A stretch of 64,000 nucleotides of DNA from Nocardioides sp. Root1257 (GCF_001425175.1 NZ_LMDV01000001.1:1075454-1139453), one strand, 5' to 3'. Counted from the stretch's first letter, positions 1-64,000 are shown. Numbers and translations are program-made. The notes: generated from the sequence alone by a model not told the origin.

Positions 1-699
1 CAGGAAGGCCGGCATCCCGGGCACCAGGGGGTTCTCGAGGTAGGTCCGCACGTACTGCCCGTTGGCCAGCGAGCCGCCGGTCGGCTTGTTCATGATGTTC
101 GTGTACGCCTTCACGGCGTAGAACATCTTGAAGGCGCCGAAGCTGCAGGTCATGTCCTGCGTGGCGACCTTGTCCTGCCGGCAGGTCAGGCTGCCGTTCA
201 CGTTCTGCACCCCGGCGTTGATGCTGACCTTCATCGGGATGGTGAACGAGGTGAGCGAGACGGACTGCACGTCCTCGTCCGGCGTCGTGAGCGTGCCGGT
301 CAGCGGGCCCATCGCGAAGTCGGTGTTGCCCATCTTCGCGCTGGCGTCGCCGTACGCGACGTCCGCGTAGTCGTGCACCGCGCTGACGGTGACCGCCTGC
401 CCGTCGATGTCGAGGACCATCGTGGGCGTGATCTTCTTGAACTGGATGGTCGCGAAGTTCGAGGCCGTCGCGGCCGGGTTGTACGCGCTGTCGAGGGTGA
501 CCGTCACGGCCGACCCGTCGACCGCGACGTGGTAGGCGGTGCGGTAGTCCGAGTAGTACGTGCTGAAGTTGCACGAGCTCGACAGGTACTTGTCACTCGT
601 CTGCGCGGCGGCCTGCGCCGGGGCGACGAGCCCGGGCCCGGCGAGGGCTCCGACCGTGAGGGCACCGACCACGAGGCCGGCCAACTTGCGAAAACGCAT
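1..699 (-). CDS. Secreted protein, C-terminus beyond window edge
   Basis: The reading frame is open from an ATG at 699 to base 1, so 233 residues are visible and the C-terminus lies outside the window. A GAGGAGG ribosome binding site lies a few bases upstream of the start. Residues 1-32 form a signal peptide (basic start, hydrophobic core, ending near AQA-AA). The mature part is Ser/Thr/Val-rich with a few cysteines spaced like a disulfide-stabilised beta domain, and it resembles in style the wall-anchored protein at 12806-14014. I do not recognise a definite family. It is preceded by one copy of the AT-rich motif shared by the catabolic operons (758-769), so it probably belongs to the same regulon as an exported or surface component. 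Secretion is seen in the sequence; function is unknown. Confidence 0.75.
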   Translation of the reverse strand, partial: MRFRKLAGLVVGALTVGALAGPGLVAPAQAAAQTSDKYLSSSCNFSTYYSDYRTAYHVAVDGSAVTVTLDSAYNPAATASNFATIQFKKITPTMVLDIDGQAVTVSAVHDYADVAYGDASAKMGNTDFAMGPLTGTLTTPDEDVQSVSLTSFTIPMKVSINAGVQNVNGSLTCRQDKVATQDMTCSFGAFKMFYAVKAYTNIMNKPTGGSLANGQYVRTYLENPLVPGMPAFL

Positions 700-757
700 C
701 AATTCCTCCTCGGGATGACCCACCGCGACCCGGTGTGGTCCACATCTCATCGCGAGA

Positions 758-769
758 ATATACGATATC
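758..769 (+). promoter_or_regulatory. Candidate operator, site A of the ATATAYGATMT motif
   Basis: Reads ATATACGATATC, an AT-rich island in very GC-rich DNA about 60 bases upstream of the secreted-protein start at 699. It matches the motif at seven other places in the window. On the minus strand it overlaps a possible -10 box (TATTCT). It is the only notable element in the gap between 699 and 839. Confidence 0.55.
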
Positions 770-838
770 GCCCGTACGTCCAGAGATTTCGCGAAACCCG
801 TGCGTTAACTCTGCGTCACCGCGTGTTTCGCCCTCTGC

Positions 839-1696
839 TCAGCCCTGGTGACGGGCGCGCGCGAGCACCAGGCGGGCCTGGCGAACCACGGCCTCGTCGA
901 CGAAGTGGCCGTCGTCGTCGACCGCGACCCCGGCGCCGGCGAACTCCCACCGGCCGACCAGCCGACGGGCGGCGTCGACCTGCTCGTCGGTCGGCGTGAA
1001 GACGTCGTTCGCGACCGTGACCTGCCCCGGGTGGATGCACGCCCGACCCACGAACCCGAGCCGGGCGAGCTCGAGCGTGGAGGCGCGGAAGGCGTCCAGG
1101 TCGCGGAAGTTCGTCGACACCGGCGCGATCGGCGGCTTGATGCCGGCCGCGGTCGAGGCCAGGACGACGTGCGAGCGCGCGTAGAGCAGCTCCCGCTCGT
1201 CGGGGCCAGCGGTGATCCCGACGTCGGCGCGCAGGTCGGCCTCGCCGATCTGGAGGCGCTGCACCCGCGGCGCCATCGCCAGCTCGCCGGCGCGCAGCAC
1301 GGCACGCGCGCTCTCGAGCAGGGGTACGACGCCCGCCGTCGAGCCCAGCGACGACAGCAGCTTGTCGAGGTCGACCAGCTCGTCGACGGTCTCGGTCTTC
1401 GCGACCATGAAGCCCGTCAGCGCGGGCGCCCCAGCGACCGCACGGACGTCGGCCTCGCGCAGCGCACCCGGGTTGACCCGCACCCAGACGGCCACGTTGT
1501 CGAGCACCGGCAGGTCGTGCAGCCAGATCCGCACGGTCTCGCGGGCCCGGTCCTTCGCCTTCGGCGCGACGGCGTCCTCGAGGTCGATGATCACCTCGTC
1601 GGCGCCGCGCTCGAGGATCCGGTCCAGCTTGTCCTCGGCGTCGCCGGGGACGTAGAGCGCGGACCGCGCGAGCCACCTGCTCAGGTCAACCGACAC
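839..1696 (-). CDS. HpcH/HpaI aldolase family (CitE-like) acyl-CoA lyase
   Basis: A 285-residue protein of the citrate-lyase-beta/CitE-like TIM-barrel family, which cleaves malyl-, citramalyl- or related 3-hydroxy-acyl-CoA. Visible motifs are RSALYVPGD (11-19), the DLED segment (38-41), an RVN segment near 73-75, a conserved GEADL (151-155) and an IHPGQ segment (221-225) typical of the family. The start is GTG 1696, with GGGAGA five bases upstream and an 11-bp overlap with the preceding acyl-CoA dehydrogenase gene. It is the last gene of the 13-gene operon starting at 11063, so it probably does a terminal C-C cleavage to acetyl-CoA, pyruvate or glyoxylate. The exact substrate cannot be read from sequence. 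Confidence 0.85.
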   Translation of the reverse strand: MSVDLSRWLARSALYVPGDAEDKLDRILERGADEVIIDLEDAVAPKAKDRARETVRIWLHDLPVLDNVAVWVRVNPGALREADVRAVAGAPALTGFMVAKTETVDELVDLDKLLSSLGSTAGVVPLLESARAVLRAGELAMAPRVQRLQIGEADLRADVGITAGPDERELLYARSHVVLASTAAGIKPPIAPVSTNFRDLDAFRASTLELARLGFVGRACIHPGQVTVANDVFTPTDEQVDAARRLVGRWEFAGAGVAVDDDGHFVDEAVVRQARLVLARARHQG

Positions 1697-2846
1697 GGGT
1701 CTCTCCCTTGATCAGCGACTTCGCGACGACGGTGCGGAGGATGTCGTTGGTGCCCTCGCCGATGCTCATCAGGATCGAGTCGCGGTAGAGCCGCTCGACC
1801 TCGAACTCGGTGGAGTAGCCGTAGCCGCCGTGCACCTTCATCGCGTCGATCGCGGCCTGGAGCGCGACCTCGGAGCAGAAGATCTTGGCCATGCCGGTCG
1901 CCCCGTCCGCGCGGCCGCGGCGTACGGCGTCGGCCGCCCAGTAGGCCATCAGCCGGGCCGCCTGGACCTGGGTGCCGAGCTCGCCGAGCTTGAGCTGGAT
2001 CGCCTGGAAGTCGGCGATCGGCTGCCCGAACGCCTTGCGCTGCTGGGCGTAGGCCAGCGCCTCCTCGTGGGCGCGTTGGGCGATGCCGACCGAGCGGGCC
2101 GCGATGTTGACCCGGCCCCACTCGAGCGCGGAGAGCACCTGCTGCATGCCACGCCCCTCGACGCCGCCGACCAGCTGGCTCACCGGCACCCGGACGTCGG
2201 TCAACGAGATCTCGCAGGACTCCGTGCCCTTGTAGCCCAGCTTCGGGATGTCCTTGGTGACCTCGTAGCCCGGCGTCCCGGCCTCGATGAGCAGCACGCT
2301 CATGCCCCGGTGGGCGGGGGTCGCCGTCGGGTCGGTCTTGACCAGGACCGGCAAGGGGTTCGCGTAGCGGGCGTTGGTGATCCACATCTTGGCGCCGTTG
2401 ACGACGTACTCATCGCCGTCCAGCCGGGCGGTGGTGCGGATGCCCTGGAGGTCGGTGCCGGCGTCGGGCTCGGTGAGGCCGATGCCGCTGCGGCGTACGC
2501 CGGTGGCGAGCTCGGGCAGGTAGGCCTGCTTCTGCTCCTCGGTGCCGTGCATCGCGATCAGGCGGCACGCGAGCGAGTGGCTGCCGAGGATGCCGGCGAC
2601 GCCCATCCAGCCGCGCGCGATCTCCTCGAAGACCAGCGCGAACGAGACCGGGTCGAGGTCGAGGCCGCCGTACTCCTCCGGCACGGTGATGCCGAAGAGG
2701 CCCATCGCCTTCATGCCGTCGACGATCTCGGTCGGGTAGCGGCCGGCCTGCTCCCACTCGCGGGCGACCGGCACGATCTCCTTGTCGACGAAGCTGCGGA
2801 GCAGCGCCTTGAACTCGCGCTGGTCGTCGTCGAGCTGGAAGTCCAT
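1686..2846 (-). CDS. Acyl-CoA dehydrogenase
   Basis: A 386-residue FAD enzyme of the acyl-CoA dehydrogenase family, introducing an alpha-beta double bond into an acyl-CoA. It shows the LTEPDAGTD flavin/substrate segment, an HGGYGY segment and the C-terminal GEGTND segment, which carries the family's usual catalytic Glu. Length is normal. The ATG at 2846 is chosen because it gives the standard N-terminus (MDFQLDDDQ) and overlaps the upstream stop as TGATG; a longer frame to 2909 lies inside the neighbouring gene. In the operon it would act before the two MaoC hydratases and the thiolase-like/DUF35 pair, forming a beta-oxidation-like or retro-aldol side-chain module. Confidence 0.9.
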   Translation of the reverse strand: MDFQLDDDQREFKALLRSFVDKEIVPVAREWEQAGRYPTEIVDGMKAMGLFGITVPEEYGGLDLDPVSFALVFEEIARGWMGVAGILGSHSLACRLIAMHGTEEQKQAYLPELATGVRRSGIGLTEPDAGTDLQGIRTTARLDGDEYVVNGAKMWITNARYANPLPVLVKTDPTATPAHRGMSVLLIEAGTPGYEVTKDIPKLGYKGTESCEISLTDVRVPVSQLVGGVEGRGMQQVLSALEWGRVNIAARSVGIAQRAHEEALAYAQQRKAFGQPIADFQAIQLKLGELGTQVQAARLMAYWAADAVRRGRADGATGMAKIFCSEVALQAAIDAMKVHGGYGYSTEFEVERLYRDSILMSIGEGTNDILRTVVAKSLIKGETRVG

Positions 2847-3247
2847 CAGTTCTCCTGGTGGTCGGGGTGGAAGACGGGCAGGGCGCGGCCGTCGTCGAGC
2901 GGTCGCCACGCGAGGCGTACGGCGTCGCCGATGGCGATCGCGTGGGGCTCGTCGGTCTCGACGTTGCTGATCAGGACGACGCCCTCGGGCAGGCGCACGC
3001 GGGCGACGACGTACGGCGCCTCGTGGTCCGGGCTCGGACTCCGCATCACGACCGTGCAGGCGTCGACGACACCGGTGCCGGCCGCCTCGCGGTGGCTCAG
3101 CGCGTCGGTCTCGCCGCAGTAGGTGCAGAGCGTGCGCGGCGGGTGCTGGGTGTGACCGCAGGCGTCGCAGTGCTGGAGCAGCAGCCGCCGCTCGCGGGTC
3201 GCGTCCCAGTAGACCTGGGTCATCTCATCCGGCTCAGGGATGCTCAT
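2846..3247 (-). CDS. DUF35 Zn-ribbon/OB-fold protein, thiolase partner
   Basis: A 133-residue protein with a rubredoxin-like zinc ribbon (Cys27, Cys30, Cys41, Cys44) followed by an OB-fold, the DUF35 architecture. Such proteins bind acyl-CoA and pair with thiolase-like (SCP2-type) enzymes; in steroid side-chain degradation a DUF35 domain activates the Ltp2 retro-aldolase. Its gene directly follows a thiolase-like gene (overlap 3244-3247), matching that partnership. The ATG at 3247 overlaps the upstream stop as ATGA. Confidence 0.85.
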   Translation of the reverse strand: MSIPEPDEMTQVYWDATRERRLLLQHCDACGHTQHPPRTLCTYCGETDALSHREAAGTGVVDACTVVMRSPSPDHEAPYVVARVRLPEGVVLISNVETDEPHAIAIGDAVRLAWRPLDDGRALPVFHPDHQEN

Positions 3248-4368
3248 CGGTCCACCCCCAGCAGGACGGTCGCGTGGGTGGAGAGGATGCCGCCGGTGCC
3301 GTGCGCGAGCGCGACCTCGGCGCCGGAGACCTGCCGTGCGCCGCACTCGCCGCGCAGCTGGCGGACGGCCTCGACGAGCAGCAGGACGCCGTACTGGCCG
3401 GGGTGGCAGTAGGACAGGCCGCCGCCGGACGTGTTGAGCGGGAGCGTGCGGTCGCGGACGACGCCGCCCGCCTCGCCCGGGCCGCAGAAGCCCAGCGCCT
3501 CGAGGGTGAGCAGCACTGTGATGGTGAAGGAGTCGTAGACCTGGGCGACGTCGACGTCGGCCGGGGTGAGGCCGGCGCGGGCGAAGGCCGCCGCGCCCGA
3601 CGCGACCGCGCCGGTCACGGTCAGGTCGTCGACGGCCGACATCGAGGAGTTGGTGGTGCTCTCGCCGTAGCCGAGCACCGTGATCGGCGGCTTGGGAAGG
3701 TCGCGCGCCCGCTCGAGCGAGGTCAGCACGACCGCTCCCCCGCCGTCGGTGACCAGGCAGCAGTCGGCGGCGGTCAGCGGGGTCGAGATCATCGGCGCGT
3801 TGAGCACGTCGTCGACGGTGAGCGGCCCGGCACCGTGGCGGAAGGCCGCCGGGTTGAGCAGCGCCCACTCCCGCGCGGCGATGGCGACCTCGGCGAGGTC
3901 CTCGCGGGTGGCGGCGTACTTGTGGAGGTACTGCCCGGCGGCCATCGCGTAGTGGGACGCCGGGTAGAGCGGGCCGTAGGGCTGCTCGAGCTGGGCCTCG
4001 GGCGTGTGTGGCTCGTAGGCGCCGCCGAGCGAGCGGGACCGGGCCGAGCGCTGGTTGGAGGCGAAGGAGATCACCACCGTGTGGCACTGGCCGGCGTCGA
4101 TCGCCTGCGCCGCCCGGGCCACGAACATCTCGAAGGCGCTGCCGCCGGCGAACGTCGAGTCGGTCCAGGCCGGCTGCAGGCCGAGGTGCTCGGCCAGCGA
4201 GGTCGCGGAGAAGCGGGCGACCCCGGTGGTGGCGATGCCGTCGACGTCGCGCAGCGAGAGCCCGGCGTCCGCGAGGGCGCGCGTCACCGCCTGGGTCTGC
4301 AGGCCCAGGACCGACAGGCCGGTGACCCCGAGGTCGCACTCGGCGGCGCCCACGATCGCGACGGTCAC
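3244..4368 (-). CDS. Thiolase-like (SCP2-type) protein, likely retro-aldolase
   Basis: A 374-residue protein of the lipid-transfer/SCP2 thiolase family. Where a degradative thiolase has its nucleophilic Cys, this protein has FAGGSAFE, so the classical acyl-enzyme Cys appears absent. The C-terminal NTSGGG and CHPGQYG segments keep the His region. Loss of the nucleophile together with an adjacent DUF35 protein is the pattern of Ltp2-type aldolases, which cleave tertiary 3-hydroxyacyl-CoAs by retro-aldol reaction. GTG 4368 is chosen because it overlaps the previous stop as GTGA and begins TVAIVG, the usual start. The family is clear; the retro-aldolase role is inferred from the missing Cys and the neighbours. 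Confidence 0.8.
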   Translation of the reverse strand: MTVAIVGAAECDLGVTGLSVLGLQTQAVTRALADAGLSLRDVDGIATTGVARFSATSLAEHLGLQPAWTDSTFAGGSAFEMFVARAAQAIDAGQCHTVVISFASNQRSARSRSLGGAYEPHTPEAQLEQPYGPLYPASHYAMAAGQYLHKYAATREDLAEVAIAAREWALLNPAAFRHGAGPLTVDDVLNAPMISTPLTAADCCLVTDGGGAVVLTSLERARDLPKPPITVLGYGESTTNSSMSAVDDLTVTGAVASGAAAFARAGLTPADVDVAQVYDSFTITVLLTLEALGFCGPGEAGGVVRDRTLPLNTSGGGLSYCHPGQYGVLLLVEAVRQLRGECGARQVSGAEVALAHGTGGILSTHATVLLGVDR

Positions 4369-4745
4369 GGCCGGCGCACCTCCGCCGCGGCGGGTGCGAC
4401 GGCGACGCGGGCCTCCGGACCGACGACCTCGACGGTGCACTCGAGCGCCGTGACTCCGTCCTCGACCGAGACGACCCGGCCGGTGCAGCGCACGGTCTCG
4501 CCGGCGTACACGAAGCCCTTGAAGCGGAAGGACAGGGCGGTCAGCTCGGCACCCGGCCCGGCCCAGTCCAGCACCATCTCGGCGAGCAGCGCGCCGAAGA
4601 GCTGGCCGTCGACGACCGGCCGCTCCAGGTCGCGCTCGGCGAGCCAGGCGCTGTCGTAGTGGAGGCGGTGCCAGTCCCAGGTGGCGCCGGCGTACGCGAC
4701 CATGTCGGGCAGCTCGATGGTGCGCTCCAGCGCGATCTCGGTCAT
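4365..4745 (-). CDS. MaoC-like hot-dog hydratase, catalytic-type subunit
   Basis: A 126-residue single hot-dog-fold protein of the MaoC dehydratase family. The hydratase-2 type motif is present as an Asp near 24 and a His near 29 followed by DGQLFG (46-51), so this is probably the catalytic half of a two-subunit enoyl-CoA hydratase. The adjacent 154-residue gene encodes a second hot-dog protein, and paired small MaoC subunits form heterodimers in steroid side-chain degradation (ChsH1/ChsH2 type). The ATG at 4745 overlaps the upstream stop as ATGA. Confidence 0.8.
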   Translation of the reverse strand: MTEIALERTIELPDMVAYAGATWDWHRLHYDSAWLAERDLERPVVDGQLFGALLAEMVLDWAGPGAELTALSFRFKGFVYAGETVRCTGRVVSVEDGVTALECTVEVVGPEARVAVAPAAAEVRRP

Positions 4746-5206
4746 CGCCCCACCTCGACGTAGATGAGCGTCTCCTCGTTCTCGACGAGCAGGTCGCCGT
4801 CCTGGTTGGTGTACGTCGCCAGCGAGGTCACCACCACCATCGACTGCCCCGAGCCGGTGGTGCGCTCGGTGACGTCGGTGACCTGCCAGTGCGCGGTGAT
4901 GACGTCGTCGGGACGCACCGGTCGGTGGAAGCGGTAGGCGTTGCCGCCGCGCACCTCGCGGGTGCCGGGCAGGTGGAAGTCCCAGCCGTGGCCGGCGTAG
5001 CCGTTGGCGTCGCGCGGCAGGCCGGTGAACTGGTTGGTCTCGCACACGAGGGTCGGCGGCGCGACGTCGCCGGCCAGGTGCGCCGGGTTGTCGTCCCCGG
5101 TCGCCATCGCGAAGTAGCGGATCGACGCCCGGCCCAGCGGCTCGGGCGCCGTGTAGGTGCGCGAGCGCCCGACCAGCGCCCGCACCTCGTCCGTCATGAG
5201 ACTCAT
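4742..5206 (-). CDS. MaoC N-terminal-like (FAS1-type) hydratase subunit
   Basis: A 154-residue hot-dog protein resembling the N-terminal half of MaoC/FAS1-type dehydratases, with an ATGDDNPAH segment (35-43). It probably pairs with the product of 4365-4745 to form an enoyl-CoA hydratase. ATGA overlaps link it to both neighbours, indicating coupled translation. The preceding dehydrogenase and following thiolase-like gene support hydration of an alpha-beta-unsaturated acyl-CoA. Confidence 0.75.
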   Translation of the reverse strand: MSLMTDEVRALVGRSRTYTAPEPLGRASIRYFAMATGDDNPAHLAGDVAPPTLVCETNQFTGLPRDANGYAGHGWDFHLPGTREVRGGNAYRFHRPVRPDDVITAHWQVTDVTERTTGSGQSMVVVTSLATYTNQDGDLLVENEETLIYVEVGR

Positions 5207-6051
5207 CCGCGCACCGCCAGGGGGAAGACCTCGAAGAGGAACTCGGGCCGCAGCAGGCCGGCACAGCCGGTGACCGACGGCTTCGCGTGCGGGAACATCC
5301 GCTCGCGGACCGCCGCGATGCCGGCCGCGTCACCGCCGGGGCAGACGAGCTCGAGCACGTGCGCGACCTGGTCGGCCGAGAAGCCGGCGGCATCGACGAC
5401 CTGCTGCACGGCGGCGTACGTGAACTCCGCCTGCGCGACGGAGTCGTCGGGGAAGAGCGCCTCCTGGGTCTCCATGTCGAGCGCGCCGAAGCCGCTCATG
5501 AACAGGGTGTCGCCGGCCAGCACACCCGGCGTGTAGGTGAGCGTCTCGTAGCGCGTCCAGCCCGGGTTGACCGCCGTCAGCGGCAGCCGCGACGCCGTGA
5601 CGTCGAGCGCGACGAGTACGCCCGGCCGGTGCAGCCGCGACATCAGGATGCCGCCGGCGCCCGGGAAGACGCCGGCACCGCCGAGCCGGTTCTTCCGCTC
5701 GCGGTGCGTGCGGCGGTAGACGTCGCGAGTCTCCGGGGTGCTGTAGTCGTACGTCGTCACGGCGGCGTCGAGCGACAGCCCGAGCGCGCGGAGGCGACGG
5801 TCCGCCTCGTCGAGGCACCAGGCGTACTGGCCGACGAAGTCGCCCTCGTGCACGACGTCACCACGCTCGTCGACCGGGAGCACCGTCGGGAGCACGACGG
5901 TCCCGTCGCCGACCGGCGGGGCGTCGTCCTCGATCGTGTAGTCCGCGCCACCAGGCAGGTTCTCGACCACGATCGTGGTCGTCGCGTCGCTGTCGGCGCG
6001 CAGCTCGTCGTAGCGCTCGAGTGCGGCGACGGCGATGTACTCAGTGGACAC
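5203..6051 (-). CDS. RidA/YjgF family protein
   Basis: A 282-residue protein, about twice the length of a single RidA, with a recognisable C-terminal RidA domain (GDTLFMSGFGALD, then a VLELVCPG segment) and a divergent N-terminal half. RidA proteins hydrolyse reactive enamines/imines; relatives in catabolic clusters act as deaminases or isomerases on ring-cleavage products. The start is GTG 6051 with GAGGAG four bases away and an 11-bp overlap with the upstream gene. In a pathway for N-containing rings a deaminase would be sensible, but that is inference. Confidence 0.75.
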   Translation of the reverse strand: MSTEYIAVAALERYDELRADSDATTTIVVENLPGGADYTIEDDAPPVGDGTVVLPTVLPVDERGDVVHEGDFVGQYAWCLDEADRRLRALGLSLDAAVTTYDYSTPETRDVYRRTHRERKNRLGGAGVFPGAGGILMSRLHRPGVLVALDVTASRLPLTAVNPGWTRYETLTYTPGVLAGDTLFMSGFGALDMETQEALFPDDSVAQAEFTYAAVQQVVDAAGFSADQVAHVLELVCPGGDAAGIAAVRERMFPHAKPSVTGCAGLLRPEFLFEVFPLAVRG

Positions 6052-7372
6052 GGTGCTCCTCGGCCAGGCGGTCGGCGATGGTGATCAGGGCGTACAGGTC
6101 GAGGGCCTCGACGGCCGCGGTCAGTGCGGCCGCGTCCTGGGCGGAGCCGACGTTCGCGGCCAGCTTGGCGTCGAGGGCGGCACCGGCGCTGCGGTCGACG
6201 TGGCCGGCGAGCGTGCGGCCGTCGGTCAGCGTGATGGTGACCCGGCTCGGCGCGTCGGCGGCGACGCGCGCGTCCGGCACCTCCGTCACCCGGACGCGGG
6301 CGGCGAGCGCGCGGACGTCGGAGCGGCCGAGCGAGTCCGGTTCGTAGGTGTCGGTCGTGACCGCACCGTCGGTCAGCAGGGCCGCCAGGCTCCACGGCAG
6401 GGAGAACTTCGCGTCGTACGCCGTGCGCGGGTCGACCTTGTCGGGCGTGCAGACGATCGCCGCGCTGTCCGGGTGGACCTCGACCGCGATCTCCTCGATC
6501 TCCGCGCTGGAGACCGGCAGCACCTGGCGGCCGGCGTCGAGGGCGGCGTGCATGAGCTGACAGGCCGGGTAGGGCTTCAGCGTGATCCGGGTGGTCTCCC
6601 AGACGATGCCGAGGTCGGCGGTGACGAGGGCCGGGTCGGCGTGCCCGTCGGCGAGGGCGGCGTACAGCCCTCGCTCCCCCTCGAGCACCGAGTCGGGTCC
6701 GTCGGCGCCGGCCGCGGCGAGCCGGGCGGCGATGATGCCGGCCTGCGAGGCCAGCCCCGGGTGGAGCTGCTTGGTCGACGACCCGGTGGCGAGGAACTCC
6801 AGGAGTCCCCCGGCCGAGCTGCCGGCGATACCCAGGGCGTTCACCGTCGTGGCGAGGTCGAGCCGCATCAGCCGGGCAGTGACCAGTGCGGAGGCGAAGA
6901 CGCCGCACGCCAGAGTTGCGTGCAGCCCGCGCTGGTGGAACGCGTGCGGGGCGGCGCCGGCGATCCGGCAGACGGTCTCGAAGCCGACGACCGCGGCGAG
7001 CAGCGCCTCGTCGGAGGTGGCGCCGACCTCCTCGCCGACCGCGAGCACGGCCGGCAGCACCACGGCGGTCGCGTGCACGAGCCCTCCCGCGTGGGTGTCG
7101 TCGAAGTCGAGGGCGTGCACGAGCGTGCCCGTCGCCAGGGCCGCCGCCGGCGCGGACACCTTCACGCCCCGTCCGAGCAGGGTCGCCTCCGGAGGACCGC
7201 CGAGCCCGGCGGCCACGGACAGCGCGGACTCGGCGGCGCCTCGGCGGGCCGCCGCGACGGCGGTCCCGATCCCGTCGAGGAGGTGCCGGCGTGCGGCGAC
7301 CCCCACCTCGGCGGGCAGCTCGTCGCTGCGCAGGCCCAGGGCCCACGCGGCGAGGTCGGACGCCACCGTCAT
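6041..7372 (-). CDS. MmgE/PrpD family protein
   Basis: A 443-residue MmgE/PrpD family protein. The family includes 2-methylcitrate dehydratase and cis-aconitate decarboxylase, which act on branched tricarboxylates. The N-terminal helical domain and a C-terminal segment with LKPYPACQ and the KFSLPWSL region are typical, and length is normal. The ATG at 7372 overlaps the CoA-transferase stop as ATGA. In this operon it could hydrate or dehydrate an alkylated di- or tricarboxylate; I cannot tell which. Confidence 0.85.
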   Translation of the reverse strand: MTVASDLAAWALGLRSDELPAEVGVAARRHLLDGIGTAVAAARRGAAESALSVAAGLGGPPEATLLGRGVKVSAPAAALATGTLVHALDFDDTHAGGLVHATAVVLPAVLAVGEEVGATSDEALLAAVVGFETVCRIAGAAPHAFHQRGLHATLACGVFASALVTARLMRLDLATTVNALGIAGSSAGGLLEFLATGSSTKQLHPGLASQAGIIAARLAAAGADGPDSVLEGERGLYAALADGHADPALVTADLGIVWETTRITLKPYPACQLMHAALDAGRQVLPVSSAEIEEIAVEVHPDSAAIVCTPDKVDPRTAYDAKFSLPWSLAALLTDGAVTTDTYEPDSLGRSDVRALAARVRVTEVPDARVAADAPSRVTITLTDGRTLAGHVDRSAGAALDAKLAANVGSAQDAAALTAAVEALDLYALITIADRLAEEHRVH

Positions 7373-8571
7373 GCAGTCGCTCCGAACGCACCGCGGTCGC
7401 CGAGGTCGGTGACCGCCGCGTCGTCGTACCCGAGCAGCTCGCCGAGGATCCGACCGGCGTCTTCGTTGCGCTGCGGCGCGCGGCGGTACGCCGGCGGCGT
7501 GCTGCCGACGCGGACGGGCGACGCGACCTGGCGGACCGTGCCGTAGCGCGGGTGCTCGGTCTCGACCAGCAGGTCGCGGGCGATCGTGTGCGGCTCGGTC
7601 AGCGCGGCACCGACGTCGTTGATGGGCGCGCTGGGGATCGCCGCGGCCCGCAGCGGCTCCAGCCACTCGGCGACGGTGCGCTTGGCGATGACCTCCTCAA
7701 GGAGCGGCAGCAGCACGTCGCGGTTGCGGTCGCGGTCGGCGAAGGTCGCGAAGCGCGGGTCGGTGGCCCACTCCGGACGCTCGATGACGACGGTCAGCCG
7801 TTGCCAGAACTTCTCCTTCGCGCAGCCGATGACCAGCCAGCCGTCCTTGGCCTCGAAGGCCTGGAACGGCACCAGCGACGGGTGCGCCGAGTGGCGCATC
7901 CGGGTCGGCTGGAAGCCGGCGTTCAGGTGCCAGGTGGCCGGGTAGGTCAGCATCCCGATCGCGGTGTCGTAGAGGCTGACGTCGCAGTCCATGCCGACGC
8001 CGTCGCGGCGCGCGGCGTGGATGCCCGCGAGCAGCGAGATCGCGGCGACGAAGCCGCCGCTGTAGTCGACCATCGACAGGCCGGACTTCGACGGTGGGCC
8101 GTCGGGGTCGCCGGTCAGCTCCATCCAGCCGCCGAGCGCCTGCAGCACGTAGTCGTAGCCCGGCTCGGCGGCCCGCGGTCCCGTCATCCCGAAGCCCGTC
8201 AGGGAGCAGCAGACGATCGCCGGGTTGAGGTGCCGGAGGTCGTCGTACGTGATCCTGATCTTGGCCGGGACGTCGCCGCGCAGGTTGCTGTAGACCGCGT
8301 CACTGACCTTGACGAGGTCCTCGAACACGGCCCGGCCGGCGGTCGTCGACAGGTCGAGCGAGAGGCTCGACTTGTTGCGGTTGAAGGCCTCGAAGAAGAG
8401 CGAGTCCTCGCCCTCGGCGTACGGCGGCACGTAGCGACCGACATCGCCGCCGACCGTCGGGTCCTCGATCTTGATCACCTCGGCGCCGAGGTCGGCGAGG
8501 TGGACGCTGCCGAACGGACCGGCGCCGTACTGCTCGACGGCGATGATGCGGACGTCCTCCAGGGGTCTCAT
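7369..8571 (-). CDS. CaiB/BaiF (class III) CoA-transferase
   Basis: A 400-residue class III CoA-transferase, moving CoA between carboxylic acids through an aspartyl-CoA anhydride. The conserved Asp is Asp169 in SMVDYSGG. ATG 8571 is preferred over an in-frame GTG at 8577 because it makes the ATGA overlap with the upstream stop. No acyl-CoA ligase gene is visible in the operon, so this enzyme and the second CaiB at 52110 are the likely CoA-activation steps. Confidence 0.88.
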   Translation of the reverse strand: MRPLEDVRIIAVEQYGAGPFGSVHLADLGAEVIKIEDPTVGGDVGRYVPPYAEGEDSLFFEAFNRNKSSLSLDLSTTAGRAVFEDLVKVSDAVYSNLRGDVPAKIRITYDDLRHLNPAIVCCSLTGFGMTGPRAAEPGYDYVLQALGGWMELTGDPDGPPSKSGLSMVDYSGGFVAAISLLAGIHAARRDGVGMDCDVSLYDTAIGMLTYPATWHLNAGFQPTRMRHSAHPSLVPFQAFEAKDGWLVIGCAKEKFWQRLTVVIERPEWATDPRFATFADRDRNRDVLLPLLEEVIAKRTVAEWLEPLRAAAIPSAPINDVGAALTEPHTIARDLLVETEHPRYGTVRQVASPVRVGSTPPAYRRAPQRNEDAGRILGELLGYDDAAVTDLGDRGAFGATA

Positions 8572-9566
8572 CGGCACAGCTCCTCGATGACGGCGATGAC
8601 CTCGCTCTGGGCGGCCCGGATCTCGTCCGGCGTGAGCCCGTGCGTGGGCGGGGTGAGCTTGATGGTGTCGGCGAGTCCGTCGTACGCCGTGACCTGCTCG
8701 GCGATCTGCTCGCGGGTGCCCGAGAGGGTGAGCGTGTCGACCATGGCGTCGGAGACGTGCCCGGCGAGCTCGCCGGCCGTCGTGCCGCGGAACGCGTCGA
8801 TGACCTTCTGCTGGTCCTCGGCCAGGCCGTGGAAGTCGAAGAAGTCGGCGTAGGTCCGGACCGTCGCGTAGAAGCCGACCATGCCGGCGCTGCGACGGCG
8901 GGCGACCGCGGGGTCGCGGTCGACCGAGCAGCAGGCCGAGGTGACCACGTCGACCCGGCGGCCGTGGGCGCCCAGCTCGGGCAGGATCCGCTCGCGCAGG
9001 AAGGCCGGCGACGTGAGCTCGTGCGAGATCCAGCCGTCGCCGATCTCGCCGGCCAGCCGGGTCAGGGCCGGGCCCATCGAGGCCAGGTAGACCGGGATCT
9101 CGGTCCGCACCGGCGCGTAGGGCCGCTGGTAGCCGCGGATCCGCATCGGCGCGCGCTCGCCCTCGAGCTCGATCGGGTCACCGTCGGCACAGCGAGCCCA
9201 GAACTCGCGGATGTTGCGCACCACCTCGCGCAGCATCGTGACGGGCCGGTCCCAGTCGACGCCGTGCCAGTCCTCGTTGAGCCGGCGCACGCCGGTGCCG
9301 AGACCCAGCACGAACCGGCCGCCGGAGAGCTCGTCGAGGTCGAGCGCCTCGAGCGCGGTCACCATCGGGCTCCGGGTGAAGGCCAGGGCGATCGCCGTGC
9401 CCACCTCGGCCCGGGAGGTCGCGGCGGCGACGGCCGCGGCCGACACGGTCGCACTCCGGTGCAGCTCCGGCACCCACACCGCCTCGGCGCCCGCCTCCTC
9501 GGCGGCACACGCAGCCTCGGCGACCTCGACCAGGGTCTCGCCCCACGGCCCGAACGTGATGCGCAT
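8568..9566 (-). CDS. LLM-class, probably F420-dependent oxidoreductase
   Basis: A 332-residue luciferase-like TIM-barrel protein, with family landmarks such as LSGGRFVLGLGTG and a GDGWIS segment. Actinobacterial members use F420 or FMN. In a tetrapyrrole-catabolic setting an F420H2-dependent reduction would be plausible, but no substrate determinant is visible. The ATG at 9566 overlaps the upstream stop as TGATG. It lies between a MaoC-like gene and the CaiB gene of the same operon. Confidence 0.8.
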   Translation of the reverse strand: MRITFGPWGETLVEVAEAACAAEEAGAEAVWVPELHRSATVSAAAVAAATSRAEVGTAIALAFTRSPMVTALEALDLDELSGGRFVLGLGTGVRRLNEDWHGVDWDRPVTMLREVVRNIREFWARCADGDPIELEGERAPMRIRGYQRPYAPVRTEIPVYLASMGPALTRLAGEIGDGWISHELTSPAFLRERILPELGAHGRRVDVVTSACCSVDRDPAVARRRSAGMVGFYATVRTYADFFDFHGLAEDQQKVIDAFRGTTAGELAGHVSDAMVDTLTLSGTREQIAEQVTAYDGLADTIKLTPPTHGLTPDEIRAAQSEVIAVIEELCR

Positions 9567-10087
9567 CAGTCCTCCAGCGACAGCGGCCGCTCGCCGTCGG
9601 GGAAGATCCCCTCGAGCTGCTCGGCGCCGTGCTTGTAGACGTAGAAGGTGCGCTTGAAGGAGCACACCTCCTTGCCGTCCTGGTTGAGGGTGCGGGTGCG
9701 GACCGTGACGATGCCGGCGTGCGGGCGCGAGGACGACTCGCGCTTCTCCAGCACGATGGACTCGCTGTAGAGCGTGTCGCCCGCGAAGACGGGGTGGGTC
9801 ATCTTGATGTCGTCCCAGCCCAGGTTGGCGAACGCGTTCTGGGTCAGGTCGGTGACGCTCTGCCCGACGGCGATCGCGACGGTCAGCGTCGAGACGACCA
9901 GCGGCTTCTCGAACTCCGAGCGGCCGGCGTACTCCGCGTTGAAGTGCATCTGGTTCGTGTTCATGGTCAGCAGCGAGAACCACGTGTTGTCGGACTCGCT
10001 CACCGTCCGCCCCAGCGGGTGCTGGTAGATGTCGCCGACCTCGAAGTCCTCGAAGAACCGTCCCTGCCAACCGGGCTTGACGCTCAC
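9566..10087 (-). CDS. MaoC family dehydratase
   Basis: A 173-residue MaoC-type hot-dog protein with a GRTVSESDN segment, an FNAEYA segment and HPVFAGDTLYSES, the arrangement of mesaconyl-CoA hydratase-type MaoC proteins. Members hydrate enoyl-CoAs such as mesaconyl-CoA to give malyl-type CoAs, the substrates of CitE-like lyases, and such a lyase ends this operon (839-1696). GTG 10087 overlaps the upstream stop as GTGA. Mesaconyl-CoA-type specificity is inferred. Confidence 0.82.
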   Translation of the reverse strand: MSVKPGWQGRFFEDFEVGDIYQHPLGRTVSESDNTWFSLLTMNTNQMHFNAEYAGRSEFEKPLVVSTLTVAIAVGQSVTDLTQNAFANLGWDDIKMTHPVFAGDTLYSESIVLEKRESSSRPHAGIVTVRTRTLNQDGKEVCSFKRTFYVYKHGAEQLEGIFPDGERPLSLED

Positions 10088-10746
10088 AGCGTTCCTTTCG
10101 TGTCTGCGGCGGCCAGCAGGAGCTCGGCCACCGCCTCGGGCCTGGTGAGCGGGGCGTCGTGGCCGCCCTCGATCCAGGCGTAGGGGGTGCCGCGCTCGTC
10201 GAGCCGACGGCGGGTGGTGCCGCACGGGTACGCCGAGGGCGTGTCCGTGCAGAAGACGTACGCCGTCGCCACGTCGGGCTCGCCCAGCGACGCGGGGTCC
10301 AGCGAGGGGGCGAACGGCGTGGGCGCGAGGCGCGCGTTCATCCAGGCGGCGGTGGCGTCGTCGAGGTCGTCGCCCGCGGTCTGCGGCCGCGGCGGGATCA
10401 CGGTGTCGCGCGGCGGCAGCAGCGCGTCGTCGACCGGCGCGGGCGCCACGTCGACGGCGCGCTCCCCCGGGTCGGGCACGGCGGCGTCGAGGTAGATGAC
10501 GTGGCCCACCCGCTCCCGCAACGCCACCTCGCGGACCACCACGCCGCCCTGGCTGTGGCCGACGAGCACGACGTCGTCGGAGGTCACCAGTGCGGCGACC
10601 TCGTCGACCCACACGTCCAGGCCCGTCGCCGTACCGCTCAGCGTCGGCGCGTGGACCTCGTGTCCGGCGGCGCGCAGCAGCGGCGCGACGCGGTCCCAGG
10701 ACCAGCCGCCGCGGAACGCTCCGTGGACGAGGACGAACGTGCTCAC
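10084..10746 (-). CDS. Alpha/beta hydrolase (short esterase type)
   Basis: A 220-residue alpha/beta hydrolase with an N-terminal VLVHGAFRGGWSW oxyanion segment, the nucleophile elbow GHSQGG and a C-terminal EGGHDA carrying the His. It resembles the EstC/salicylate-esterase-like group common in actinobacterial catabolic operons. The start is GTG 10746, with GTGA overlaps at both ends. It probably hydrolyses an ester or a C-C bond of the operon's substrate; specificity is unknown. Confidence 0.8.
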   Translation of the reverse strand: MSTFVLVHGAFRGGWSWDRVAPLLRAAGHEVHAPTLSGTATGLDVWVDEVAALVTSDDVVLVGHSQGGVVVREVALRERVGHVIYLDAAVPDPGERAVDVAPAPVDDALLPPRDTVIPPRPQTAGDDLDDATAAWMNARLAPTPFAPSLDPASLGEPDVATAYVFCTDTPSAYPCGTTRRRLDERGTPYAWIEGGHDAPLTRPEAVAELLLAAADTKGTL

Positions 10747-11063
10747 CCCTGGTAGCCCTCCTCGTCGAGGACGACCTCGAGGAACTCGCGCGGGTAGGAC
10801 TCGTAGGGCTGCAGGTGCTCGTACATCGCGACCAGGTGGTCCTGGTAGTCCGGGTGCTGGGTGCACTCCTCGTAGTCCGCGACCGAGTCGAAGTAGCGCA
10901 GGTGCGTGAAGTGGGTGCGGTCCTCGACCCCGCGCACGAGGCGCCGGCCGCGGTAGCCCGGGTGGTCGCGGAAGCAGGCGCCGAACTCCGCGGACAGCGC
11001 GACGTACGCCGCAGCGTGCTCCTCGCCGGGCTTCGTCCACGCCTGGCTGACCACCACGATCAT
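10743..11063 (-). CDS. ABM-fold (dimeric alpha/beta barrel) protein
   Basis: A 106-residue protein of the antibiotic-biosynthesis-monooxygenase fold, first gene of the 13-gene operon. The start ATG 11063 has AAGGAG at proper spacing. The fold includes cofactor-free monooxygenases and IsdG/MhuD heme-degrading enzymes, but the IsdG-type Asn/Trp/His triad is not obvious here, so a heme-oxygenase call is not supported. The motif at 11092-11103 lies about 30 bases upstream of the start. Confidence 0.7.
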   Translation of the reverse strand: MIVVVSQAWTKPGEEHAAAYVALSAEFGACFRDHPGYRGRRLVRGVEDRTHFTHLRYFDSVADYEECTQHPDYQDHLVAMYEHLQPYESYPREFLEVVLDEEGYQG

Positions 11064-11091
11064 GCGTACTCCTTCGATTTGCGTGACTTCG

Positions 11092-11103
11092 TAGATCATA
11101 TAT
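11092..11103 (-). promoter_or_regulatory. Candidate operator, site B, in a divergent promoter
   Basis: On the minus strand it reads ATATATGATCTA, identical to sites E and G. It lies between the 13-gene operon (start 11063) and the RCCR-like gene (start 11120). The minus-strand TATGAT inside it is a good -10 box for the operon. On the plus strand TATTCT (11107-11112) followed by seven bases and the ATG suggests a leaderless transcript for 11120. A protein bound here could control both directions. Confidence 0.6.
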
Positions 11104-11119
11104 CCATATTCTGTACGGC

Positions 11120-11947
11120 ATGACGAGTAGCACGCAGACGAAGACGATCCACGAGTTCCTGGCCGAGGCCCCCGACGTCGATCGCTCGGAGCTGTGGGCG
11201 GCGCTCTGGGGCATCCTGAGCGAGGCGAAGGACAAGATCACCGCCGCGCTCGAGGTGCACCCGCACGCCTCCGGCGCCGGCCTCGAGTACTGGACCTCCG
11301 AGGACGGCGGGTACGAGGGCTCCCTCAACCCGTACGTCGGCGACCCGGACGAGGGCGTCGAGTGGCTGGTCCACTCCTGGATCGGCAACCGCAAGGCCTC
11401 GATCCTGGACATGAACCTCCAGGTCTGGCTCGGCCCGCACATCGACGTGCCGCACCTGGTGCTGGTGTTCGGCACCGTCCCCAACGTCTTCCACTTCAGC
11501 GACGTCGTCCCGCGCCGCGACCCGATGACCGACATCGACTACCTCAACCGCTACTTCGACCCGCAGAACGAGAAGTGGCTCAGGCTCCGCGGCGACGACC
11601 GCTTCATCTGGTCGGTCAGCCACGGCACCTACATGCGCGCCTTCAACTCGCCGATCGCGAACTCCTACATGGCGACGTGCAGCGACGACGAGGCCGTCGA
11701 GGTGTTCGGCGAGGCGGTCCGCGACCGGGTCGACACCTGGCTGGGCTGGGTCGCCGACGCGACGCCCGTCCCCGTCGAGGAGCGCGCCGAGCTGCGGAAG
11801 CGCGACCACCTCGTCCGCACCTACGGCTACACGATGGACCCGATGAACGAGCTGTCCAAGCGGTTCCTGGGCGCCGCGCGCGTCGAGGAGCTCGTCGCGA
11901 CCCGTGCCGGCCTCGGCCAGATCGCCGAGCTGGACGGCCGGGCATGA
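11120..11947 (+). CDS. RCCR-like protein (red chlorophyll catabolite reductase family)
   Basis: A 275-residue protein without signal peptide. It shares the layout of the protein at 35646-36461: EWLVHSW (81-87), a DVPHL strand (109-113), SDVVPRRD (127-134), MRAFNSP (172-178) and a final DPMNEL...F segment (240-250). From memory this resembles plant red chlorophyll catabolite reductase and the ferredoxin-dependent bilin reductase fold, where a (D/V)P(N/H)F strand is followed by a D.PPR.DL segment. The position matching the catalytic Glu of the plant enzyme (in the P-H-L-V-L-V strand) is Val, so activity may differ. It is divergent from the 13-gene operon, shares its promoter region and overlaps the next gene as ATGA. 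Confidence 0.6.
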   Translation: MTSSTQTKTIHEFLAEAPDVDRSELWAALWGILSEAKDKITAALEVHPHASGAGLEYWTSEDGGYEGSLNPYVGDPDEGVEWLVHSWIGNRKASILDMNLQVWLGPHIDVPHLVLVFGTVPNVFHFSDVVPRRDPMTDIDYLNRYFDPQNEKWLRLRGDDRFIWSVSHGTYMRAFNSPIANSYMATCSDDEAVEVFGEAVRDRVDTWLGWVADATPVPVEERAELRKRDHLVRTYGYTMDPMNELSKRFLGAARVEELVATRAGLGQIAELDGRA

Positions 11948-12786
11948 ACATCCTGGTGATCGGGGCCGGGCTCGTCGGCACCCAGGTCGGCGTCCGGCTC
12001 CGCGAGCTCGGCCACGAGGTGGCCGGCACGACCACGACGCCCGGCAAGGTCGACGGGCTGCGCGAGCAGTTCGACGAGGTGCTGGTGCTGCGGGGCGGCG
12101 ACCGCGAGGCCGTGGCCGCCGCGATGGTGGGCCGCGACGCGGTCGTCGTCGCCGCCGGCCCGTCGGCACAGCGGGCGATGACGCCCGAGGACCGCGCCGC
12201 GTCGTACCGCGAGATCCTGGTCGACACGGCCAATTCCGTCGTGGGTGCGGGCGGTACGCCGTACCTCGTCGCGCTCTCGTCGCTCTCGGTCTACGGCAAC
12301 GCCGCCGACCACCTCCCCGAGGTCACCGAGGACTCCCCCGTCACCGACTCGACCGACCCGAGCCCGACGATGTTCCTGGCCATGGAGCGCGCCTACCTCG
12401 ACGGTGCCGGCGACCGCGTGTGCGTCTTCCGCTGCGGCGACGTCTTCGGTGCCGAGGACCCGCCGATCGAGGCGAAGATCGCGATGGCGCACCAGTACCT
12501 CGGTGGCTCCGTGCCGTTCAGCGCCGACGCGCTCTTCTACCGGCTCGCCGTCGAGGACGCCGTCGACGCGATCGTGCACGCCCTGGAGTCGCGGATCACC
12601 GGCGTGCACAACCTCACGCACGCCGAGGTGCCGCCGACCAACCAGACGCTGTTCGACGCGATCTCGGCCGCGCAGGACCTGCCGCCGCTCGCCTACCGCG
12701 ACGAGATCGCGTCGCCGACCAAGCCGATCTCCGTCGCCCGCCTGGCCGCCAGCGGCTTCACCGCCGACCGGTCGTACGCCCTCTGA
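11944..12786 (+). CDS. NAD(P)-dependent epimerase/dehydratase family protein
   Basis: A 280-residue extended SDR-like Rossmann protein. The N-terminal VIGAGLVGTQVG is a dinucleotide-binding glycine motif, followed by an SSLSVYG segment. The usual YxxxK pair is not obvious, so it may be an atypical NAD(P)H reductase or isomerase. The ATG overlaps the RCCR-like stop (ATGA), so the two are translationally coupled and probably act on the same substrate. Confidence 0.75.
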   Translation: MNILVIGAGLVGTQVGVRLRELGHEVAGTTTTPGKVDGLREQFDEVLVLRGGDREAVAAAMVGRDAVVVAAGPSAQRAMTPEDRAASYREILVDTANSVVGAGGTPYLVALSSLSVYGNAADHLPEVTEDSPVTDSTDPSPTMFLAMERAYLDGAGDRVCVFRCGDVFGAEDPPIEAKIAMAHQYLGGSVPFSADALFYRLAVEDAVDAIVHALESRITGVHNLTHAEVPPTNQTLFDAISAAQDLPPLAYRDEIASPTKPISVARLAASGFTADRSYAL

Positions 12787-12791
12787 GCGGT

Positions 12792-12822
12792 CCCGCCGGC
12801 CGCACTCAGTGCTGCCGGCGGG
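12792..12822. terminator. Bidirectional terminator-like hairpin between convergent genes
   Basis: Two 15-base arms, matching at 14 positions, flank one base between the epimerase stop (12786) and the 3' end of the LPKTG gene (12806), overlapping the latter's last codons. There is no U-tract. The position between convergent genes suggests transcription termination in both directions. Confidence 0.55.
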
Positions 12823-14014
12823 TCCGCGGGACGCACAGCAGCCCGGCGACACCGAGCAGCGTCAGGGCCATCGCCCACAGGGCCACGACCGGCATCGAGT
12901 CGCCGCCACCGGTCTTCGGGAGGTCGCCACCGGACGCCGTGCTCGACGAGTCCGCGGTCGGCGAGGCCACGTCGACCGGCTCGGAGCCGACCCGCATGGT
13001 GCCGAGGGAGACCGCGTCGGCCTCGCACTCGGCGCCGACGCCGAGGGACGGCGTGTCGAACGTGAAGCCGCTGACCGTGACGGCGAGCTCGTCTCCGTCG
13101 GCGTCGACCTCGCCGCTCAGGTCCGCGACCGGGACCTCCTCCTTCGCGGCGACGTCGACGGCGCTGCTGCTCGTCAGGGTGGTCTTCTTGCCCCCGACCG
13201 AGACGTCGAGCGTGAAGTCCATCTGGCCGTTGATCGGCACGGGGGCGATGCCCGGCAGGTCGCTCATGGTGGCGACCAGCGACACGGGATCGCCCTCGTC
13301 CTCGCGGTAGCCGCTGACCGAGACCTTGGCGTCGTAGTCGAACGCGCTGCCGATCGAGAGCGTGCACGCGAACGCCACCTTGCCGGAGGCCGCCTTGCCG
13401 GTGTTGGCCGACGAGCTCGCCGTCGGGCTGGCCGTCGGCGTGGCCGTGGCGCTGGTGGTCGTCGTCGGGGTCACGCTCGGCGTGATCACCGGGGGCGTGC
13501 CCTCGGCGAGCGTCAGCGTCCCGAGTGCGGCGCCGGCCGTCGGCGTACAGGTGAACGCGAGGTGGTACGCCGTGATCTCGAAGCTGTAGGAGGTCACCAC
13601 CGCCGCGACGTCGTCGGCGCTGGACGTGAACGTCCCCTGGAGGTCCGGCATGTCGAACGGCGAGCTCGCGGCCGCGGTGACCGTGCCGCTTCCCGTCAGC
13701 GTGACAGCGGTGCCACCGAGGGTGAGCGCCAGGCTGTTGGTGAAGGCGAGGTTGTTCATCTCCGCCGGCGACACCCCCGCCATCTGGGACATGCTGGCCG
13801 TGACCGTCACCGTCGTGGAGCTGGCGGGGCGGACCGCGGACAGGGTGATCTCGCCGTTCCAGGGGTACGCCGGGAAGCTGCTCGTGCAGTTGAACGTCGT
13901 CGTGGCGACGAGCTCGTCGCCGGCGGCGGACGCGGGCGCGTCCATCGCCGCGATCGCCCCGACGACGATGCCGGCGACGCCGAGGACGGCGGCGAGGGGG
14001 TGCCGGACGTTCAT
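12806..14014 (-). CDS. LPKTG wall-anchored surface protein with two repeated beta domains
   Basis: A 402-residue exported protein. Residues 1-31 are a signal peptide ending ASAAG. Two similar domains (about 35-165 and 215-335) share a first-strand Cys and the D(L)(P/S)G pattern, separated by a Thr/Ser/Pro-rich linker. The C-terminus carries the sorting signal LPKTGGGD, a hydrophobic stretch and a basic RTRRQH tail. The repeats may belong to an actinobacterial beta-domain family (DUF6801-like), but I am not certain. It is the last gene of the ABC transporter operon (start 19643, TGATG overlap upstream), so it probably captures the transported molecule at the wall. Confidence 0.85.
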   Translation of the reverse strand: MNVRHPLAAVLGVAGIVVGAIAAMDAPASAAGDELVATTTFNCTSSFPAYPWNGEITLSAVRPASSTTVTVTASMSQMAGVSPAEMNNLAFTNSLALTLGGTAVTLTGSGTVTAAASSPFDMPDLQGTFTSSADDVAAVVTSYSFEITAYHLAFTCTPTAGAALGTLTLAEGTPPVITPSVTPTTTTSATATPTASPTASSSANTGKAASGKVAFACTLSIGSAFDYDAKVSVSGYREDEGDPVSLVATMSDLPGIAPVPINGQMDFTLDVSVGGKKTTLTSSSAVDVAAKEEVPVADLSGEVDADGDELAVTVSGFTFDTPSLGVGAECEADAVSLGTMRVGSEPVDVASPTADSSSTASGGDLPKTGGGDSMPVVALWAMALTLLGVAGLLCVPRTRRQH

Positions 14015-14625
14015 CAGGCGTGCTCCCCACGCCGGCGACCGGGCACGAGCAGCATCACTCCGACGCCGGCGGCCAGCAGGGCGGTCGCGCCGAGCATGAG
14101 CACCGGCACGGAGTCACCGGCGCCGGTCTTCGGCAGCGTGGATCCGTCGCCGGCCGCCGCGGTGGTCGCCGCGGCCGTGGGCGCGGCCTCGGCGGCGCCG
14201 AAGCTGATCTTCACGACGTACGTGTTCGCCTTGATCGTCGCCGCGTCGGCGTTCGTCGGCAGCGGCGCCCCGGCGATCACGCACTGCTCCTTGGTGCAGT
14301 CGTGGTCGCCGAACACCTCCAGGACCTTGATCGTGAAGGGTGCGACCTTGCCGTCGGCGTCGGCGGTCTTGAAGACCGCACCGCTGACCGTGTTGCAGTC
14401 CGCGGGTCCGACGTAGCCCTCGGAACACTGCCCGATCGCGATGTTGCTGAGGTTGGGCTCGAAGCCGGAGGCCGAGATGGTCAGCGTCTGACCGTCCGTG
14501 AGGTTCTGCGTCTGACTGATCGTCAACGACGGCGCCGCGAAGCTCGGGGGTGCCGTCACCAGCACCACCACCAGGGCCGCCACACCCGCACCAACACGGG
14601 CCAGCAGGGTCTTCGGTCGTCTCAC
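14014..14625 (-). CDS. Neocarzinostatin-like fold, LPKTG wall-anchored protein
   Basis: A 203-residue exported protein. GTG 14625 is chosen because GAGGAG lies six bases upstream and gives a clean signal peptide (MRRPKTLLARV onward, ending SFA-AP); an ATG at 14649 is the alternative and overlaps the permease stop. The mature domain has the neocarzinostatin/macromomycin pattern: LTDGQTLTISASGF, an IGQC cysteine followed by a second Cys pair, and a C-terminal DCTKEQC disulfide. Apoproteins of this fold hold aromatic chromophores non-covalently. Sorting signal LPKTGAGD, hydrophobic segment and basic tail end the chain. Lying in an uptake operon, it could be a surface chromophore-binding receptor; that is inference. 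Confidence 0.8.
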   Translation of the reverse strand: MRRPKTLLARVGAGVAALVVVLVTAPPSFAAPSLTISQTQNLTDGQTLTISASGFEPNLSNIAIGQCSEGYVGPADCNTVSGAVFKTADADGKVAPFTIKVLEVFGDHDCTKEQCVIAGAPLPTNADAATIKANTYVVKISFGAAEAAPTAAATTAAAGDGSTLPKTGAGDSVPVLMLGATALLAAGVGVMLLVPGRRRGEHA

Positions 14626-14645
14626 GTCGAGCTCCTCGTGGTTGT

Positions 14646-17507
14646 TCATCGGCTCGTCACCGGCTGGATCCGGGTCACCAGCGGGTCGGGTTCGGGGTGG
14701 TCGGACTCGGTCGCGAGCCGTAGTCCGGAGCGGTGGATCGCGGCCTGGTCGGCGCCGAGGTACGACGTGACGACCGCCGGGTCCGCACGCACCTCGTCGG
14801 GGGTGCCGGTCGCGATCACGCGGCCGAGGTTCATGGCGATCATCCGGTCGGAGAGCCGCGAGAGCAGCGGCAGGTCGTGCTCGATGACGACCATCGTCGT
14901 GCCGAGCTCGTCACGGATGCCGAGCAGCAGGTCCCCGAGCGCGTCGCTCTCGCTCTGGGCGATGCCCGCCGACGGCTCGTCGAGCAGCAGCACCCGCGGC
15001 TGGAGGCTGAGCAGGCACGCGATCTCGACGACCCGGCGGGTGCCGGTGGACAGCTCGCCCACCGAGTGGCGGGCGAAGCGGGTGAGCCGCATCCGCTCGA
15101 GCACCTCGTCGGCCGCCTCGACCTTCGCCAGCTCCGCCGTGCGCACGCCGAGGGCCGAGGCCCACAGGCGGGTCGGCTCGGCACGCTCCTGCGCGATCAT
15201 CAGGGTCTCGTGCACCGTGAGGGTCGGGAAGAGCGCGGCGTCCTGGAACGACCGCACCAGGCCCTCGCGGGCCCGCTCCTCCGGAGTGGCGCCGGTGACG
15301 TCGATGCCGTCCAAGACGATGCGGCCCCGGTCGGGCGCGGTGAAGCCGGCCACGATCTCGAAGCAGGTCGTCTTGCCGGCGCCGTTCGGGCCGATGACGC
15401 CGAGGATCTCGCCCGGCGCCACCTCGAAGCCCACGTGGTCGACGGCCACCACTCCACCGAAACGGCGCGACACGCTGTCGACCGTCAGGATCGGCCGGGA
15501 GCTGCGCGCACCGGCGGGCACCCGGGGCACCAGGCCCTCGAGACGCGGCTTCTCGTGGAGGGGCGACGAGGCGTGGCCGCTCACGTCGAAGACGCCGTGC
15601 CGCTCGCGCAGCGGGTCGATGCCCTGCCTGCGGGCCAGCCAGTCGTAGAGCTGGTCCCGGCCGCGGACCAGCACGCCGCCGAGGCCGTCGGGCAGGAAGA
15701 TCACCACGAGCAGCCAGCCGACGGCGAGGACCGCCTGGCCCACCATGCCCATCCCGGTGAGCGCAGGCAGACCCACGATGATCAGGGCGCCGAGGAGGGG
15801 GCCGAGCGTCACGGTCAGGCCACCGATGACGGTGACCGCGACGACCTCGATGCTCGCGTCCGCCGGGAACGAGTTGACCGTCAGCTGGGACTGGCCGTGG
15901 CCGATCACGATGCCGCCGAGCCCGGCCAGCGCACCGGACACGGCGCACAGCTGCAGCATCCGCAGCCGGTTGGGCACGGTGAACGCGCGGGCCGCGTGCT
16001 CGTTGTCCCGCAGGGCCTGCACCATCCGGCCGAAGCCGCCGTGGCGCAGGTTGTTGGCGACCCACACGCCGAGGCACAGCACGACGAGGGCGAAGAGGTA
16101 GTAGTCGACGGCGTACTCGAGCGGGTAGTCCCACCACGTCGGCTTCGCCGGCGACAGGCCGTCACCCAGGAAGAGGTCCTGGCGCAGCAGCCACGTCGAC
16201 GTCGCGAGGGCGAAGGCCAGGGTCGACACGGCGAGCGCGAGGCCCTTCAGCTTCATGGCCGGGATGCCCACGACGGCCGACGCCAGGGCCGCGACGACCA
16301 CGCCGCAGAGGGCACCGAAGAGGAAGCTGTGGCTCGACGCGGTGATGTGGACCGACGCGGCCGCGGCGATGCCGGCGTACGCGAACTGGCCCAGCGAGAG
16401 CTGCCCCGAGACGCCTGTCAGCAGGCCGACGCTGAGGCCGACGAGCGTGTAGCCGGAGACCAGGGTCAGCACCGACGCCGTGTCGTTGCTGACGACGTAG
16501 GCGAGACCGACCGCGACCAGGATCCCGACCGCCACGCAGACCCGCGGGAGCCACACGATGCTGCGCACCGTGCGGTACGACGCGGGCAGCGGCGGCAGCA
16601 CGACCCGGCGCCAGCGACCCTTGTCCTGGCCGGACCGGCCGAGCTGCGGCTGGCGCAGCAGGGCGACCACGATGATCAGCGCGATGACGACGGTGACGAG
16701 GTCGCGCGTGTCCGGGTTGGAGAGCAGCAGCTGCTCGATGACGCCGATGCCGAGCGAGGCCGCGATCGCGATCGGGATCGAGGACATCCGCGCGATCACG
16801 GCGCCGGCGAGGCCCTTGAGCAGCAGGTCGGGACCGAGGCCGTCCATCCCCGCGCCCGTGGTCGTCGGGGTCACCAGGATCGCGGAGAACGCGGCGATGC
16901 CGCCGGCGATCGACCAGGACAGCGTGGCCATCCAGCGCGCCGGGATGCCCTCGAGCCGGGCGATGTCGGGGTCGTCGGCGGCGGCCCGGATCGCCATGCC
17001 CATCCGGTGGTACTTCAGGAACCAGCCGAGCCCGGCCAGCACGACGGGCGCGAGCAGCAGCATCGCGACGTACGGCGTGCCGATCGGCAGCGACTGGATC
17101 TGGAAGGTCGGCAGGTGCGTCGGCTTGGGGAACGTGAACCCGCTGACGCCGTCGGTGTTGATGAGCAGCGCGCTGACCAGGATCAGCTGCGACAGACCCA
17201 GCGTCGCGATCATGCCGACCAGGCTGGGGCGACCCTCGAGGCGGCGTACGACCACCACCTCGACCAGACCCGACAGCAGCGCGGCGATGACGATCGCGAC
17301 CACGAACGCCACCCAGTACGGCGCGCCCCAATCGGCGACGAACAGCGCCAGCATCGAGGCGCCGAAGACGCCGATCGCGCCGTGCGCGAAGTTCACGAAG
17401 CGGCTGGAGCGGTAGACCAGCACCAGGCCGACGGCGAGCATGCCGTAGGTCAGGCCGGTGAAGAGCCCGATGACCAGCCGGTCCAGGCCGAAGTCAAAGC
17501 CGCTCAC
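14646..17507 (-). CDS. LivH-LivM-LivG fusion: ABC permease, permease and ATPase in one chain
   Basis: A 953-residue single frame. About 1-300 is a LivH-type permease (NFAHGAIG segment), about 320-640 a LivM-type permease (SLGQFAYAG segment), and about 670-940 a LivG-type ATPase with GPNGAGKTT, ELSTGTRR as signature and LLLDEPSAG as Walker B. These are normally three genes, so the fusion is unusual. GTG 17507 overlaps the LivF stop as GTGA. With LivF and the binding lipoprotein it forms a complete branched-chain-amino-acid-type importer. Homologues of this class also import aromatic acids, so the substrate is not fixed by family. Confidence 0.92.
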   Translation of the reverse strand: MSGFDFGLDRLVIGLFTGLTYGMLAVGLVLVYRSSRFVNFAHGAIGVFGASMLALFVADWGAPYWVAFVVAIVIAALLSGLVEVVVVRRLEGRPSLVGMIATLGLSQLILVSALLINTDGVSGFTFPKPTHLPTFQIQSLPIGTPYVAMLLLAPVVLAGLGWFLKYHRMGMAIRAAADDPDIARLEGIPARWMATLSWSIAGGIAAFSAILVTPTTTGAGMDGLGPDLLLKGLAGAVIARMSSIPIAIAASLGIGVIEQLLLSNPDTRDLVTVVIALIIVVALLRQPQLGRSGQDKGRWRRVVLPPLPASYRTVRSIVWLPRVCVAVGILVAVGLAYVVSNDTASVLTLVSGYTLVGLSVGLLTGVSGQLSLGQFAYAGIAAAASVHITASSHSFLFGALCGVVVAALASAVVGIPAMKLKGLALAVSTLAFALATSTWLLRQDLFLGDGLSPAKPTWWDYPLEYAVDYYLFALVVLCLGVWVANNLRHGGFGRMVQALRDNEHAARAFTVPNRLRMLQLCAVSGALAGLGGIVIGHGQSQLTVNSFPADASIEVVAVTVIGGLTVTLGPLLGALIIVGLPALTGMGMVGQAVLAVGWLLVVIFLPDGLGGVLVRGRDQLYDWLARRQGIDPLRERHGVFDVSGHASSPLHEKPRLEGLVPRVPAGARSSRPILTVDSVSRRFGGVVAVDHVGFEVAPGEILGVIGPNGAGKTTCFEIVAGFTAPDRGRIVLDGIDVTGATPEERAREGLVRSFQDAALFPTLTVHETLMIAQERAEPTRLWASALGVRTAELAKVEAADEVLERMRLTRFARHSVGELSTGTRRVVEIACLLSLQPRVLLLDEPSAGIAQSESDALGDLLLGIRDELGTTMVVIEHDLPLLSRLSDRMIAMNLGRVIATGTPDEVRADPAVVTSYLGADQAAIHRSGLRLATESDHPEPDPLVTRIQPVTSR

Positions 17508-18253
17508 GAGCCCACCGCCACGTGGCCGCCGAGCATCAGCGCGCGGACCCGCTCGGGGTCGGCCGCCAGGTCGGACGCGGTCTCCTCGGCGATGATCTCG
17601 CCCTTCTCCATCATGTAGACGCGGTCGACCAGCGAGAGCGCGACGTTGACCGACTGCTCGACGAGCAGCACCGCGCTCCCCCGCTCGTTGAGCCGGCGCA
17701 CCAGCTCCATCAGGCCGCCGACGACGACGGGTGCGAGGCCGAGCGAGAACTCGTCGATGACGAGCACCTTCGGCTCGACGACGATCGACTTGGCGAGCGC
17801 GAGCATCTGTCGCTCGCCGCCGGACAGGTTGGCCGCCGGCTGGTCGCGCCGGGCGTGCAGCCGCGGGAAGACGGCGAGGGCGGCCTCGACCGCCTCCTTC
17901 GTCCACCGCCTGCTGCCGGACGTGTAGCCGTGCATGGCGAGGTTCTCGGTGACGCTCAGCGACGGGAACGTCGCCTGCCCGACCACCTGGCACAGCCCGT
18001 GACCGACCCGCTTGCGCGTCGACATCGTCGTGACGTCGACGCCGCCGAGGTGCACGGACCCGTCGTCGGGCTTGAGCAGCCCGCTGATGACCTTGAGCAG
18101 GGTGCTCTTGCCGACGCCGTTCGGCCCGAGCAGCGCGACCATCTCGCCCTGCTGGACGGTCAGCCCGGCATCGAACAGCACCTGCACCGGGCCGTACGAC
18201 GCCCGGATGCCCGCGCAGGCCAGCGCCGGGGCGTTGGTCACCTCACTCGTCAT
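17504..18253 (-). CDS. livF: LivF-type ABC transporter ATP-binding protein
   Basis: A 249-residue ABC ATPase with Walker A GPNGVGKST (43-51), signature LSGGERQM and Walker B VLVIDEFSLGLAP. The last keeps the catalytic Asp-Glu but has Phe where most members have Pro. It is the second ATPase of the importer; the other is the C-terminal domain of the fused permease. GAGGTG precedes the ATG, and the gene overlaps the lipoprotein gene by 11 bp and the permease gene by 4 bp. Confidence 0.92.
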   Translation of the reverse strand: MTSEVTNAPALACAGIRASYGPVQVLFDAGLTVQQGEMVALLGPNGVGKSTLLKVISGLLKPDDGSVHLGGVDVTTMSTRKRVGHGLCQVVGQATFPSLSVTENLAMHGYTSGSRRWTKEAVEAALAVFPRLHARRDQPAANLSGGERQMLALAKSIVVEPKVLVIDEFSLGLAPVVVGGLMELVRRLNERGSAVLLVEQSVNVALSLVDRVYMMEKGEIIAEETASDLAADPERVRALMLGGHVAVGS

Positions 18254-19643
18254 CGAAGGGCACCTCGGGTCCGTCGTAGACGAAGTGACCCTTGGCCTCG
18301 TCGTACTTGAGCACGCGGTAGCCGCCGGAGGCCGCCCGGCCGCCGTCGCCGAGCGCGTTGCCGAAGCCCGAGGCCGTCTGGAAGGTGGAGCCGTGGGCGT
18401 CCACGGCCTGCGCCCAGCCCGCGGCGTTGAACGACGCCCCGTCGGCCATGCCGTCGGCGCCGAGCTTGAGCAGCCGTGCGGCGTCGCAGTAGGGCAGCGC
18501 CACGCGCGCCGACTCGCGCGACTCGAAGCTGATCCCGGCGTCGGAGTAGATCTTGATGCAGGCGGTCTCGGCCTTGCCGGAGGGGAACGGGAGGTCGTCG
18601 TCCGGCACGTCCTGCGGCGGGTGGATCCCGATGCCGACCATCCCGTCGGTGAAGCCCTCGGGGACCTTGCTCGCGTTGTTGATGAAGTACGTCGGGTTGT
18701 CGTAGCTGGAGATCGCGTAGCGCGCCTCGTAGCCCTGGGTCGCCGCGGCGCTGGCGAACAGCGCGGCGAGCCGCGACCCGCCGAGGAACATCACCCGGTC
18801 GACGCTCTTGCTACGGAAGGTGATCGCGGCCTGGGTCAGGCCCTCGAAGAGGGTCGAGGTGTCGGTGGTGTCGATCCAGGCGACCTCCGGCTCGACGCCG
18901 GCGTCCTTGAGGAGCGGCACCGCGAGGTTCTCGATCGTCTTGCGGTTGACCGGCGAGTCCGCGGCGACGAGTCCCACCCGCTCCTCACCGTCGAAGAACG
19001 CCTGCTGGCTGAGCACCTTGACGTAGGCGCGCACGAACGCGTCGTACTCCGGGAAGCTGGCGGTCCAGAGGTAGGGCGAGTACTGGTCGAAGTAGTCCGT
19101 GCTCATCGCGTAGAGCGAGGCGTCGAGGACCAGGGTCTGCCGCTCGGCGTAGCAGGGGCGCGCGTTGGTCTGGTACTGCCCGGTCATCACGACCGCGAAC
19201 GCCTTGTCGTCCTGGGTGATCTGGTTGCACAGCTGCTCCTCGGCGGCCGGCGTGTCCTTGACCCCGTCGTACAGGCGGAAGACGGCGTCGAGCTTGCGGC
19301 CGGCGATGCCGCCGTGGTCGTTGACCCAGTCCTCGAGGGCCTGGACCTGCGCCTTCTGGTCGCCGACCGAGGCGGTGTTGAAGCCGGTGATCTTCTTGAC
19401 CGCGTCGAGGTCGACGGCGACGAAGACGACCTTGACCGAGTCGTCGCTGACCCCCGGTCCGTCCGGCCCGCCGGCGGCGCTCGCGAGGTCGGTGCCGACG
19501 CTGCCGGAGGTGTTGCCGCCGGGCATCATCGTGCCGCAGCCGACGAGCGCCAGCGCCAGGGCTGCCCCCACGGCACCGACGCGCACCAGCGCCGATCGAT
19601 CCCGAGTCCAGCTCCGCTTTGTGCCTGGCACGACTGACGTCAC
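18243..19643 (-). CDS. ABC transporter substrate-binding lipoprotein (LivJ/type 1 fold)
   Basis: A 466-residue exported lipoprotein. The N-terminus is basic and hydrophobic and ends in a lipobox LVGC around residues 33-36. The body has the type 1 periplasmic-binding fold of branched-chain-amino-acid-type receptors, e.g. QVQALEDWVNDHGGIAGRKL. Starts at GTG 19643 and GTG 19631 are both possible: a GAGGGAG sits very close to the first and about 12 bases from the second. It is the first gene of the uptake operon and has motif site C upstream. Ligand unknown. Confidence 0.88.
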   Translation of the reverse strand: MTSVVPGTKRSWTRDRSALVRVGAVGAALALALVGCGTMMPGGNTSGSVGTDLASAAGGPDGPGVSDDSVKVVFVAVDLDAVKKITGFNTASVGDQKAQVQALEDWVNDHGGIAGRKLDAVFRLYDGVKDTPAAEEQLCNQITQDDKAFAVVMTGQYQTNARPCYAERQTLVLDASLYAMSTDYFDQYSPYLWTASFPEYDAFVRAYVKVLSQQAFFDGEERVGLVAADSPVNRKTIENLAVPLLKDAGVEPEVAWIDTTDTSTLFEGLTQAAITFRSKSVDRVMFLGGSRLAALFASAAATQGYEARYAISSYDNPTYFINNASKVPEGFTDGMVGIGIHPPQDVPDDDLPFPSGKAETACIKIYSDAGISFESRESARVALPYCDAARLLKLGADGMADGASFNAAGWAQAVDAHGSTFQTASGFGNALGDGGRAASGGYRVLKYDEAKGHFVYDGPEVPFDDE

Positions 19644-19688
19644 TCCCTCACCCGGTGGTCACCTCGGGAAACCGCAATTCCGTACACA

Positions 19689-19700
19689 ATATACGATATT
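19689..19700 (+). promoter_or_regulatory. Candidate operator, site C, upstream of the ABC importer operon
   Basis: Reads ATATACGATATT, close to site A. It overlaps the stop codon of the secreted-protein gene (19699-21756) and lies about 45 bases upstream of the lipoprotein start. The minus strand offers TATATT as a -10 box within it. Confidence 0.55.
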
Positions 19701-21756
19701 AGGACGCATGAGAACTGCTCTTCTCGGCACGTCGCCGCCACCAGCTCTCGGCAGCCTCGAGATCCACGACCGCCTCCCCGGTCGCGGCGTCGTCGAGCAG
19801 CAGGGGCGGCGGAGTCGGTGCCAGGGCGGTCGTCCCGGTCGGCACCGCGCGCGGCGCGGACGGTCGCGGGCCGACGCCGGCGCGGTAGGCCCACCAGGCC
19901 ACGGCCGCCTCCGTGTCGACCACCGCGTCGGCGTCGCCGGGCACGGCCAGCGCCGCCGCCTGACCGCGCCGGCGCTCCGCCATCCGGTGCCGGACGCCGA
20001 GCGCGAGCAGGACCAGCGCGAGCGCGTTGAGCGCGAAGAGACCCCACGGGTACGTCGTCCACTCGACCTGGAAGGCACCCACCTCGGTGTCCCCCACCTG
20101 GCCGACCACGTGGTAGGTGCCGAACGCCGCCATCGGCAGCTCGAGCGGCACGGTGACCACGGCTTGCTCGCCGGGGTCGAGGCTGCCGACCTCGGCCGGC
20201 ACGACCTCGGGCTCGACATCGTCGGTGCGTCCGACCGTCACCCGGACGATCGGGTTCTCGACCGTCTCGGTGCCGACGTTCTCGACCAGGAAGACGAGGT
20301 CGCGCTGCGGTGAGCCGCCGAAGAGCTCGCCCAGGGTGGCGTGGCCGTCGAGGTGCGCCTCGGTGACCGAGAGCTCCGCGGTGGCGTCCTCGACCGGCGT
20401 CTCGGCGGGCGGCTCCTGGATCGGCACGTCGCCGGGGAGCGGGATGTCCTCCGGCGGCACGACCGGCGCCGCGATCGGTGGCGTGGTGACCGAGCCCGGC
20501 GGCGTCTCGGTGTCGCCGGGGGTCTCGGTGCCCGGGTCGTCGGTCCCGGGGTCGGTCGGGTCCGCGTCGACGGCGCCCCCGATCACCCCGGAGATGAGGT
20601 AGACCGCGCCGATGTGGCTGCTGGTGCGGGCCTGGTCGGCGATGACCGACTCGGTGTCCTCGTCGGCCACCTCGAAGTCGGCGGTGAAGCCGCCCGTCGC
20701 GTCGACGTCGACGACCACGTCCGGGTCGCTCGTGGCCTCCGCCGAGCTGTCGGTGCCGGCGTACCCCCGGATGGTGACGGGGCGCTTCGGGTCCCAGCCG
20801 GTGCCCGTCAGCGTGACGACGGTCGAGTCGGTCTCGAGCGCCTCCGCGGCGGCGACCGTCTGCGCGCCGAGGACCGTGAAGCCGACGTCGACCTGCGTCG
20901 TACCGTCGCCGACGCGCAGCGTCCCGGTCCCGACGGGCGCGGACGACGGCACCATGAACGTCGTGGTCGCCGAGCCGTCCGGTCCGGTGACCAGATCACC
21001 GACGACCGCACAGACGCCGGCAGTGCTGCACAGCTGCAGCGTGGTCGGGGCGGACGACGCCAGCCCGGCGAGGTCCACCGACACGACGTCGCTCGGCCGG
21101 CCGGCGTCGAGGACGTCCTGGTCGGCCACGCCGGTGACGATCGCCGTGGCCGACGCCACCGCGGTGAAGCTCGCGGTGAGGTCGGTCGGGAACGGATTGG
21201 TGGCCGGGTTGGGGCCGCCGACCGCCCCGGACCCCTGCCCGTTGCACGCCACCCGGAGGGACTCGGCGGGGACGTCGAAGTAGGCCGCGTCGAGACGCAC
21301 CTGGTGGGCGCCGGCGGCCGCGATCGGCACGTCGACGTCTGCCACCAGGTCCTCGACCGGGTCCCCCGCGTCGGCGGTGAACGCGACCTCGACCGGGTCG
21401 CTCAGCGGCGTACCGTCGACGGACAGCAGGAAGGACGCCGTACCGGTGACGTCGTCGATCGCGGAGATCACCGGCCCGCTGGCGATGGTCATCGCGACGG
21501 TGCGGCTGCCGCCGACCTTGGTGGCTCCCGCCGTCGTCAGCGCGTAGCCGCCGTCGGGCACCGTGGTCCAGGGCTGGAGCGTGGTCGAGACGTTGCTCGC
21601 GGGCGGCGCGTCGAGGTCGGCGGCGCTCGGGGCGTAGGCCCAGCAGCCGCCGGTCGGGGCGACCACGGCCGACGCGGTCCCGGCGGCGACGAGCCCGTAG
21701 GACGCAGCCGAGCCGACGACCAGCAGCGCGGCGAGGACGCGCCCCCCTGACCTCAT
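19699..21756 (-). CDS. Large secreted protein with C-terminal membrane anchor
   Basis: A 685-residue exported protein. The ATG at 21756 has AGGAGG seven bases upstream and opens a signal peptide (MRSGGRVLAALLVVGSAASY, cleaved before about residue 30). Several Ig-like or beta-sandwich domains follow, then a Pro/Thr/Asp-rich stalk (about 395-470), another beta domain, one transmembrane segment (ALNALALVLLALGV) and a basic cytoplasmic tail. It looks like a cell-surface adhesin or scaffold. It lies directly upstream of the importer operon on the same strand. I do not recognise a family with known function. Confidence 0.8.
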   Translation of the reverse strand: MRSGGRVLAALLVVGSAASYGLVAAGTASAVVAPTGGCWAYAPSAADLDAPPASNVSTTLQPWTTVPDGGYALTTAGATKVGGSRTVAMTIASGPVISAIDDVTGTASFLLSVDGTPLSDPVEVAFTADAGDPVEDLVADVDVPIAAAGAHQVRLDAAYFDVPAESLRVACNGQGSGAVGGPNPATNPFPTDLTASFTAVASATAIVTGVADQDVLDAGRPSDVVSVDLAGLASSAPTTLQLCSTAGVCAVVGDLVTGPDGSATTTFMVPSSAPVGTGTLRVGDGTTQVDVGFTVLGAQTVAAAEALETDSTVVTLTGTGWDPKRPVTIRGYAGTDSSAEATSDPDVVVDVDATGGFTADFEVADEDTESVIADQARTSSHIGAVYLISGVIGGAVDADPTDPGTDDPGTETPGDTETPPGSVTTPPIAAPVVPPEDIPLPGDVPIQEPPAETPVEDATAELSVTEAHLDGHATLGELFGGSPQRDLVFLVENVGTETVENPIVRVTVGRTDDVEPEVVPAEVGSLDPGEQAVVTVPLELPMAAFGTYHVVGQVGDTEVGAFQVEWTTYPWGLFALNALALVLLALGVRHRMAERRRGQAAALAVPGDADAVVDTEAAVAWWAYRAGVGPRPSAPRAVPTGTTALAPTPPPLLLDDAATGEAVVDLEAAESWWRRRAEKSSSHAS

Positions 21757-21794
21757 CCACGACCTCCTGCTGAACCACCGGCTCCGACGATTTG

Positions 21795-21806
21795 GCGATG
21801 ATATAT
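21795..21806 (-). promoter_or_regulatory. Candidate operator, site D (weaker match)
   Basis: The minus strand reads ATATATCATCGC, matching the first half of the motif well and the second half poorly. It lies between the large secreted protein (start 21756) and the sortase (start 21835). On the plus strand TATATT at 21802-21807 is a plausible -10 box for the sortase gene. Confidence 0.35.
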
Positions 21807-21834
21807 TCATTTGGTGCGCGGAGGGGGAGGTTCG

Positions 21835-22491
21835 GTGACTCGATTCACCATTCGGGCGATCGCCGAGCTCGCCATCACCGTCGGCCTGGTGCTCGCGGTC
21901 TTCGTCTTCTACCTGCTCGTGTGGACCAACCACCGCACGGCCGCAGCCCAGGACGACCTGCGCGACGACTTCCACGCCCAGCAGCAGTCCGGGCACCACC
22001 GCAGCGCCGGGAAGGCGGACGCCCCGAAGTCCGGTGACGGCTTCGGGATCCTGCACATCCCCGCGCTGGGCAAGAACTGGAGCTGGGTCGTCGTCGAGGG
22101 CGTCAGCGACGAGGACCTCGCTCGCGGGCCGGGCCACTTCCCGGGCACCGCGCTCCCCGGCGAGGTCGGCAACTTCGCCGTCGCCGGCCATCGCGCCACC
22201 CACGGCGAGCCGTTCGCCGAGCTCGACAAGCTCCAGGTCGGCGACCCGGTCGTCGTCGAGACGGTCGACGGCTGGCTCGTGTACGACGTCACCTGGGTCC
22301 GCATCCTCAGCCCCAGCGCCACCGAGGTCCTCGCCCCGGTCGCCGGTCACCCCGGCACGCGGGCCGAGCAGCGCACCATGACCCTGGTGACCTGCAACCC
22401 CCGCTGGAGCTCCACCGAGCGCCTCGTCGTCGGTGCCCAGCTCGTCGAGCGGCGCAGCGCCGACGCCGGCCCGCCCGCCGAGCTCGGTTGA
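21835..22491 (+). CDS. Class E sortase
   Basis: A 218-residue sortase starting at GTG 21835, with GGAGG four bases upstream. An N-terminal transmembrane anchor (about 10-30) is followed by the catalytic domain with His119 (AVAGHR), Cys187 (LVTCNP) and Arg196, the transpeptidase triad. Class E enzymes are the housekeeping sortases of high-GC actinobacteria. The two LPKTG proteins at 12806 and 14014 are likely substrates, which fits their nearby positions. Confidence 0.92.
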   Translation: MTRFTIRAIAELAITVGLVLAVFVFYLLVWTNHRTAAAQDDLRDDFHAQQQSGHHRSAGKADAPKSGDGFGILHIPALGKNWSWVVVEGVSDEDLARGPGHFPGTALPGEVGNFAVAGHRATHGEPFAELDKLQVGDPVVVETVDGWLVYDVTWVRILSPSATEVLAPVAGHPGTRAEQRTMTLVTCNPRWSSTERLVVGAQLVERRSADAGPPAELG

Positions 22492-22619
22492 CGTTCGTCC
22501 TCCGCGCTCGCGACCTCGTCCTCAGCGCCCATCGGCACGCCACCGCCGAGCTCCGTCGCCTCGCCGCAAGCCGGTGCGCGGATCTTCCGATGACGGGACT
22601 CCGACTTCCTGGCACACGG

Positions 22620-22663
22620 ACGTCATACGGATCGTGGTCTCTGCGCCTCGATTCGTATGACGT
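22620..22663. repeat. Inverted repeat, 15-base arms with 14-base spacer
   Basis: ACGTCATACGGATCG at 22620-22634 and its near-perfect inverse at 22649-22663 differ at one position. It is in the long gap downstream of the sortase. It could be a regulator site, an RNA hairpin or a terminator, though there is no U-tract. Confidence 0.5.
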
Positions 22664-22798
22664 CCCGGGGCACGACCGTGGCCCTCGCCTGCGCTTGGCT
22701 GACGTCGCTGGGCTACCCACGCAACGACCCGAGTCCCGACCGAAGCGAGTGGCACACCCTCTAGCCAGCACACGCGTCGCCGCCGAGCCGCGTCGCGC

Positions 22799-22960
22799 TC
22801 AGTCCTCGGGCTCGTCCGCCACGCGTCGTTCGCTCTCCTCGTCGACGGCTCGACGAAGCTCGACCGGCACATCCAGCTCGACCGGCTGGGGCGCGGCCGC
22901 CGACCCGAACGGCGCCCGGCCGCGCTGCCACCCCCGGAGCAGTTCTGCGAGCTTTCCCAT
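22799..22960 (-). CDS. Possible small protein, 53 residues
   Basis: An ATG at 22960 opens a 53-residue frame (begins MGKLAELLRGWQRG, ends VADEPED) with balanced composition and acidic C-terminus. The upstream ribosome binding site is weak. No family is recognised. It may be a small conserved protein or chance; a comparison across related genomes would decide. Confidence 0.3.
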   Translation of the reverse strand: MGKLAELLRGWQRGRAPFGSAAAPQPVELDVPVELRRAVDEESERRVADEPED

Positions 22961-23027
22961 CGCACCATGGTCCCAGGAAGCGACGGCCGGCGCAGTGACT
23001 CGCCCCGCCGAGCCGCCCAGGTACGAA

Positions 23028-23069
23028 CCGGGGGCCGGGCGAGGAGATGACTCCTCGTCCGACCCCCGG
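23028..23069 (-). terminator. Strong hairpin terminator of the rhamnosidase gene
   Basis: Two 19-base arms with two mismatches around a 4-base loop, immediately 3' of the minus-strand stop at 23078. The stem is very GC-rich and lacks a clear U-tract, as is common in high-GC actinobacteria. Confidence 0.7.
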
Positions 23070-23077
23070 CGTCGGGA

Positions 23078-26000
23078 TTACTTCTTGTGCTTCTTCTTCA
23101 CCGCCTTGACCTTCTTCGCCGGCGACGTCGCCGAGGCGCTGGCGTAGCCGGAGCGGGAGGCGGTCACGGTGACCGTGATCCGCTTGCCCGCGTCGGCACG
23201 ACGGAGGCGGTACTTCTTGCCGTGGACCGCCTTGATGACGCTGCCGTTGCGCTTCCAGGTGAAGACGTACGACGTGGCGGCCGGTGTCCACGTGCCCGGC
23301 GTGGCGGTGAGGACCTTGCCGATCTTCGCCGTGCCGAGCAGTCGCGGCTTCGCGGTGCTCCGCAGGGCCGTGGTGCCGGGCTTGACCGCGTTGACCTGAA
23401 CGAGCCGGTACGGCGACAGGGTGACCGGTCCGACGAGGCCGTACTCCTGGGTCAGGCCACGGTTCTTGATGCCCGTGTCCAGCTGGTACAGGCGGTTGTT
23501 CAAGGTCGTGGCCACCCGGACGACCACGGTGTTGGCGCCCGCGTGCAGGACCGCTCCCAGGTCGGCCTGTCCGGAGACCTGGTCGACCGGCACGTCGTGG
23601 CCGTTGACCGAGAGCCGGAACGAGTCGGTGACCTGGCCGAGGTCGATCGTCGCCCCGAGCGCGGTCGGCTTCCAGTCCGACGGCAGGTTCACCGTCGTGG
23701 TGTAGGTGCCGACGCCGGAGGCGTCCGACAGCTCCGGGATGTCCGACCACGGCTTGAGCCCGTTGGCCGTCACCGAGACGACCGACTTCGTGGTCTCGGA
23801 CCCGGCCGCGCCGGTGGTCCCGTAGGCGTTGGCGGGCTTCCAGTCCTCGACGTCGAGGGCCCACGTGCTCCGGGTCAGGTCGACCGCCGCCGGCACGTCG
23901 GTGACCGTCGAGACGATCGGCGAGCTCGTGCCACCGAGCGTCGTGACGTAGTGACCGTTGGCGGACGCCTTGATGAAGACGTTGCTGCCGGTCGTCGAGA
24001 CACCGTCGGCCGTGGTGCTGTCGACGTACGCCGTCGGGGCGGTGACGCCGAAGGTGCCGGGCGACGTGGTCAGCGCGATGACGGTGGAGGCGTCACGCTC
24101 GAGGTGGAGCTTGACCGTGACCCGGTCGCCGGCACGGCTGTACTCGGAGATCGGTGTGATCTCCCCCGACCAGGTGTCGAGCAGGACCGGGATCCCAGCA
24201 CCCTCCAGGGTGACGGTGGTGTCGACAGCGTTCCCGGTGGCCATGCACGGGTTGAGGATCGACCCGGTGGTGTGGCAGACGTCCGGGTCCTCGTACAGGT
24301 TGCTCGGGTTCTGGCCGTAGAGGGCGTTGTTGCCGGCGTACGCGTCGACGCCCTGGTTGTAGAGCCAGTAGTAGTTCGTGCCCGTGGAGGCGTCCCGACG
24401 CCGCACGCTCAGGACACTGCTGGCGTCCTTCGTCTGCGCTGCCGGCAGGAGCCCGAGCTGCTTCAGCTTGCCCGGCACCGCTGCCTCCGAGGGGACGGAG
24501 GAGAACGTCGGCTGCGCCCGCAGCTGGGCGAGCACCGCGTTCAGGTCGGTGTCGGTCGTCGCCGGGTAGGTGCCGCTGTTCTGCGGGTTCCCGACGAAGA
24601 TGATCGGCAGGCCGGCCTCGGCGTAGTCGAGCATCTTCTGGGCCGCGCCGACCGTCAGGGTGCCACGCGTGGTGCTGGCGGTCGGGAGCAGGAACTGGTC
24701 GAACACCAGGGCCTGGTACGCCGGGCCGTCGGCGGCCAGCCGGCCGTTCGTGACCGTGGCGTTGGGCAGGTCCAGCGTGGTGTCGTCGGCGTAGTCCCAG
24801 GTGTACCCGGCGCGCTGGAGGCCGGTGTCCTGCCAGTGCTTGTTGGACGGGTCGGTGATCCCGAACGCCGCGGGGTTGGAGTAGTTCCGGTTGTAGACGG
24901 CGACGTCGACCTTAGCTGCGCCCTGGGTCAGGACCGTGGTGGTGCGGGCGAAGTAGTCGTTGTAGGCCGCGGCGTCCGTGTAGTAGGGCTGGACGCTGGT
25001 GTAGGAGTTGGAGAACCCGGTCTTGGCGTCGCCGCCGCTGTAGTTCGGGCCGGGCCAGCTGCTCGTGGACGTCGCCGTCGACGGGCGCGTGTGGTAGACG
25101 AGTCGGGTCACGCCGCCGGCGAACTCACGGTTCATCCGGACGACGAGGTCCTCGGTCGTCTGGGCGTAGGCCTCGTTGAGCACCGCACAGCACTCGGTGC
25201 TGAACCAGGTGTTGCCGGTCATGTGGTTGGCCGAGGCCATCGACCGGTAGGTGTCGGTCTGGTCGCTGCCGATCAGCGACTCGTGCTCCGAGCGGTCCAG
25301 GGCGACCGAGGTCTGGATCTGGTCGCCACCCGCCGTGGTGGGGGTGTCCTCCTGCTGCAGCCGCAGCTTCATGTTGTAGGTGTGCGCCCAGGTCTGGAAC
25401 TGCTCGATCCGGTTCGTCGTGTACAGGTCGCTGCGGACCTTGCTGAAGTCGGAGCGGATCCGTGCCGCCGAGCCGTCGCTGAACGTGTACGTCGTGGTCA
25501 GGCCGGACTGCATCGAGGTGTCGACGAGCGCGCCCAGCAGCGGCACGATGTCGTAGCCCGTGCTGGCGGCGAAGTCCGTCTTCATGTTGCTGGACCACAG
25601 CTCCTGGGGCACGCCCCACGGGTCGCCTGCGTGGGAGTCGACGAAGAAGTCGCCGGCGTTCTCCTTAACGAGGTCGCCCAGCCCGCCTGCGAAGTAGGCG
25701 TCGTAGGCGTCGGTGACCTCCTGCGTGCCCTGGGTACTGAGCGTCTCGGGGGTCGTGCCGAACGGCACCGCGCGGTAGACGGTCACGAGCCAGCTGGCGC
25801 CCGGGGTCGTCGTCGGCGCCGTCCAGCTCAGGTGCCCGGCGGTGGTGCCGCCCTGGTAGCCGGAGGTGTTGGTCGCGGTCAGGGTGGAGGTGAGGTCCAC
25901 CGCGGAGTCACGCACCAGGGAGACCTGGCCACCGGTGAGGTTGGGACATCCGGCGGTGGTGCAGCGGTAGGCCACGACGGCCACGACCGTGCCCGTGGCC

Positions 26001-26572
26001 GTGCCGGGCAGGTCTGCGTCGACCGTGGCGCCGGCGGTCACCGGGTCGAAGCGGCTGAAGTTGAGGGTCCGTCGAGCGTAGGCGTCCGTGTTCGCGTACG
26101 ACTGTCCCGGGAGTGCGGCCGCGGCCTTCAGGCTCACGGTGATGCCGAGCTGCTTGGCCTTGGCGTAGATCGTCGTCAGCTGCGCCGTGGTCGGCACACC
26201 ACCCTGGCCGATCTCGACGCCACCGATGTTGTGGGCAGCGGCGTCCTCCAGGTCGGCCTCGAGCGAGGCGGTGGTGGTCAGCGGGTCGGCGGGCTTGAAG
26301 TTCCACCGCACCCACGGCTTCTCGCTGGTCGACGGGTCCGCGAACGTCGACGCGGTCAGCGGCGTGACCGGGTTGATGCTCGCGTAGGCAGCGGTCGTCG
26401 GAGCCTGCCCGTCGGGGGTCGTGCCCGCCAGGGCGGTCTGCGCGCCGCCACCCACGGCCAGCGCGCTCAGTGCGAGCGCGCCGATCGCGGCGGCGGTGCC
26501 GACGCGGCGTCCGAGCCGGTTGTCTCCCTGCCCTGCGGATGTCTCCGCAGAGCGGCTTCCCAATTTCAACAC
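23078..26572 (-). CDS. Secreted glycoside hydrolase, alpha-L-rhamnosidase (GH106-like)
   Basis: A 1164-residue exported enzyme. GTG 26572 has GGAG about six bases upstream. A twin-basic N-terminus and hydrophobic segment end near TALAG (about residue 50). The WVRWNFKPADP and GGVEIG segments near the front and the size match GH106 rhamnosidases, which remove terminal rhamnose from plant or bacterial glycans. The C-terminus has a beta-sandwich domain and a Lys-rich bacterial repeat ending KKKHKK. It is preceded by a small LuxR-type gene on the same strand. The shared operator motif is absent, so it looks independent of the catabolic regulon. Confidence 0.78.
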   Translation of the reverse strand: MLKLGSRSAETSAGQGDNRLGRRVGTAAAIGALALSALAVGGGAQTALAGTTPDGQAPTTAAYASINPVTPLTASTFADPSTSEKPWVRWNFKPADPLTTTASLEADLEDAAAHNIGGVEIGQGGVPTTAQLTTIYAKAKQLGITVSLKAAAALPGQSYANTDAYARRTLNFSRFDPVTAGATVDADLPGTATGTVVAVVAYRCTTAGCPNLTGGQVSLVRDSAVDLTSTLTATNTSGYQGGTTAGHLSWTAPTTTPGASWLVTVYRAVPFGTTPETLSTQGTQEVTDAYDAYFAGGLGDLVKENAGDFFVDSHAGDPWGVPQELWSSNMKTDFAASTGYDIVPLLGALVDTSMQSGLTTTYTFSDGSAARIRSDFSKVRSDLYTTNRIEQFQTWAHTYNMKLRLQQEDTPTTAGGDQIQTSVALDRSEHESLIGSDQTDTYRSMASANHMTGNTWFSTECCAVLNEAYAQTTEDLVVRMNREFAGGVTRLVYHTRPSTATSTSSWPGPNYSGGDAKTGFSNSYTSVQPYYTDAAAYNDYFARTTTVLTQGAAKVDVAVYNRNYSNPAAFGITDPSNKHWQDTGLQRAGYTWDYADDTTLDLPNATVTNGRLAADGPAYQALVFDQFLLPTASTTRGTLTVGAAQKMLDYAEAGLPIIFVGNPQNSGTYPATTDTDLNAVLAQLRAQPTFSSVPSEAAVPGKLKQLGLLPAAQTKDASSVLSVRRRDASTGTNYYWLYNQGVDAYAGNNALYGQNPSNLYEDPDVCHTTGSILNPCMATGNAVDTTVTLEGAGIPVLLDTWSGEITPISEYSRAGDRVTVKLHLERDASTVIALTTSPGTFGVTAPTAYVDSTTADGVSTTGSNVFIKASANGHYVTTLGGTSSPIVSTVTDVPAAVDLTRSTWALDVEDWKPANAYGTTGAAGSETTKSVVSVTANGLKPWSDIPELSDASGVGTYTTTVNLPSDWKPTALGATIDLGQVTDSFRLSVNGHDVPVDQVSGQADLGAVLHAGANTVVVRVATTLNNRLYQLDTGIKNRGLTQEYGLVGPVTLSPYRLVQVNAVKPGTTALRSTAKPRLLGTAKIGKVLTATPGTWTPAATSYVFTWKRNGSVIKAVHGKKYRLRRADAGKRITVTVTASRSGYASASATSPAKKVKAVKKKHKK

Positions 26573-26630
26573 GAAGGTCTCCTGACCGTGAATCGTTTCG
26601 AATTGCGTACGGCGGTCGGTGGTCGATCAG

Positions 26631-26861
26631 TCACTCGATGAGTCCCTGACGGAGCGCGAGCACGACGGCGTGGATGTCGTTGCGTGCCTCGAGCTCCCGG
26701 CGGATGTGGCGCATCCGTTCGTTGACCGCACTTCGGTCACAGCCCAGAGCCTCGGCAAGGGCGTCGCGATCCAGCCCGGAAGCCACCATCCGCAGGAGAC
26801 GTCGGTTCACGTCTCCCGCCGCGTCGGACCTGGTGAGGTCGGGTGCGGCGCTACGGGACAA
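26631..26861 (-). CDS. Small LuxR-type HTH protein
   Basis: A 76-residue protein made almost only of a LuxR-like helix-turn-helix (RLLRMVASGLDRDALAE onward, with RSAVNERMRHIRREL as the recognition helix). The start is TTG 26861 with GGAGAG close upstream. It is 58 bases upstream of the rhamnosidase gene in the same direction and may regulate it. A receiver or sensor domain is missing. Confidence 0.6.
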   Translation of the reverse strand: MSRSAAPDLTRSDAAGDVNRRLLRMVASGLDRDALAEALGCDRSAVNERMRHIRRELEARNDIHAVVLALRQGLIE

Positions 26862-26994
26862 CTTCTCTCCAGGGCTTGAATCGTTTCAGCACGAAGTGGT
26901 GCAATCGTGTCCGCCGGCGTGTGACGGACGCAACCCTCTGGAGTGATCGCGGTCACACGCTTTTGAATAGCCGCCTATCTCCGAGGTGATACCC

Positions 26995-27966
26995 GTGGAC
27001 CCGCTCGACCGCATTGACTGGAACCTCGTGCCGGCACTCGACGCCCTGCTCCAGGAGCGCAACGTCAGTCGTGCGGCTCGTCGCCTGTCGGTCAGCCAGT
27101 CCGCGGCCAGCGGCGCGCTCGCCCGACTTCGACGGCACTTCGGGGACGACCTGCTGGTGCGCCAGGGCGCCGGCTACGTGCTCACCCCACTCGCTCAGGG
27201 CCTGGCGACGCCCGCCCAGCAGGCCGTGGCCGGAGTGGGTGACCTGCTGGGGTCGACCCGGTCGTTCGACCCAGCGACCAGCACCCGCGAGTTCGTCGTC
27301 GTCACGAGCGAGTACGGGCAGACGCTGTTCGGCGCGGACCTGGTCCGACGCATGCGCGCGGCAGCGCCGTACGCCCGGCTCGCCTTCCGCGGCCTTTCCA
27401 CGCCGCCCGGCACCGGAGGCTGGTTCGCCACCGTCGACGGCTGGATCGGGCCGCGCGAGGCGATGCCGGACAAGCCGTCGTCCGGCTTCTACGCGGATCG
27501 CTGGGTCTGCGTGGTCGACCGCGAGAGCACCGCTGCCGACGAGGTCCTCGACCTCAGCAGCGCCCGCGAGCGGTCCTGGGTGATCCCGACGGTCGCGAAG
27601 CACCGCGACGTGCCGTGGCGCAAGCGACTGCTCGACCACGGCATCGACCTCAACATCGTCGTCACGACGGAGAGCTTCAGCGCCATCCCCTACCTCGTCG
27701 CGGGCACGGACCAGGTCGGCCTGGTGCAGGCATCGCTGCTCGACCGTCTCGGAGCCGACACGGGTGTCCGAGCCCTCGAGTGTCCGTGGCCGATGCCGCC
27801 GCTGGCCTTCACGCTGTGGTGGCACGAGAACCGCGAGAACGACCACGCCCACCGCTGGTTCCGCGACCAGGTCGCCGCGGTCATGGCCGTGCCGCCCCCC
27901 GGAGACCCCGCACCAGCACCGGGATCACCACCGCCGCAGCAAGTAGGTGCAGCGCGACGAGGGTGA
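26995..27966 (+). CDS. LysR-family transcriptional regulator
   Basis: A 323-residue LysR-type regulator. The N-terminus has the NodD-like DWNLVPALDALL and the HTH (VSRAARRLSVSQSAASGALARLRRHF region) followed by a ligand-binding domain. GTG 26995 is chosen because GAGG lies eight bases upstream; an in-frame GTG at 26986 is the alternative. It is divergent from the small LuxR-type/rhamnosidase pair and probably regulates them or an unseen target. The Pro-rich last 25 residues overlap the 3' end of the convergent gene at 27881 by 86 bp. Confidence 0.85.
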   Translation: MDPLDRIDWNLVPALDALLQERNVSRAARRLSVSQSAASGALARLRRHFGDDLLVRQGAGYVLTPLAQGLATPAQQAVAGVGDLLGSTRSFDPATSTREFVVVTSEYGQTLFGADLVRRMRAAAPYARLAFRGLSTPPGTGGWFATVDGWIGPREAMPDKPSSGFYADRWVCVVDRESTAADEVLDLSSARERSWVIPTVAKHRDVPWRKRLLDHGIDLNIVVTTESFSAIPYLVAGTDQVGLVQASLLDRLGADTGVRALECPWPMPPLAFTLWWHENRENDHAHRWFRDQVAAVMAVPPPGDPAPAPGSPPPQQVGAARRG

Positions 27967-28273
27967 CGGCCGTGGCGACATCGGCCCCCGAGACGAGCGG
28001 CGGCACCAACGAGAGCGCGGTCAGGGCACCGGCGATCCACAAGAACCTGTCCGCGGGGCGACCGCTCCAGCGCAGCAGCGCTACGGCGATGAGCACGCCC
28101 ACGACGGAGAGGACGGCCGTCACGAAGGCGATACCGGACACCGGGATCACCTCGCCGCCGTCGGGGACCTCGAGGTCGACGCCGGCCGCGCGACCGAGCG
28201 CCGCGCCGACGGTGGTGCACACCGTCGCCACGAGCGTGCCGAGCAGGCCGGCTCCGACGAGCCGGCGGGTCAC
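27881..28273 (-). CDS. Small membrane protein, DUF6069-like
   Basis: A 130-residue protein with four predicted membrane segments (LVGAGLLGTLVATV; VSGIAFVTAVLSVVGVLIAV; FLWIAGALTALSLV; AVTLVALHLLAAAVVI). It resembles the DUF6069 membrane family of actinobacteria. GTG 28273 overlaps the sigma-factor stop as GTGA, so the two are one operon. Function unknown. Confidence 0.7.
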   Translation of the reverse strand: MTRRLVGAGLLGTLVATVCTTVGAALGRAAGVDLEVPDGGEVIPVSGIAFVTAVLSVVGVLIAVALLRWSGRPADRFLWIAGALTALSLVPPLVSGADVATAVTLVALHLLAAAVVIPVLVRGLRGAARP

Positions 28274-29214
28274 GCCGGGAGCCGTTCGGGCAGTCCCAGC
28301 CGCGGGAACTGGTCGGCGTGGAAGATCACGACCTCGGTGATCGCCCCGCCCGAGATGCGCAGCACGTCGATGCTCAGCGGCAGGTACGCCGCCGCGTGCT
28401 CCTGCCACAGGTAGAAGCCGATGGCGGGCTGCCGGTTCACCGACGTCGGTACGCCGCGCAGGCCCGTCAGCTCCGGGAAGCCGTCCGCGACCCAGTCGGC
28501 GACCACGGCGTCCCGGCCGACGTGCAGGCCCGGGGTGGGCGGCATCGAGGAGCGCACGTCGGCGCGCAGCATGGTGGCCAGCTCGTCGACGTCCGTGGCC
28601 ACGCTGGCGTCGGTGAAGCGGCGGACCAGGTCGCGCGTCCCTGCGTCCTCGTCGCCACCGCTCCAGTCCTGGCGCTCGGCGGGCAGGTGCTCCCGCATCC
28701 CGGCCCGGGCCCGCTGCAGCGCGCTGTTGACGGAGTTCACGGAGTCGCCGAGCAGGTCTGCGACGTCCTTCGCCGGCCAGCCGAGCACGTCGCGCAGGAT
28801 CAGCACGGCGCGCGGGCGGGGGGCGAGGTGCTGGACAGCGACCAGGTAGGCCAGCTCGATCGTCTCCCGCGCGACCGTGAGCGCCTCCGGCTCGTCGCCG
28901 TCGACGGCCGGCAGCTCGTCGAGCAGGCGGTCCGGGTAGGGCTGCAGCCACGGCACCTCGCCGCCGGTCGCCGGCGCCGGGCGACGCTTCGCGAGCAGGT
29001 CCAGGCACGCGTTGGTGGCGATCCGGTAGAGCCACGCCCGGAACGTCGAGCGCCCCTCGAAGGTCTCGCGGCGCCGCCAGGCACGCAGGAAGGTCTCCTG
29101 CACAGCGTCCTCGGCGTCCTCGAACGACCCGAGCATCCGGTAGCAGTGCACGTGCAGCTCGCGCCGGTGCGGCTCGATCAGCCCCGCGAACTCGGGCTCG
29201 TCCATCTCGCTCAT
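28270..29214 (-). CDS. ECF sigma factor with SnoaL-like C-terminal domain
   Basis: A 314-residue protein. Region 2 (about 10-75, HVHCYRMLGSFEDAEDAVQE) and region 4 (about 130-185, VLGWPAKDVADLLGDSVNSVN) are typical of ECF sigma factors; the C-terminal 120 residues resemble a SnoaL/NTF2-like domain. This architecture is a known ECF group in which the extra domain affects activity. GAGG precedes ATG 29214. It is the first gene of a two-gene operon with the DUF6069-like membrane protein. Confidence 0.88.
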   Translation of the reverse strand: MSEMDEPEFAGLIEPHRRELHVHCYRMLGSFEDAEDAVQETFLRAWRRRETFEGRSTFRAWLYRIATNACLDLLAKRRPAPATGGEVPWLQPYPDRLLDELPAVDGDEPEALTVARETIELAYLVAVQHLAPRPRAVLILRDVLGWPAKDVADLLGDSVNSVNSALQRARAGMREHLPAERQDWSGGDEDAGTRDLVRRFTDASVATDVDELATMLRADVRSSMPPTPGLHVGRDAVVADWVADGFPELTGLRGVPTSVNRQPAIGFYLWQEHAAAYLPLSIDVLRISGGAITEVVIFHADQFPRLGLPERLPA

Positions 29215-29294
29215 GTCGTCCTCACGTCTCGTCGTGTCCCGTCGTAGGTGAGACGGGCACGGGGGCGAGAACTCATCACCGGCCGGCTCCCGGA

Positions 29295-29453
29295 CTACTC
29301 GCCCACCGTGATCCGGTCGAAGGGCAGGTGCGGCTCGACGGTCGGGAACACCCAGGCGAGCAGGACCCAGACGACGACCACGAGAAGGATCGCGGCCTCG
29401 GCGACCTTGAGCCAGGTCGGTCCGGGAAGCAGGCGCCAGAGAGCGGCATACAT
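29295..29453 (-). CDS. Small conserved membrane protein, 52 residues
   Basis: A 159-base gene starting MYAALWRLLPGPTW, then one membrane segment (AILLVVVVWVLLAWVFP) and a short tail ending DRITVGE. Very similar small proteins (MYAALWRxLPGPxWxK start) are, to my recollection, widespread in actinobacteria. Function unknown. It sits between the sigma-factor gene and the last gene of the eight-gene operon, same strand. Confidence 0.75.
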   Translation of the reverse strand: MYAALWRLLPGPTWLKVAEAAILLVVVVWVLLAWVFPTVEPHLPFDRITVGE

Positions 29454-29474
29454 GGGACGAGGGTACGGATCCGG

Positions 29475-30221
29475 TCAGTGCTCGCGCAGGAGCGTGCCGT
29501 AGCCGTGCAGCTGGTCCTCGATGCCGTTCTCGCGCAGCGCCATCCACCAGGTGGCGGCGTTGATGGCGATCACCGGCTTGTCGAGCCAGCGCTCGGCCTC
29601 GTCGGCGAGCTCGGTCATGCAGAGGTTGGTGCCGCACTGGACGATCGCGTCCACGTCGGTGTCGTCGACCTCGTGGAGCGAGGCGCGCAGCGTCTGCTCG
29701 CTGACGTGCGCGATCGAGACCGCGCTCGGGCAGCTGAGGCCCTTGATCGCGCCGACCTCGAAGCCGAGCTCGGTGAAGAACGTGCGCACGTTCGCGTCGC
29801 CGATGGGCGTGTAAGGCGTGACCACGGCGATCCTCTTCGCCCCGAAGAGGTGCAGCGCCCGCTCGCACGCCTCGGCGCCGGTGGCCACCCCCAGTCCGCC
29901 GGAGAGACCCTTGATCTGCTCGACGAACTGCCGGTTGCCCTCGACGCCGTCCCAGAAGGTCTCGGCGCTCATGCCCATGACCAGGTAGTCGGGCTCCATC
30001 GTCATGATGCCTTCGACGCAGTCGGCCATCGACGCACGGATCTGCTCGAGCAGGGCCTCCATGCCCTCGTCGTCGCCGATCCGGCCGTTGCGGATCAGGA
30101 TCCGGCCGTAGTGCGACGTCACGCCGGGGACCCGCATCATGTCGAACTCGGGCTGCACGATGGTGTTGGTGCTCGGGGCGATCACGCCGAACTTGCGGCG
30201 CCAGCCGAGGCGGTCCGTCAT
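29475..30221 (-). CDS. Asp/Glu racemase superfamily, maleate isomerase or arylmalonate decarboxylase-like
   Basis: A 248-residue protein beginning with the family motif IAPSTNT. The second conserved Cys is present in IVQCGTN, but at the position of the first (Cys76 of maleate isomerase) the sequence is GMSAET, with no Cys. Having only the second Cys is the arylmalonate decarboxylase pattern, so it may decarboxylate a malonate-like acid rather than isomerise maleate. ATGA overlap with the membrane-protein gene places it last in the operon beginning at 36461. Its role would be on small diacids late in the pathway; this is inference. Confidence 0.75.
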   Translation of the reverse strand: MTDRLGWRRKFGVIAPSTNTIVQPEFDMMRVPGVTSHYGRILIRNGRIGDDEGMEALLEQIRASMADCVEGIMTMEPDYLVMGMSAETFWDGVEGNRQFVEQIKGLSGGLGVATGAEACERALHLFGAKRIAVVTPYTPIGDANVRTFFTELGFEVGAIKGLSCPSAVSIAHVSEQTLRASLHEVDDTDVDAIVQCGTNLCMTELADEAERWLDKPVIAINAATWWMALRENGIEDQLHGYGTLLREH

Positions 30222-30898
30222 GCACGGGCTCCTACGGATCGGTCGGGCTCGGTCGCGACGGCCGGCGTACGACGCAGCAGCCGCAGCGCGCCGAGCAGGA
30301 AGGACATCTGCACGATCGTGTTGGTGCCCTGCTCACCCCACTGCAGCGACTCGGACTGGTTCGGCCTGCCCGCGAGCGGCGGCAGGACGAGCGTGCCGAC
30401 GATGTAGACGACGAACAGCAGCGCGCCGAGCCGGTCGCCGTCGCGCAACGAGAGCCGGATCGCCAGCACGCCGACGAAGACCGCGCCGACGGCGGCGACG
30501 ATCAGCAGCGGCCAGGTGTCCCCCACCGCGATGGCGGCCGCGCCACCGACGACCGGCAGCACGAGGAACGGCCACCAGGGCACCTGCCGGCGCCGCCACA
30601 CCCCGACGAGCGCGCACGCGATCCCGGCGAAGCCGAAGGCCAGGCACGGGAAGAGCAGGTTCTCGAGGAACGGGTAGTTGCGGCACGGCTCGGAGGCGAC
30701 GAGCAGCTTCCAGGTGGCCTTCGCCAGGCCGCCGAGGAAGACCAGCGCACCGGCCAGCAGCGCGGGGACGCGGACGGCGGGCAGCACGCGCCCGGCGTAC
30801 TGCCCGAGCACCACGGTCCCGGCGCCCGCGAGCAGCACCGGGACGAAGTCCTCGAGCGCGAGCGCGAGGCCGTACTCGGTGCAGGGATCGACCGCCAT
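30218..30898 (-). CDS. Integral membrane protein of unknown family
   Basis: A 226-residue protein with about six or seven hydrophobic segments, e.g. FVPVLLAGAGTVVLGQYAG, ALLAGALVFLGGLA, AAIAVGDTWPLLIVAAVGAVFVGVLAI. A short acidic N-terminus contains Cys, and conserved-looking PCRNYPF and GEQGTN segments lie in loops. No transporter motif is recognised. TGATG and ATGA overlaps on both sides place it within the tetrapyrrole-like operon, so transport of a substrate or a redox role is possible but not shown. Confidence 0.65.
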   Translation of the reverse strand: MAVDPCTEYGLALALEDFVPVLLAGAGTVVLGQYAGRVLPAVRVPALLAGALVFLGGLAKATWKLLVASEPCRNYPFLENLLFPCLAFGFAGIACALVGVWRRRQVPWWPFLVLPVVGGAAAIAVGDTWPLLIVAAVGAVFVGVLAIRLSLRDGDRLGALLFVVYIVGTLVLPPLAGRPNQSESLQWGEQGTNTIVQMSFLLGALRLLRRTPAVATEPDRSVGARA

Positions 30899-31695
30899 CA
30901 GGCGCTCGCGAAGATGTCGCGCTTCTTGAAGCCCGCGGTCATGAAGCGACCCATCGCCTTGGGCGTGGTCAGCCACGCGACCCGAGTGCCGGACTTCTTC
31001 GCCGCGAGCAGGTGGTCGGCCAGCCACGGGGTGACGGTCTCGACGCGGTCGCCCAGGATGTTGAAGATCTTCTGGGCCTTCTCGAACGCCTCGGGCTGAC
31101 CGTCGTAGTCGTCCATGAGGAGGTCGGTGGCGACGATGCCGGGCGACAGGAAGCCGATCTTCACGTCGGTGCCCTTGGTCTCCTTGACCAGCGACTCGGT
31201 CAGGTAGGTGACCGCGCGCTTCGAGGCGCCGTACGTCGCCATCCCGCTCTGCACCTGGCCGGTGGAGCCGAAGCCCTCCATGTTCCAGATCCAGCCGCCC
31301 CCGGGCTGCCGGGCGAGCCCGGCCAGCGCGACGACGGAACCGTTGGTGGCGCCGAAGAGGTTGGTCGCGACGACCGACGCCACGGTGTCCTCGCCGACCT
31401 CGGTCAGCGGGCGCCGCGGCGCGGAGATGCCGGCGTTGTTGATCCAGACGTCGACGCGACCGTACGCCGAGATCGCGTGGTCCCACAGCGCCTGGACCGA
31501 CTCGCGCGAGGTGACGTCGGCGGGGACTCCCGTTGCCTGGGCGCCGAGCTCACCGAGCGCCTTGTCGACGCTCGCCTGGGAGCGACCGCAGACGACGACG
31601 CGGCAGCCGCGGGCGATCAGCTCCGTGGCGAGGCCCAGCCCGATGCCCCGGGTGCCGCCGGTGACGACGACGACCCGGCCGCCCGCAGCCGTCAC
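30898..31695 (-). CDS. Short-chain dehydrogenase resembling chlorophyll b reductase (NYC1/NOL)
   Basis: A 265-residue classical SDR: TGGTRGIG (12-19), NNAG (86-89), YGASK (155-159). Beyond generic motifs it shows features I recall from plant NYC1/NOL: NMEGFGS (138-144) where the plant enzymes have NMDGAGS, a YG(A/S)(S/T)K site, KETKGTDV then SPGIVATDLLM (184-194) like SPGMVLTDLLL, and an FNI...ETV segment (211-221). NYC1/NOL reduce the C7 formyl of chlorophyll b. GTG 31695 overlaps the upstream stop as GTGA. The SDR call is firm; the chlorophyll b reductase-like call rests on remembered similarity. Confidence 0.8.
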   Translation of the reverse strand: MTAAGGRVVVVTGGTRGIGLGLATELIARGCRVVVCGRSQASVDKALGELGAQATGVPADVTSRESVQALWDHAISAYGRVDVWINNAGISAPRRPLTEVGEDTVASVVATNLFGATNGSVVALAGLARQPGGGWIWNMEGFGSTGQVQSGMATYGASKRAVTYLTESLVKETKGTDVKIGFLSPGIVATDLLMDDYDGQPEAFEKAQKIFNILGDRVETVTPWLADHLLAAKKSGTRVAWLTTPKAMGRFMTAGFKKRDIFASA

Positions 31696-32672
31696 GCCGA
31701 CTCCCAGGTGAGCAGGCCGTGCACGAAGTGGGTGGTCGTGTCGCCACGGAAGAGCTGCCACACGACGGCCAGGTCGCGGGTGTCGGCGTCGATGAGGACC
31801 TCGCGGCCCTTGATCTTCTCGACGCCACGGGCGTCCGCGCCGACGAGGTGTTGGCTGGTGAAGAGCGCCCGGCCGTACGACGTGGCGTTGCCGAAGACCT
31901 CGGGCCCCTCGTACTGGGTCCGGGCACCGTCGCGGACCCGCTCGAAGGCATAGCTGCGCTCGAGGGCGCCGGTCCAGGTGACCTGCTGGTGCGCGCGTCG
32001 CAGCGAGAGCGGTGTGTGCTCGATGCGCACCTCCACCTCGCCGAGCGAGCTCTGGTCGGCGGCGTTGACGAAGAGGCTCCCGGTCCAGGCACCCCGCTCC
32101 TTGGTGGGCAGCACCTGCGGCACCGCGCCGCGGCGGGTCTCGAGCGCGATCCAGTCCTTGACCAGCTGCTGGGTCTCGGGGTTGGTCTCGTGGTCGAAGG
32201 TGCGCGTGTAGATGCCGTTGAAGACCGCGCACACGGCCCAGCCGTCGTGCAGCACCGACGAGTAGACCTGGGTGTTGCCGTCGGGCAGCACCTGGTTCCA
32301 GGTGCGCAGGTCGGCCTGCCAGCCCGGCGAGTAGTAGTGGGCGTCCACGAAGAGGCCGTAGGGCTGGCCGGTGCCGTAGAAGTCCGGGCCGCAGTAGACG
32401 CGGTTCTCGTCGGAGTCGACGATGCCGAAGTCGAACTGCGCGCCGAGCTCGAAGCGGTTGCGCAGCGGGCCGCTGGCGTCGAGCTTGGTGTTCATCCAGT
32501 AGCGGGCGACGCCGTCCTCGATGACGCTGGCGCGGTCCACCCGCTCGAAGCCGACGTGGTTGCCGACCGCGTCGAAGAGCCCCGGCGTGCCGTGCCACTC
32601 CCCCTCGATGCGCTTCTGCCACTCACTCGTCTCGGCGGCAGTGGTCTCGGTGGTCTCCTGCACGGCGGTCAT
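31692..32672 (-). CDS. Beta-barrel (lipocalin-like?) protein of unknown function
   Basis: A 326-residue cytoplasmic-looking protein rich in beta strands with two similar halves: each contains a fluorescent-protein/lipocalin-like series of short strands (e.g. EWHGTPGLFDAVG at the front, HDGWAVCAVFNGIYTRTF mid-chain, LIDADTRDLAVVWQLF near the end). It could relate to the DUF3598/CpcS-like bilin-lyase lipocalin group, but I am not sure. Overlaps of 4 bp join it to the SDR and to the RCCR/bilin-reductase-like gene. A pigment-binding carrier or lyase is plausible; not shown. Confidence 0.6.
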   Translation of the reverse strand: MTAVQETTETTAAETSEWQKRIEGEWHGTPGLFDAVGNHVGFERVDRASVIEDGVARYWMNTKLDASGPLRNRFELGAQFDFGIVDSDENRVYCGPDFYGTGQPYGLFVDAHYYSPGWQADLRTWNQVLPDGNTQVYSSVLHDGWAVCAVFNGIYTRTFDHETNPETQQLVKDWIALETRRGAVPQVLPTKERGAWTGSLFVNAADQSSLGEVEVRIEHTPLSLRRAHQQVTWTGALERSYAFERVRDGARTQYEGPEVFGNATSYGRALFTSQHLVGADARGVEKIKGREVLIDADTRDLAVVWQLFRGDTTTHFVHGLLTWESA

Positions 32673-33427
32673 GCGGACACCGCACCGATGCTGTTGTCGA
32701 GCAGCAGGCCGCGCACGGCCTCGGTCTGCTCGTGACCGATCAGCCGCTCGACCTGCGCCCAGACCTTGTCGACGTCGGGGCTGAAGACGTTGGCACGGTT
32801 GCGGGCGTCGCGCGCGGCGAGGTCGGTGTCGGCGACGTCGGCGACGACCTCGGCCGGGACGCCGGCCTCGACCAGGCTGAACCAGTGGTCGAGGTAGGCC
32901 TTCACGGCGTCGCTGATGCCACGGAACGCCTCGTCCTCGGCGCGGTGCACGAGCATCCAGGGCGACATCATCGCGAACTGCCGCGGGCCGATCGCGGTCT
33001 TCATCAGGCCGGGCCGCGACTCGACCTCCTCGTACGTCGCGTCGAGCGGTGTGTGCGCCCAGTCGAGGTAGGGCAGGTGGGTGCCGAGGTCGACGCGCGG
33101 GATCAGGTCGAGGTGGAAGGCGTAGGTGCCCTGCCCCTGGACCGAGTCGAGCGTGAAGTGCGGGATCGCCACGTCGGCCGGGCAGAACGCGAACACCATG
33201 TGGCTGTCCAGGCCGATCTGCGGGACCGCGAGCCCGACGTACACGACCTTCGCGATCGCGTCGCCGGTGAAGACGCGGGCCTCACCGACCGGCGCCTGAC
33301 CGCCCGGGAACGCCGACGACACCAGCTCGAGGAAGGGGCCGCCGTCGGCACCGGTGACCTCGGTCAGGCCGCCACGCTCGACGATCTCGTCCAGCGTGCC
33401 GTGGCACAGGGAAGCGGGCAGGCTCAT
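32669..33427 (-). CDS. RCCR / ferredoxin-dependent bilin reductase-like protein
   Basis: A 252-residue protein. Key segments are IPHFTLD (88-94), HLDLIPRVDL (105-114), then HLPYLDW and SPWML (155-159), matching the strand-PPR-DL-Y...SP order of RCCR and bilin reductases and of the two larger paralogues here. Unlike them it has Asp94 at the position where the plant RCCR has its catalytic Glu, so it is the best candidate for an active reductase. It is encoded directly after the Rieske oxygenase (ATGA overlap), mirroring the order of the plant reactions (oxygenase, then RCCR). Confidence 0.62.
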   Translation of the reverse strand: MSLPASLCHGTLDEIVERGGLTEVTGADGGPFLELVSSAFPGGQAPVGEARVFTGDAIAKVVYVGLAVPQIGLDSHMVFAFCPADVAIPHFTLDSVQGQGTYAFHLDLIPRVDLGTHLPYLDWAHTPLDATYEEVESRPGLMKTAIGPRQFAMMSPWMLVHRAEDEAFRGISDAVKAYLDHWFSLVEAGVPAEVVADVADTDLAARDARNRANVFSPDVDKVWAQVERLIGHEQTEAVRGLLLDNSIGAVSA

Positions 33428-34653
33428 GCCTTGATCTCCTCGATCGTCGAGTCGGGGTGGGAGAGGGAGTCGGTGCGCGGCACGTCACCGCGCTTGGCCC
33501 GGTCGGCGTTGCCGGAAAGGATCTCCCGGCTGCGGACCTCCTTGAAGTTCCACGCGCTCGCGAGCTCGGGCACCTCCTTGCGGACCGGCGACGGGATGAC
33601 CCGCTGCTCGACCCGGGCCGGGCCCTCGCCGACGATGGTGTTGCCCTCGACGCTCCAGCCGGCCTCGATCAGCTCCTGCCGGCGCCGGCGGTAGAGCACG
33701 GCGTTGTAGTCGCTCTTGACGTGCAGCTCGTCGGACAGGTCGAAGGGCAGCAGCTCCGGGCGCACGGTGTCGACGACGACCTGGTCCTCGTACAGCACCT
33801 TGAACACGCGGCGACGCGCGTCGCCGTCGGCCCACTTGCCCTTGAAGAACGTGCGCAGCGCCACGAACTTGACGAGAGTCGTCTCCTCGTCGATCGGGAT
33901 GTTGACGTCGAAGATCTTGAGCTGGCCCATCGGCGTCTTCACGTCGAGGAGCAGCAGGTTGGGCAGCCACCACGTCGTCGAGACCGGGACCGGCGGGCGC
34001 GACATCAGGTCCTTGGTCTTGTTGGGGTTGAGCATTCCCCAGATGCCCTTGGAGTTCGGCGGGTTCAGGACCACCGACACCTTGCAGTGCCAGGGCGAGC
34101 TCTCGATCTCGAACTCGGGCACCTCCGGCTTCTCCTTGTTGCCGAAGACGCCGCCGTGCACGAACGGCGTGTGCGAGACGTCGACGCCGTTCTCGAGGAT
34201 CCGCTCGTAGTTCGACTTCCAGAGGAACTCGCCGGTGACGGCGCGGTACTCCTCGGTGTTGTCGATGTCGGACCAGTCCGGGATCGGCGGTCGCTCCTCC
34301 TCGGGCAGGTCACCGAGGTAGACCCACACGAACATGTACTTCTCCTGCACCGGGTAGGAGTCGATGCGGGCCTTGCGCGGGATGCCCTTGTCGGGGTGCG
34401 CGGGGATCTTCTGCACCTCGCCGTTCGGCTTGTACTCCCAGCCGTGGTACGGACAGACGATGCAGTCGCCCTTGACCTCGCCGCCGGAGAGCGCAGCACC
34501 GCGGTGCACGCAGAGGTCCGACATGGCGACGACCGAGTTGTCGCTGGTCTTGCGGTAGAGCACCAGCTGCTGGCCGAGGATCTTGACCTTCTTCGGCTTG
34601 CCGGCCACGACGTCGGAGCTGAACTCGACGGCGTACCAGAAGTTCTTGAACAT
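33424..34653 (-). CDS. Rieske non-heme iron oxygenase, pheophorbide a oxygenase-like layout
   Basis: A 409-residue oxygenase. The Rieske [2Fe-2S] ligands are Cys48, His50, Cys67 and His70. The catalytic iron site shows ENGVDVSH..FVH with bridging Asp158 and ligands His161 and His166. The DxSHxPFxH form is that of pheophorbide a oxygenase, TIC55 and vanillate demethylase-type enzymes, which use a separate reductase. No transmembrane segment is seen. ATG 34653 follows AGGAGA. No dedicated ferredoxin or reductase gene lies beside it. Neighbours are an RCCR-like gene and a chlorophyllase-like hydrolase, so cleavage of a tetrapyrrole macrocycle or hydroxylation of a pigment is the favoured idea. 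Confidence 0.85.
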   Translation of the reverse strand: MFKNFWYAVEFSSDVVAGKPKKVKILGQQLVLYRKTSDNSVVAMSDLCVHRGAALSGGEVKGDCIVCPYHGWEYKPNGEVQKIPAHPDKGIPRKARIDSYPVQEKYMFVWVYLGDLPEEERPPIPDWSDIDNTEEYRAVTGEFLWKSNYERILENGVDVSHTPFVHGGVFGNKEKPEVPEFEIESSPWHCKVSVVLNPPNSKGIWGMLNPNKTKDLMSRPPVPVSTTWWLPNLLLLDVKTPMGQLKIFDVNIPIDEETTLVKFVALRTFFKGKWADGDARRRVFKVLYEDQVVVDTVRPELLPFDLSDELHVKSDYNAVLYRRRRQELIEAGWSVEGNTIVGEGPARVEQRVIPSPVRKEVPELASAWNFKEVRSREILSGNADRAKRGDVPRTDSLSHPDSTIEEIKA

Positions 34654-34662
34654 CGGGGTCTC

Positions 34663-35646
34663 CTACCTTCGGCGGATGCCGGCGAACTCGGGACGGGGGT
34701 GGTCGGCGAGCTCCTCGAGCTCGGCCTTGGCGTCCGCCGACCCGTGCAGGTGGGCGGACAGGAACGTGGCGACGAGGTCGCCGAGCACCTCGCGGAGCCG
34801 GTCGTGGTCGGCGTCGGTGGGGGTCTCGAGGAAGCCGCGGGCGGTCGAGGGGTCCTCGGGGTACGACGCGAGCATGTGCCCCGCGCCCTCGAGGTGGACC
34901 AGCCAGGACTCGGTCGTCTCCGGCAGCGCCTCGCGCCAGGTGCGCTCGATCGGGTCGTGGCCGGCAGCGCCCGGCTGCTCGCCGTACCGGATCGCACTGG
35001 CGGCGACGACGCCGTCGTGGGTGCCGGCGACGATCAGCGTCGGCGCCTCGACGGGTGCCGGGAGCAGCGTGTTGGGCGGGTAGCCGATCATCTGCGAGGC
35101 CATCGTGTGGCCGCCGTACGAGACGACCGCGCGCACCTGCGGGAACCACGCCGGTCGGGCGGACTGCAGGATCACGGTGCCACCGGCCGAGTGGCCGAAC
35201 AGGCCGACCTTGTCGAGGTCGAGGAGCCCGGCGAGCTGGCCGGCCTCGTTGAGGCCGGCGACCGCCTCGAGCACCGGGCCGAGCGCGGGGGTGGTCGGGC
35301 GCTCGCCGTAGTGCTCGGGTCCGGCGGCGACGATGTCGACGCCCGGCGTCAGTCCGTGCTCGCCGGGGAACAGCTGGCCGACCCAGTCGTAGCCCACGAC
35401 GACGAAGCCCGCCTCGACCAGCCGGAAGGCCAGCCAGCGGTAGGCGTCCGCCGGGCAGTTGACGCCGGAGACCAGCACCACGACCGGGTACGGCGCACCC
35501 GCGGGGTCGACGGCCAGGCGGCCGCTCATCCGCTCGACGTCGTCGCGTGCCGCGAGCGCGGGGTAGCGCACGGTGACGTGGGCGGTGTCGTACGGCGCCT
35601 CCGCGCCGGGGATGCGGACCGCCGTACGCAGGCTGCGGACCAGCAT
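34663..35646 (-). CDS. Alpha/beta hydrolase, chlorophyllase-like
   Basis: A 327-residue alpha/beta hydrolase. The strand-oxyanion region is PYPVVVLVSGVN, then FVVVGYDW, then the nucleophile elbow GLFGHSAGG (Ser153). Plant chlorophyllase has PVLFLHGF, FIVVAPQ and GHSRGG in the same order, so it is chlorophyllase/dienelactone-hydrolase-like. A THDG Asp region and a C-terminal GAGHML His complete the triad. It lies between the RCCR-like and Rieske genes. Ester cleavage, such as removal of phytol or a methyl ester, is inferred. Confidence 0.78.
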   Translation of the reverse strand: MLVRSLRTAVRIPGAEAPYDTAHVTVRYPALAARDDVERMSGRLAVDPAGAPYPVVVLVSGVNCPADAYRWLAFRLVEAGFVVVGYDWVGQLFPGEHGLTPGVDIVAAGPEHYGERPTTPALGPVLEAVAGLNEAGQLAGLLDLDKVGLFGHSAGGTVILQSARPAWFPQVRAVVSYGGHTMASQMIGYPPNTLLPAPVEAPTLIVAGTHDGVVAASAIRYGEQPGAAGHDPIERTWREALPETTESWLVHLEGAGHMLASYPEDPSTARGFLETPTDADHDRLREVLGDLVATFLSAHLHGSADAKAELEELADHPRPEFAGIRRR

Positions 35647-36461
35647 CAGGCCTGCTCGTGGGGACGAGGCAGCTGACGGTCGCCGCCCCACAGGGCGCGG
35701 ACCAGCGTGTTGGTGAGCTCCTTGCCGAAGAAGCGGTCGCCCATCTCGTTGGCAGGGTCGCGGTCGGCGATGTTGCGCCGGGTCGCGAGGTCGTCGGCGG
35801 CCAGCGCGTCCTGCTCCTCGACCGGCACCCGCTCGGCCTCGTCGACCCACGAGAGCCAGCGGTCGAGGTGGTCGGTGGCGAGCTTGGCGACGACGTCGGT
35901 GGTGCGGCTGTCGGTCGGCGCGGTGTAGGCGTGCGCCATCGGCGAGAGGCTGGCGCGCACGAAGCCGCTGCGGCTGACGAACGGGGCGAGGAAGTCGTTC
36001 TCCTGCTGCACCTGCTCCCACTCCGCGTTGAGCGGGCCGTAGTAGCGGTCGAAGGAGTCGGTGTCCGTCAGCAGGTTGGTGCGCGGCACCGAGTCGACGA
36101 AGATCCAGGCCTGCGGGAACGCCCCGAGGGCCAGGCCGAAGTGCGGCACCTTCACCTGCGGACCGAGCCAGATGGTCAGGTGGATGTTGGCGAACCCGAG
36201 CGTCGCGTTCTGCATGTGCGAGTGGACCAGCCAGTCGACCTCGGGGCCGGCGTAGCCGCGGATCCGCCCGGTCGGGCCGCCGTTCTCGCCGCCGAAGCTC
36301 TCGAGCACGTCCGTCGAGGGGTCGCGGGTGAGCTCGAACCGGTCGGCGACCTTGGCCATGAGGCCGTCGACCAGCTCCATCCAGACGCCGAAGATCTCGG
36401 TGATGTCGGTCGGCGGCGCCTCGTCGTAGAACTCGCGCACCGACTTCAGGGTCTGGCTCAT
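35646..36461 (-). CDS. RCCR-like protein (red chlorophyll catabolite reductase family)
   Basis: A 271-residue protein and first gene of the eight-gene operon. It contains VDWLVHS (75-81), KVPHFGLA (104-111), DSVPRTNL (123-130), FDRYY (137-141), VRASLSP (168-174) and DPANEM..RFF (235-245), the ordered pattern I recall from plant RCCR (NAPNFLIE, DLPPRKDL, FYED, IRSVVSP). The Glu position of the plant enzyme is Ala111 here. ATG 36461 is chosen for the AGGAG upstream; a longer frame to 36548 crosses the operator. It is clearly paralogous to 11120-11947. Confidence 0.68.
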   Translation of the reverse strand: MSQTLKSVREFYDEAPPTDITEIFGVWMELVDGLMAKVADRFELTRDPSTDVLESFGGENGGPTGRIRGYAGPEVDWLVHSHMQNATLGFANIHLTIWLGPQVKVPHFGLALGAFPQAWIFVDSVPRTNLLTDTDSFDRYYGPLNAEWEQVQQENDFLAPFVSRSGFVRASLSPMAHAYTAPTDSRTTDVVAKLATDHLDRWLSWVDEAERVPVEEQDALAADDLATRRNIADRDPANEMGDRFFGKELTNTLVRALWGGDRQLPRPHEQA

Positions 36462-36516
36462 CGTGCTCCTCACACTGCTCCGTGGCGCCGTCGCGGCCTC
36501 GGTGGACGAGACGACT

Positions 36517-36528
36517 ATATATGATCTA
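36517..36528 (+). promoter_or_regulatory. Candidate operator, site E, upstream of the RCCR/Rieske operon
   Basis: Reads ATATATGATCTA, identical to site G and to site B inverted. It lies about 56 bases upstream of the operon's first start at 36461, a likely promoter region. Confidence 0.6.
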
Positions 36529-36694
36529 TCACGCGTTGCGAGGGGCAATCTCGCGGGTGTTCGGTCGGCTTCTCGCCGTCATTTCGCACAATGGTGCGTC
36601 ATCGCGGCGGAGTCGGCACGAAAGTCCCGAAACCGTGTCCGAACCGAGGCCCCCAGCCGGCGCTGCGGTGGGTGTCGGACTCCGGAGCGTTCGC

Positions 36695-36739
36695 GGTTGC
36701 ACGCACGTGCGTGCAGGGTGAACGCACGTGCGTGCAACC
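36695..36739 (-). terminator. Perfect 17-base hairpin after the second oxygenase operon
   Basis: Two perfectly complementary 17-base arms (each containing CGCACGTGCG) flank 11 bases, beginning 14 bases past the aldehyde dehydrogenase stop at 36753. No U-tract follows. It probably ends the operon that starts at 44445; a repressor site is an alternative because the arms are themselves palindromic. Confidence 0.6.
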
Positions 36740-36752
36740 CGGCGAGCGACCC

Positions 36753-38204
36753 TCAGGAGCCGGGGTAGGCCGCGGCACCCAGCCCCGCTCCCCCGGCCCG
36801 GAAGGCGCCGGGGGCGTGCACGACGCAGGGCTGGGTGTGCTCGAGGACGCCCTCGTCGCCGTACTCGCGGCCCCAGCCGGACCGCTTCACCCCACCGAAC
36901 GGAGCCCGCAGCGACATGCCGGTGCGGTTGTGGGTGTTCACGAACGTGAAGCCCGCGTCGAGGCGAGTGGCGACGGCGAAGGCGCGCTCCTCGTCGGCCG
37001 ACCACACCGATGCGGCCAGCCCGAGGTCCCCGGCGTTGGCCCGCGCGACCGCCTCGTCGAGCGAGTCGTAGGCGAGCAGCGGGACCGCCGGGCCGAACTG
37101 CTCCTCGGCGACCAGCGCGTCGCGGTCGGTCGCGCCGAGGACCAGGGTCGGCAGCAGGTAGTGCCCACGGCTCAGGTCCGCGTCGGGGTCGACGGTGCCG
37201 AGCACGAACGACTCGGCACCGCGGTCGACCGCCGCCTCGACCATCCCGCGCACCCGCACGGCGGACGCCGAGGTGACGACCGGACCGACGGTCGCGCCCG
37301 CGTTCAGCGGGTCGCCGAGCCGCAGCACGCGCTCGGCGGCGGCCCGGTAGGCGTCGACGACCTCGTCGTGCCGACGACGCGGGACGAGGAGTCGCTTGAC
37401 CGCCATGCAGACCTGGCCGGAGGTCGCGAAGGTCGCCATCACCAGGCGGTCCATCGCCTCCGGGCCGAGGTCGGCGTCGTCGAGCAGCAGCGCCGCGTCG
37501 TTGCCACCGAGCTCCATCAGGCTCGGGGTCAGGCTCTGCCCGGCGAGGGCGGCGATGGCCCGGCCGGCCCGCTCGCCACCGGTGAAGGCGACCCGGTCGA
37601 CGCCCGGGTGCCCGACCAGCGCGGTGGCCGTCCCGGCGTCGCCCTGCACGGTCTGCACGACCCCGTCGGGCGCGTCGACGCCGAGCAGCTCGACCACCCG
37701 GGCGATCGCGAACGGCGCCAGCGGTGAGGGCTTGACGATCACGGCGTTGCCGGAGACCAGCGCGGGGCCGAGCTTGAGGACGGCGAGGATGACGGGCGCG
37801 TTCCACGGGGTGACGGCCGCGACCACGCCGTACGGACGACGACGCACGAGCAGCCGCCCGGCCGCGTCGTCGACGACCTGGTCGACGAGCAGCTCCTCGG
37901 CCCGGTCGGCCGACCAGCGCAGCACGGTCACGGCGAAGCCGAGCTCGCCGCGGCAGTCGGGCAGCACCTTGCCGGTCTCGCGCGCCATCAGGACGGCCAG
38001 GTCGTCGAGCTCGGCGGCGATCCGGTCGGCACCCGCGCGCACCGCGGCACAGCGGGCACCCAGGTCGAGCGCCGCCCAGCCGCGCTGCGCGCAGCGTGCC
38101 CGGGCGACCGCGGCGTCGACCGCCGCCGGGTCGGCGGCGACGACGGCGCCGACCAGCTCGTCGGTGCGAGCCGGGTTCTCCCGCTCGATCACTGTGCAGT
38201 TCAC
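36753..38204 (-). CDS. Aldehyde dehydrogenase family protein
   Basis: A 483-residue NAD(P)-dependent aldehyde dehydrogenase. The TPWNAP segment, the ELGGND segment and the catalytic Cys in SGQVC are present. GTG 38204 overlaps the FAD-monooxygenase stop as GTGA. It is the last gene of the six-gene operon and would oxidise an aldehyde made by the monooxygenases or lyase. Substrate unknown. Confidence 0.88.
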   Translation of the reverse strand: MNCTVIERENPARTDELVGAVVAADPAAVDAAVARARCAQRGWAALDLGARCAAVRAGADRIAAELDDLAVLMARETGKVLPDCRGELGFAVTVLRWSADRAEELLVDQVVDDAAGRLLVRRRPYGVVAAVTPWNAPVILAVLKLGPALVSGNAVIVKPSPLAPFAIARVVELLGVDAPDGVVQTVQGDAGTATALVGHPGVDRVAFTGGERAGRAIAALAGQSLTPSLMELGGNDAALLLDDADLGPEAMDRLVMATFATSGQVCMAVKRLLVPRRRHDEVVDAYRAAAERVLRLGDPLNAGATVGPVVTSASAVRVRGMVEAAVDRGAESFVLGTVDPDADLSRGHYLLPTLVLGATDRDALVAEEQFGPAVPLLAYDSLDEAVARANAGDLGLAASVWSADEERAFAVATRLDAGFTFVNTHNRTGMSLRAPFGGVKRSGWGREYGDEGVLEHTQPCVVHAPGAFRAGGAGLGAAAYPGS

Positions 38205-39436
38205 CGGGGCGCCCGCACGCCGACCATGTCGACGACCAAGCCGTCGCGCAGCGAGTTGATCATCGACGTGTTGAGCAGGTGCTTGCGCATCCGCTCGCGG
38301 TCGGCGGCCAACGCGCGCAGCTCGTCGTGGTAGGCCCGGATCGCCTCGGGGTCGTCCTGGCGGAGCTTCTCCCAGTTGTCGTGGGTGATCGTCTTGACGT
38401 AGGACAGCGCGACCTGGCGCCGCGCCTCGCACGCCTCGTCGAGCTTCTCGAGGTTGCCCTCACCGCGGACCAGCGCGAGCAGCGCCGTCGTCTCGACGTA
38501 CGCGTCGTGCAGGCCGCTGTTCATGCCCATCCCGCCGAGCGGGTTGTTGATGTGGGCGGCGTCGCCCATCAGCAGCAGGCGACCGCGGCGGAAGGTGTCG
38601 GCGACGCGCTGGTGGACGCGGTAGAGCGTCGTGTGCAGGACGTCCCAGTCGCGGCCCAGGTCGGCGACGCCGCGCAGCCGCTCCTGCACGCGGGCCGGGT
38701 CGCTCTCGACCTCGTCGGGCGTGCTGGGGTCCGTCGGGAAGAGGATCCGCCAGTGCTCCGGGGTGCGCAGCAGCACCAGCCACTCGGTCGGGTCGAAGAC
38801 GTAGTTGACCGCGGAGATGCCCGGCAGGATCGCCTCCAGGTCCTCGGTGGTCGAGGCGACCAGGAAGCGCTCGGGGTAGGTCATCCCCTCGAACGTGAAG
38901 CCGGCGGTCTGTCGCACCTGGGAGTTGGCACCGTCGGCGCCGAGCACCCAGTCTGCGGTGAAGGTGTCGCCGACTCCCCCTGCTCTCGGGGAGGTGGTCA
39001 CGGTCGCAGTGGTGCCGTCGGTCTCGGCCCGCACCACTCGCTGGTCGAAGTGGACCGTGACGTTGTCCATGCCCTCGAGCACCTCGAGGATGATCGGGGT
39101 CAGCTTCGACTGCTCGAGCTGGACCCGGAACGGGAAGCGGGTGTCGTCGGCGAGCACACCGAGGTCGAGGTCGGCGATCGGGCCCGTACGACGGTCGCGG
39201 TACTGGAAGCCGGTCGAGACGAGCCCCCGCTCCATGAGCGGCTCGAGCACGCCGAGGTCGTCGAGCATCTCCAGGCTCGGCGGGTGGAACGTCGACGCGC
39301 GGGACTCGCCGGCCAGGGACTCCCCCGCCTCCAGGACGGTCACGCGTACGCCGCCGCGCGCCATCAGCAGCGCAGCGGTCATGCCGACGGGTCCGGCGCC
39401 TGCGACCACGACGTGCGTCTTCTCCAGGGCAGTCAT
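38201..39436 (-). CDS. FAD-dependent monooxygenase (PheA/UbiH-type)
   Basis: A 411-residue flavoprotein of the group A aromatic hydroxylase type. It has an N-terminal GAGPVG dinucleotide motif, a central DGANS and a C-terminal GDAAHINNPLGGMGMN, which bind FAD. Start ATG 39436 overlaps the lyase-like stop as ATGA. In this operon it could hydroxylate or open a pyrrole-type ring; enzyme class is clear, substrate is not. Confidence 0.88.
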   Translation of the reverse strand: MTALEKTHVVVAGAGPVGMTAALLMARGGVRVTVLEAGESLAGESRASTFHPPSLEMLDDLGVLEPLMERGLVSTGFQYRDRRTGPIADLDLGVLADDTRFPFRVQLEQSKLTPIILEVLEGMDNVTVHFDQRVVRAETDGTTATVTTSPRAGGVGDTFTADWVLGADGANSQVRQTAGFTFEGMTYPERFLVASTTEDLEAILPGISAVNYVFDPTEWLVLLRTPEHWRILFPTDPSTPDEVESDPARVQERLRGVADLGRDWDVLHTTLYRVHQRVADTFRRGRLLLMGDAAHINNPLGGMGMNSGLHDAYVETTALLALVRGEGNLEKLDEACEARRQVALSYVKTITHDNWEKLRQDDPEAIRAYHDELRALAADRERMRKHLLNTSMINSLRDGLVVDMVGVRAPR

Positions 39437-40329
39437 GCGGGTTCTCCTGCGGCGTACCGCTGCTCGAGGGTCAGCAGGTCGGGCAGCCCGACCAGCGTGG
39501 TGAGGTCGTCCCAACCGAGCCGGTCGACCGGGGCGGCGCCGCCACCGGCCGCGATCGCGGCGTACACGGCGGCCTGCGCGCGGGCCGCGGCGAGCAGGGC
39601 GGAGACCGGGTGGATGACCACCCGGACGCCGAGCTCGCGCAGCGCCGCCAGGTCCAGCGGGGGCTCGTCGCCCGCGGCCTCGGACCGGTTGACGACGAGG
39701 GGCGGGCAGCTGCCCACGGCTCGGGTGACCCCCTCGACCACCTGAGCCAGGTCGGGCAGGCCCGCTCCCTCGACGAACACGGCGTCGGCGCCCGCCTCGG
39801 CGTACGCGACGCACCGCTCGGTGGCCGACGCGACGCCCTCGACGCCGAGGGCGTCGGTGCGGGCGACCACGACGAGACCCTGCTCGATCTCGTGGCTGGC
39901 ATCCACGGCCGCGCGCACCCGCGCCGCCGCCTCGGCCACGTCCACGACGGCCTTGCCGGCGAGGTGGCCGCAGCGCTTCGGCGCGACCTGGTCCTCCAGG
40001 TGGAGGCCGGCGATGCCGGCCGCGGCGTAGGCCCGCGCGGTGGCCCGCGCCTGGAGCGCGTTGCCGTAGCCGGTGTCGGCGTCGGCCAGCAGCGGCAGGC
40101 CGTCCAGCGCCGGGACCACCGACTGCGCGACGCGGACGATGTCGGTGGCGTGCACGAAGCCGAGGTCCGGCAGGCCGAGCGCGACGGCGGAGGCGACCGC
40201 ACCCGACAGGTGTGTACCGGCCACGCCGGCGCGGGCGGCGAGCCGCGCGCTCACCGCGTCGTACACACCGGGCAGGTGCACCAGGTCGGGACCGGTGAGG
40301 AGCGCGCGCAACCGGTCGGGAGCGGTCAT
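39433..40329 (-). CDS. Isocitrate lyase/PEP mutase family, dimethylmalate lyase-like
   Basis: A 298-residue TIM-barrel enzyme of the PEP mutase/isocitrate lyase superfamily. LADADTGYGN (81-90) carries metal-binding Asp83/85, and HLEDQVAPKRCGH (110-122) keeps the family's KRCGH loop with catalytic Cys120. Members include methylisocitrate and 2,3-dimethylmalate lyases; oxaloacetate hydrolase is another possibility. 2,3-Dimethylmalate lyase works on alkylated maleate-derived acids, as expected from pyrrole ring degradation. ATGA overlaps both neighbours. Confidence 0.78.
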   Translation of the reverse strand: MTAPDRLRALLTGPDLVHLPGVYDAVSARLAARAGVAGTHLSGAVASAVALGLPDLGFVHATDIVRVAQSVVPALDGLPLLADADTGYGNALQARATARAYAAAGIAGLHLEDQVAPKRCGHLAGKAVVDVAEAAARVRAAVDASHEIEQGLVVVARTDALGVEGVASATERCVAYAEAGADAVFVEGAGLPDLAQVVEGVTRAVGSCPPLVVNRSEAAGDEPPLDLAALRELGVRVVIHPVSALLAAARAQAAVYAAIAAGGGAAPVDRLGWDDLTTLVGLPDLLTLEQRYAAGEPA

Positions 40330-41804
40330 CGGCCGTGCAGGGCCGTCATGCCCTCGACGCCGACCACCCGCGCACCGGTGAAGATCCGGATCGTCTCGAC
40401 GGTGCCCTCCTCGCCGAGCCCGGAGAGACCCCAGGCCGGGCGCGGGGACATCAGGTGCAGGCTCATGATCGTCGAGCCGTTGACCTTCACCTCGCCGGCA
40501 CGCACCCGGCGCGCGAACGCCAGGGCGTGCTCGGTGTCGGTGCCGACGACGTAGCCCTCGAGGCCGTACGGCGTGCCGTTGGCCAGCGCCAGCGCCTCGG
40601 CCTCGGTCTCGTAGGTGTGGACGGTCGCGACCGGCCCGAAGATCTCCTCGACGGCCGCCTCGGCGGGCACGCCGGTGAGCAGGGTCGGGGCCAGGAAGCT
40701 GCCGGACCCGTCGGGCAGCGGGGTGCTCGCGTGGGCGGCACCGCCGGCGGCCTCGCGGGTCGCGATCTCCGCGCGCAGCCGGGCCTGGTGCACCGAGTGC
40801 ACCATCGGGCCGAGATCGGTCGCGGGGTCGAGCGGGTCGCCCACGGTCAGGCCCGCGAGCCGTTCGAGCGCGAGACCGACGACCTCGTCGGCCATCGACG
40901 CGGGCACCACCAGACGGCCGAGCGCACGGCACCACTGGCCGTTGAGCGTGGTCAGCAGGTCGACCGCGGCCTGCGCCGCGGCGGCCGGGTCGGCGTCGGG
41001 CAGCACGACGAGCGGGTTGTTGCCGCCGAGCTCGAGCTGGAGCGCCGTGAAGTCCTCGGCGCACGCGGCCGCGACGGCGCGGCCGCCGACCGCCCCGCCG
41101 GTGAACGAGACAGCGCGGACCCGGGGGTCGCGGACCAGCTGGCCGCCGACCGCCGGGCCGCCCTGGACGACCTGGAAGAGACCCGGGTCGACGTCCGCCT
41201 CGGCGAGCACCCGACTGACGACGCGCCCCAGCTCGGTGGTGCCGTACGGCGCGTACTCGCTCGGCTTGAGGATGGTCGGCGCACCCGCGGCGAGGGCGCT
41301 GGCGACCTTGTGGGCGGCCATCGGGGCGGGCGCGTTCCACGGGACCAGGCAGACGGCGGGTCCCAGCGGGAGGCGGTGCACCTCGACCTGGTTGCCGGCG
41401 TCGGACGTGTAGTCGTCGCGCAGCACGCCGTTGCGCAGCATCTGCGCGGCCAGGTGGAAGGCACCCGGCACGATCACGCCGACGATCGAGGTCTGCGTGA
41501 TCGGCACTCCCGTGGCGAACGACTCCAGCGCCGCGATCCGGGCGACCTCCTCGCCGAGCGCGGCGCCGACAGCATCGAGCACCTCGGCCCGGCGCTCGAC
41601 CGGAAGCTCGAGCCACCCACCGGCGTCGTACGCCGCCGTCGCGGCCGCGATCGCCCGGTCGACGTCGGCGGCGCTGCTGGCTGCCGCCTTGCCGAGCTCG
41701 CGACCGGTGGACGGGTCCTCCAGCACGAGGTCGAGGACCTCGCCGGGCACGGTCCACTCGCCGTCGACCAGCTGCCCCGCCTCGGGAAGCTCGATGTTCG
41801 TCAC
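40326..41804 (-). CDS. Aldehyde dehydrogenase family protein
   Basis: A 492-residue aldehyde dehydrogenase with VPWNAP, ELGGNNP and a catalytic Cys in GQWC. GTG 41804 is chosen because AGGAG lies five bases upstream; the frame continues to 41864 but that part overlaps the previous gene end. Second aldehyde dehydrogenase of the operon, about 40 percent similar in style to the one at 36753; probably a different substrate. Confidence 0.88.
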   Translation of the reverse strand: MTNIELPEAGQLVDGEWTVPGEVLDLVLEDPSTGRELGKAAASSAADVDRAIAAATAAYDAGGWLELPVERRAEVLDAVGAALGEEVARIAALESFATGVPITQTSIVGVIVPGAFHLAAQMLRNGVLRDDYTSDAGNQVEVHRLPLGPAVCLVPWNAPAPMAAHKVASALAAGAPTILKPSEYAPYGTTELGRVVSRVLAEADVDPGLFQVVQGGPAVGGQLVRDPRVRAVSFTGGAVGGRAVAAACAEDFTALQLELGGNNPLVVLPDADPAAAAQAAVDLLTTLNGQWCRALGRLVVPASMADEVVGLALERLAGLTVGDPLDPATDLGPMVHSVHQARLRAEIATREAAGGAAHASTPLPDGSGSFLAPTLLTGVPAEAAVEEIFGPVATVHTYETEAEALALANGTPYGLEGYVVGTDTEHALAFARRVRAGEVKVNGSTIMSLHLMSPRPAWGLSGLGEEGTVETIRIFTGARVVGVEGMTALHGR

Positions 41805-41860
41805 GCCGCTCCTACTTCTTTCTCTACCCTCGGCTTCACTTCGTTTCTGTACCGATGGCT

Positions 41861-43159
41861 TCACTTCGTGAAGCTGTCAGTGGTCGTCAGACCGGCCCAG
41901 CCCTCGTGCTCGACGATCATCTTCGCCAGGTCGAGCTTGCCGCGCTCGGCCGGGAAGGCCTGGACCAGCCCCATGGCAGTGTCGCGGATCGCGCGGCCGA
42001 TCGGGTTGCCCATCAGCGCACCGGACGTCCCGCACATCTTGAGCGCCGCGAGGGCGACCTCGTGGGAGTGCTCGCAGATGGCGCCCTTGGCGAGCTTCCA
42101 GCTCTGGACGACCTCCTCCTTCGGGAGGATCGGCGGGTCGCTGGCCTCGAGCTCGATCTGCCGGCGCAGCCACAGGTGCGCCTCGGCCAGCTGCTGCTCG
42201 CCGTCGCCGATCAGCACCTGGTGCATCGGGCTGGACGCGATCGGCTTGCCGGTGTCGGCGAAGGTCGCGGCCATCGTCCGGCCCATCGCGTAGTCCCACA
42301 CGCCCTGGGCGATGCCGGCGTAGATCGCCGCGATGGCGATCTGGTTGCCGACCCACGAGCCGCGTGACATCGACGTCGCCCGCGTGAACGCACCGGGCAC
42401 CGCCAGCGACAGCTCGTCGGGCACGAAGCAGTCCTCGAGGACCAGGCCGTTGTTGTCCGAGGCGCGCATGCCCAGGCCGGTCCAGGTCGCCCGCGGCCGC
42501 GAGCCCTCGGACAGCCGCGGCACCAGGAAGAGCGTGAGCGCGTCGAGGCCCTCGACGTCCTCGCGACGCGCGGTCACGAGGTAGTAGTCGGCCGAGCCGG
42601 AGAGGCAGCCGAACGACTTCTCGCCGTTGAGCACCCAGCCACCCTCGGCGCGGGTCGCGGTCGTGCGGATCAGCACGTTGGCGTTGGAGGCCTTGACCGC
42701 CTCGCTCGCGAAGTTGCCGATCGCCTTCTTGTCGGTGCCCATCAGGTGCAGCACCTTCTCGGCGAAGGCGCGTACGGCCGGCGCCTCGTCCTCGTCGTAC
42801 AGCCCCGCCTCGAGCGCCGCCAGCGGCAGCAGGCCGCGCGAGGACGACGAGCAGTGGAAGAAGAACGCCAGCGCGGTGGACCCGCAGACGGTGCCGAGCG
42901 TGTACGTCGTGGCCGCGAGGTCACGCAGCCCGCCACCCAGGCCGCCGTACTCCTCGGGCACGACGAGCCCGAGGAGACCCGCGTCGCCGAGCAGCTTGAG
43001 GTGCCCCTCGGGGAGGGAGCCGGCCTCGTCGGCCGCCTCGGCCGCGGCCGCGATCACCGGCAGCACCGACTCGACCCGCAGCGCGCGCTCGCGCTCCGCC
43101 TCGGTGAGGTCGGGCAGGAGGTGCTCCGCCGTGATGCGTGCGGTCGTCCGTGCCGTCAT
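41861..43159 (-). CDS. Acyl-CoA-dehydrogenase-fold flavin monooxygenase
   Basis: A 432-residue protein of the ACAD fold. Near the C-terminus the usual catalytic Glu-Gly-Thr segment is replaced, so it is probably not a true acyl-CoA dehydrogenase but a two-component FMN-dependent monooxygenase of the DszC/HsaA type. Its gene is preceded by a flavin reductase gene (ATGA overlap), the usual partner supplying reduced flavin. Likely hydroxylates an aromatic or heterocyclic intermediate. Length is normal for the group. Confidence 0.8.
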   Translation of the reverse strand: MTARTTARITAEHLLPDLTEAERERALRVESVLPVIAAAAEAADEAGSLPEGHLKLLGDAGLLGLVVPEEYGGLGGGLRDLAATTYTLGTVCGSTALAFFFHCSSSSRGLLPLAALEAGLYDEDEAPAVRAFAEKVLHLMGTDKKAIGNFASEAVKASNANVLIRTTATRAEGGWVLNGEKSFGCLSGSADYYLVTARREDVEGLDALTLFLVPRLSEGSRPRATWTGLGMRASDNNGLVLEDCFVPDELSLAVPGAFTRATSMSRGSWVGNQIAIAAIYAGIAQGVWDYAMGRTMAATFADTGKPIASSPMHQVLIGDGEQQLAEAHLWLRRQIELEASDPPILPKEEVVQSWKLAKGAICEHSHEVALAALKMCGTSGALMGNPIGRAIRDTAMGLVQAFPAERGKLDLAKMIVEHEGWAGLTTTDSFTK

Positions 43160-44445
43160 CCTGCGGCTCCTACGTGGTGTGGTGCGGGGACCGTCGCGGC
43201 CAGGGCGGCCCCGCGGGGTGGGTCGATCGAGGGGGTCAGCGAGACCCTGAGGGTGTCGGCGATCAGGCCGACCTGCGCGGCATCGGCCGGAGTGTCGACG
43301 TCGAGCTCGCCGAGCAGTCGCACGAGGTCCTCGGTCGCGACCGCGCCGTCGAGACCGGCGAGCGTGGTGTTGAAGTGGTGGACGCCGCTCTTCAGCGCGG
43401 TCAGCGCCTTGACCAGCCCCAGCCGGTCCCGGTCGCCGAGCCGGGCCCGCAGCGGCACGGGCCGGGCGAGGCCGACCGCCTCCTGCAGCACGGCCCGCAC
43501 CTGGAGCGGCGTCGCCGCACCCTGGCTGTCGGACATGCCGATCTCCAGCACCCGCTCGGCCGAGAAGCCCGCGACCGCGGCCAGCACCGCGTCGACCCGG
43601 TCATCGGCGAAGGCGTTGCGGACGATCACCGAGACGCGGTCCTGGTGCCCGTCGATGACACGGCGGACGTGGTCGACCGCGCCGGGGACCAGCGGGTCCA
43701 CCGCGATCTCGACCACGTCGACGTCGATCTCGAGGGCGAGCTCGAGCTGCTCGCGGGTGGCGACCAGGGCGCTCGCGCCGGCGGCGAGGGGCTCGGGCAC
43801 GACGACCGGGCTCCCGTCGTTGCGGCTCAGGTCGAGCACCCGCACCCGCACCCCGCTCGCAGCGACCTCGCGGGCCGTCTGCTGGACGAACTCCTCGGGG
43901 TGCTCTCGGCCGCGCAGCGCGGCGACGACCCCGCCGTCGGCGAGGGTCGCGACGTCCGGGAGCACGTCCGCGAACTGGCCCCAGCCGCGGGAGTGGAAGA
44001 GCAGGGGCGCCGTACGCCGCGCGGCGTGCCCCGCGACCACCTCGCCCACGAAGATGGTGTGGTCGCCGCCGGGGTACTCGTGCAGCACCCGGCAGTCCAG
44101 CCACCCGAGCGCCGAGTCGAGCAGGCGTACGCCGGTCTCCGCGGTCGTCCACGCCTCGCCCGCGAAGCGGTCCTCGAGGCCCGGCACCATGCCGGCGAAG
44201 CGGCGGGCGACCTCGGCCTGGTCCTTGGCGAGCACGTTGATGCCGAAGACGCCGGCGCCCGAGATCAGCCCGTGGGAGTAGAGGCGCCGGTCGAGGCAGA
44301 CCGAGACGAGCGGCGGGTCCAGGCTGACGCTCGAGAACGAGCTCGCCGTCATCCCGTGGTGCGCGCCGTCCACCAGCGTCGTCACCACCGTGACACCGCT
44401 CGGCCACTGGGCCATGACGTCCCGGAACGTTGCAGGGTCGACCAT
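43156..44445 (-). CDS. Flavin reductase fused to a degenerate HMG-CoA-lyase-like domain
   Basis: A 429-residue protein. Residues about 1-165 are a flavin reductase (WPSGVTVVTT, SSFSSVSLDPPLV, and a GDHTIFVGEVV segment). The remaining 260 residues look like an HMG-CoA lyase-type TIM barrel: GMSDSQGAATPLQV (like the G.ADT.G..TP segment) and GVHHFNTTLAGLDGAVATEDLV (like the GLGG..ATEDLV segment). The metal-binding HxHN of true lyases is replaced by a segment without His, so the domain is probably inactive or repurposed. GAGG upstream of ATG 44445. First gene of the operon; site F is about 25 bases away. Confidence 0.75.
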   Translation of the reverse strand: MVDPATFRDVMAQWPSGVTVVTTLVDGAHHGMTASSFSSVSLDPPLVSVCLDRRLYSHGLISGAGVFGINVLAKDQAEVARRFAGMVPGLEDRFAGEAWTTAETGVRLLDSALGWLDCRVLHEYPGGDHTIFVGEVVAGHAARRTAPLLFHSRGWGQFADVLPDVATLADGGVVAALRGREHPEEFVQQTAREVAASGVRVRVLDLSRNDGSPVVVPEPLAAGASALVATREQLELALEIDVDVVEIAVDPLVPGAVDHVRRVIDGHQDRVSVIVRNAFADDRVDAVLAAVAGFSAERVLEIGMSDSQGAATPLQVRAVLQEAVGLARPVPLRARLGDRDRLGLVKALTALKSGVHHFNTTLAGLDGAVATEDLVRLLGELDVDTPADAAQVGLIADTLRVSLTPSIDPPRGAALAATVPAPHHVGAAG

Positions 44446-44468
44446 CGCACACCTCCTTTCGGTAGAGA

Positions 44469-44480
44469 ATATACAATATC
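44469..44480 (+). promoter_or_regulatory. Candidate operator, site F, between oxygenase operon and GntR gene
   Basis: Reads ATATACAATATC, close to sites A and C. It lies between the minus operon start (44445) and the plus-strand GntR gene (44586). TACAAT at 44472-44477 is a plausible plus-strand -10, and minus-strand TATTCT is one for the operon. A regulator binding here would control itself and the operon. Confidence 0.6.
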
Positions 44481-44585
44481 GGATAGGTACTGGCGCAAGC
44501 CGTTCGGGACAATCGCCCCGCGGACATGCCACGATTGCCACCGGCCGACGTGATGTCGGTCCGTCGAACCGAGGAGAGAGCCCGC

Positions 44586-45302
44586 ATGGCCCGCACCCCC
44601 CGCACGGGAGCACCGGTCCGCCCGATCGCCCACCTGTCGCTGGTCGACCGCGTCACCGACGAGCTGCACCGCGCGATCCTGAACGGCGACATCAAGCCCG
44701 GAGCGGCGGTCTCGATCGTGGAGCTCTGCGAGCAGTTCGACGTCAGCCACATCCCGGTGCGCGAGGCGCTGCGCCGCCTGGAGAGCGAGGGGCTGGTCAG
44801 CCTCCGCCCCGGCCGCTCCGCCCTGGTCGCGTCACTGAGCCCGGAGGACCTCGCCGACATCTACCGGCTGCGGCGGGTCATCGAGGGTGACCTCACCGTG
44901 CGGGCGATGGAGCGGATGACCCCGGAGCGGCTCGAGCAGGCACAGGTCGCGCTCGACGAGTACGCCGAGATCGAGCGCGAGCCCTCGGCGCTGGCCGCGG
45001 CCCACCACGCGTTCCACGCCGCGATCCTCGACGACGTCACCGGCTCCGTGGACCGCCGCGTGCTCGAGATCCTGTGGCACTCGGCCGACCGCTACCTGCA
45101 CCTGCTCATGGACAACCTGGACCGCGCTCCCGAGACGACCGAGGCCCGCATCGCCGAGCACCGCGCGCTCCTGGACCTCGCCCGGGACGGCAAGGTCGAC
45201 GAGCTGCGCGACGCCTGGATCGCCCACCTCGACAGCAGCGAGGAGGCCCTCCGGCAGGCGCTCGAGCGGCAGCCGGAGTCGACCGAGGCCGCCCGCGCCT
45301 AG
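44586..45302 (+). CDS. GntR-family regulator, FCD-type
   Basis: A 238-residue regulator. The N-terminal winged HTH (about 20-75, with IPVREALRRLESEG) and a C-terminal FCD domain (LRRVIEGDL onward, His-rich metal/ligand site near 140-144) are standard. ATG 44586 is chosen because GAGGAGAG lies upstream. Such repressors often control the adjacent catabolic operon and release DNA on binding a pathway acid. It sits next to motif site F and is the only specific regulator in the cluster, so it is the best candidate to bind the eight-site motif; this is inference. Confidence 0.9.
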   Translation: MARTPRTGAPVRPIAHLSLVDRVTDELHRAILNGDIKPGAAVSIVELCEQFDVSHIPVREALRRLESEGLVSLRPGRSALVASLSPEDLADIYRLRRVIEGDLTVRAMERMTPERLEQAQVALDEYAEIEREPSALAAAHHAFHAAILDDVTGSVDRRVLEILWHSADRYLHLLMDNLDRAPETTEARIAEHRALLDLARDGKVDELRDAWIAHLDSSEEALRQALERQPESTEAARA

Positions 45303-46939
45303 CCGCTCGCGCCGACTCCCTGGGCCTCGGCGAGCACGCCCGCCAGGTCCCACGGGCGACCGTCGACGAGGTCGGTGCCCTTGCTGACGAAGCGGTTGAC
45401 CGCGCACGCGGGACGCAGCGTCGCCACCTCGACCGCGCCGGTGGCGAGCACCGGGTCGGGGCGGCTGATGATGCCGCTGAACGGCGCGCGGTCGGGCGCC
45501 CACAGCGTGAAGTCCGTCGAGAGCGAGAAGAGCGCGCCCCCGCCGTACGCACCCTGACGGCTGGCGACGGCTACGTTGAGCCGGTTCTCGGCGGCCCGCT
45601 CGAGCAGGAGCGGGTCGAGGTCGGCGCCGGCCTGGGTGGTGAACGGCACCGCGACGACGTCCACGTCCTGGAGCGAGGCGAGCCGGAAGGTCTCGGGGTA
45701 GAGCGCGTCGTCGCCGACGACCAGGGCGAGACGCCCCCACGGCAGGTCGACCACGGCGAGCCCGTCGCCGCGCTCGGTCGCCCACGGGTGCTGCGCGCTG
45801 GCGTGCAGCTGCGTCTGCCGCAGCACGACACCGTCGGCGGAGAGCACCAGCCCGACGTGGGCGGCGCCCTCGGCCAGGCTGGTGGCGACGTACGCCGAGG
45901 TGCCGGTCAGCGCGGCGACGATCGCGGCCGGCTCGAGGTCGGCGAGCTCGGGCAGCACGACCAGGCCGGCGCCGGTGCCGAGCGCGTCAGCGAGCAGGGC
46001 GCGTACGTCGTCGCCGTCGGCCGGGCTGACGACGGCGGCGACCAGCTCGTCGGCGCCTGCCTCGCGCTGCCGGCCCCGGGGTGCCTGCAGGATCGGGCCG
46101 TAGAGCTCCGGGCGGCGCGCGCCCATCACGTCGGTGCCGTCGGGGCGGCTCTTGTCGTCGGCGCGCGCCACGTCGATGTCGGCGACGACCACCGCCTCGC
46201 CGGTGCGCGGCGCCAGCGCGACCACGGTGCCGTCGGGCGCCACGATCTGGCTCTCCCCCGCGCCGTGCAGCATCTCGACCGGCACACCCACCCGCTCGGC
46301 GACCGTCTCGATGCTGCGGGCGGGCACCAGGGGGCCGACCTTGTTGGCGGCGACGACCCAGACCCGGTTCTCGACCGCGCGCACCGGCACGTGCAGGGAC
46401 GCCTCGTCGAGCGCGAAGGAGTTCAGGCTGTTGAGCAGCACCTGGGCGCCGCCGACGGCGAGCATCCTCGGTGTCTCGTTGATGACGCCGTCCATGCAGG
46501 AGTAGAGGCCGACCCGGCCGAACTCGACGTCGACGACCGGCGACGGCGCGACGGCCGGGTCGAGGTGGTCGCGCTCGCTGCCCATCAGGACCTGCTTGTC
46601 GGTGACCACCAGGATCTCGCCCTCGGGCGAGAAGAGGATGTTGCTGCCGGTCGTCCGGCCGTCCTCGCGGGCCAGCGTGCAGTTGGCCATCAGGTGGATC
46701 GCGTGCTCGCGGGCCTTGGCGGCGAGCGCCGTGACGAACGGCCCGTCGAGGGTCTGCGCCATCCGCCGGGCGTGCTCACGCCCGTCGTACCAGGAGACGT
46801 GGTTGCAGAACTCGGGCAGCACGACGACCCGGGCGCCCTCGCCGGCCGCGCGGTCGATCATCCGCAGGCAGGTCGCGAGGTTGTCCTCGACGTCCTCGGA
46901 CACGGCGAACTGGACGGCGGCCACACGCACGATCGACAT
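45299..46939 (-). CDS. Carbon-nitrogen hydrolase, tandem domains, second probably inactive
   Basis: A 546-residue protein with two nitrilase-type domains. The first has the Glu-Lys-Cys triad: Glu43 (PEFCN), Lys115 (TDKQ), Cys148 (YSCMD). The second (about 290-546) keeps the fold and an ELADLEPA segment but has Asp-Asp where the Cys is expected (VGDDALYPE). The family hydrolyses amides or nitriles; an amide from an opened N-heterocycle is a natural idea. GAGGAG precedes ATG 46939. It converges with GntR at 45302 and is divergent from the MFS gene, with site G between. Confidence 0.85.
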   Translation of the reverse strand: MSIVRVAAVQFAVSEDVEDNLATCLRMIDRAAGEGARVVVLPEFCNHVSWYDGREHARRMAQTLDGPFVTALAAKAREHAIHLMANCTLAREDGRTTGSNILFSPEGEILVVTDKQVLMGSERDHLDPAVAPSPVVDVEFGRVGLYSCMDGVINETPRMLAVGGAQVLLNSLNSFALDEASLHVPVRAVENRVWVVAANKVGPLVPARSIETVAERVGVPVEMLHGAGESQIVAPDGTVVALAPRTGEAVVVADIDVARADDKSRPDGTDVMGARRPELYGPILQAPRGRQREAGADELVAAVVSPADGDDVRALLADALGTGAGLVVLPELADLEPAAIVAALTGTSAYVATSLAEGAAHVGLVLSADGVVLRQTQLHASAQHPWATERGDGLAVVDLPWGRLALVVGDDALYPETFRLASLQDVDVVAVPFTTQAGADLDPLLLERAAENRLNVAVASRQGAYGGGALFSLSTDFTLWAPDRAPFSGIISRPDPVLATGAVEVATLRPACAVNRFVSKGTDLVDGRPWDLAGVLAEAQGVGASG

Positions 46940-46963
46940 TCACGCTCCTCTGATTCTCGGTCT

Positions 46964-46975
46964 ATATATGATCTA
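46964..46975 (+). promoter_or_regulatory. Candidate operator, site G, between amidase and MFS genes
   Basis: Reads ATATATGATCTA, identical to sites E and B. It is about 25 bases from the amidase start (46939) and 55 from the MFS start (47029). TATGAT (46967-46972) is a good plus-strand -10. One protein could control both genes. Confidence 0.6.
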
Positions 46976-47028
46976 CGCTTCAGGCCAAGCCTTGCACACC
47001 AGTCCCCCGAAGCGTAGGAGCAGGCCGG

Positions 47029-48375
47029 ATGTCGGAAGCGACCCGTGACGAGATCGAGATCGAGGCCTTCCCCGGCCGCGGACCGGTGCCCATCGACCTG
47101 ACCAAGGTCGCGCCGTTCGGGTGGTGGGCCGCGATCGTGATCGCGCTCGTCGCCTTCATCGACCGGGTCGAGTACAACCTGGTCGCCGGCGCGCTGCCCG
47201 CGATCCAGGACCACTTCGGCTTCGGCGACACCCTGGCGGGCGCGATCCCGACCGCCTCGGCGATCGCCGGCGTCATCCTGCTGCTGCCGGCCGGCCGGCT
47301 GGCAGACCGCGGCCACCGGCGCACGATCGTCGCCCTGGTCGTGCTGGCGTGGGCCGTGTGCTCGGTGGTGAGCGGCATCGCGACCACGTTCGCGGTCTTC
47401 TTCGCCAGCCGGATCCTGCTCGGCGCGGCGGGCCAGCTCTACAACCCGCCGGCCTCGAGCCTGCTCGCCGACTACTACCCGGGGTCGGCGCGCGGCAAGG
47501 CGTACGGGCTGGAGCGGGCCGGCTACTACATGGGTCTCCCGGTCGGCGTCGCCCTGGGCGGCGCGCTGGCGACGGCGGTCGGCTGGCGCGCCGTCTTCTT
47601 CATCGTGGCGGTGCCGGGCGTGCTCGTCGCACTGCTGGTCCTCACGCTGCGCGAGCCGTTGCGCGGCCTCGGCGACCGGATCGACCAGCTCCGCGGGACC
47701 ACCGACCCGGGCGGCTCCCACGAGACCGTGTCCCTGACGACGTCGATGGCGGCCGAGGCGCGCGAGGTTCTCCAGATCCGGGCGCTGCGCGGGATCATCG
47801 CCAGCCTCTCGCTGCTCTACCTCGGGCTCGGCGGGCTCTTCTACTGGCTGCCCACCCTGCTGGAGCGCACCGAGGGACTCGAGTACGACGCTGCCGCGGG
47901 CCTGGCCGGCGGGGTCGGCGGCACCGGCATCGTCATCGGCATCATCCTGGGCAGCCGGATCGGCGACCGCGGGCACGGCGTGCGGTCGGCCTGGCGACTG
48001 CGGACCGGGCTGGGCTTCCTCGCGCTCGGGGCCGTCTCGTTGACCGGGGTCGTGCTCCTGCCCGGGCTCCCGCTGCGGATGACCATGATCACCCTGGCCT
48101 GCGTGGGCTTCGCGGGCGCGATCCCGAACCTCACGGCGGCGTCCGCCGACGTGGTGCCCGCGAGCCGGCGCGGCGTCGGCTTCGCGGTCCTGCAGTTCGT
48201 GACGACGCTCGGCGGTGCGGCCGGGCCGCTGCTGATCGGCCTCACGTCCGACGCGGTCGGGTCACTCACGCTGGCAATGCTCGCGCTGCTGCCGCCGATG
48301 TTCATCACGCTCGTCGTGCTGCGCCACACGACGCGCTACTACGACGAGGACGCGGCCAGGGCCCTCGCCGGCTGA
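47029..48375 (+). CDS. MFS transporter
   Basis: A 448-residue major facilitator protein with 12 predicted membrane segments, beginning near WWAAIVIALVAFIDRVEYNLV. The conserved loop GRLADRGHRR between segments 2 and 3 is present. ATG 47029 follows a GGAG site. Substrate unknown; it shares its promoter region with the amidase gene, so export or uptake of a pathway intermediate is likely. Confidence 0.9.
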   Translation: MSEATRDEIEIEAFPGRGPVPIDLTKVAPFGWWAAIVIALVAFIDRVEYNLVAGALPAIQDHFGFGDTLAGAIPTASAIAGVILLLPAGRLADRGHRRTIVALVVLAWAVCSVVSGIATTFAVFFASRILLGAAGQLYNPPASSLLADYYPGSARGKAYGLERAGYYMGLPVGVALGGALATAVGWRAVFFIVAVPGVLVALLVLTLREPLRGLGDRIDQLRGTTDPGGSHETVSLTTSMAAEAREVLQIRALRGIIASLSLLYLGLGGLFYWLPTLLERTEGLEYDAAAGLAGGVGGTGIVIGIILGSRIGDRGHGVRSAWRLRTGLGFLALGAVSLTGVVLLPGLPLRMTMITLACVGFAGAIPNLTAASADVVPASRRGVGFAVLQFVTTLGGAAGPLLIGLTSDAVGSLTLAMLALLPPMFITLVVLRHTTRYYDEDAARALAG

Positions 48376-48380
48376 GTCCC

Positions 48381-48386
48381 TAGGCT
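48381..48386 (+). promoter_or_regulatory. Leaderless-type -10 box before the LOG gene
   Basis: TAGGCT is followed by six bases and GTG 48393, the spacing of a leaderless actinobacterial transcript (TANNNT-N6-GTG). No ribosome binding site is needed or seen. Confidence 0.5.
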
Positions 48387-48392
48387 CTCCCC

Positions 48393-48944
48393 GTGAGTCG
48401 AGACATCCGGCGGGTCGCCGTCTTCTGCGGTTCGAGCGACGGGACCGATCCCGCCTGGCGTCAGGCGGCGTACGACGTCGGCCGCGGCCTGGCCTCGCGC
48501 GGCCTCGGGCTCGTGTACGGCGGGGGCGGTGGCGGGCTGATGCGCGAGGTCTCGCAGGGCGCCCTCGACGCCGGCGGCGAGGTGATCGGCGTGATCCCTC
48601 GGTCGATGGTCGACCGCGAGTGGGGTCGGCACGACCTCACCGAGCTGCACGTCGTGCAGACCATGCACGAGCGCAAGGCGATGATGGCCGAGCTCGCCGA
48701 CGCGTTCCTCTGCCTGCCCGGCGGCCTGGGCACGCTCGAGGAGATCATCGAGGTCTGGAGCTGGCGGCACATCGGCTTCAACGACGACCCGGTCGGCTTC
48801 CTCAACACCGGCGGCTTCTGGACTCCCCTGCTCACCGCCCTCGACGGCCTCGTCGACGCCGGGTTCGTGCGCCGTACCGTGCTCGACGACGTCGTCGTCG
48901 CGGAGACGCTCGACGAGGCGCTCACCGGGCTGGCCTCGCGCTAG
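48393..48944 (+). CDS. LOG family protein (nucleoside 5'-monophosphate phosphoribohydrolase-like)
   Basis: A 183-residue Rossmann-fold protein with the PGGLGTLEE motif and GGGGGGLM region of the LOG/TIGR00730 family, which release free cytokinin base or related N6-modified adenine from nucleotides. GTG 48393 is the start and is probably leaderless. Bacterial members are often housekeeping proteins. No link to the catabolic genes is evident. Confidence 0.85.
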   Translation: MSRDIRRVAVFCGSSDGTDPAWRQAAYDVGRGLASRGLGLVYGGGGGGLMREVSQGALDAGGEVIGVIPRSMVDREWGRHDLTELHVVQTMHERKAMMAELADAFLCLPGGLGTLEEIIEVWSWRHIGFNDDPVGFLNTGGFWTPLLTALDGLVDAGFVRRTVLDDVVVAETLDEALTGLASR

Positions 48945-49001
48945 GCCCATCGGTCCTCGCACGCACGGGCGAGCCAGCGCCGTTCGCGGCGGACGCCCCG
49001 A

Positions 49002-49007
49002 TAGCGT
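49002..49007 (+). promoter_or_regulatory. Leaderless-type -10 box before the helicase gene
   Basis: TAGCGT followed by six bases and GTG 49014 (TANNNT-N6-GTG). Confidence 0.45.
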
Positions 49008-49013
49008 CCAGGG

Positions 49014-50747
49014 GTGGCCAGCCCTCGCCGATCCCGTGCTCGTGGACGCAGCGGGTCGCCGCGCCGGAGCGGGACCCGCCAGCCCGCGCGGCCATTGCCG
49101 GCCACCGGGCCGGGCGAGCGGCTGTGGGTGCTCGACGTCCCCTACGGGACCCAGGTCGACGGCGCCACCTGGCACCCGGCCGTCAAGACCCACCTGTACG
49201 TCGGGCGGGCTCTGCCCGACCGCCTCACGCCCTACGCTCCGGGGCCGCACACGCTCGGGCGGTTCATCGAGAACACCCTCAACGCCGACCGTCCGACCCC
49301 CAACCCCGAGCCGACCGATGCGCTCGAGCCCCGGAGGATCCAGTTCGAGGCTGCGGATGCGATCGCTGCGCGCGCCGCGGCGGGCGGACGGCAGTTCCTG
49401 CTGGCCGACGAGCCGGGCGTGGGCAAGACGATCGCCGCGGTGCTCGGAGCGACGGCCGTGGGCGACCTCCGCGGCGCGCAACGGGTGCTCGTCGTCGCCG
49501 ACCGCCCCGCGGCGATCACGGTCGGACACTGGTGCCGCACCATCACGGCGCTGGGCGACGGCGGTCTCGAATGGGTCGTGATCACCTGGGACCGGCTGGA
49601 GAAGGTGAAGGACCACGAGTGGGACGTGATCATCGCCGACGAAGCCCACGCGCTGCGCCGTACGACGACGAAGCGGTGGAAGCTCTGGGCCAGGATCTCC
49701 GGGCACGGACGGCCTCACGACAAGGCGCCGTTCGTCATCGCGACGACCGCGACGCCCGGACACACGCCCCTCGAGCTGCCGTACCTCGCGCCCGCCTACG
49801 CCCAGGTGCTCGGCGAGCCGATGCGGGACTGGACCTCGGCGACGCAGCCCGGGGATGCGTTCACCGCCGCGCTCGAGCGTCACGGCGTCGGGGTCGAGCG
49901 GGGCCGCTACGGCGCGACGTGGACCACCGATCCCGCGCAACGCGCTGCGGACCTCAAGCTCGTGCGCGGCTGGCTCGCCGAGGAGCGGCCTCCCGCGATG
50001 CTGCACCGGGCCGCTCCGTGGGGACCGGTGCCGATCTCCGGCATGCCGGTGGCACTCACGCCGCAGGAGCGCGCTGCCTACGAGGCCGAGTGGGGAGAGT
50101 TCTGTCGCGAGATGGACATCGCGCGACGCGGCCGCAACGTCGCGAAGGGGCGGGCCGCCCTGCTGCGCTTCCGGCAGAAGGCCGGGCTGATCCGGGTCGA
50201 CTCGACGGTCGCCTGGATCGCCCAGCAGGTCGACTCCGAGCGGCAGGTGGCGTGCTCGGTCGAGTTCGTCGCGACCGCCGCCGACCCCATCGCCGGCCGA
50301 CTGCGTGACTCCGGCATCGAGGTGGCCACCATCTACGGCCGCGACCGGTTCGACGCCGAGGCGGAGCGGCTCCGGTTCCAGACCGGGCAGGCGAAGGTCT
50401 GCGTCTTCACCACGGTCGCCTCCATCAGCCTCCACGCCGGCGAGACCCTCACCGAAGGCCGCCAGGCGAGCACCGAACCGCGGGTCGGCGTCTTCCACCA
50501 GGCCCGCTTCTCGGGCATCGCCGCACGACAGGTGACCGGCCGCACCCACCGCGACCACCAGGTCTCGCCGTGGCACATCGCGTACGCCGAGGACACCGTC
50601 GAGGAGCAGGTCGGGAAGGTCATGGTGGAGCGGATCGCCGCGGCCTCCGACACCGTGGGAAGCGACACCACCGGCCTGGCCGACCTCGCCCAGCTCCTCG
50701 GAGCCGACTGGCTGCCGTCCACGACCCTGACCGAGGAAGGCGCCTGA
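49014..50747 (+). CDS. SNF2/DEAH-type helicase, phage-like
   Basis: A 577-residue ATPase. After a basic N-terminal tail it has Walker A DEPGVGKT (132-139), DEAH about 70 residues later, and a motif VI-like TGRTHRD near the C-terminus. The small size, compact motif layout and lack of a fused nuclease resemble mycobacteriophage-type SNF2 helicases. It stands alone beside a LOG gene, with no phage structural genes or integrase nearby, so it may be a domesticated remnant. Confidence 0.78.
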   Translation: MASPRRSRARGRSGSPRRSGTRQPARPLPATGPGERLWVLDVPYGTQVDGATWHPAVKTHLYVGRALPDRLTPYAPGPHTLGRFIENTLNADRPTPNPEPTDALEPRRIQFEAADAIAARAAAGGRQFLLADEPGVGKTIAAVLGATAVGDLRGAQRVLVVADRPAAITVGHWCRTITALGDGGLEWVVITWDRLEKVKDHEWDVIIADEAHALRRTTTKRWKLWARISGHGRPHDKAPFVIATTATPGHTPLELPYLAPAYAQVLGEPMRDWTSATQPGDAFTAALERHGVGVERGRYGATWTTDPAQRAADLKLVRGWLAEERPPAMLHRAAPWGPVPISGMPVALTPQERAAYEAEWGEFCREMDIARRGRNVAKGRAALLRFRQKAGLIRVDSTVAWIAQQVDSERQVACSVEFVATAADPIAGRLRDSGIEVATIYGRDRFDAEAERLRFQTGQAKVCVFTTVASISLHAGETLTEGRQASTEPRVGVFHQARFSGIAARQVTGRTHRDHQVSPWHIAYAEDTVEEQVGKVMVERIAAASDTVGSDTTGLADLAQLLGADWLPSTTLTEEGA

Positions 50748-50950
50748 CCACTCCGCTCAGACGCGGTCCGAGGCCCCCGCCGCAGTCTCGGGTCGGCAGC
50801 GGAGACCCCGGAGCGATCGACCCACGCCCCCCAACCGGAACGATCCCCCGACCTTCGCTGGTCACCGTGGGCCAATCACCGGGTCCAACGAGGTCACGTC
50901 GCATGGCGTCACGACGAATTTTGGGTATCTCGCACCCGGTGGCGACGCCT
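50748..50950. other. Intergenic stretch
   Basis: About 200 bases between convergent genes (helicase stop 50747 and cupin-like gene stop 50951). No hairpin, repeat or ORF stood out. Confidence 0.5.
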
Positions 50951-51505
50951 TCAGCTCCAGTGCCGGACCACGGCACGGCCGTCGACCGACGGCACCGGCT
51001 CCCCCGCGGGCACGTGCGCCCAGTGCTGACGGTCGAGCCAGACCACGTCGACGTCGTGGTCGTACGACGCGTCGCCGAGGCTGTCGTGCGCAATGACCGG
51101 ACCGGTCAGGTCGTCCGACAGCGGCGTGACCGTGAGCGACCCGGCGTCCGCGGCAGGACCGTCGGTCCAGCCCCCGCCGGGTCCGGAGAACCACACCACC
51201 GCCCGGGTGCCGTCGGCCACCGAGGTCGCACTCCGGGTCGCCCGCGGTTCCACCGACAAGAAGTCGCGCACCGTGGCGGTCTCGCCGCTGATCGTCAGGG
51301 CACCCGACAGCAGCACCATGTCCTCCCCCGCGGGCTGGTGGCCGATCGCGTCGCGGCGCCAGCCGTCCGGGAACTCCACCACGACCGTGCGGGTCTGCCG
51401 CTCGGGGTCCGCGTGCAGCATGACCATCCGGGCCGGGAGGTCGGAGCCGGCGATGGCGTGGGTGAGCCAGCTCAGGTCCGGGGAGTTCAGGTCGGTGGTG
51501 CTCAT
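50951..51505 (-). CDS. Cupin-like/unknown protein
   Basis: A 184-residue beta-rich protein in which two similar halves repeat a dipeptide-rich strand pattern, with WLTH, RDAIGHQPAGEDMVLLSG and HDVDVVWLDRQHWAHV segments. It may be a double-stranded beta-helix (cupin, ChrR-like) but metal-binding His residues are not clearly placed. ATG 51505 has AGGAG seven bases upstream and overlaps the isochorismatase stop as ATGA. Last gene of a three-gene operon starting at 53306. Confidence 0.6.
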   Translation of the reverse strand: MSTTDLNSPDLSWLTHAIAGSDLPARMVMLHADPERQTRTVVVEFPDGWRRDAIGHQPAGEDMVLLSGALTISGETATVRDFLSVEPRATRSATSVADGTRAVVWFSGPGGGWTDGPAADAGSLTVTPLSDDLTGPVIAHDSLGDASYDHDVDVVWLDRQHWAHVPAGEPVPSVDGRAVVRHWS

Positions 51506-52110
51506 CGGGCGGCTCCTGTCAGATGGTCGACGACGGCCTGCTCACCGAGGACGTCGGCGTACTTCGCGTCGAGGTCGAAGAGGTTCTGGTCGTGCGTCGC
51601 GGCGTCGCGGTCGCCGCACGCGTCGGCGACCACGATCGGCCGGAAGCCGTGCTGGAGCGCGTCGAGCGCGGTGGCCCGCACGCACCCGCTGGTCGAGAAG
51701 CCGGTGACCACCACGGTGTCGATGCCGGCCGCCGTCAGCGTGGCCGCGAGGCTGGTGCCGAAGAAGGACGACGCGTACTGCTTGGTGACCACCACCTCGC
51801 CCGCCAGCGGGGCGGGCTCGTCGGGGAACGCGGCGTACGGCGAGCCGTCCTCGAACGCCGTGAGCCCGGGCACCTTGACCGCGAACCAGCCCGCGTCGGC
51901 ACCGCCGGGTGCGAGCTTGACGGTGGTGAAGAGGACGGGGTGACCGGCGGCGCGGGCGGCGGCGACCACCCGCGCCGCGCTGGCCCGGGCGCTCTCGAAG
52001 CGCCCCGTCGCGTCGGTGAGCGGGCCACCCTCGAGGTAGGCGAGGCAGACGTCGACGACGACCACCGCGGGCTTCGAGCCCCAGCCGATCCGCGCACCGA
52101 AGGCGTCCAT
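51502..52110 (-). CDS. Isochorismatase-fold amidohydrolase
   Basis: A 202-residue cysteine hydrolase of the isochorismatase superfamily. The triad positions are Asp20 (VVVDVC), Lys110 (VVTKQY) and Cys143 (STSGCVRATA). The SGCVRATA form is that of N-carbamoylsarcosine amidase and maleamate amidohydrolase (NicF) types, which cleave small amides. ATG 52110 overlaps the CaiB stop as TGATG. Together with the nitrilase-type amidase it suggests release of ammonia from amides such as maleamates; this is inference. Confidence 0.82.
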   Translation of the reverse strand: MDAFGARIGWGSKPAVVVVDVCLAYLEGGPLTDATGRFESARASAARVVAAARAAGHPVLFTTVKLAPGGADAGWFAVKVPGLTAFEDGSPYAAFPDEPAPLAGEVVVTKQYASSFFGTSLAATLTAAGIDTVVVTGFSTSGCVRATALDALQHGFRPIVVADACGDRDAATHDQNLFDLDAKYADVLGEQAVVDHLTGAAR

Positions 52111-53306
52111 CAGATGATGCCTTCCGCACCGAGCTCGGCCCGCCGGTCGGCGGAGAGGCCGAGGAGGTCGCCGTACACCTCGTCGTTGTGCTGGCCCAGC
52201 TCCGGGCCGGTCCAGCGGATGCTGCCGGGGGTGGCGGAGAGCTTGGGGACGACGTTCTGCATCTTCAGCGTGCCGAAGGTGTGGTCCGGGACCTCGACGA
52301 TGGACTCCCGGGCCTGGAACTGCGGGTCCTCGAGCATGTCGGCGGCCTTGTAGATCCGGCCGGCCGGCACCCCGCCCGTGTCCATCAGGTCGAGGAGCTC
52401 GTCCGCGACGACGGTGGCGGTCCACGCGGAGATCAGCTCGTCGAGGTACTCCTGGTCGTTGCCGCGGCCGACGTGGGTCGAGTACGGGTGGCCGGGCGCG
52501 GACCACTCCGGGTGGTCCATCATCGCGAACAGCCGCGACGAGACGGAGTCCTGGTTGGCGGCGATCAGGATCAGCTGGTCGTCCTTGGTCGGGTAGACGT
52601 TGGAGGGCGCCACGTTGGGCAGGATCGCGCCGGTGCGCTCGCGCTGGTAGCCGGCCTGGTCCCACTCGGTGACCAGCGACTCCATCATCGCCAGCACCGA
52701 CTCGTAGATCGAGGCGTCCACGACCTGTCCCTCACCCGTGCGGTTCCGGTGCTGGAGCGCCGAGAGGGCGCCGACGGTCGCGTGCATGGCGGCGAGGGAG
52801 TCGCCGATCGAGATGCCGGCGCGCGAGGGCTGCCGGTCGGGGTCGCCCAGGATGTAGCGCAGGCCGCCCATGGCCTCGCCGATCGAGCCGTAGCCGGCGC
52901 GCGAGGCGTAGGGCCCGGTCTGGCCGAAGCCGGTGACGCGCACCATGATGATGCCGGGGTTGACCTCGCGCAGGCGCTCGTAGGAGAGGTTCCACCTCTC
53001 GAAGGTGCCGGCCCGGAAGTTCTCGACGACGATGTCGGACTTCGCGACGAGCTGCAGGAAGAGCTCCTGGCCCTCCTCCTCGCGGAGGTTCAGGGTGACG
53101 GAGCGCTTGTTGCGGCCGACGACCGGCCACCAGAGCGAGGTGCCGTCGGTGCGTCCCCACTGGCGCATCGGGTCGCCCGCGCCGGGCGCCTCGACCTTGA
53201 CGACGTCGGCGCCCTGGTCGGCCATCAGTGTCCCCGCGAAGGGGCCGGCGAGCAGCTGCCCCGCCTCGATCACGCGCACTCCGTCCAGCGGCCCCGCACT
53301 CGTCAT
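52110..53306 (-). CDS. CaiB/BaiF (class III) CoA-transferase
   Basis: A 398-residue class III CoA-transferase with the catalytic Asp169 in SIGDSLAAMH. Similar to succinyl-CoA:dicarboxylate transferases of the mesaconate/citramalate type. Start ATG 53306 lies seven bases downstream of minus-strand TACGAT, consistent with a leaderless transcript. It is the second CaiB of the window and would activate a dicarboxylate before the hydratase/lyase steps. Confidence 0.88.
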   Translation of the reverse strand: MTSAGPLDGVRVIEAGQLLAGPFAGTLMADQGADVVKVEAPGAGDPMRQWGRTDGTSLWWPVVGRNKRSVTLNLREEEGQELFLQLVAKSDIVVENFRAGTFERWNLSYERLREVNPGIIMVRVTGFGQTGPYASRAGYGSIGEAMGGLRYILGDPDRQPSRAGISIGDSLAAMHATVGALSALQHRNRTGEGQVVDASIYESVLAMMESLVTEWDQAGYQRERTGAILPNVAPSNVYPTKDDQLILIAANQDSVSSRLFAMMDHPEWSAPGHPYSTHVGRGNDQEYLDELISAWTATVVADELLDLMDTGGVPAGRIYKAADMLEDPQFQARESIVEVPDHTFGTLKMQNVVPKLSATPGSIRWTGPELGQHNDEVYGDLLGLSADRRAELGAEGII

Positions 53307-53310
53307 GCGT

Positions 53311-53322
53311 CGAATCGTATAT
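53311..53322 (-). promoter_or_regulatory. Candidate operator, site H, between divergent leaderless genes
   Basis: The minus strand reads ATATACGATTCG. The whole divergent promoter is only 32 bases (53307-53338). The minus -10 is TACGAT (seven bases before ATG 53306), and the plus -10 is TAGGGT at 53327-53332 (six bases before GTG 53339). The motif overlaps the minus -10. Confidence 0.55.
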
Positions 53323-53338
53323 CAGATAGGGTTTGCAC

Positions 53339-54235
53339 GTGACGGACGTCCAGATCGTCGAGGTCTCCCCTCGCGACGGCTTGCAGAACGAGTCCCGGCT
53401 CGTGTCGACCGCAGACAAGGCGGCGCTCGTACGTCGTGCGCTCGACGCCGGCGCGCGGCGGGTCGAGGTGACCGCCTTCGCCCACCCCGAGCGGGTGCCA
53501 CAGATGGCCGATGCCGAGGCGGTGATGGCCGAGGTGCGCGACGACCCGCGGCTGCGCTCGATCGGGCTGGTCCTCAACCGGCGCGGTCTCGACCGAGCGA
53601 TCGCGGCCGGTTGCCACGAGGCGACGGTCGTCGTCGTCGTCTCGGACGGGCTGGCCCTCAGGAACCAGGGCGTCGACACCGCCGCGCAGGTCGCCGCCTG
53701 GCAGGCGATGGCGGACGACGCCCGCTCGGCGGGCCTGGCGACGACGGTGATCCTGGCCGCCGCCTTCGGCTGCCCCTTCGACGGCGAGGTCTCCACCGAG
53801 CGGGTGCTCGAGGTCGCCCGGGGCGTGCTCGACGCCGCCCCCGACGAGCTGGCGATCGCGGACACGATCGGCGTCGGCGTACCCGCCCAGGTGCGGTCGA
53901 TCGTCTCCGGGCTGCGCTCGCTGGACGCCGAGATCCCGCTGCGCGCGCACTTCCACAACACCCGCAACACCGGCTACGCCAACGCGCTCGCCGCGATCGA
54001 GTCCGGCGTGACCGTGCTCGACGCGTCCGCCGGCGGCATCGGCGGCTGCCCCTTCGCACCGGGCGCGACCGGCAACATCGCCACCGAGGACCTGACCTAC
54101 CTGCTCGACCGGTCAGGGATCTCGACCGGGATCGACCTGGCGTCGATCGCCGCCACCGGCACCTGGATCAGCGAGCTCTGCGGATACGACAAGGCGCCGG
54201 CGCAGCTGGGCCGCGCCGGCGCCTTCCCGGCTTGA
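53339..54235 (+). CDS. HMG-CoA lyase-like enzyme
   Basis: A 298-residue TIM-barrel lyase. SPRDGLQNE near the N-terminus, the metal-binding HFHN segment and the GGIGGCPFAPGATGN segment with catalytic Cys are typical of 3-hydroxy-3-methylglutaryl-CoA lyase. It would cleave a branched 3-hydroxy-acyl-CoA to acetyl-CoA plus a keto acid. GTG 53339 is a leaderless start. Divergent from the CaiB-amidase operon and sharing the motif, so probably co-regulated. Confidence 0.88.
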   Translation: MTDVQIVEVSPRDGLQNESRLVSTADKAALVRRALDAGARRVEVTAFAHPERVPQMADAEAVMAEVRDDPRLRSIGLVLNRRGLDRAIAAGCHEATVVVVVSDGLALRNQGVDTAAQVAAWQAMADDARSAGLATTVILAAAFGCPFDGEVSTERVLEVARGVLDAAPDELAIADTIGVGVPAQVRSIVSGLRSLDAEIPLRAHFHNTRNTGYANALAAIESGVTVLDASAGGIGGCPFAPGATGNIATEDLTYLLDRSGISTGIDLASIAATGTWISELCGYDKAPAQLGRAGAFPA

Positions 54236-54247
54236 TCTGGTCGAGCG

Positions 54248-55858
<1,611 letters not shown>

Positions 55859-55862
<4 letters not shown>

Positions 55863-57616
55863 GGGCGGAGCTCCAGGTCTGCGTCGTCCTCGAACCGCGG
55901 GGCGAGGTCGCGGGCGTACTTGATGTCGTCGTTGCTGGTGCCGGCGGCGACCATCGGCCACACCATGGCGTCGCGGTGCACCCGGAAGTCGACGACGACG
56001 GGCACGTCGTTGATCTCCATCGCCTTGGCGATCGTCGCGTCGACGTCGTCCGGGCTCTCGCACGCGAGGCCCACGCAGCCGTAGGCGTCGGCGAGCTTGA
56101 CGAAGTCGGGGATCCGCTTGGAGTGCAGGTCGGTGTTGGAGTAGCGCTCGTTGTAGAACAGCGTCTGCCACTGGCGGACCATGCCGAGCGACTCGTTGTT
56201 GATGATCGCGACCTTGATCGGGATGTCGTTGATCGCGCAGGTGGCCAGCTCCTGGTTGGTCATCTGGAAGCAGCCGTCGCCGTCGATCGCCCACACCGTC
56301 GTGTCGGGCATGCCGACCTTGGCGCCCATGGCCGCCGGCACGGCGTACCCCATCGTGCCGAGGCCGCCGGAGTTGATCCACGTGTTGGGGTTCTCGTAGC
56401 CGACGAACTGCGCGGCCCACATCTGGTGCTGGCCGACGCCGGCGCAGTAGATCGAGTCGGGACCGGCGATCGCGCCGAGGCGCTCGATCACGTACTGCGG
56501 CGCGAGGCCGCCGTCGGCCGGCTTGTCGTAGCCGAGCGGGTAGGTGCGCTTGATGCCCGCGAGGAACTGCACCCAGCCCTCGTAGTCGCCGGTGTGGCCG
56601 GCATCCGCCTCGGCCTTGAGCGCGACGACCAGGTCGCTGATCACCTCGCGGCAGTCACCGACGATCGGCACGTCGACCGCGCGGTTCTTGCCGATCTCGG
56701 CGGGGTCGATGTCGGCGTGGATGATGCGGGCGCCGGGGGCGAACGAGTCGAGGTTGCCGGTCACCCGGTCGTCGAACCGGGCGCCGAGGCTGATGATCAG
56801 GTCCGACTTCTGCAGTCCCGCGACCGCGGCCACGGTGCCGTGCATGCCCGGCATGCCGAGGTGCTGCGGGTGGCTGTCGGGGAACGCGCCGCGCGCCATC
56901 AGGGTGGTGACCACCGGGATGCCGGTGAGCTCGGCGAGCACGCGCAGCTCCTGGGCGGCCCGGGCGCGGATGGTGCCGCCGCCGACGTACAGGACCGGGC
57001 GCCGGGACTCGAGGATCAGCTTCGCGGCCTCGCGGATCTGCTTCGAGTGCGGCCGGGTGACGGGACGGTAGCCGGGCAGCGCGAGCTCGCTCGGCCAGGC
57101 GTACGTCGTCATCGCCTGCAGCGCCGACTTGGCGACGTCCACGAGGACCGGGCCGGGGCGACCGGTGGAGGCGATGTGGAACGCCTCGGCGACCGTGCGC
57201 GGGATGTCGGCCGGGTCGGTGACCAGGAAGTTGTGCTTGGTGATCGGCATCGTGATGCCGCGGATGTCGGCCTCCTGGAAGGCGTCGGTGCCGATCTGCG
57301 CGGCGCCGACCTGGCCGGTGATCGCGACCATCGGCACGGAGTCCATGTGCGCGTCCGCGAGCGGGGTGACCAGGTTGGTCGCGCCCGGGCCCGACGTCGC
57401 CATGCAGACGCCGACCCGACCGGTCGCGGCGGCGAAGCCCTGCGCGGCGTGGCCGGCGCCCTGCTCGTGCCGCACCAGGATGTGCCGGATCGAGGAGTCC
57501 ATGAGGGGGTCGTACGCCGGGAGGATGGCGCCACCCGGGATGCCGAAGATCTCGGTGGTGCCCGCTGCCTCCAGCGATCTGACCAGGCTCTGCGCGCCCG
57601 TCATCTGCTCGCTCAT
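55859..57616 (-). CDS. ilvB: Acetolactate synthase large subunit
   Basis: A 585-residue thiamine diphosphate enzyme. Glu51 (RHEQGAGH) activates ThDP; the GDGCFQM...INN segment near 425-455 binds ThDP/Mg. It condenses pyruvate with pyruvate or 2-oxobutyrate. First structural gene of ilvBNC, preceded by a leader peptide and terminator hairpin (57673-57775) that suggest attenuation by branched-chain amino acids. Confidence 0.95.
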
Positions 57617-57672
57617 CGGTCTGTGTCCTGTTCTCGGTTGCCGGTCGTGCCCTGCGGATGGTTCAGCCCAAC

Positions 57673-57706
57673 AAAAAACCCCTCGGCCCGGTGGGCGGCG
57701 AGGGGT
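57673..57706 (-). terminator. Attenuator terminator upstream of ilvB
   Basis: On the minus strand, an 8-base-stem core (ACCCCTCG with its complement CGAGGGGT) plus further pairing is followed by six T residues, a classical rho-independent terminator. It lies between the leader peptide and ilvB. Confidence 0.8.
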
Positions 57707-57733
57707 GACGCGTGCTCTGAGTTCGGTGTCGAC

Positions 57734-57775
57734 TCAGCTCACACGTCGCGTGCGTACAAGAAGGTGCTTGCGCAT
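57734..57775 (-). CDS. ilv leader peptide (MRKHLLVRTRRVS)
   Basis: A 13-residue ORF containing Leu-Leu-Val and a second Val, control codons for branched-chain amino acids. A TACCGT box seven bases before its ATG implies a leaderless transcript. Ribosome stalling on Leu/Val codons would control the following terminator. Similar ilvB attenuators are known in actinobacteria. Its stop is at 57734. Confidence 0.75.
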   Translation of the reverse strand: MRKHLLVRTRRVS

Positions 57776-57851
57776 GGGCACCACGGTAGCCGCACGATCC
57801 GCTCGACCGCACCCGAGTGTGCCAGGCGTCCCAGCATGCGGGACGTCTGTC

Positions 57852-58541
57852 TCAGTCCGCGGCTGGTTCCTCGGCGGGCTGGCGGCCGTCGGCGGTGCAG
57901 ACGCAGACCTTGTTGCCGTGCGCGTCGGCCAGCACCCAGAACGCCGGTACGGCGTCCTCGCTTACCAGCGTCCCGCCCGCGGCGACGGCCGCCTGCACCC
58001 GCTCCTCGGCCACCTCGCGGGGCACCACGATGTCGAGGTGGAAGCGCTGCTGCACCTCCCCGGTGGCCTCCGGCGCGGTCTGGAACCAGAGCGTGTTGTT
58101 GCGACCGCCCGGGTCCATGATCTCGGGCCACTCGCCGTGGTCGTCGTAGCCGAGCACGGCCGCCCAGAACGGCTTGACCTCCTCCGCGTCCGGTACGTCG
58201 AGCGCGAGCTCGAGGGTCGAGACGTCGCGCGGCGCCGACTCGATGCCGAGCTCGGCGGCGATCGCCGTGATCCGCCGCGCGAGGTCGATGTCGCGGCTGG
58301 TGACACCGTCGACGTCGTGGCTCGACAGGTCGACGTCGACCTGCGGGTAGGTCAGCGTCACGTCGGGATGGTGGTTGGCCTCCTCGGCCGCCTCGGTGAT
58401 CCGGGTGACCAGCGCGAGGCCCTGCACGAAGCTGCCGGTGCGGAACCGGGCGTGCAGCCGGTTGAGGAAGAAGCGCCAGTCGTCGAGGCCCTCGGCCACG
58501 ACGTCCGGGTAGCGCAGCCTGTGCTTGGGGTCGTTGGTCAT
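57852..58541 (-). CDS. Pterin-4a-carbinolamine dehydratase fused to VOC/glyoxalase-like domain
   Basis: A 229-residue protein. The N-terminal half contains the pterin dehydratase pattern with NHHPD and SSHDVDGVTSRD; the C-terminal half is a VOC (glyoxalase-like) domain (ELALDVPDAE onward). The fusion is common in actinobacteria but its role is unclear. ATGA overlap joins it to the VOC gene at 58538. No phenylalanine hydroxylase is nearby. Confidence 0.82.
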   Translation of the reverse strand: MTNDPKHRLRYPDVVAEGLDDWRFFLNRLHARFRTGSFVQGLALVTRITEAAEEANHHPDVTLTYPQVDVDLSSHDVDGVTSRDIDLARRITAIAAELGIESAPRDVSTLELALDVPDAEEVKPFWAAVLGYDDHGEWPEIMDPGGRNNTLWFQTAPEATGEVQQRFHLDIVVPREVAEERVQAAVAAGGTLVSEDAVPAFWVLADAHGNKVCVCTADGRQPAEEPAAD

Positions 58542-58954
58542 GGGAGCACCACCTGTCCGATCGGTCCGGGGTTGGTCGCGATCTCCCAGCGGTAGCCGTC
58601 GGGGTCGCCGAAGTAGCCGGTGTAGCCGCCCCACTCCCGCTCCTCCGCCGCGTGCACCGGGTCGGCGCCCGCGGCACGCGCGGTCGCGAGCACGGCGTCG
58701 ACCTCGGCGGGAGTCGCCACGTTGTGGGAGAGGGTGATCGGGGCGACGCCCTCGCCGCGCACGATCGGGCCGACCTCGGCCTCGAAGTGCTCGGCGACCC
58801 AGAGCGAGAGCACGACGTGCTCCCCCACCTGGATCATCAGGACGTCTCCCTCGACGTGGACGGCGGACTCCCACCCGAGGCCGTCGACGTAGAAGGCCCG
58901 CGACCTCTCGAGGTCACGGACGGCGAGCGTCACGAAGCTGATCCGCTGGTCCAC
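58538..58954 (-). CDS. VOC family protein
   Basis: A 138-residue glyoxalase/bleomycin-resistance-fold protein (paired beta-alpha-beta modules, FVTLAVRDLERSRAFYVDGL and GYFGDPDGYRWE). GTG 58954 with GGGAG just upstream is likely, though spacing is short. Two-gene operon with the pterin dehydratase-VOC fusion. Substrate unknown. Confidence 0.82.
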   Translation of the reverse strand: MDQRISFVTLAVRDLERSRAFYVDGLGWESAVHVEGDVLMIQVGEHVVLSLWVAEHFEAEVGPIVRGEGVAPITLSHNVATPAEVDAVLATARAAGADPVHAAEEREWGGYTGYFGDPDGYRWEIATNPGPIGQVVLP

Positions 58955-59043
58955 GACTCCCACCTTGGCACACGCCACGGACAGCGGGCGCCCGGCAGAT
59001 CGGGACGCCTCGCCCTGACGTCCGGGACGCCGGGCGTACGACG

Positions 59044-59250
59044 GTGAGGTCGTCAACCCCACCTCTCGCACCTGGGCCCTCGTCGGCGCCGCGGCCGGCC
59101 TCGCCGGGATCGTCGGCATCCAGGCGTCGCTGCAGATCGACGCCGAAGACCGTGCGCAACCACGTCTCCAACGTGCTCACCAAGCTGGGCGTCCCCGATC
59201 GCGCGCAGGCGATGATCAGGGCGCGGGACGAGGGACTCGGAGGCGACTGA
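59044..59250 (+). pseudogene. LuxR-type response-regulator remnant
   Basis: The frame encodes TVRNHVSNVLTKLGVPDRAQ near its C-terminus, the recognition helix of a NarL/LuxR regulator, but the rest of the domain and any receiver are absent. Another frame upstream encodes a membrane segment (TWALVGAAAGLAGIVGIQ) joined without sense to the HTH part. This looks like a broken or rearranged gene. The 3' end overlaps the acetyltransferase gene. Confidence 0.6.
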
Positions 59251-59920
59251 GCTGACGCCCGTCGGCGTCGAAGTTGGCGGGGTCCAGCCAGCGCTCGTGC
59301 TCGGCCCGGACCGCCGGCCACTCCGTGTCGGTGACCGAGAACCAGTCCGTGTCGCGGTTGCGGCCCTTGGTCACCATGTGGTGCCGGAACCTGCCCTCGT
59401 AGACGAAGCCGAGCCGGTCCGCCGCCCGCCGGGACGGCTCGTTGAGGCTGTCGCACTTCCACTCGAAGCGCCGGTAGCCGAGGTCGTCGAACGCGTGCCG
59501 CATGCTCAGGTGGATCGCCTCGGTCGCGGCGCGGGTGCGCTGGAGCGTCCGGGCGTAGAGCACTCCGGCGATCTCGACCTGGCCCGTCGCCGGCTCGATC
59601 CTCATGTACGACGCGATGCCCTGCGCACCGCCACCGGTCGGCACGAGGGCGAACGTCACCATGTCCGCCGACGCCAGGTGCTGCTCGACCAGCGCCACCA
59701 TCGCCGGCACATCGGGCGGAGGGTCGGTCGGCCGGTAGGTCCAGAGCTCCTCGTCGCCGGGGTTGCAGAGCGCGTCGTGCAGCGACGCGGCGTGCTCGGT
59801 GCCGAGCGGCTCGAGGGCGACGTACCGCCCGGTCAGGGTGACGGGCACCGGGCGGGGGCGAGGCACCCAGTCCGGCACGACGTCGCCGATCCGCTGGCCG
59901 TGGACGTTCTCCTGGGGCAC
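59216..59920 (-). CDS. GNAT-family N-acetyltransferase
   Basis: A 234-residue RimJ/RimL-type GNAT protein (Y(V)ALEPLGTEHAASLHDAL start, then a NEPSRRAADRLGFVYEG acetyl-CoA-binding segment). GTG 59920 is preceded on the minus strand by TAGGGT and six bases, so probably leaderless. It is divergent from the Pr6Pr-like gene at 59943 with overlapping -10 boxes. Substrate unknown. Confidence 0.85.
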   Translation of the reverse strand: MPQENVHGQRIGDVVPDWVPRPRPVPVTLTGRYVALEPLGTEHAASLHDALCNPGDEELWTYRPTDPPPDVPAMVALVEQHLASADMVTFALVPTGGGAQGIASYMRIEPATGQVEIAGVLYARTLQRTRAATEAIHLSMRHAFDDLGYRRFEWKCDSLNEPSRRAADRLGFVYEGRFRHHMVTKGRNRDTDWFSVTDTEWPAVRAEHERWLDPANFDADGRQLSRLRVPRPAP

Positions 59921-59926
59921 GTCCGC

Positions 59927-59936
59927 ACCCTAGTCT
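59927..59936. promoter_or_regulatory. Overlapping divergent -10 boxes of two leaderless genes
   Basis: Minus TAGGGT (59927-59932) and plus TAGTCT (59931-59936) share two bases. Each lies six bases from its start codon (GTG 59920 and ATG 59943), so the intergenic region of 22 bases holds both promoters. Confidence 0.55.
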
Positions 59937-59942
59937 GCGCGG

Positions 59943-60584
59943 ATGGACGCAACGTGGGCCCGACGCTGGCACACGCTGACGGCCGTCGTCGTGGTCGGTG
60001 CGCTGCTGCTCCAGCTGGTCCTGGTGATCGCCGGCGACCGCGCCCTGCTCGACGAGGAGGAGCCCGGGCTCGCGATCCGGCTCGGGCGGCTCGTCTCGTA
60101 CTTCACCATCCAGAGCAACCTGCTGGTCGCTGCCGGGGCGATCACCCTGGCCCGCGACCCGGCCCGCGACGGCGCGAGCTGGCGGGTGCTGCGACTCGCC
60201 GGCCTGGTCGGCATCACCGTCACCGCCCTGGTCCACTTCTTCCTGCTGCGTCCGCTGCTCGACCTCCACGGGTGGAGCTTCGTGTGCGACAAGCTGCTGC
60301 ACATGGTCGTGCCGGCGCTGGCGGTGATCGGCTGGGCGGCGTTCGGCCCGCGGCCCCGGGTGGGCGGCCGGGTCATCGTGTGGGCCCTGGCCTGGCCGGT
60401 CGCCTGGACGGTCTGGACCCTCGCCATGGGCGCCGCGACCGGCTGGTTCCCCTACCCGTTCCTGGACTTCGACGACAAGGGCTGGGCGTCGATGCTCGTG
60501 GTCTGCGGGGGCATCACCGCACTGTTCCTCGCGCTCTTCGGCGTCGCCTGGGCCCTCGACCGACGCCTGCGAGCACGACCATGA
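59943..60584 (+). CDS. Pr6Pr/AIG1-like membrane protein
   Basis: A 213-residue integral membrane protein with six predicted membrane segments, resembling the Pr6Pr (FAR-17a/AIG1-like) family: SYFTIQSN and DKLLHMVVP segments are characteristic. Function unknown. The ATG is leaderless (TAGTCT-N6-ATG). Its stop overlaps the next start as ATGA. Confidence 0.8.
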   Translation: MDATWARRWHTLTAVVVVGALLLQLVLVIAGDRALLDEEEPGLAIRLGRLVSYFTIQSNLLVAAGAITLARDPARDGASWRVLRLAGLVGITVTALVHFFLLRPLLDLHGWSFVCDKLLHMVVPALAVIGWAAFGPRPRVGGRVIVWALAWPVAWTVWTLAMGAATGWFPYPFLDFDDKGWASMLVVCGGITALFLALFGVAWALDRRLRARP

Positions 60585-61945
60585 GCAGCCGGCGTACGAC
60601 GCTGGTGAAGCGCTGGGGCGGCCGGGCCGTCGGCCTCACCATCACGGCGATCGGCCTCTACGTCGTGCTGCCGAGCCTGCTGACGATGTTCCAGGCCTGG
60701 CCGCAGCTCGCGACGGTCGACGTGCCGTGGTTCTTCGTCCTGCTCGCCCTCCAGGCGGGCCGGCTGGTCTCGCTGTGGTGGCTGACCAAGCTGGCACTCG
60801 CGCCGTCCCACGTGGGCTGGGGCACGACCGCTACCGCCCAGCTGGCCGGGAGCGCCGCGGCCAAGGTCGTGCCTGGAGGCGGCGCGGTGGGAGGCGTCGT
60901 CCAGGCCAGGATCCTGATCGACGCCGGACAGCCGGCCGGGACCGTCGCGTCCGGGCTCGGCGCGATCGCGCTGCTCCAGAACGCGGTCCTCTTCCTGCTG
61001 CCGGTGCTCACGATCCCGGCGCTGCTCATCGGACCACCTCCCGCCAAGCAGCTGCAGCTCGGCCTGGTCGTGTCGGTGGTGCTGGCAGCCGTCATCGTGA
61101 CGATCGGCGTCACCGCGCTGACGTGGCCGGCGGTGCTCCGGACGGCCGGCCGCGGAATCGGCCGCGCCCTGCACGTCGTACGCCGGCGCACCACCCCGGA
61201 GTCGGTGGCCGCGGGTCTGCTCGCGCAGCGGGAGCGGATCGTCGACGGGTTCCACGGTCGCTGGCTGCGGGCGGTCTTCGCCACCGCGGCGACCCGGATG
61301 TTCGACTACGCCTCCCTGGTCGCCGCCCTGGTGGCCTTCGACGTGCACGCGCGACCGTCCGAGGTGCTGCTCGCCTTCGTCGTCTCCCAGGCACTCGCCG
61401 TCGTCCCGATCACGCCGGGCGGGGTCGGCTTCGTCGACCTCGGCCTCACCGGGATGCTCGTCCTCATCGGGGTACCGACCGAGACGGCGGTGATCGCCAC
61501 CCTGCTCTACCGACTGTTCTCGTTCTGGCTGCCGATCCCGCTCGGTCTCCTCGCGTGGACCGGCTGGCGGATCTCGCGGCGCTACGCTCGCCCCATGACG
61601 GAACGCGCAGGAGTCGACCCGACCGTCCCGCCGAGCGGCACCGGCTGCGTCGAGTGCGAGGCGTCGGGCGGCTGGTGGGTGCACCTGCGCCGGTGCACGC
61701 AGTGCGGCCACGTCGGCTGCTGCGACACCTCGCCGATGCAGCACGCGACCGCCCACTGGCGCGAGTCCGGGCACCCGGTGATCACCAGCTTCGAGCCCGG
61801 CGAGGACTGGTTCTGGGACTTCGCCACCGAGTCCGGCTTCCTCGGGCCGACCATGTGCCCGGCCACCGAGCACCCGCTCGACCAGCCCGCCCCCGGACCC
61901 GCCGGTCGCGTCCCGGACGACTGGCGCGACCACATCCACGAGTAG
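60581..61945 (+). CDS. Lysylphosphatidylglycerol-synthase-type membrane domain fused to UBP-type zinc finger
   Basis: A 454-residue protein. Residues 1-340 have eight or so membrane segments of the UPF0104/LPG synthase transmembrane region (AGSAAAKVVPGGGAVGGVVQ and PITPGGVGFVDLG segments). The last 100 residues form a UBP-type zinc finger (GCVEC, RCTQCGHVGCCD, then H..SGHP). The join falls at Met339, ATG 61595, which is preceded by TACGCT and six bases, the leaderless pattern. The zinc-finger part may also be expressed alone. Confidence 0.75.
   Translation: MSSRRTTLVKRWGGRAVGLTITAIGLYVVLPSLLTMFQAWPQLATVDVPWFFVLLALQAGRLVSLWWLTKLALAPSHVGWGTTATAQLAGSAAAKVVPGGGAVGGVVQARILIDAGQPAGTVASGLGAIALLQNAVLFLLPVLTIPALLIGPPPAKQLQLGLVVSVVLAAVIVTIGVTALTWPAVLRTAGRGIGRALHVVRRRTTPESVAAGLLAQRERIVDGFHGRWLRAVFATAATRMFDYASLVAALVAFDVHARPSEVLLAFVVSQALAVVPITPGGVGFVDLGLTGMLVLIGVPTETAVIATLLYRLFSFWLPIPLGLLAWTGWRISRRYARPMTERAGVDPTVPPSGTGCVECEASGGWWVHLRRCTQCGHVGCCDTSPMQHATAHWRESGHPVITSFEPGEDWFWDFATESGFLGPTMCPATEHPLDQPAPGPAGRVPDDWRDHIHE
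61583..61588 (+). promoter_or_regulatory. Possible internal leaderless promoter for the zinc-finger part
   Basis: TACGCT followed by six bases and in-frame ATG 61595. If used it would give a 116-residue UBP-type zinc finger from within the membrane-protein gene. Confidence 0.35.
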
Positions 61946-61958
61946 CCGCGTCGAGGCG

Positions 61959-63155
61959 TCAGGTCAGCGAGTCGAGCGCCTCGCGGACCAGGCCGACGCC
62001 GCGCTCGACCTCGTCGTACGACGTCGACAGCGGCGAGAGACCCAGGCGCAGGCCGCCCGGGTCGCGGTAGTCGGGGATGACGTCGCGCTCCCACAGGGCC
62101 GCGGTCACCTCCCGCATCAGCGGGTGGTTGAAGGTGACGTGGCCGCCGCGCCGGGCGGGGTCGCGGGGCGAGGCCAGGACGACGCCCAGCGGTCCGAGCA
62201 CCGACTCCCCCACCTCGATCGCGTACGACGTGAGCGCGACCGACTTCTCCCGCACCGCCTCGATGCCGACCGACTCGATCAGCGCGACCATGTCCTGCAT
62301 CGCGAGCATGCCGAGGACCGGCGGGGTGCCGGAGACGAAGCGACGGATCCCCGGTGCCGGGGCGTACGACGGCCCCATCAGGAAGGGGTCGACCGAGCCC
62401 AGCCAGCCCTGGATCGGCTGCGTGAGCGACCCGAGGTGCTCGGACGCGACGTAGCAGAAGGCCGGCGAGCCCGGCCCGCCGTTGAGGTACTTGTAGGTGC
62501 AGCCCACGGCGAGGTCGACGCCCCACTCGTCGAGCTGCACCGGCACCGACCCGGCCGAGTGGCAGAGGTCCCACAGCACCAGCGCGCCCGCGTCGTGGGC
62601 GATCCGCGTCAGGGTCGGCGCGTCCGCCAGCCAGGCCGACCGGTAGGCGACGTGCGAGAGGACGACGAGCGCGGTGGCCGGCCCGACGGCGGCGGAGAGT
62701 AGCTCCGGCGTCACCCCGGCGGCCGGGTCCACGTCGATCCACCGCAGGGTCAGGCTGCACTCCTCGGCGATGCCCGCCGCGACGTAGCGGTCCGTCGGGA
62801 AGTTGTCGCGGTCGATCACGATCTCGGTGCGGCCCGGGCGGGCGGCGACGCCGGCGCGCATCAGCTTGTAGAGCAGCACGGTGGTCGAGTCGCCGATGGT
62901 CGTCTGGCCGGGCGCCGCGCCGAGCACCACCCGACCGAGGTCGTCGCCGATGACCTGCGGCAGCTCCATCCAGCCCTCGTCCCAGCCACGGATCAGCCGG
63001 CCGCCCCACTCCTCCTCGACGAAGCGCGCGAGCCGCGGGCCACTGGCCGCGAGCGGGCGGCCCAGCGAGTTGCCGTCGAAGTAGACGAGCGGTGAGGACG
63101 CGCCCACGAAGAGGTCGCGGCAGGACGCCAGCGGATCCTGCGCGGGACGGCTCAT
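61959..63155 (-). CDS. kynU: Kynureninase
   Basis: A 398-residue PLP enzyme splitting kynurenine (or 3-hydroxykynurenine) into anthranilate and alanine. Family segments: [25 protein letters not shown] (Asp196) and the PLP-lysine site [10 protein letters not shown] (Lys222). Length normal. ATGA overlap with the kinase gene upstream. No other kynurenine-pathway gene is in the window. Confidence 0.92.
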
Positions 63156-64000
63156 GGCCGGGACGCCGTCAGGTCGCGGACGCTGGCGTAGCGCTCGCGC
63201 ACCGCGGGGGTCGGCTCGGCCTCCGTCGAGACGACGCCGGACAGCGGCCACGCGGGCGGCTCGGCGCTGCCGGCGAGCACCCAGGCGGCCTGGCGCGCCG
63301 CGCCGCGGGCGACGTACTCGCCCGGCGCAGGCACCGAGACCGGCAGTCCGAGGACCGCCGACGCGATCTCGCGCACGGCGGCCGAGCGGGCCGCGCCGCC
63401 GACCAGGATGATCCGTTCCACCGGCGTACCCAGCGCACGCACCGCGTCGACGGCGTCGGCGAGGCCGCAGATCATCCCCTCGACGGCTGCCCGCGCGAGG
63501 TACGCCGGGTTCGTCGTCTCGAGCCGGAGCCCGTGGAGGGCGCCGGTCGCGTCGGGCTTGTTGGGGGTGCGCTCGCCCTCGAGGTAGGGCACCAGGACCA
63601 GGCCGCCCGCTCCGGCAGGCGCCGACAGCGCGAGGTCGGAGAGCGCGCCGTGGTCGACGTCGAGCAGCCGGGCGGCCGCGTCGAGCACGCGGGCGGCGTT
63701 GAGGGTCGCGACCAGCGGCAGGAACCGTCCGGTCGCGTCGGCGAAGCCGGCCACCGCGCCGGTCACGTCGCCGACGGGCTGGTCGGCGACCGCGCACGCG
63801 ACCCCCGACGTACCGATCGAGACGACGACGTCGCCGGCGACAGCGCCGAGGCCCAGGGCGGCGCCGGCGTTGTCGCCGGTGCCCGGGCCGAGCAGCGCAC
63901 CCGACGGCATGGAGAGTCCCGACTCGGACGGACCGAGCACGCGCGGCAGGATCACGTCGTGGCCGAGCCCGAGCTCGAGCAGGTCGCGCCGGTAGTCGCC
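63152..64000 (-). CDS. xylB: FGGY-family carbohydrate kinase (xylulokinase-like), N-terminus beyond window
   Basis: The frame is open to base 64000, so 282 C-terminal residues are visible. [20 protein letters not shown] (phosphate-binding) and [14 protein letters not shown] (adenosine-binding) are FGGY kinase motifs and match xylulokinase best, though other sugar kinases cannot be excluded. It overlaps kynU as ATGA. Confidence 0.82.

What the first reader, a model, noticed from the sequence alone, without database searches (positions are those of the whole stretch)
29475..36461. Bacterial operon with homologues of the plant chlorophyll-breakdown enzymes
One eight-gene operon encodes an SDR resembling chlorophyll b reductase (30898), a Rieske oxygenase with the pheophorbide a oxygenase-type active site (33424), two RCCR-like proteins (32669, 35646) and a chlorophyllase-like hydrolase (34663). 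In plants these act in sequence: dephytylation, chlorophyll b reduction, macrocycle cleavage by PAO, and reduction of red chlorophyll catabolite by RCCR. Finding all in one operon, with uptake and lower-pathway genes sharing its operator motif, suggests a bacterial route for chlorophyll, phyllobilin or other tetrapyrrole degradation. Motifs are seen in sequence; family matches are from memory; the substrate is inference.
Basis: partly seen in the sequence, partly recalled or inferred. Interest (0 to 1): 0.93.

Follow-up and report, generated by a model that had tools for sequence, protein, structure and literature searches.

The report
Bacterial tetrapyrrole-breakdown gene cluster (predicted)
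A soil bacterium carries a co-regulated gene cluster, also found in other bacteria, with three relatives of the plant enzyme that reduces broken-open chlorophyll together with oxygenases and ring-opening enzymes; it is most likely an undescribed route for eating chlorophyll-like or bile-pigment-like molecules.

Summary
The operon is real. RCC reductase (RCCR) homology is solid: Pfam over threshold at 35646 and at 11120, a gene the finding does not name. The weak match at 32669 folds as an RCCR/bilin reductase. So three such proteins share one cluster. The other plant labels fail or stay generic: no PaO domain, chlorophyllase below threshold, ordinary SDR. RCCR, Rieske, 32669 and tandem-calycin genes are co-linear in 61 of 70 loci outside Nocardioidaceae. 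PF06405, 32669 and 31692 occur in the same 16 of 196 genus genomes. The operator ATATATGATCTA has three exact genomic copies, all in this cluster; a one-mismatch palindrome precedes a CoA-transferase/cyclase/PrpD/hydantoinase-like operon, whose orthologues adjoin the RCCR operon in loci mostly labelled Acidimicrobiia; there hydantoinase and an unrelated oxoprolinase were never found together within the stretches held. Best reading: catabolism of a linear tetrapyrrole to maleimide-type fragments, ring opening, entry into central metabolism. Substrate and every enzymatic step are inferred. No report appeared in the listings of ten paper searches.

The parts
35646..36461 (-). RCCR2: RCC_reductase-family protein, first gene of the operon
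   Evidence: PF06405 46.5 bits over cut-off 24.9; best PDB match Arabidopsis RCCR E 1.2e-5 alone, 3.7e-18 as profile of 27 RCCR1/2 proteins
34663..35646 (-). alpha/beta hydrolase (GHSAGG in sequence); not chlorophyllase by Pfam threshold
   Evidence: PF12146 29.1 bits over cut-off 27; PF07224 15.7 below 26; match in 57 of 70 loci outside Nocardioidaceae, displaced and about 38-45% identical in the Acidimicrobiia loci
33424..34653 (-). Rieske oxygenase, VanA_C type
   Evidence: PF00355 88 and PF19112 79.3 bits; best PDB SxtDIOX 6.5e-41; CxH-CxxH and DxxHxxxxH in 74 of 74 orthologues examined
32669..33427 (-). divergent RCCR/bilin-reductase-fold protein, keeps acids at both catalytic positions (D94, D220)
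   Evidence: AF2 pLDDT 94.2; Foldseek AtRCCR 1.6e-10, VIA Z about 20-23 to RCCR and most bilin reductases; hhalign to RCCR1/2 97.4%; residues
31692..32672 (-). tandem calycin-barrel protein (DUF3598/BFA1-like fold), putative tetrapyrrole carrier or partner (role inferred)
   Evidence: no Pfam hit; AF2 pLDDT 79.2; VIA Z 19.2 to 2o62 and 5yvf, nitrobindin 12-13, CpeS 10.9
30898..31695 (-). generic short-chain dehydrogenase
   Evidence: PF00106 140.9 bits; none of the 25 NCBIfam families shown reaches its cut-off
30218..30898 (-). small membrane protein, unknown
   Evidence: no family over cut-off; in 18 of 20 regions
29475..30221 (-). maleate isomerase / arylmalonate decarboxylase superfamily protein lacking the first of the two isomerase cysteines
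   Evidence: PF17645 65.9 bits; best PDB maleate isomerase 2.7e-11
36516..36528 (+). operator TATATATGATCTA upstream of the RCCR2 operon
11120..11947 (+). RCCR1: another RCCR-family protein, not named in the finding
   Evidence: PF06405 51.1 bits
11092..11104 (-). operator copy in the RCCR1/ABM divergent promoter
   Evidence: conserved in relatives
11944..12786 (+). NAD-dependent epimerase-like oxidoreductase
   Evidence: PF01370 43.8 bits; in 18 of 20 regions
10743..11063 (-). ABM-domain small monooxygenase-like protein
   Evidence: PF03992 30.9 bits; in 19 of 20 regions
10084..10746 (-). second alpha/beta hydrolase
   Evidence: PF12697 72.5 bits; in 19 of 20 regions
9566..10087 (-). RipB-like enoyl-CoA hydratase (variable block)
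   Evidence: NF038241 203 bits, below cut-off 340; in 10 of 20 regions
6041..7372 (-). MmgE/PrpD family protein (variable block)
   Evidence: PF03972 206 bits
839..1696 (-). RipC/CitE-like C-C lyase (variable block)
   Evidence: PF03328 118.5 bits; NF038242 166 bits, below cut-off 375
14646..19586 (-). branched-chain-amino-acid-type ABC importer (permease/ATPase fusion, ATPase, and the adjoining gene 18243-19586, taken as the binding protein by position only: no Pfam hit)
   Evidence: PF02653, PF00005; in 18 of 20 regions
12806..14649 (-). two LPxTG-type surface proteins (LPKTG seen in sequence), one of the neocarzinostatin family
   Evidence: PF00960 51.3 bits; 17 and 18 of 20 regions
21835..22491 (+). 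sortase
   Evidence: PF04203 114.6 bits; 18 of 20 regions
36753..38204 (-). aldehyde dehydrogenase
   Evidence: PF00171 416.5 bits; 18 of 20 regions
38201..39436 (-). FAD_binding_3 monooxygenase
   Evidence: PF01494 199.5 bits; 15 of 20 regions
39433..40329 (-). PrpB / methylisocitrate-lyase-like lyase
   Evidence: PF13714 137.7 bits; TIGR02317 220 bits, below cut-off 354; 15 of 20 regions
40326..41804 (-). second aldehyde dehydrogenase
   Evidence: PF00171 357 bits; 18 of 20 regions
41861..43159 (-). acyl-CoA-dehydrogenase-fold flavoprotein, possibly a two-component monooxygenase (inferred)
   Evidence: PF02770 53.4 bits; 18 of 20 regions
43156..44445 (-). flavin reductase with weak HMGL-like C-terminal part
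   Evidence: PF01613 153.5 bits; PF00682 E 5e-4 below cut-off
44463..44475 (-). degenerate operator (3 mismatches) at the regulator promoter
44586..45302 (+). GntR/FCD regulator, candidate binder of the operator (inferred)
   Evidence: PF00392, PF07729; 18 of 20 regions
45299..46939 (-). nitrilase-superfamily amide hydrolase
   Evidence: PF00795 153.3 bits; 58 of 70 loci outside Nocardioidaceae
46963..46975 (+). operator copy between the nitrilase gene and the MFS gene
47029..48375 (+). MFS transporter
   Evidence: PF07690 188 bits; 17 of 20 regions
51502..52110 (-). isochorismatase-type hydrolase (peripheral)
   Evidence: PF00857 127.4 bits; 15 of 20 regions, one of them at 31% identity
52110..53279 (-). 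class III CoA-transferase (peripheral)
   Evidence: PF02515 402 bits; nearest NCBIfam succinate-glutarate CoA-transferase 268 bits, below cut-off 750

Best explanation
The cluster is a catabolic regulon for a linear (or to-be-linearised) tetrapyrrole. Surface proteins and the ABC/MFS transporters import it; the Rieske oxygenase and flavin monooxygenases attack the conjugated system; the three RCCR/bilin-reductase-type proteins make successive ferredoxin-dependent reductions of the open-chain intermediates, with the tandem calycin protein (31692) as a pigment-holding partner; bridge cleavage gives mono- or dipyrrolic pieces that end as alkyl-substituted cyclic imides or lactams (hematinic-acid and methyl-ethyl-maleimide type); these are opened by the hydantoinase-like (or, in other lineages, oxoprolinase-like) enzyme and by nitrilase/isochorismatase amidases to dialkyl-maleate-type diacids, which CoA-transferases, hydratases (PrpD/RipB/LeuCD types) and C-C lyases (PrpB/CitE types) feed into central metabolism. 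Shown: family, fold, synteny, co-inheritance, shared operator. Inferred: substrate, reactions and their order. Plant-chlorophyll-derived phyllobilins or pheophorbide are somewhat favoured over haem bilins because an ester-type hydrolase is usually part of the operon and no haem oxygenase is linked.
For: RCCR family for two proteins and the same fold for a third. The Asp aligned with PEBB Asp-219 is invariant in 81 of 81 RCCR2 and 76 of 76 32669 sequences; the first acid position is Asp in 75 of 76 32669 sequences, the other having a gap (the PEBB Asp pair read in passages of PMC6755814). Partner 31692 folds like DUF3598/BFA1 with weaker matches to haem-binding nitrobindin and bilin lyase CpeS. 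Core order kept in 61 of 70 loci outside Nocardioidaceae. PF06405, 32669 and 31692 in exactly the same 16 of 196 genus genomes. Operator restricted to this cluster at zero mismatches and found, with up to two mismatches, in 18 of 18 Nocardioidaceae regions. A one-mismatch palindromic operator precedes a CoA-transferase-cyclase-PrpD-hydantoinase operon outside the window whose orthologues sit beside the RCCR operon in loci mostly labelled Acidimicrobiia, and near the cluster in 4 of 20 regions; hydantoinase (13 of 80 loci) and oxoprolinase HyuB (8 of 80) were not found together in any stretch held. Hematinic acid and maleimides are oxidative breakdown products of chlorophyll and haem (passages of PMC7318184).
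Against: No enzyme activity or substrate is shown. By alignment RCCR1/RCCR2 have Ala, Thr or another uncharged residue where AtRCCR has an acid. A sequence profile of the 32669 family does not find RCCR in the PDB and its Pfam score is below cut-off. No ferredoxin or ferredoxin reductase was recognised among the cluster genes scanned. The branched-chain-type ABC importer would be unusual for a molecule as large as a bilin. No PAO, chlorophyllase or linked haem oxygenase. In the Acidimicrobiia loci the hydrolase is displaced and poorly conserved, and the two distant regions G252 and G294 lack it. SDR, ALDH, CoA-transferase and ABM are generic and occur in many catabolic clusters. The window's lower-pathway enzymes scanned with NCBIfam all fall below the cut-offs of the named functions shown.
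Confidence: 0.6

Rival explanations
1. The RCCR-type proteins have been recruited to reduce a non-tetrapyrrole substrate (another conjugated N-heterocycle, such as a prodiginine, a pyridine or indole alkaloid, or a large lactam), so the cluster is a catabolic pathway for that compound.
For: RCCR1/RCCR2 lack one catalytic acid by alignment; ABC importer of amino-acid type; lower-pathway enzymes are generic amide and dicarboxylate enzymes; Rieske nearest in PDB to SxtDIOX/SxtT and methylxanthine demethylases.
Against: The high-scoring solved relatives of the 32669 fold are tetrapyrrole enzymes (RCCR, bilin reductases, coproporphyrinogen oxidases), apart from two chloroplast Ycf2-FtsHi complex subunits; three such proteins in one cluster plus a calycin with weaker matches to haem- and bilin-binding barrels.
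Confidence: 0.22
2. Sub-case of the best explanation: the substrate is haem-derived (biliverdin or bilirubin from animal or microbial haem) and not chlorophyll-derived.
For: Maleimide and hematinic-acid chemistry is common to both; the genome has a haem oxygenase; RCCR proteins are akin to bilin reductases.
Against: The haem oxygenase is on another contig; haem bilins have no ester, yet a hydrolase matches in 57 of 70 loci; the RCCR1/2 profile matches RCCR far better than bilin reductases (3.7e-18 against 4e-7). None of this is decisive.
Confidence: 0.2
3. The cluster makes or modifies a bilin-like pigment or secondary metabolite and does not degrade one.
For: Bilin reductases are usually biosynthetic (general knowledge); a neocarzinostatin-type protein is in the cluster.
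Against: Many CoA-transferase, lyase, amidase, aldehyde dehydrogenase and importer genes in the cluster or under the same operator fit catabolism.
Confidence: 0.07
4. An ordinary steroid or aromatic catabolic operon in which the RCCR similarity is incidental.
For: Rieske, flavin reductase and SDR genes; NCBIfam similarity below cut-off to the steroid enzyme HsaB and to a sterol Rieske enzyme.
Against: No ring-cleavage dioxygenase family among the matches; strict co-inheritance of RCCR-type and calycin genes.
Confidence: 0.04

Closest known systems
Plant PaO/phyllobilin pathway of chlorophyll breakdown (PAO then RCCR)
   Same: A Rieske oxygenase gene directly beside RCCR-family genes; hydrolase and SDR in the same operon.
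   Different: Rieske is VanA_C type without PF08417 and without a C-terminal CxxC; hydrolase and SDR are not shown to be of the plant families; three reductase-type proteins; a lower pathway for fragments that plants are not known (recalled) to have.
Ferredoxin-dependent bilin reductases (PcyA, PebA/B, HY2) and heterotroph pre-PcyA clusters (PMC10151467, passages seen)
   Same: Same fold and, in 32669, acids at the positions of the Asp pair.
   Different: Clusters there have bilin-binding globins, V4R and Fe-S proteins; here Rieske, calycin and catabolic genes. In the passages seen, RCCRs and related sequences serve only as an outgroup.
Cyanobacterial RCCR homologues in Nostoc and Anabaena (PMC2716323, passages seen)
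   Same: Bacterial members of the RCCR family.
   Different: The passages describe single genes or two side-by-side genes in cyanobacteria that form plant symbioses, not a catabolic operon.
Nicotinate/maleamate and dimethylmaleate routes (NicD/NicF/NicE; DmdAB; recalled)
   Same: Amide hydrolase, isochorismatase, maleate-isomerase-superfamily and PrpB-type lyase genes of similar classes.
   Different: No pyridine-ring dioxygenase family among the matches; 29475 lacks one isomerase cysteine; only a working analogy for the lower part.

Membership tests
RCC reductase (Pfam PF06405) | Score over curated cut-off of 24.9 bits (RCCR1, RCCR2) | tested here: met
   35646: 46.5 bits; 11120: 51.1 bits
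RCC reductase (Pfam PF06405) | Score over curated cut-off of 24.9 bits (32669) | tested here: not met
   17.3 bits
RCCR / bilin reductase superfamily fold | alpha/beta/alpha sandwich superposing on RCCR and PcyA | tested here: met
   32669 model: Foldseek AtRCCR 1.6e-10, 45 hits under 1e-3 of this kind; VIA Z about 20-23, rmsd about 3 over 224-233 residues for RCCR, HY2, PebA/B and PcyA. RCCR1/2 were not modelled; placed by sequence.
RCC reductase | Both catalytic acids (AtRCCR Glu154 and Asp291; role recalled, positions derived from the F218V chain) | tested here: not met
   RCCR2: Asp at the Asp291 position in 81 of 81; Ala in 80 and Thr in 1 at the Glu154 position. 32669 has Asp at both (75 of 76 with one gap, 76 of 76) (equivalence of positions from the hhalign alignment).
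RCC reductase | Ferredoxin-dependent reduction of red chlorophyll catabolite | not testable with these tools
   needs enzyme assay
Ferredoxin-dependent bilin reductase (Pfam PF05996) | Score over curated cut-off of 31 bits | tested here: not met
   24.5 bits for 35646, 11.6 for 32669
Pheophorbide a oxygenase (PF08417) | PaO domain | tested here: not met
   no match at E<=1 for 33424; none at E<=10 in the whole genome, while at that loose limit 9 of 14 control genomes gave some match, 1 over cut-off
Pheophorbide a oxygenase / TIC55 group | Rieske and mononuclear-iron motifs | tested here: met
   74 of 74 orthologues; shared with Rieske oxygenases in general
Pheophorbide a oxygenase / TIC55 group | C-terminal CxxC (recalled) | tested here: not met
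   0 of 74 orthologues
Chlorophyllase (PF07224) | Score over cut-off of 26 bits | tested here: not met
   15.7 bits
Chlorophyll b reductase NYC1/NOL | Specific sequence relation within SDRs | not tested
   only generic SDR families matched; no NYC1/NOL model or sequence was compared
DUF3598 / BFA1 calycins | Tandem calycin fold | tested here: met
   VIA Z 19.2 to 2o62 and 5yvf, model pLDDT 79.2
DUF3598 / BFA1 calycins | Pfam family match | tested here: not met
   0 families at E<=1
Maleate isomerase | Two catalytic cysteines (recalled) | tested here: not met
   alignment with 2xed keeps a Cys at the second position but not at the first
Hydantoinase/allantoinase-type cyclic amidohydrolases (gene at L173:12880-14346, outside the window) | Sequence similarity across the family | tested here: met
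   PDB D-hydantoinase 2.7e-37; best NCBIfam allantoinase 210 bits but below equivalog cut-off 358. Substrate not implied.

The most novel reading that the evidence does not exclude
This is a complete aerobic bacterial route that takes chlorophyll-derived linear tetrapyrroles (phyllobilins or pheophorbide) all the way to central metabolites, shared by Actinomycetota with scattered Chloroflexota and Myxococcota, and so a genetic basis for the final disappearance of chlorophyll in soil and sea; RCCR-type enzymes would then have a bacterial catabolic branch alongside the plant one.
Probability: 0.35. Interest if true: 0.95.

Novelty: new variant of a known kind. Interest (0 to 1): 0.85.

Why it matters
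Chlorophyll is made and destroyed on a 10^12 kg scale each year (PMC7318184, passage), yet to my knowledge (recalled) no bacterial gene set for consuming its open-chain products is known. A conserved, co-regulated cluster with three reductases of the RCCR/bilin-reductase kind, and ring-opening enzymes that seem to swap between lineages, makes the question directly testable in cultured, type-collection soil actinomycetes.

Tried and rejected
Rejected: the literal plant pathway (PAO and chlorophyllase labels fail, the SDR stays generic). Rejected as chance: the operator motif (0.12 expected, 4 found in the window; reversed-pattern control 0 in the genome; the scan of relatives had no shuffled control). 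A tree to place Arabidopsis RCCR among the bacterial sequences gave a very long plant branch in an unresolved group with RCCR1, with a long-branch warning; I draw nothing from it except that 32669, RCCR1 and the other RCCR-family sequences separate, and that L138, labelled Rhodospirillaceae, groups with Acidimicrobiia sequences and may be misassigned. PDB profile search with the 32669 family gave only hits I judge meaningless, so its placement rests on structure and hhalign. PDB profile search with the 31692 family gave nothing significant (best E 0.1). No RCCR2-like protein in the plasmid collection at E<=1e-3. The idea that the NmrA-type oxidoreductase behind the one-mismatch operator at C1:1038025 is an 8-vinyl reductase found no support; it has no homologue at E<=1e-20 in the regions and loci compared. 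A guessed GntR-type palindrome was absent. The clustering of all ORFs in distant loci was swamped by shadow ORFs and was mostly replaced by gene tables. The rows listed by paper searches showed no report of such an operon; several of these searches matched more papers than they list (for example 11,616, 25 listed), and subscription journals are largely not held. For PMC10151467, PMC6755814, PMC7318184, PMC2716323 and PMC10060970 I saw found passages only; all other papers only as search listings.

Full report
WHERE IT IS. The window lies in a 5.49-Mb genome. They are: RCCR2, alpha/beta hydrolase, Rieske oxygenase, 32669, 31692, SDR, a membrane protein, and a maleate-isomerase/arylmalonate-decarboxylase-type protein.

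THE RCCR CLAIM HOLDS. 35646-36461 scores 46.5 bits with PF06405 (cut-off 24.9) and only 24.5 with the bilin reductase family (cut-off 31). A further gene on the plus strand, 11120-11947, scores 51.1 bits. Those two are the only PF06405 matches in the genome at E<=0.001. A profile of 27 such proteins finds, at E<=1 in the PDB, only Arabidopsis RCCR (3.7e-18), the bilin reductase PebB (4e-7), phytochromobilin synthase (0.067) and PebA (0.56). 32669-33427 scores below the cut-off (17.3 bits) and its own profile finds nothing of this kind in the PDB, but its AlphaFold model (19 sequences, mean pLDDT 94.2) matches Arabidopsis RCCR first (E 1.6e-10) and then PcyA, HY2, PebB, PebA and PebS; the 45 matches under 1e-3 are all of this kind except two subunits of the chloroplast Ycf2-FtsHi complex, which align along most of the model. 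The second aligner gives Z about 20 to 23 for RCCR, HY2, PebA/B and PcyA, 18 to 19 for PebS, 15 for PcyX and 10 to 17 for coproporphyrinogen oxidases. Profile comparison of the 32669 and RCCR1/2 families gives 97.4% probability. So three proteins of the tetrapyrrole-reductase kind are in one cluster.

ACTIVE SITES. Residue numbers are for RCCR2 read from the GTG at 36473 and for 32669 as annotated. In the alignment, counting from the F218V mutant chain fixes the numbering of the Arabidopsis chain; Asp291 then aligns with D239 of RCCR2 and Glu154 with A115 (the catalytic role of these two residues is recalled; the pairwise alignment puts a gap one residue earlier). The bilin reductase GtPEBB needs Asp-99 and Asp-219 (passages of PMC6755814), and its KDPAR motif aligns with DPAN of RCCR2. 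RCCR2 has H111 in 81 of 81 sequences, Ala (80) or Thr (1) at 115 and D239 in 81 of 81; 32669 has H90 in 76 of 76, D94 in 75 with one gap, and D220 in 76 of 76 (the equivalence of D94/D220 rests on the hhalign alignment). So the least similar protein by sequence is the one that keeps both acids. I infer that the RCCR1/2 reaction differs from the plant one.

THE OTHER PLANT LABELS DO NOT HOLD. The Rieske protein has intact metal-binding motifs (74 of 74 orthologues) but belongs with VanA_C oxygenases (79.3 bits), has no PaO domain at E<=1 (none at E<=10 genome-wide), no C-terminal CxxC in any of 74, and its nearest solved relatives are SxtDIOX/SxtT and methylxanthine demethylases. The hydrolase falls below the chlorophyllase cut-off (15.7 against 26) and the SDR is generic; NYC1/NOL sequences were not compared.

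THE UNKNOWN PROTEIN 31692. No Pfam match at E<=1. The model (pLDDT 79.2) is two calycin barrels, best matched by DUF3598 of Nostoc and by BFA1 (both Z 19.2), then nitrobindin (12 to 13), phycobiliprotein lyase CpeS (10.9) and UnaG (7.8). These partial matches to haem- and bilin-binding barrels are suggestive only: outer-membrane and designed barrels score as high as nitrobindin, and fatty-acid-binding proteins as high as UnaG.

CONSERVATION. PF06405 is rare: 3 of 396 genomes sampled from the phylum (own genome included), 16 of 196 from the genus, 23 of 294 from the family. In each hit genome there are exactly two PF06405 genes, in opposite orientation, about 18 to 27 kb apart. I fetched 18 of the 23 other Nocardioidaceae hit genomes (not G415, G509, G625, G642, G648). 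In all 18, the eight-gene operon, both RCCRs, the ABC importer, sortase, both aldehyde dehydrogenases, the flavoprotein/flavin-reductase pair, GntR and nitrilase are present in the same arrangement; the FAD monooxygenase and the PrpB-like gene are missing in three. Profiles of 32669 and 31692 hit exactly the same 16 of 196 genus genomes as PF06405. A collection-wide search found 125 relatives, of which 80 were returned: Nocardioides, Mumia, many Nocardia, Actinoplanes, Streptosporangiaceae, Acidimicrobiia, Anaerolineae, and single MAGs labelled Deltaproteobacteria (L162), Rhodospirillaceae (L138), Oligoflexaceae (L170) and Leptolyngbyaceae (L171). Several Nocardioidaceae loci among them are the same genomes as the fetched regions, so the two sets are not added together. 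Of the 70 outside Nocardioidaceae, 64 have the Rieske gene, 65 the 32669 gene, 63 the 31692 gene, 58 the nitrilase, 57 the hydrolase, 52 the SDR, 35 the isomerase-like gene; 62 have Rieske, 32669 and 31692 together, and 61 have RCCR-Rieske-32669-31692 in that order on one strand within 5.5 kb. Nearly all of these are labelled Actinomycetota or unplaced MAGs; outside it are L169 (Anaerolineae) and L138; L162 has all four genes but 32669 lies elsewhere in the stretch. Eight lack at least one of the three: L117, L141, L160, L165 and L171 lack all three; L154 and L159 lack 31692; L170 lacks the Rieske gene. Some loci end near the match. Because the search was seeded with RCCR, these numbers show association, not prevalence.

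REGULATION. TATATATGATCTA with up to three mismatches occurs four times in the window against 0.12 expected: upstream of RCCR1, RCCR2, GntR and nitrilase/MFS. In the whole genome ATATATGATCTA occurs exactly three times, all in this cluster; with one mismatch there are three more matches at two places, and none for the reversed control. The motif with up to two mismatches is found in 18 of 18 Nocardioidaceae regions, mostly within about 65 bases of RCCR1 (or its divergent neighbour), RCCR2 or nitrilase starts, with some copies at other cluster genes, and in 0 of the 2 distant ones (no shuffled control). The regulator is probably the GntR/FCD protein at 44586, present in 18 of 20 regions (inference).

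THE SECOND OPERON. One of the outside places is a palindrome, TAGATCATATACGATCTA, between a flavoprotein gene and an operon of class III CoA-transferase, cyclase-family hydrolase, MmgE/PrpD and a hydantoinase/allantoinase-type cyclic amidohydrolase, about 9 kb before the window. Relatives of this operon, at 54 to 65% identity, lie beside the RCCR operon in loci mostly labelled Acidimicrobiia. Among the 20 regions the hydantoinase lies near the cluster in four: two Mumia regions (G609, G653) and G695, with the whole operon at 72 to 81% identity, and G483, where hydantoinase and PrpD are seen at the region's edge; the third Mumia-genus region (G635) does not show it. Of 20 distant loci with the cyclase gene, 11 carry the hydantoinase, 7 carry an oxoprolinase/caprolactamase-type HyuB (with HyuA in some), none both, 2 neither; overall 13 and 8 of 80 loci with no overlap (family). 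Two cautions: related loci are not independent, and only about 20 kb or less is held per locus, so the other gene could lie beyond the edge. In an Anaerolineae locus (L169) a LeuC/LeuD-type hydratase pair (LeuD/DmdB family over cut-off) follows the RCCR operon, with a hydantoinase relative further on; another Anaerolineae locus (L160) also has the hydantoinase. Two lines, shared operator in Nocardioides and adjacency in other lineages, thus tie a cyclic imide or lactam ring-opening step to the RCCR genes.

MECHANISM PROPOSED. Oxidative tetrapyrrole breakdown ends in maleimides and hematinic acid (PMC7318184 passages; in that study's leaves hematinic acid was found but maleimides were not). Opened hematinic acid is a one-carbon homologue of 2-methyl-aconitate (chemistry from general knowledge), which fits the presence of PrpD-like and PrpB-like proteins (39433: 220 bits with methylisocitrate lyase, below cut-off 354) and would give pyruvate and glutarate; CoA-transferases nearest to succinate-glutarate or mesaconate types (below cut-off) and RipB/RipC-like proteins (below cut-off) could process the other dialkyl-maleates. 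All of this step order is inference. Import would use the ABC importer, surface proteins and MFS carrier. Electron donors must be ferredoxins encoded elsewhere, since none was recognised among the cluster genes scanned.

SUBSTRATE. Chlorophyll-derived and haem-derived open-chain tetrapyrroles both fit. The ester-type hydrolase of the operon, the lack of a linked haem oxygenase (the one found is on another contig) and the closer match to RCCR than to bilin reductases lean towards chlorophyll products. I put about 0.6 on tetrapyrrole catabolism as described and 0.35 on the full chlorophyll version.

KNOWN OR NEW. RCCR homologues in Nostoc and Anabaena are reported (PMC2716323 passages), and RCCR-related sequences of Candidatus Schekmanbacteria fell within the outgroup of a bilin-reductase tree (PMC10151467 passages). 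No paper among the rows listed by the ten searches run describes a bacterial RCCR-Rieske operon. I file it as a new variant: it works like the oxygenase-plus-RCCR module of the plant pathway but is not that pathway by the membership tests.

Noticed in passing
window 23078-29214: A stretch with a GH106 rhamnosidase-like gene, a LysR regulator and a sigma factor with a SnoaL-like domain interrupts the otherwise conserved cluster; these genes have no match in the 20 compared regions, so it looks like a strain-specific insertion.
   Followed up: partly
window 12806-14649 and 21835-22491: LPKTG-ended surface proteins, one of the neocarzinostatin family, with their own sortase, conserved in the cluster (17-18 of 20 regions); relatives of the 14014 protein also occur in 26 of 70 distant RCCR loci at about 38% identity.
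   Followed up: no
window 43156-44445; L169 6607-7989: Flavin reductase joined to an HMG-CoA-lyase-like domain in one protein; the fusion is clear in L169 and weak in the window.
   Followed up: no
L117, L141, L160, L165, L171: RCCR homologues without the Rieske/32669/31692 partners within the stretch held, so RCCR-family proteins may have other roles in some bacteria, including a cyanobacterial MAG.
   Followed up: no
PDB 8xqw_H and 8xks_P: A subunit of the algal chloroplast Ycf2-FtsHi motor complex aligns with the RCCR/bilin-reductase fold (VIA Z about 19).
   Followed up: no
L172 6924-8021 (genome C1:1036924-1038021): An NmrA/NAD_binding_10 oxidoreductase lies behind the other one-mismatch operator copy; function unknown, no homologue at E<=1e-20 in the compared loci.
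   Followed up: partly
window 839-10087: A beta-oxidation/itaconate-like block (CitE/RipC-like lyase, acyl-CoA dehydrogenase, thiolase-like, MaoC, Rid, PrpD, CoA-transferase, luciferase-like) beside RCCR1 is optional: its genes match in 10 to 18 of 20 regions, the higher counts including paralogues at about 30% identity.
   Followed up: partly
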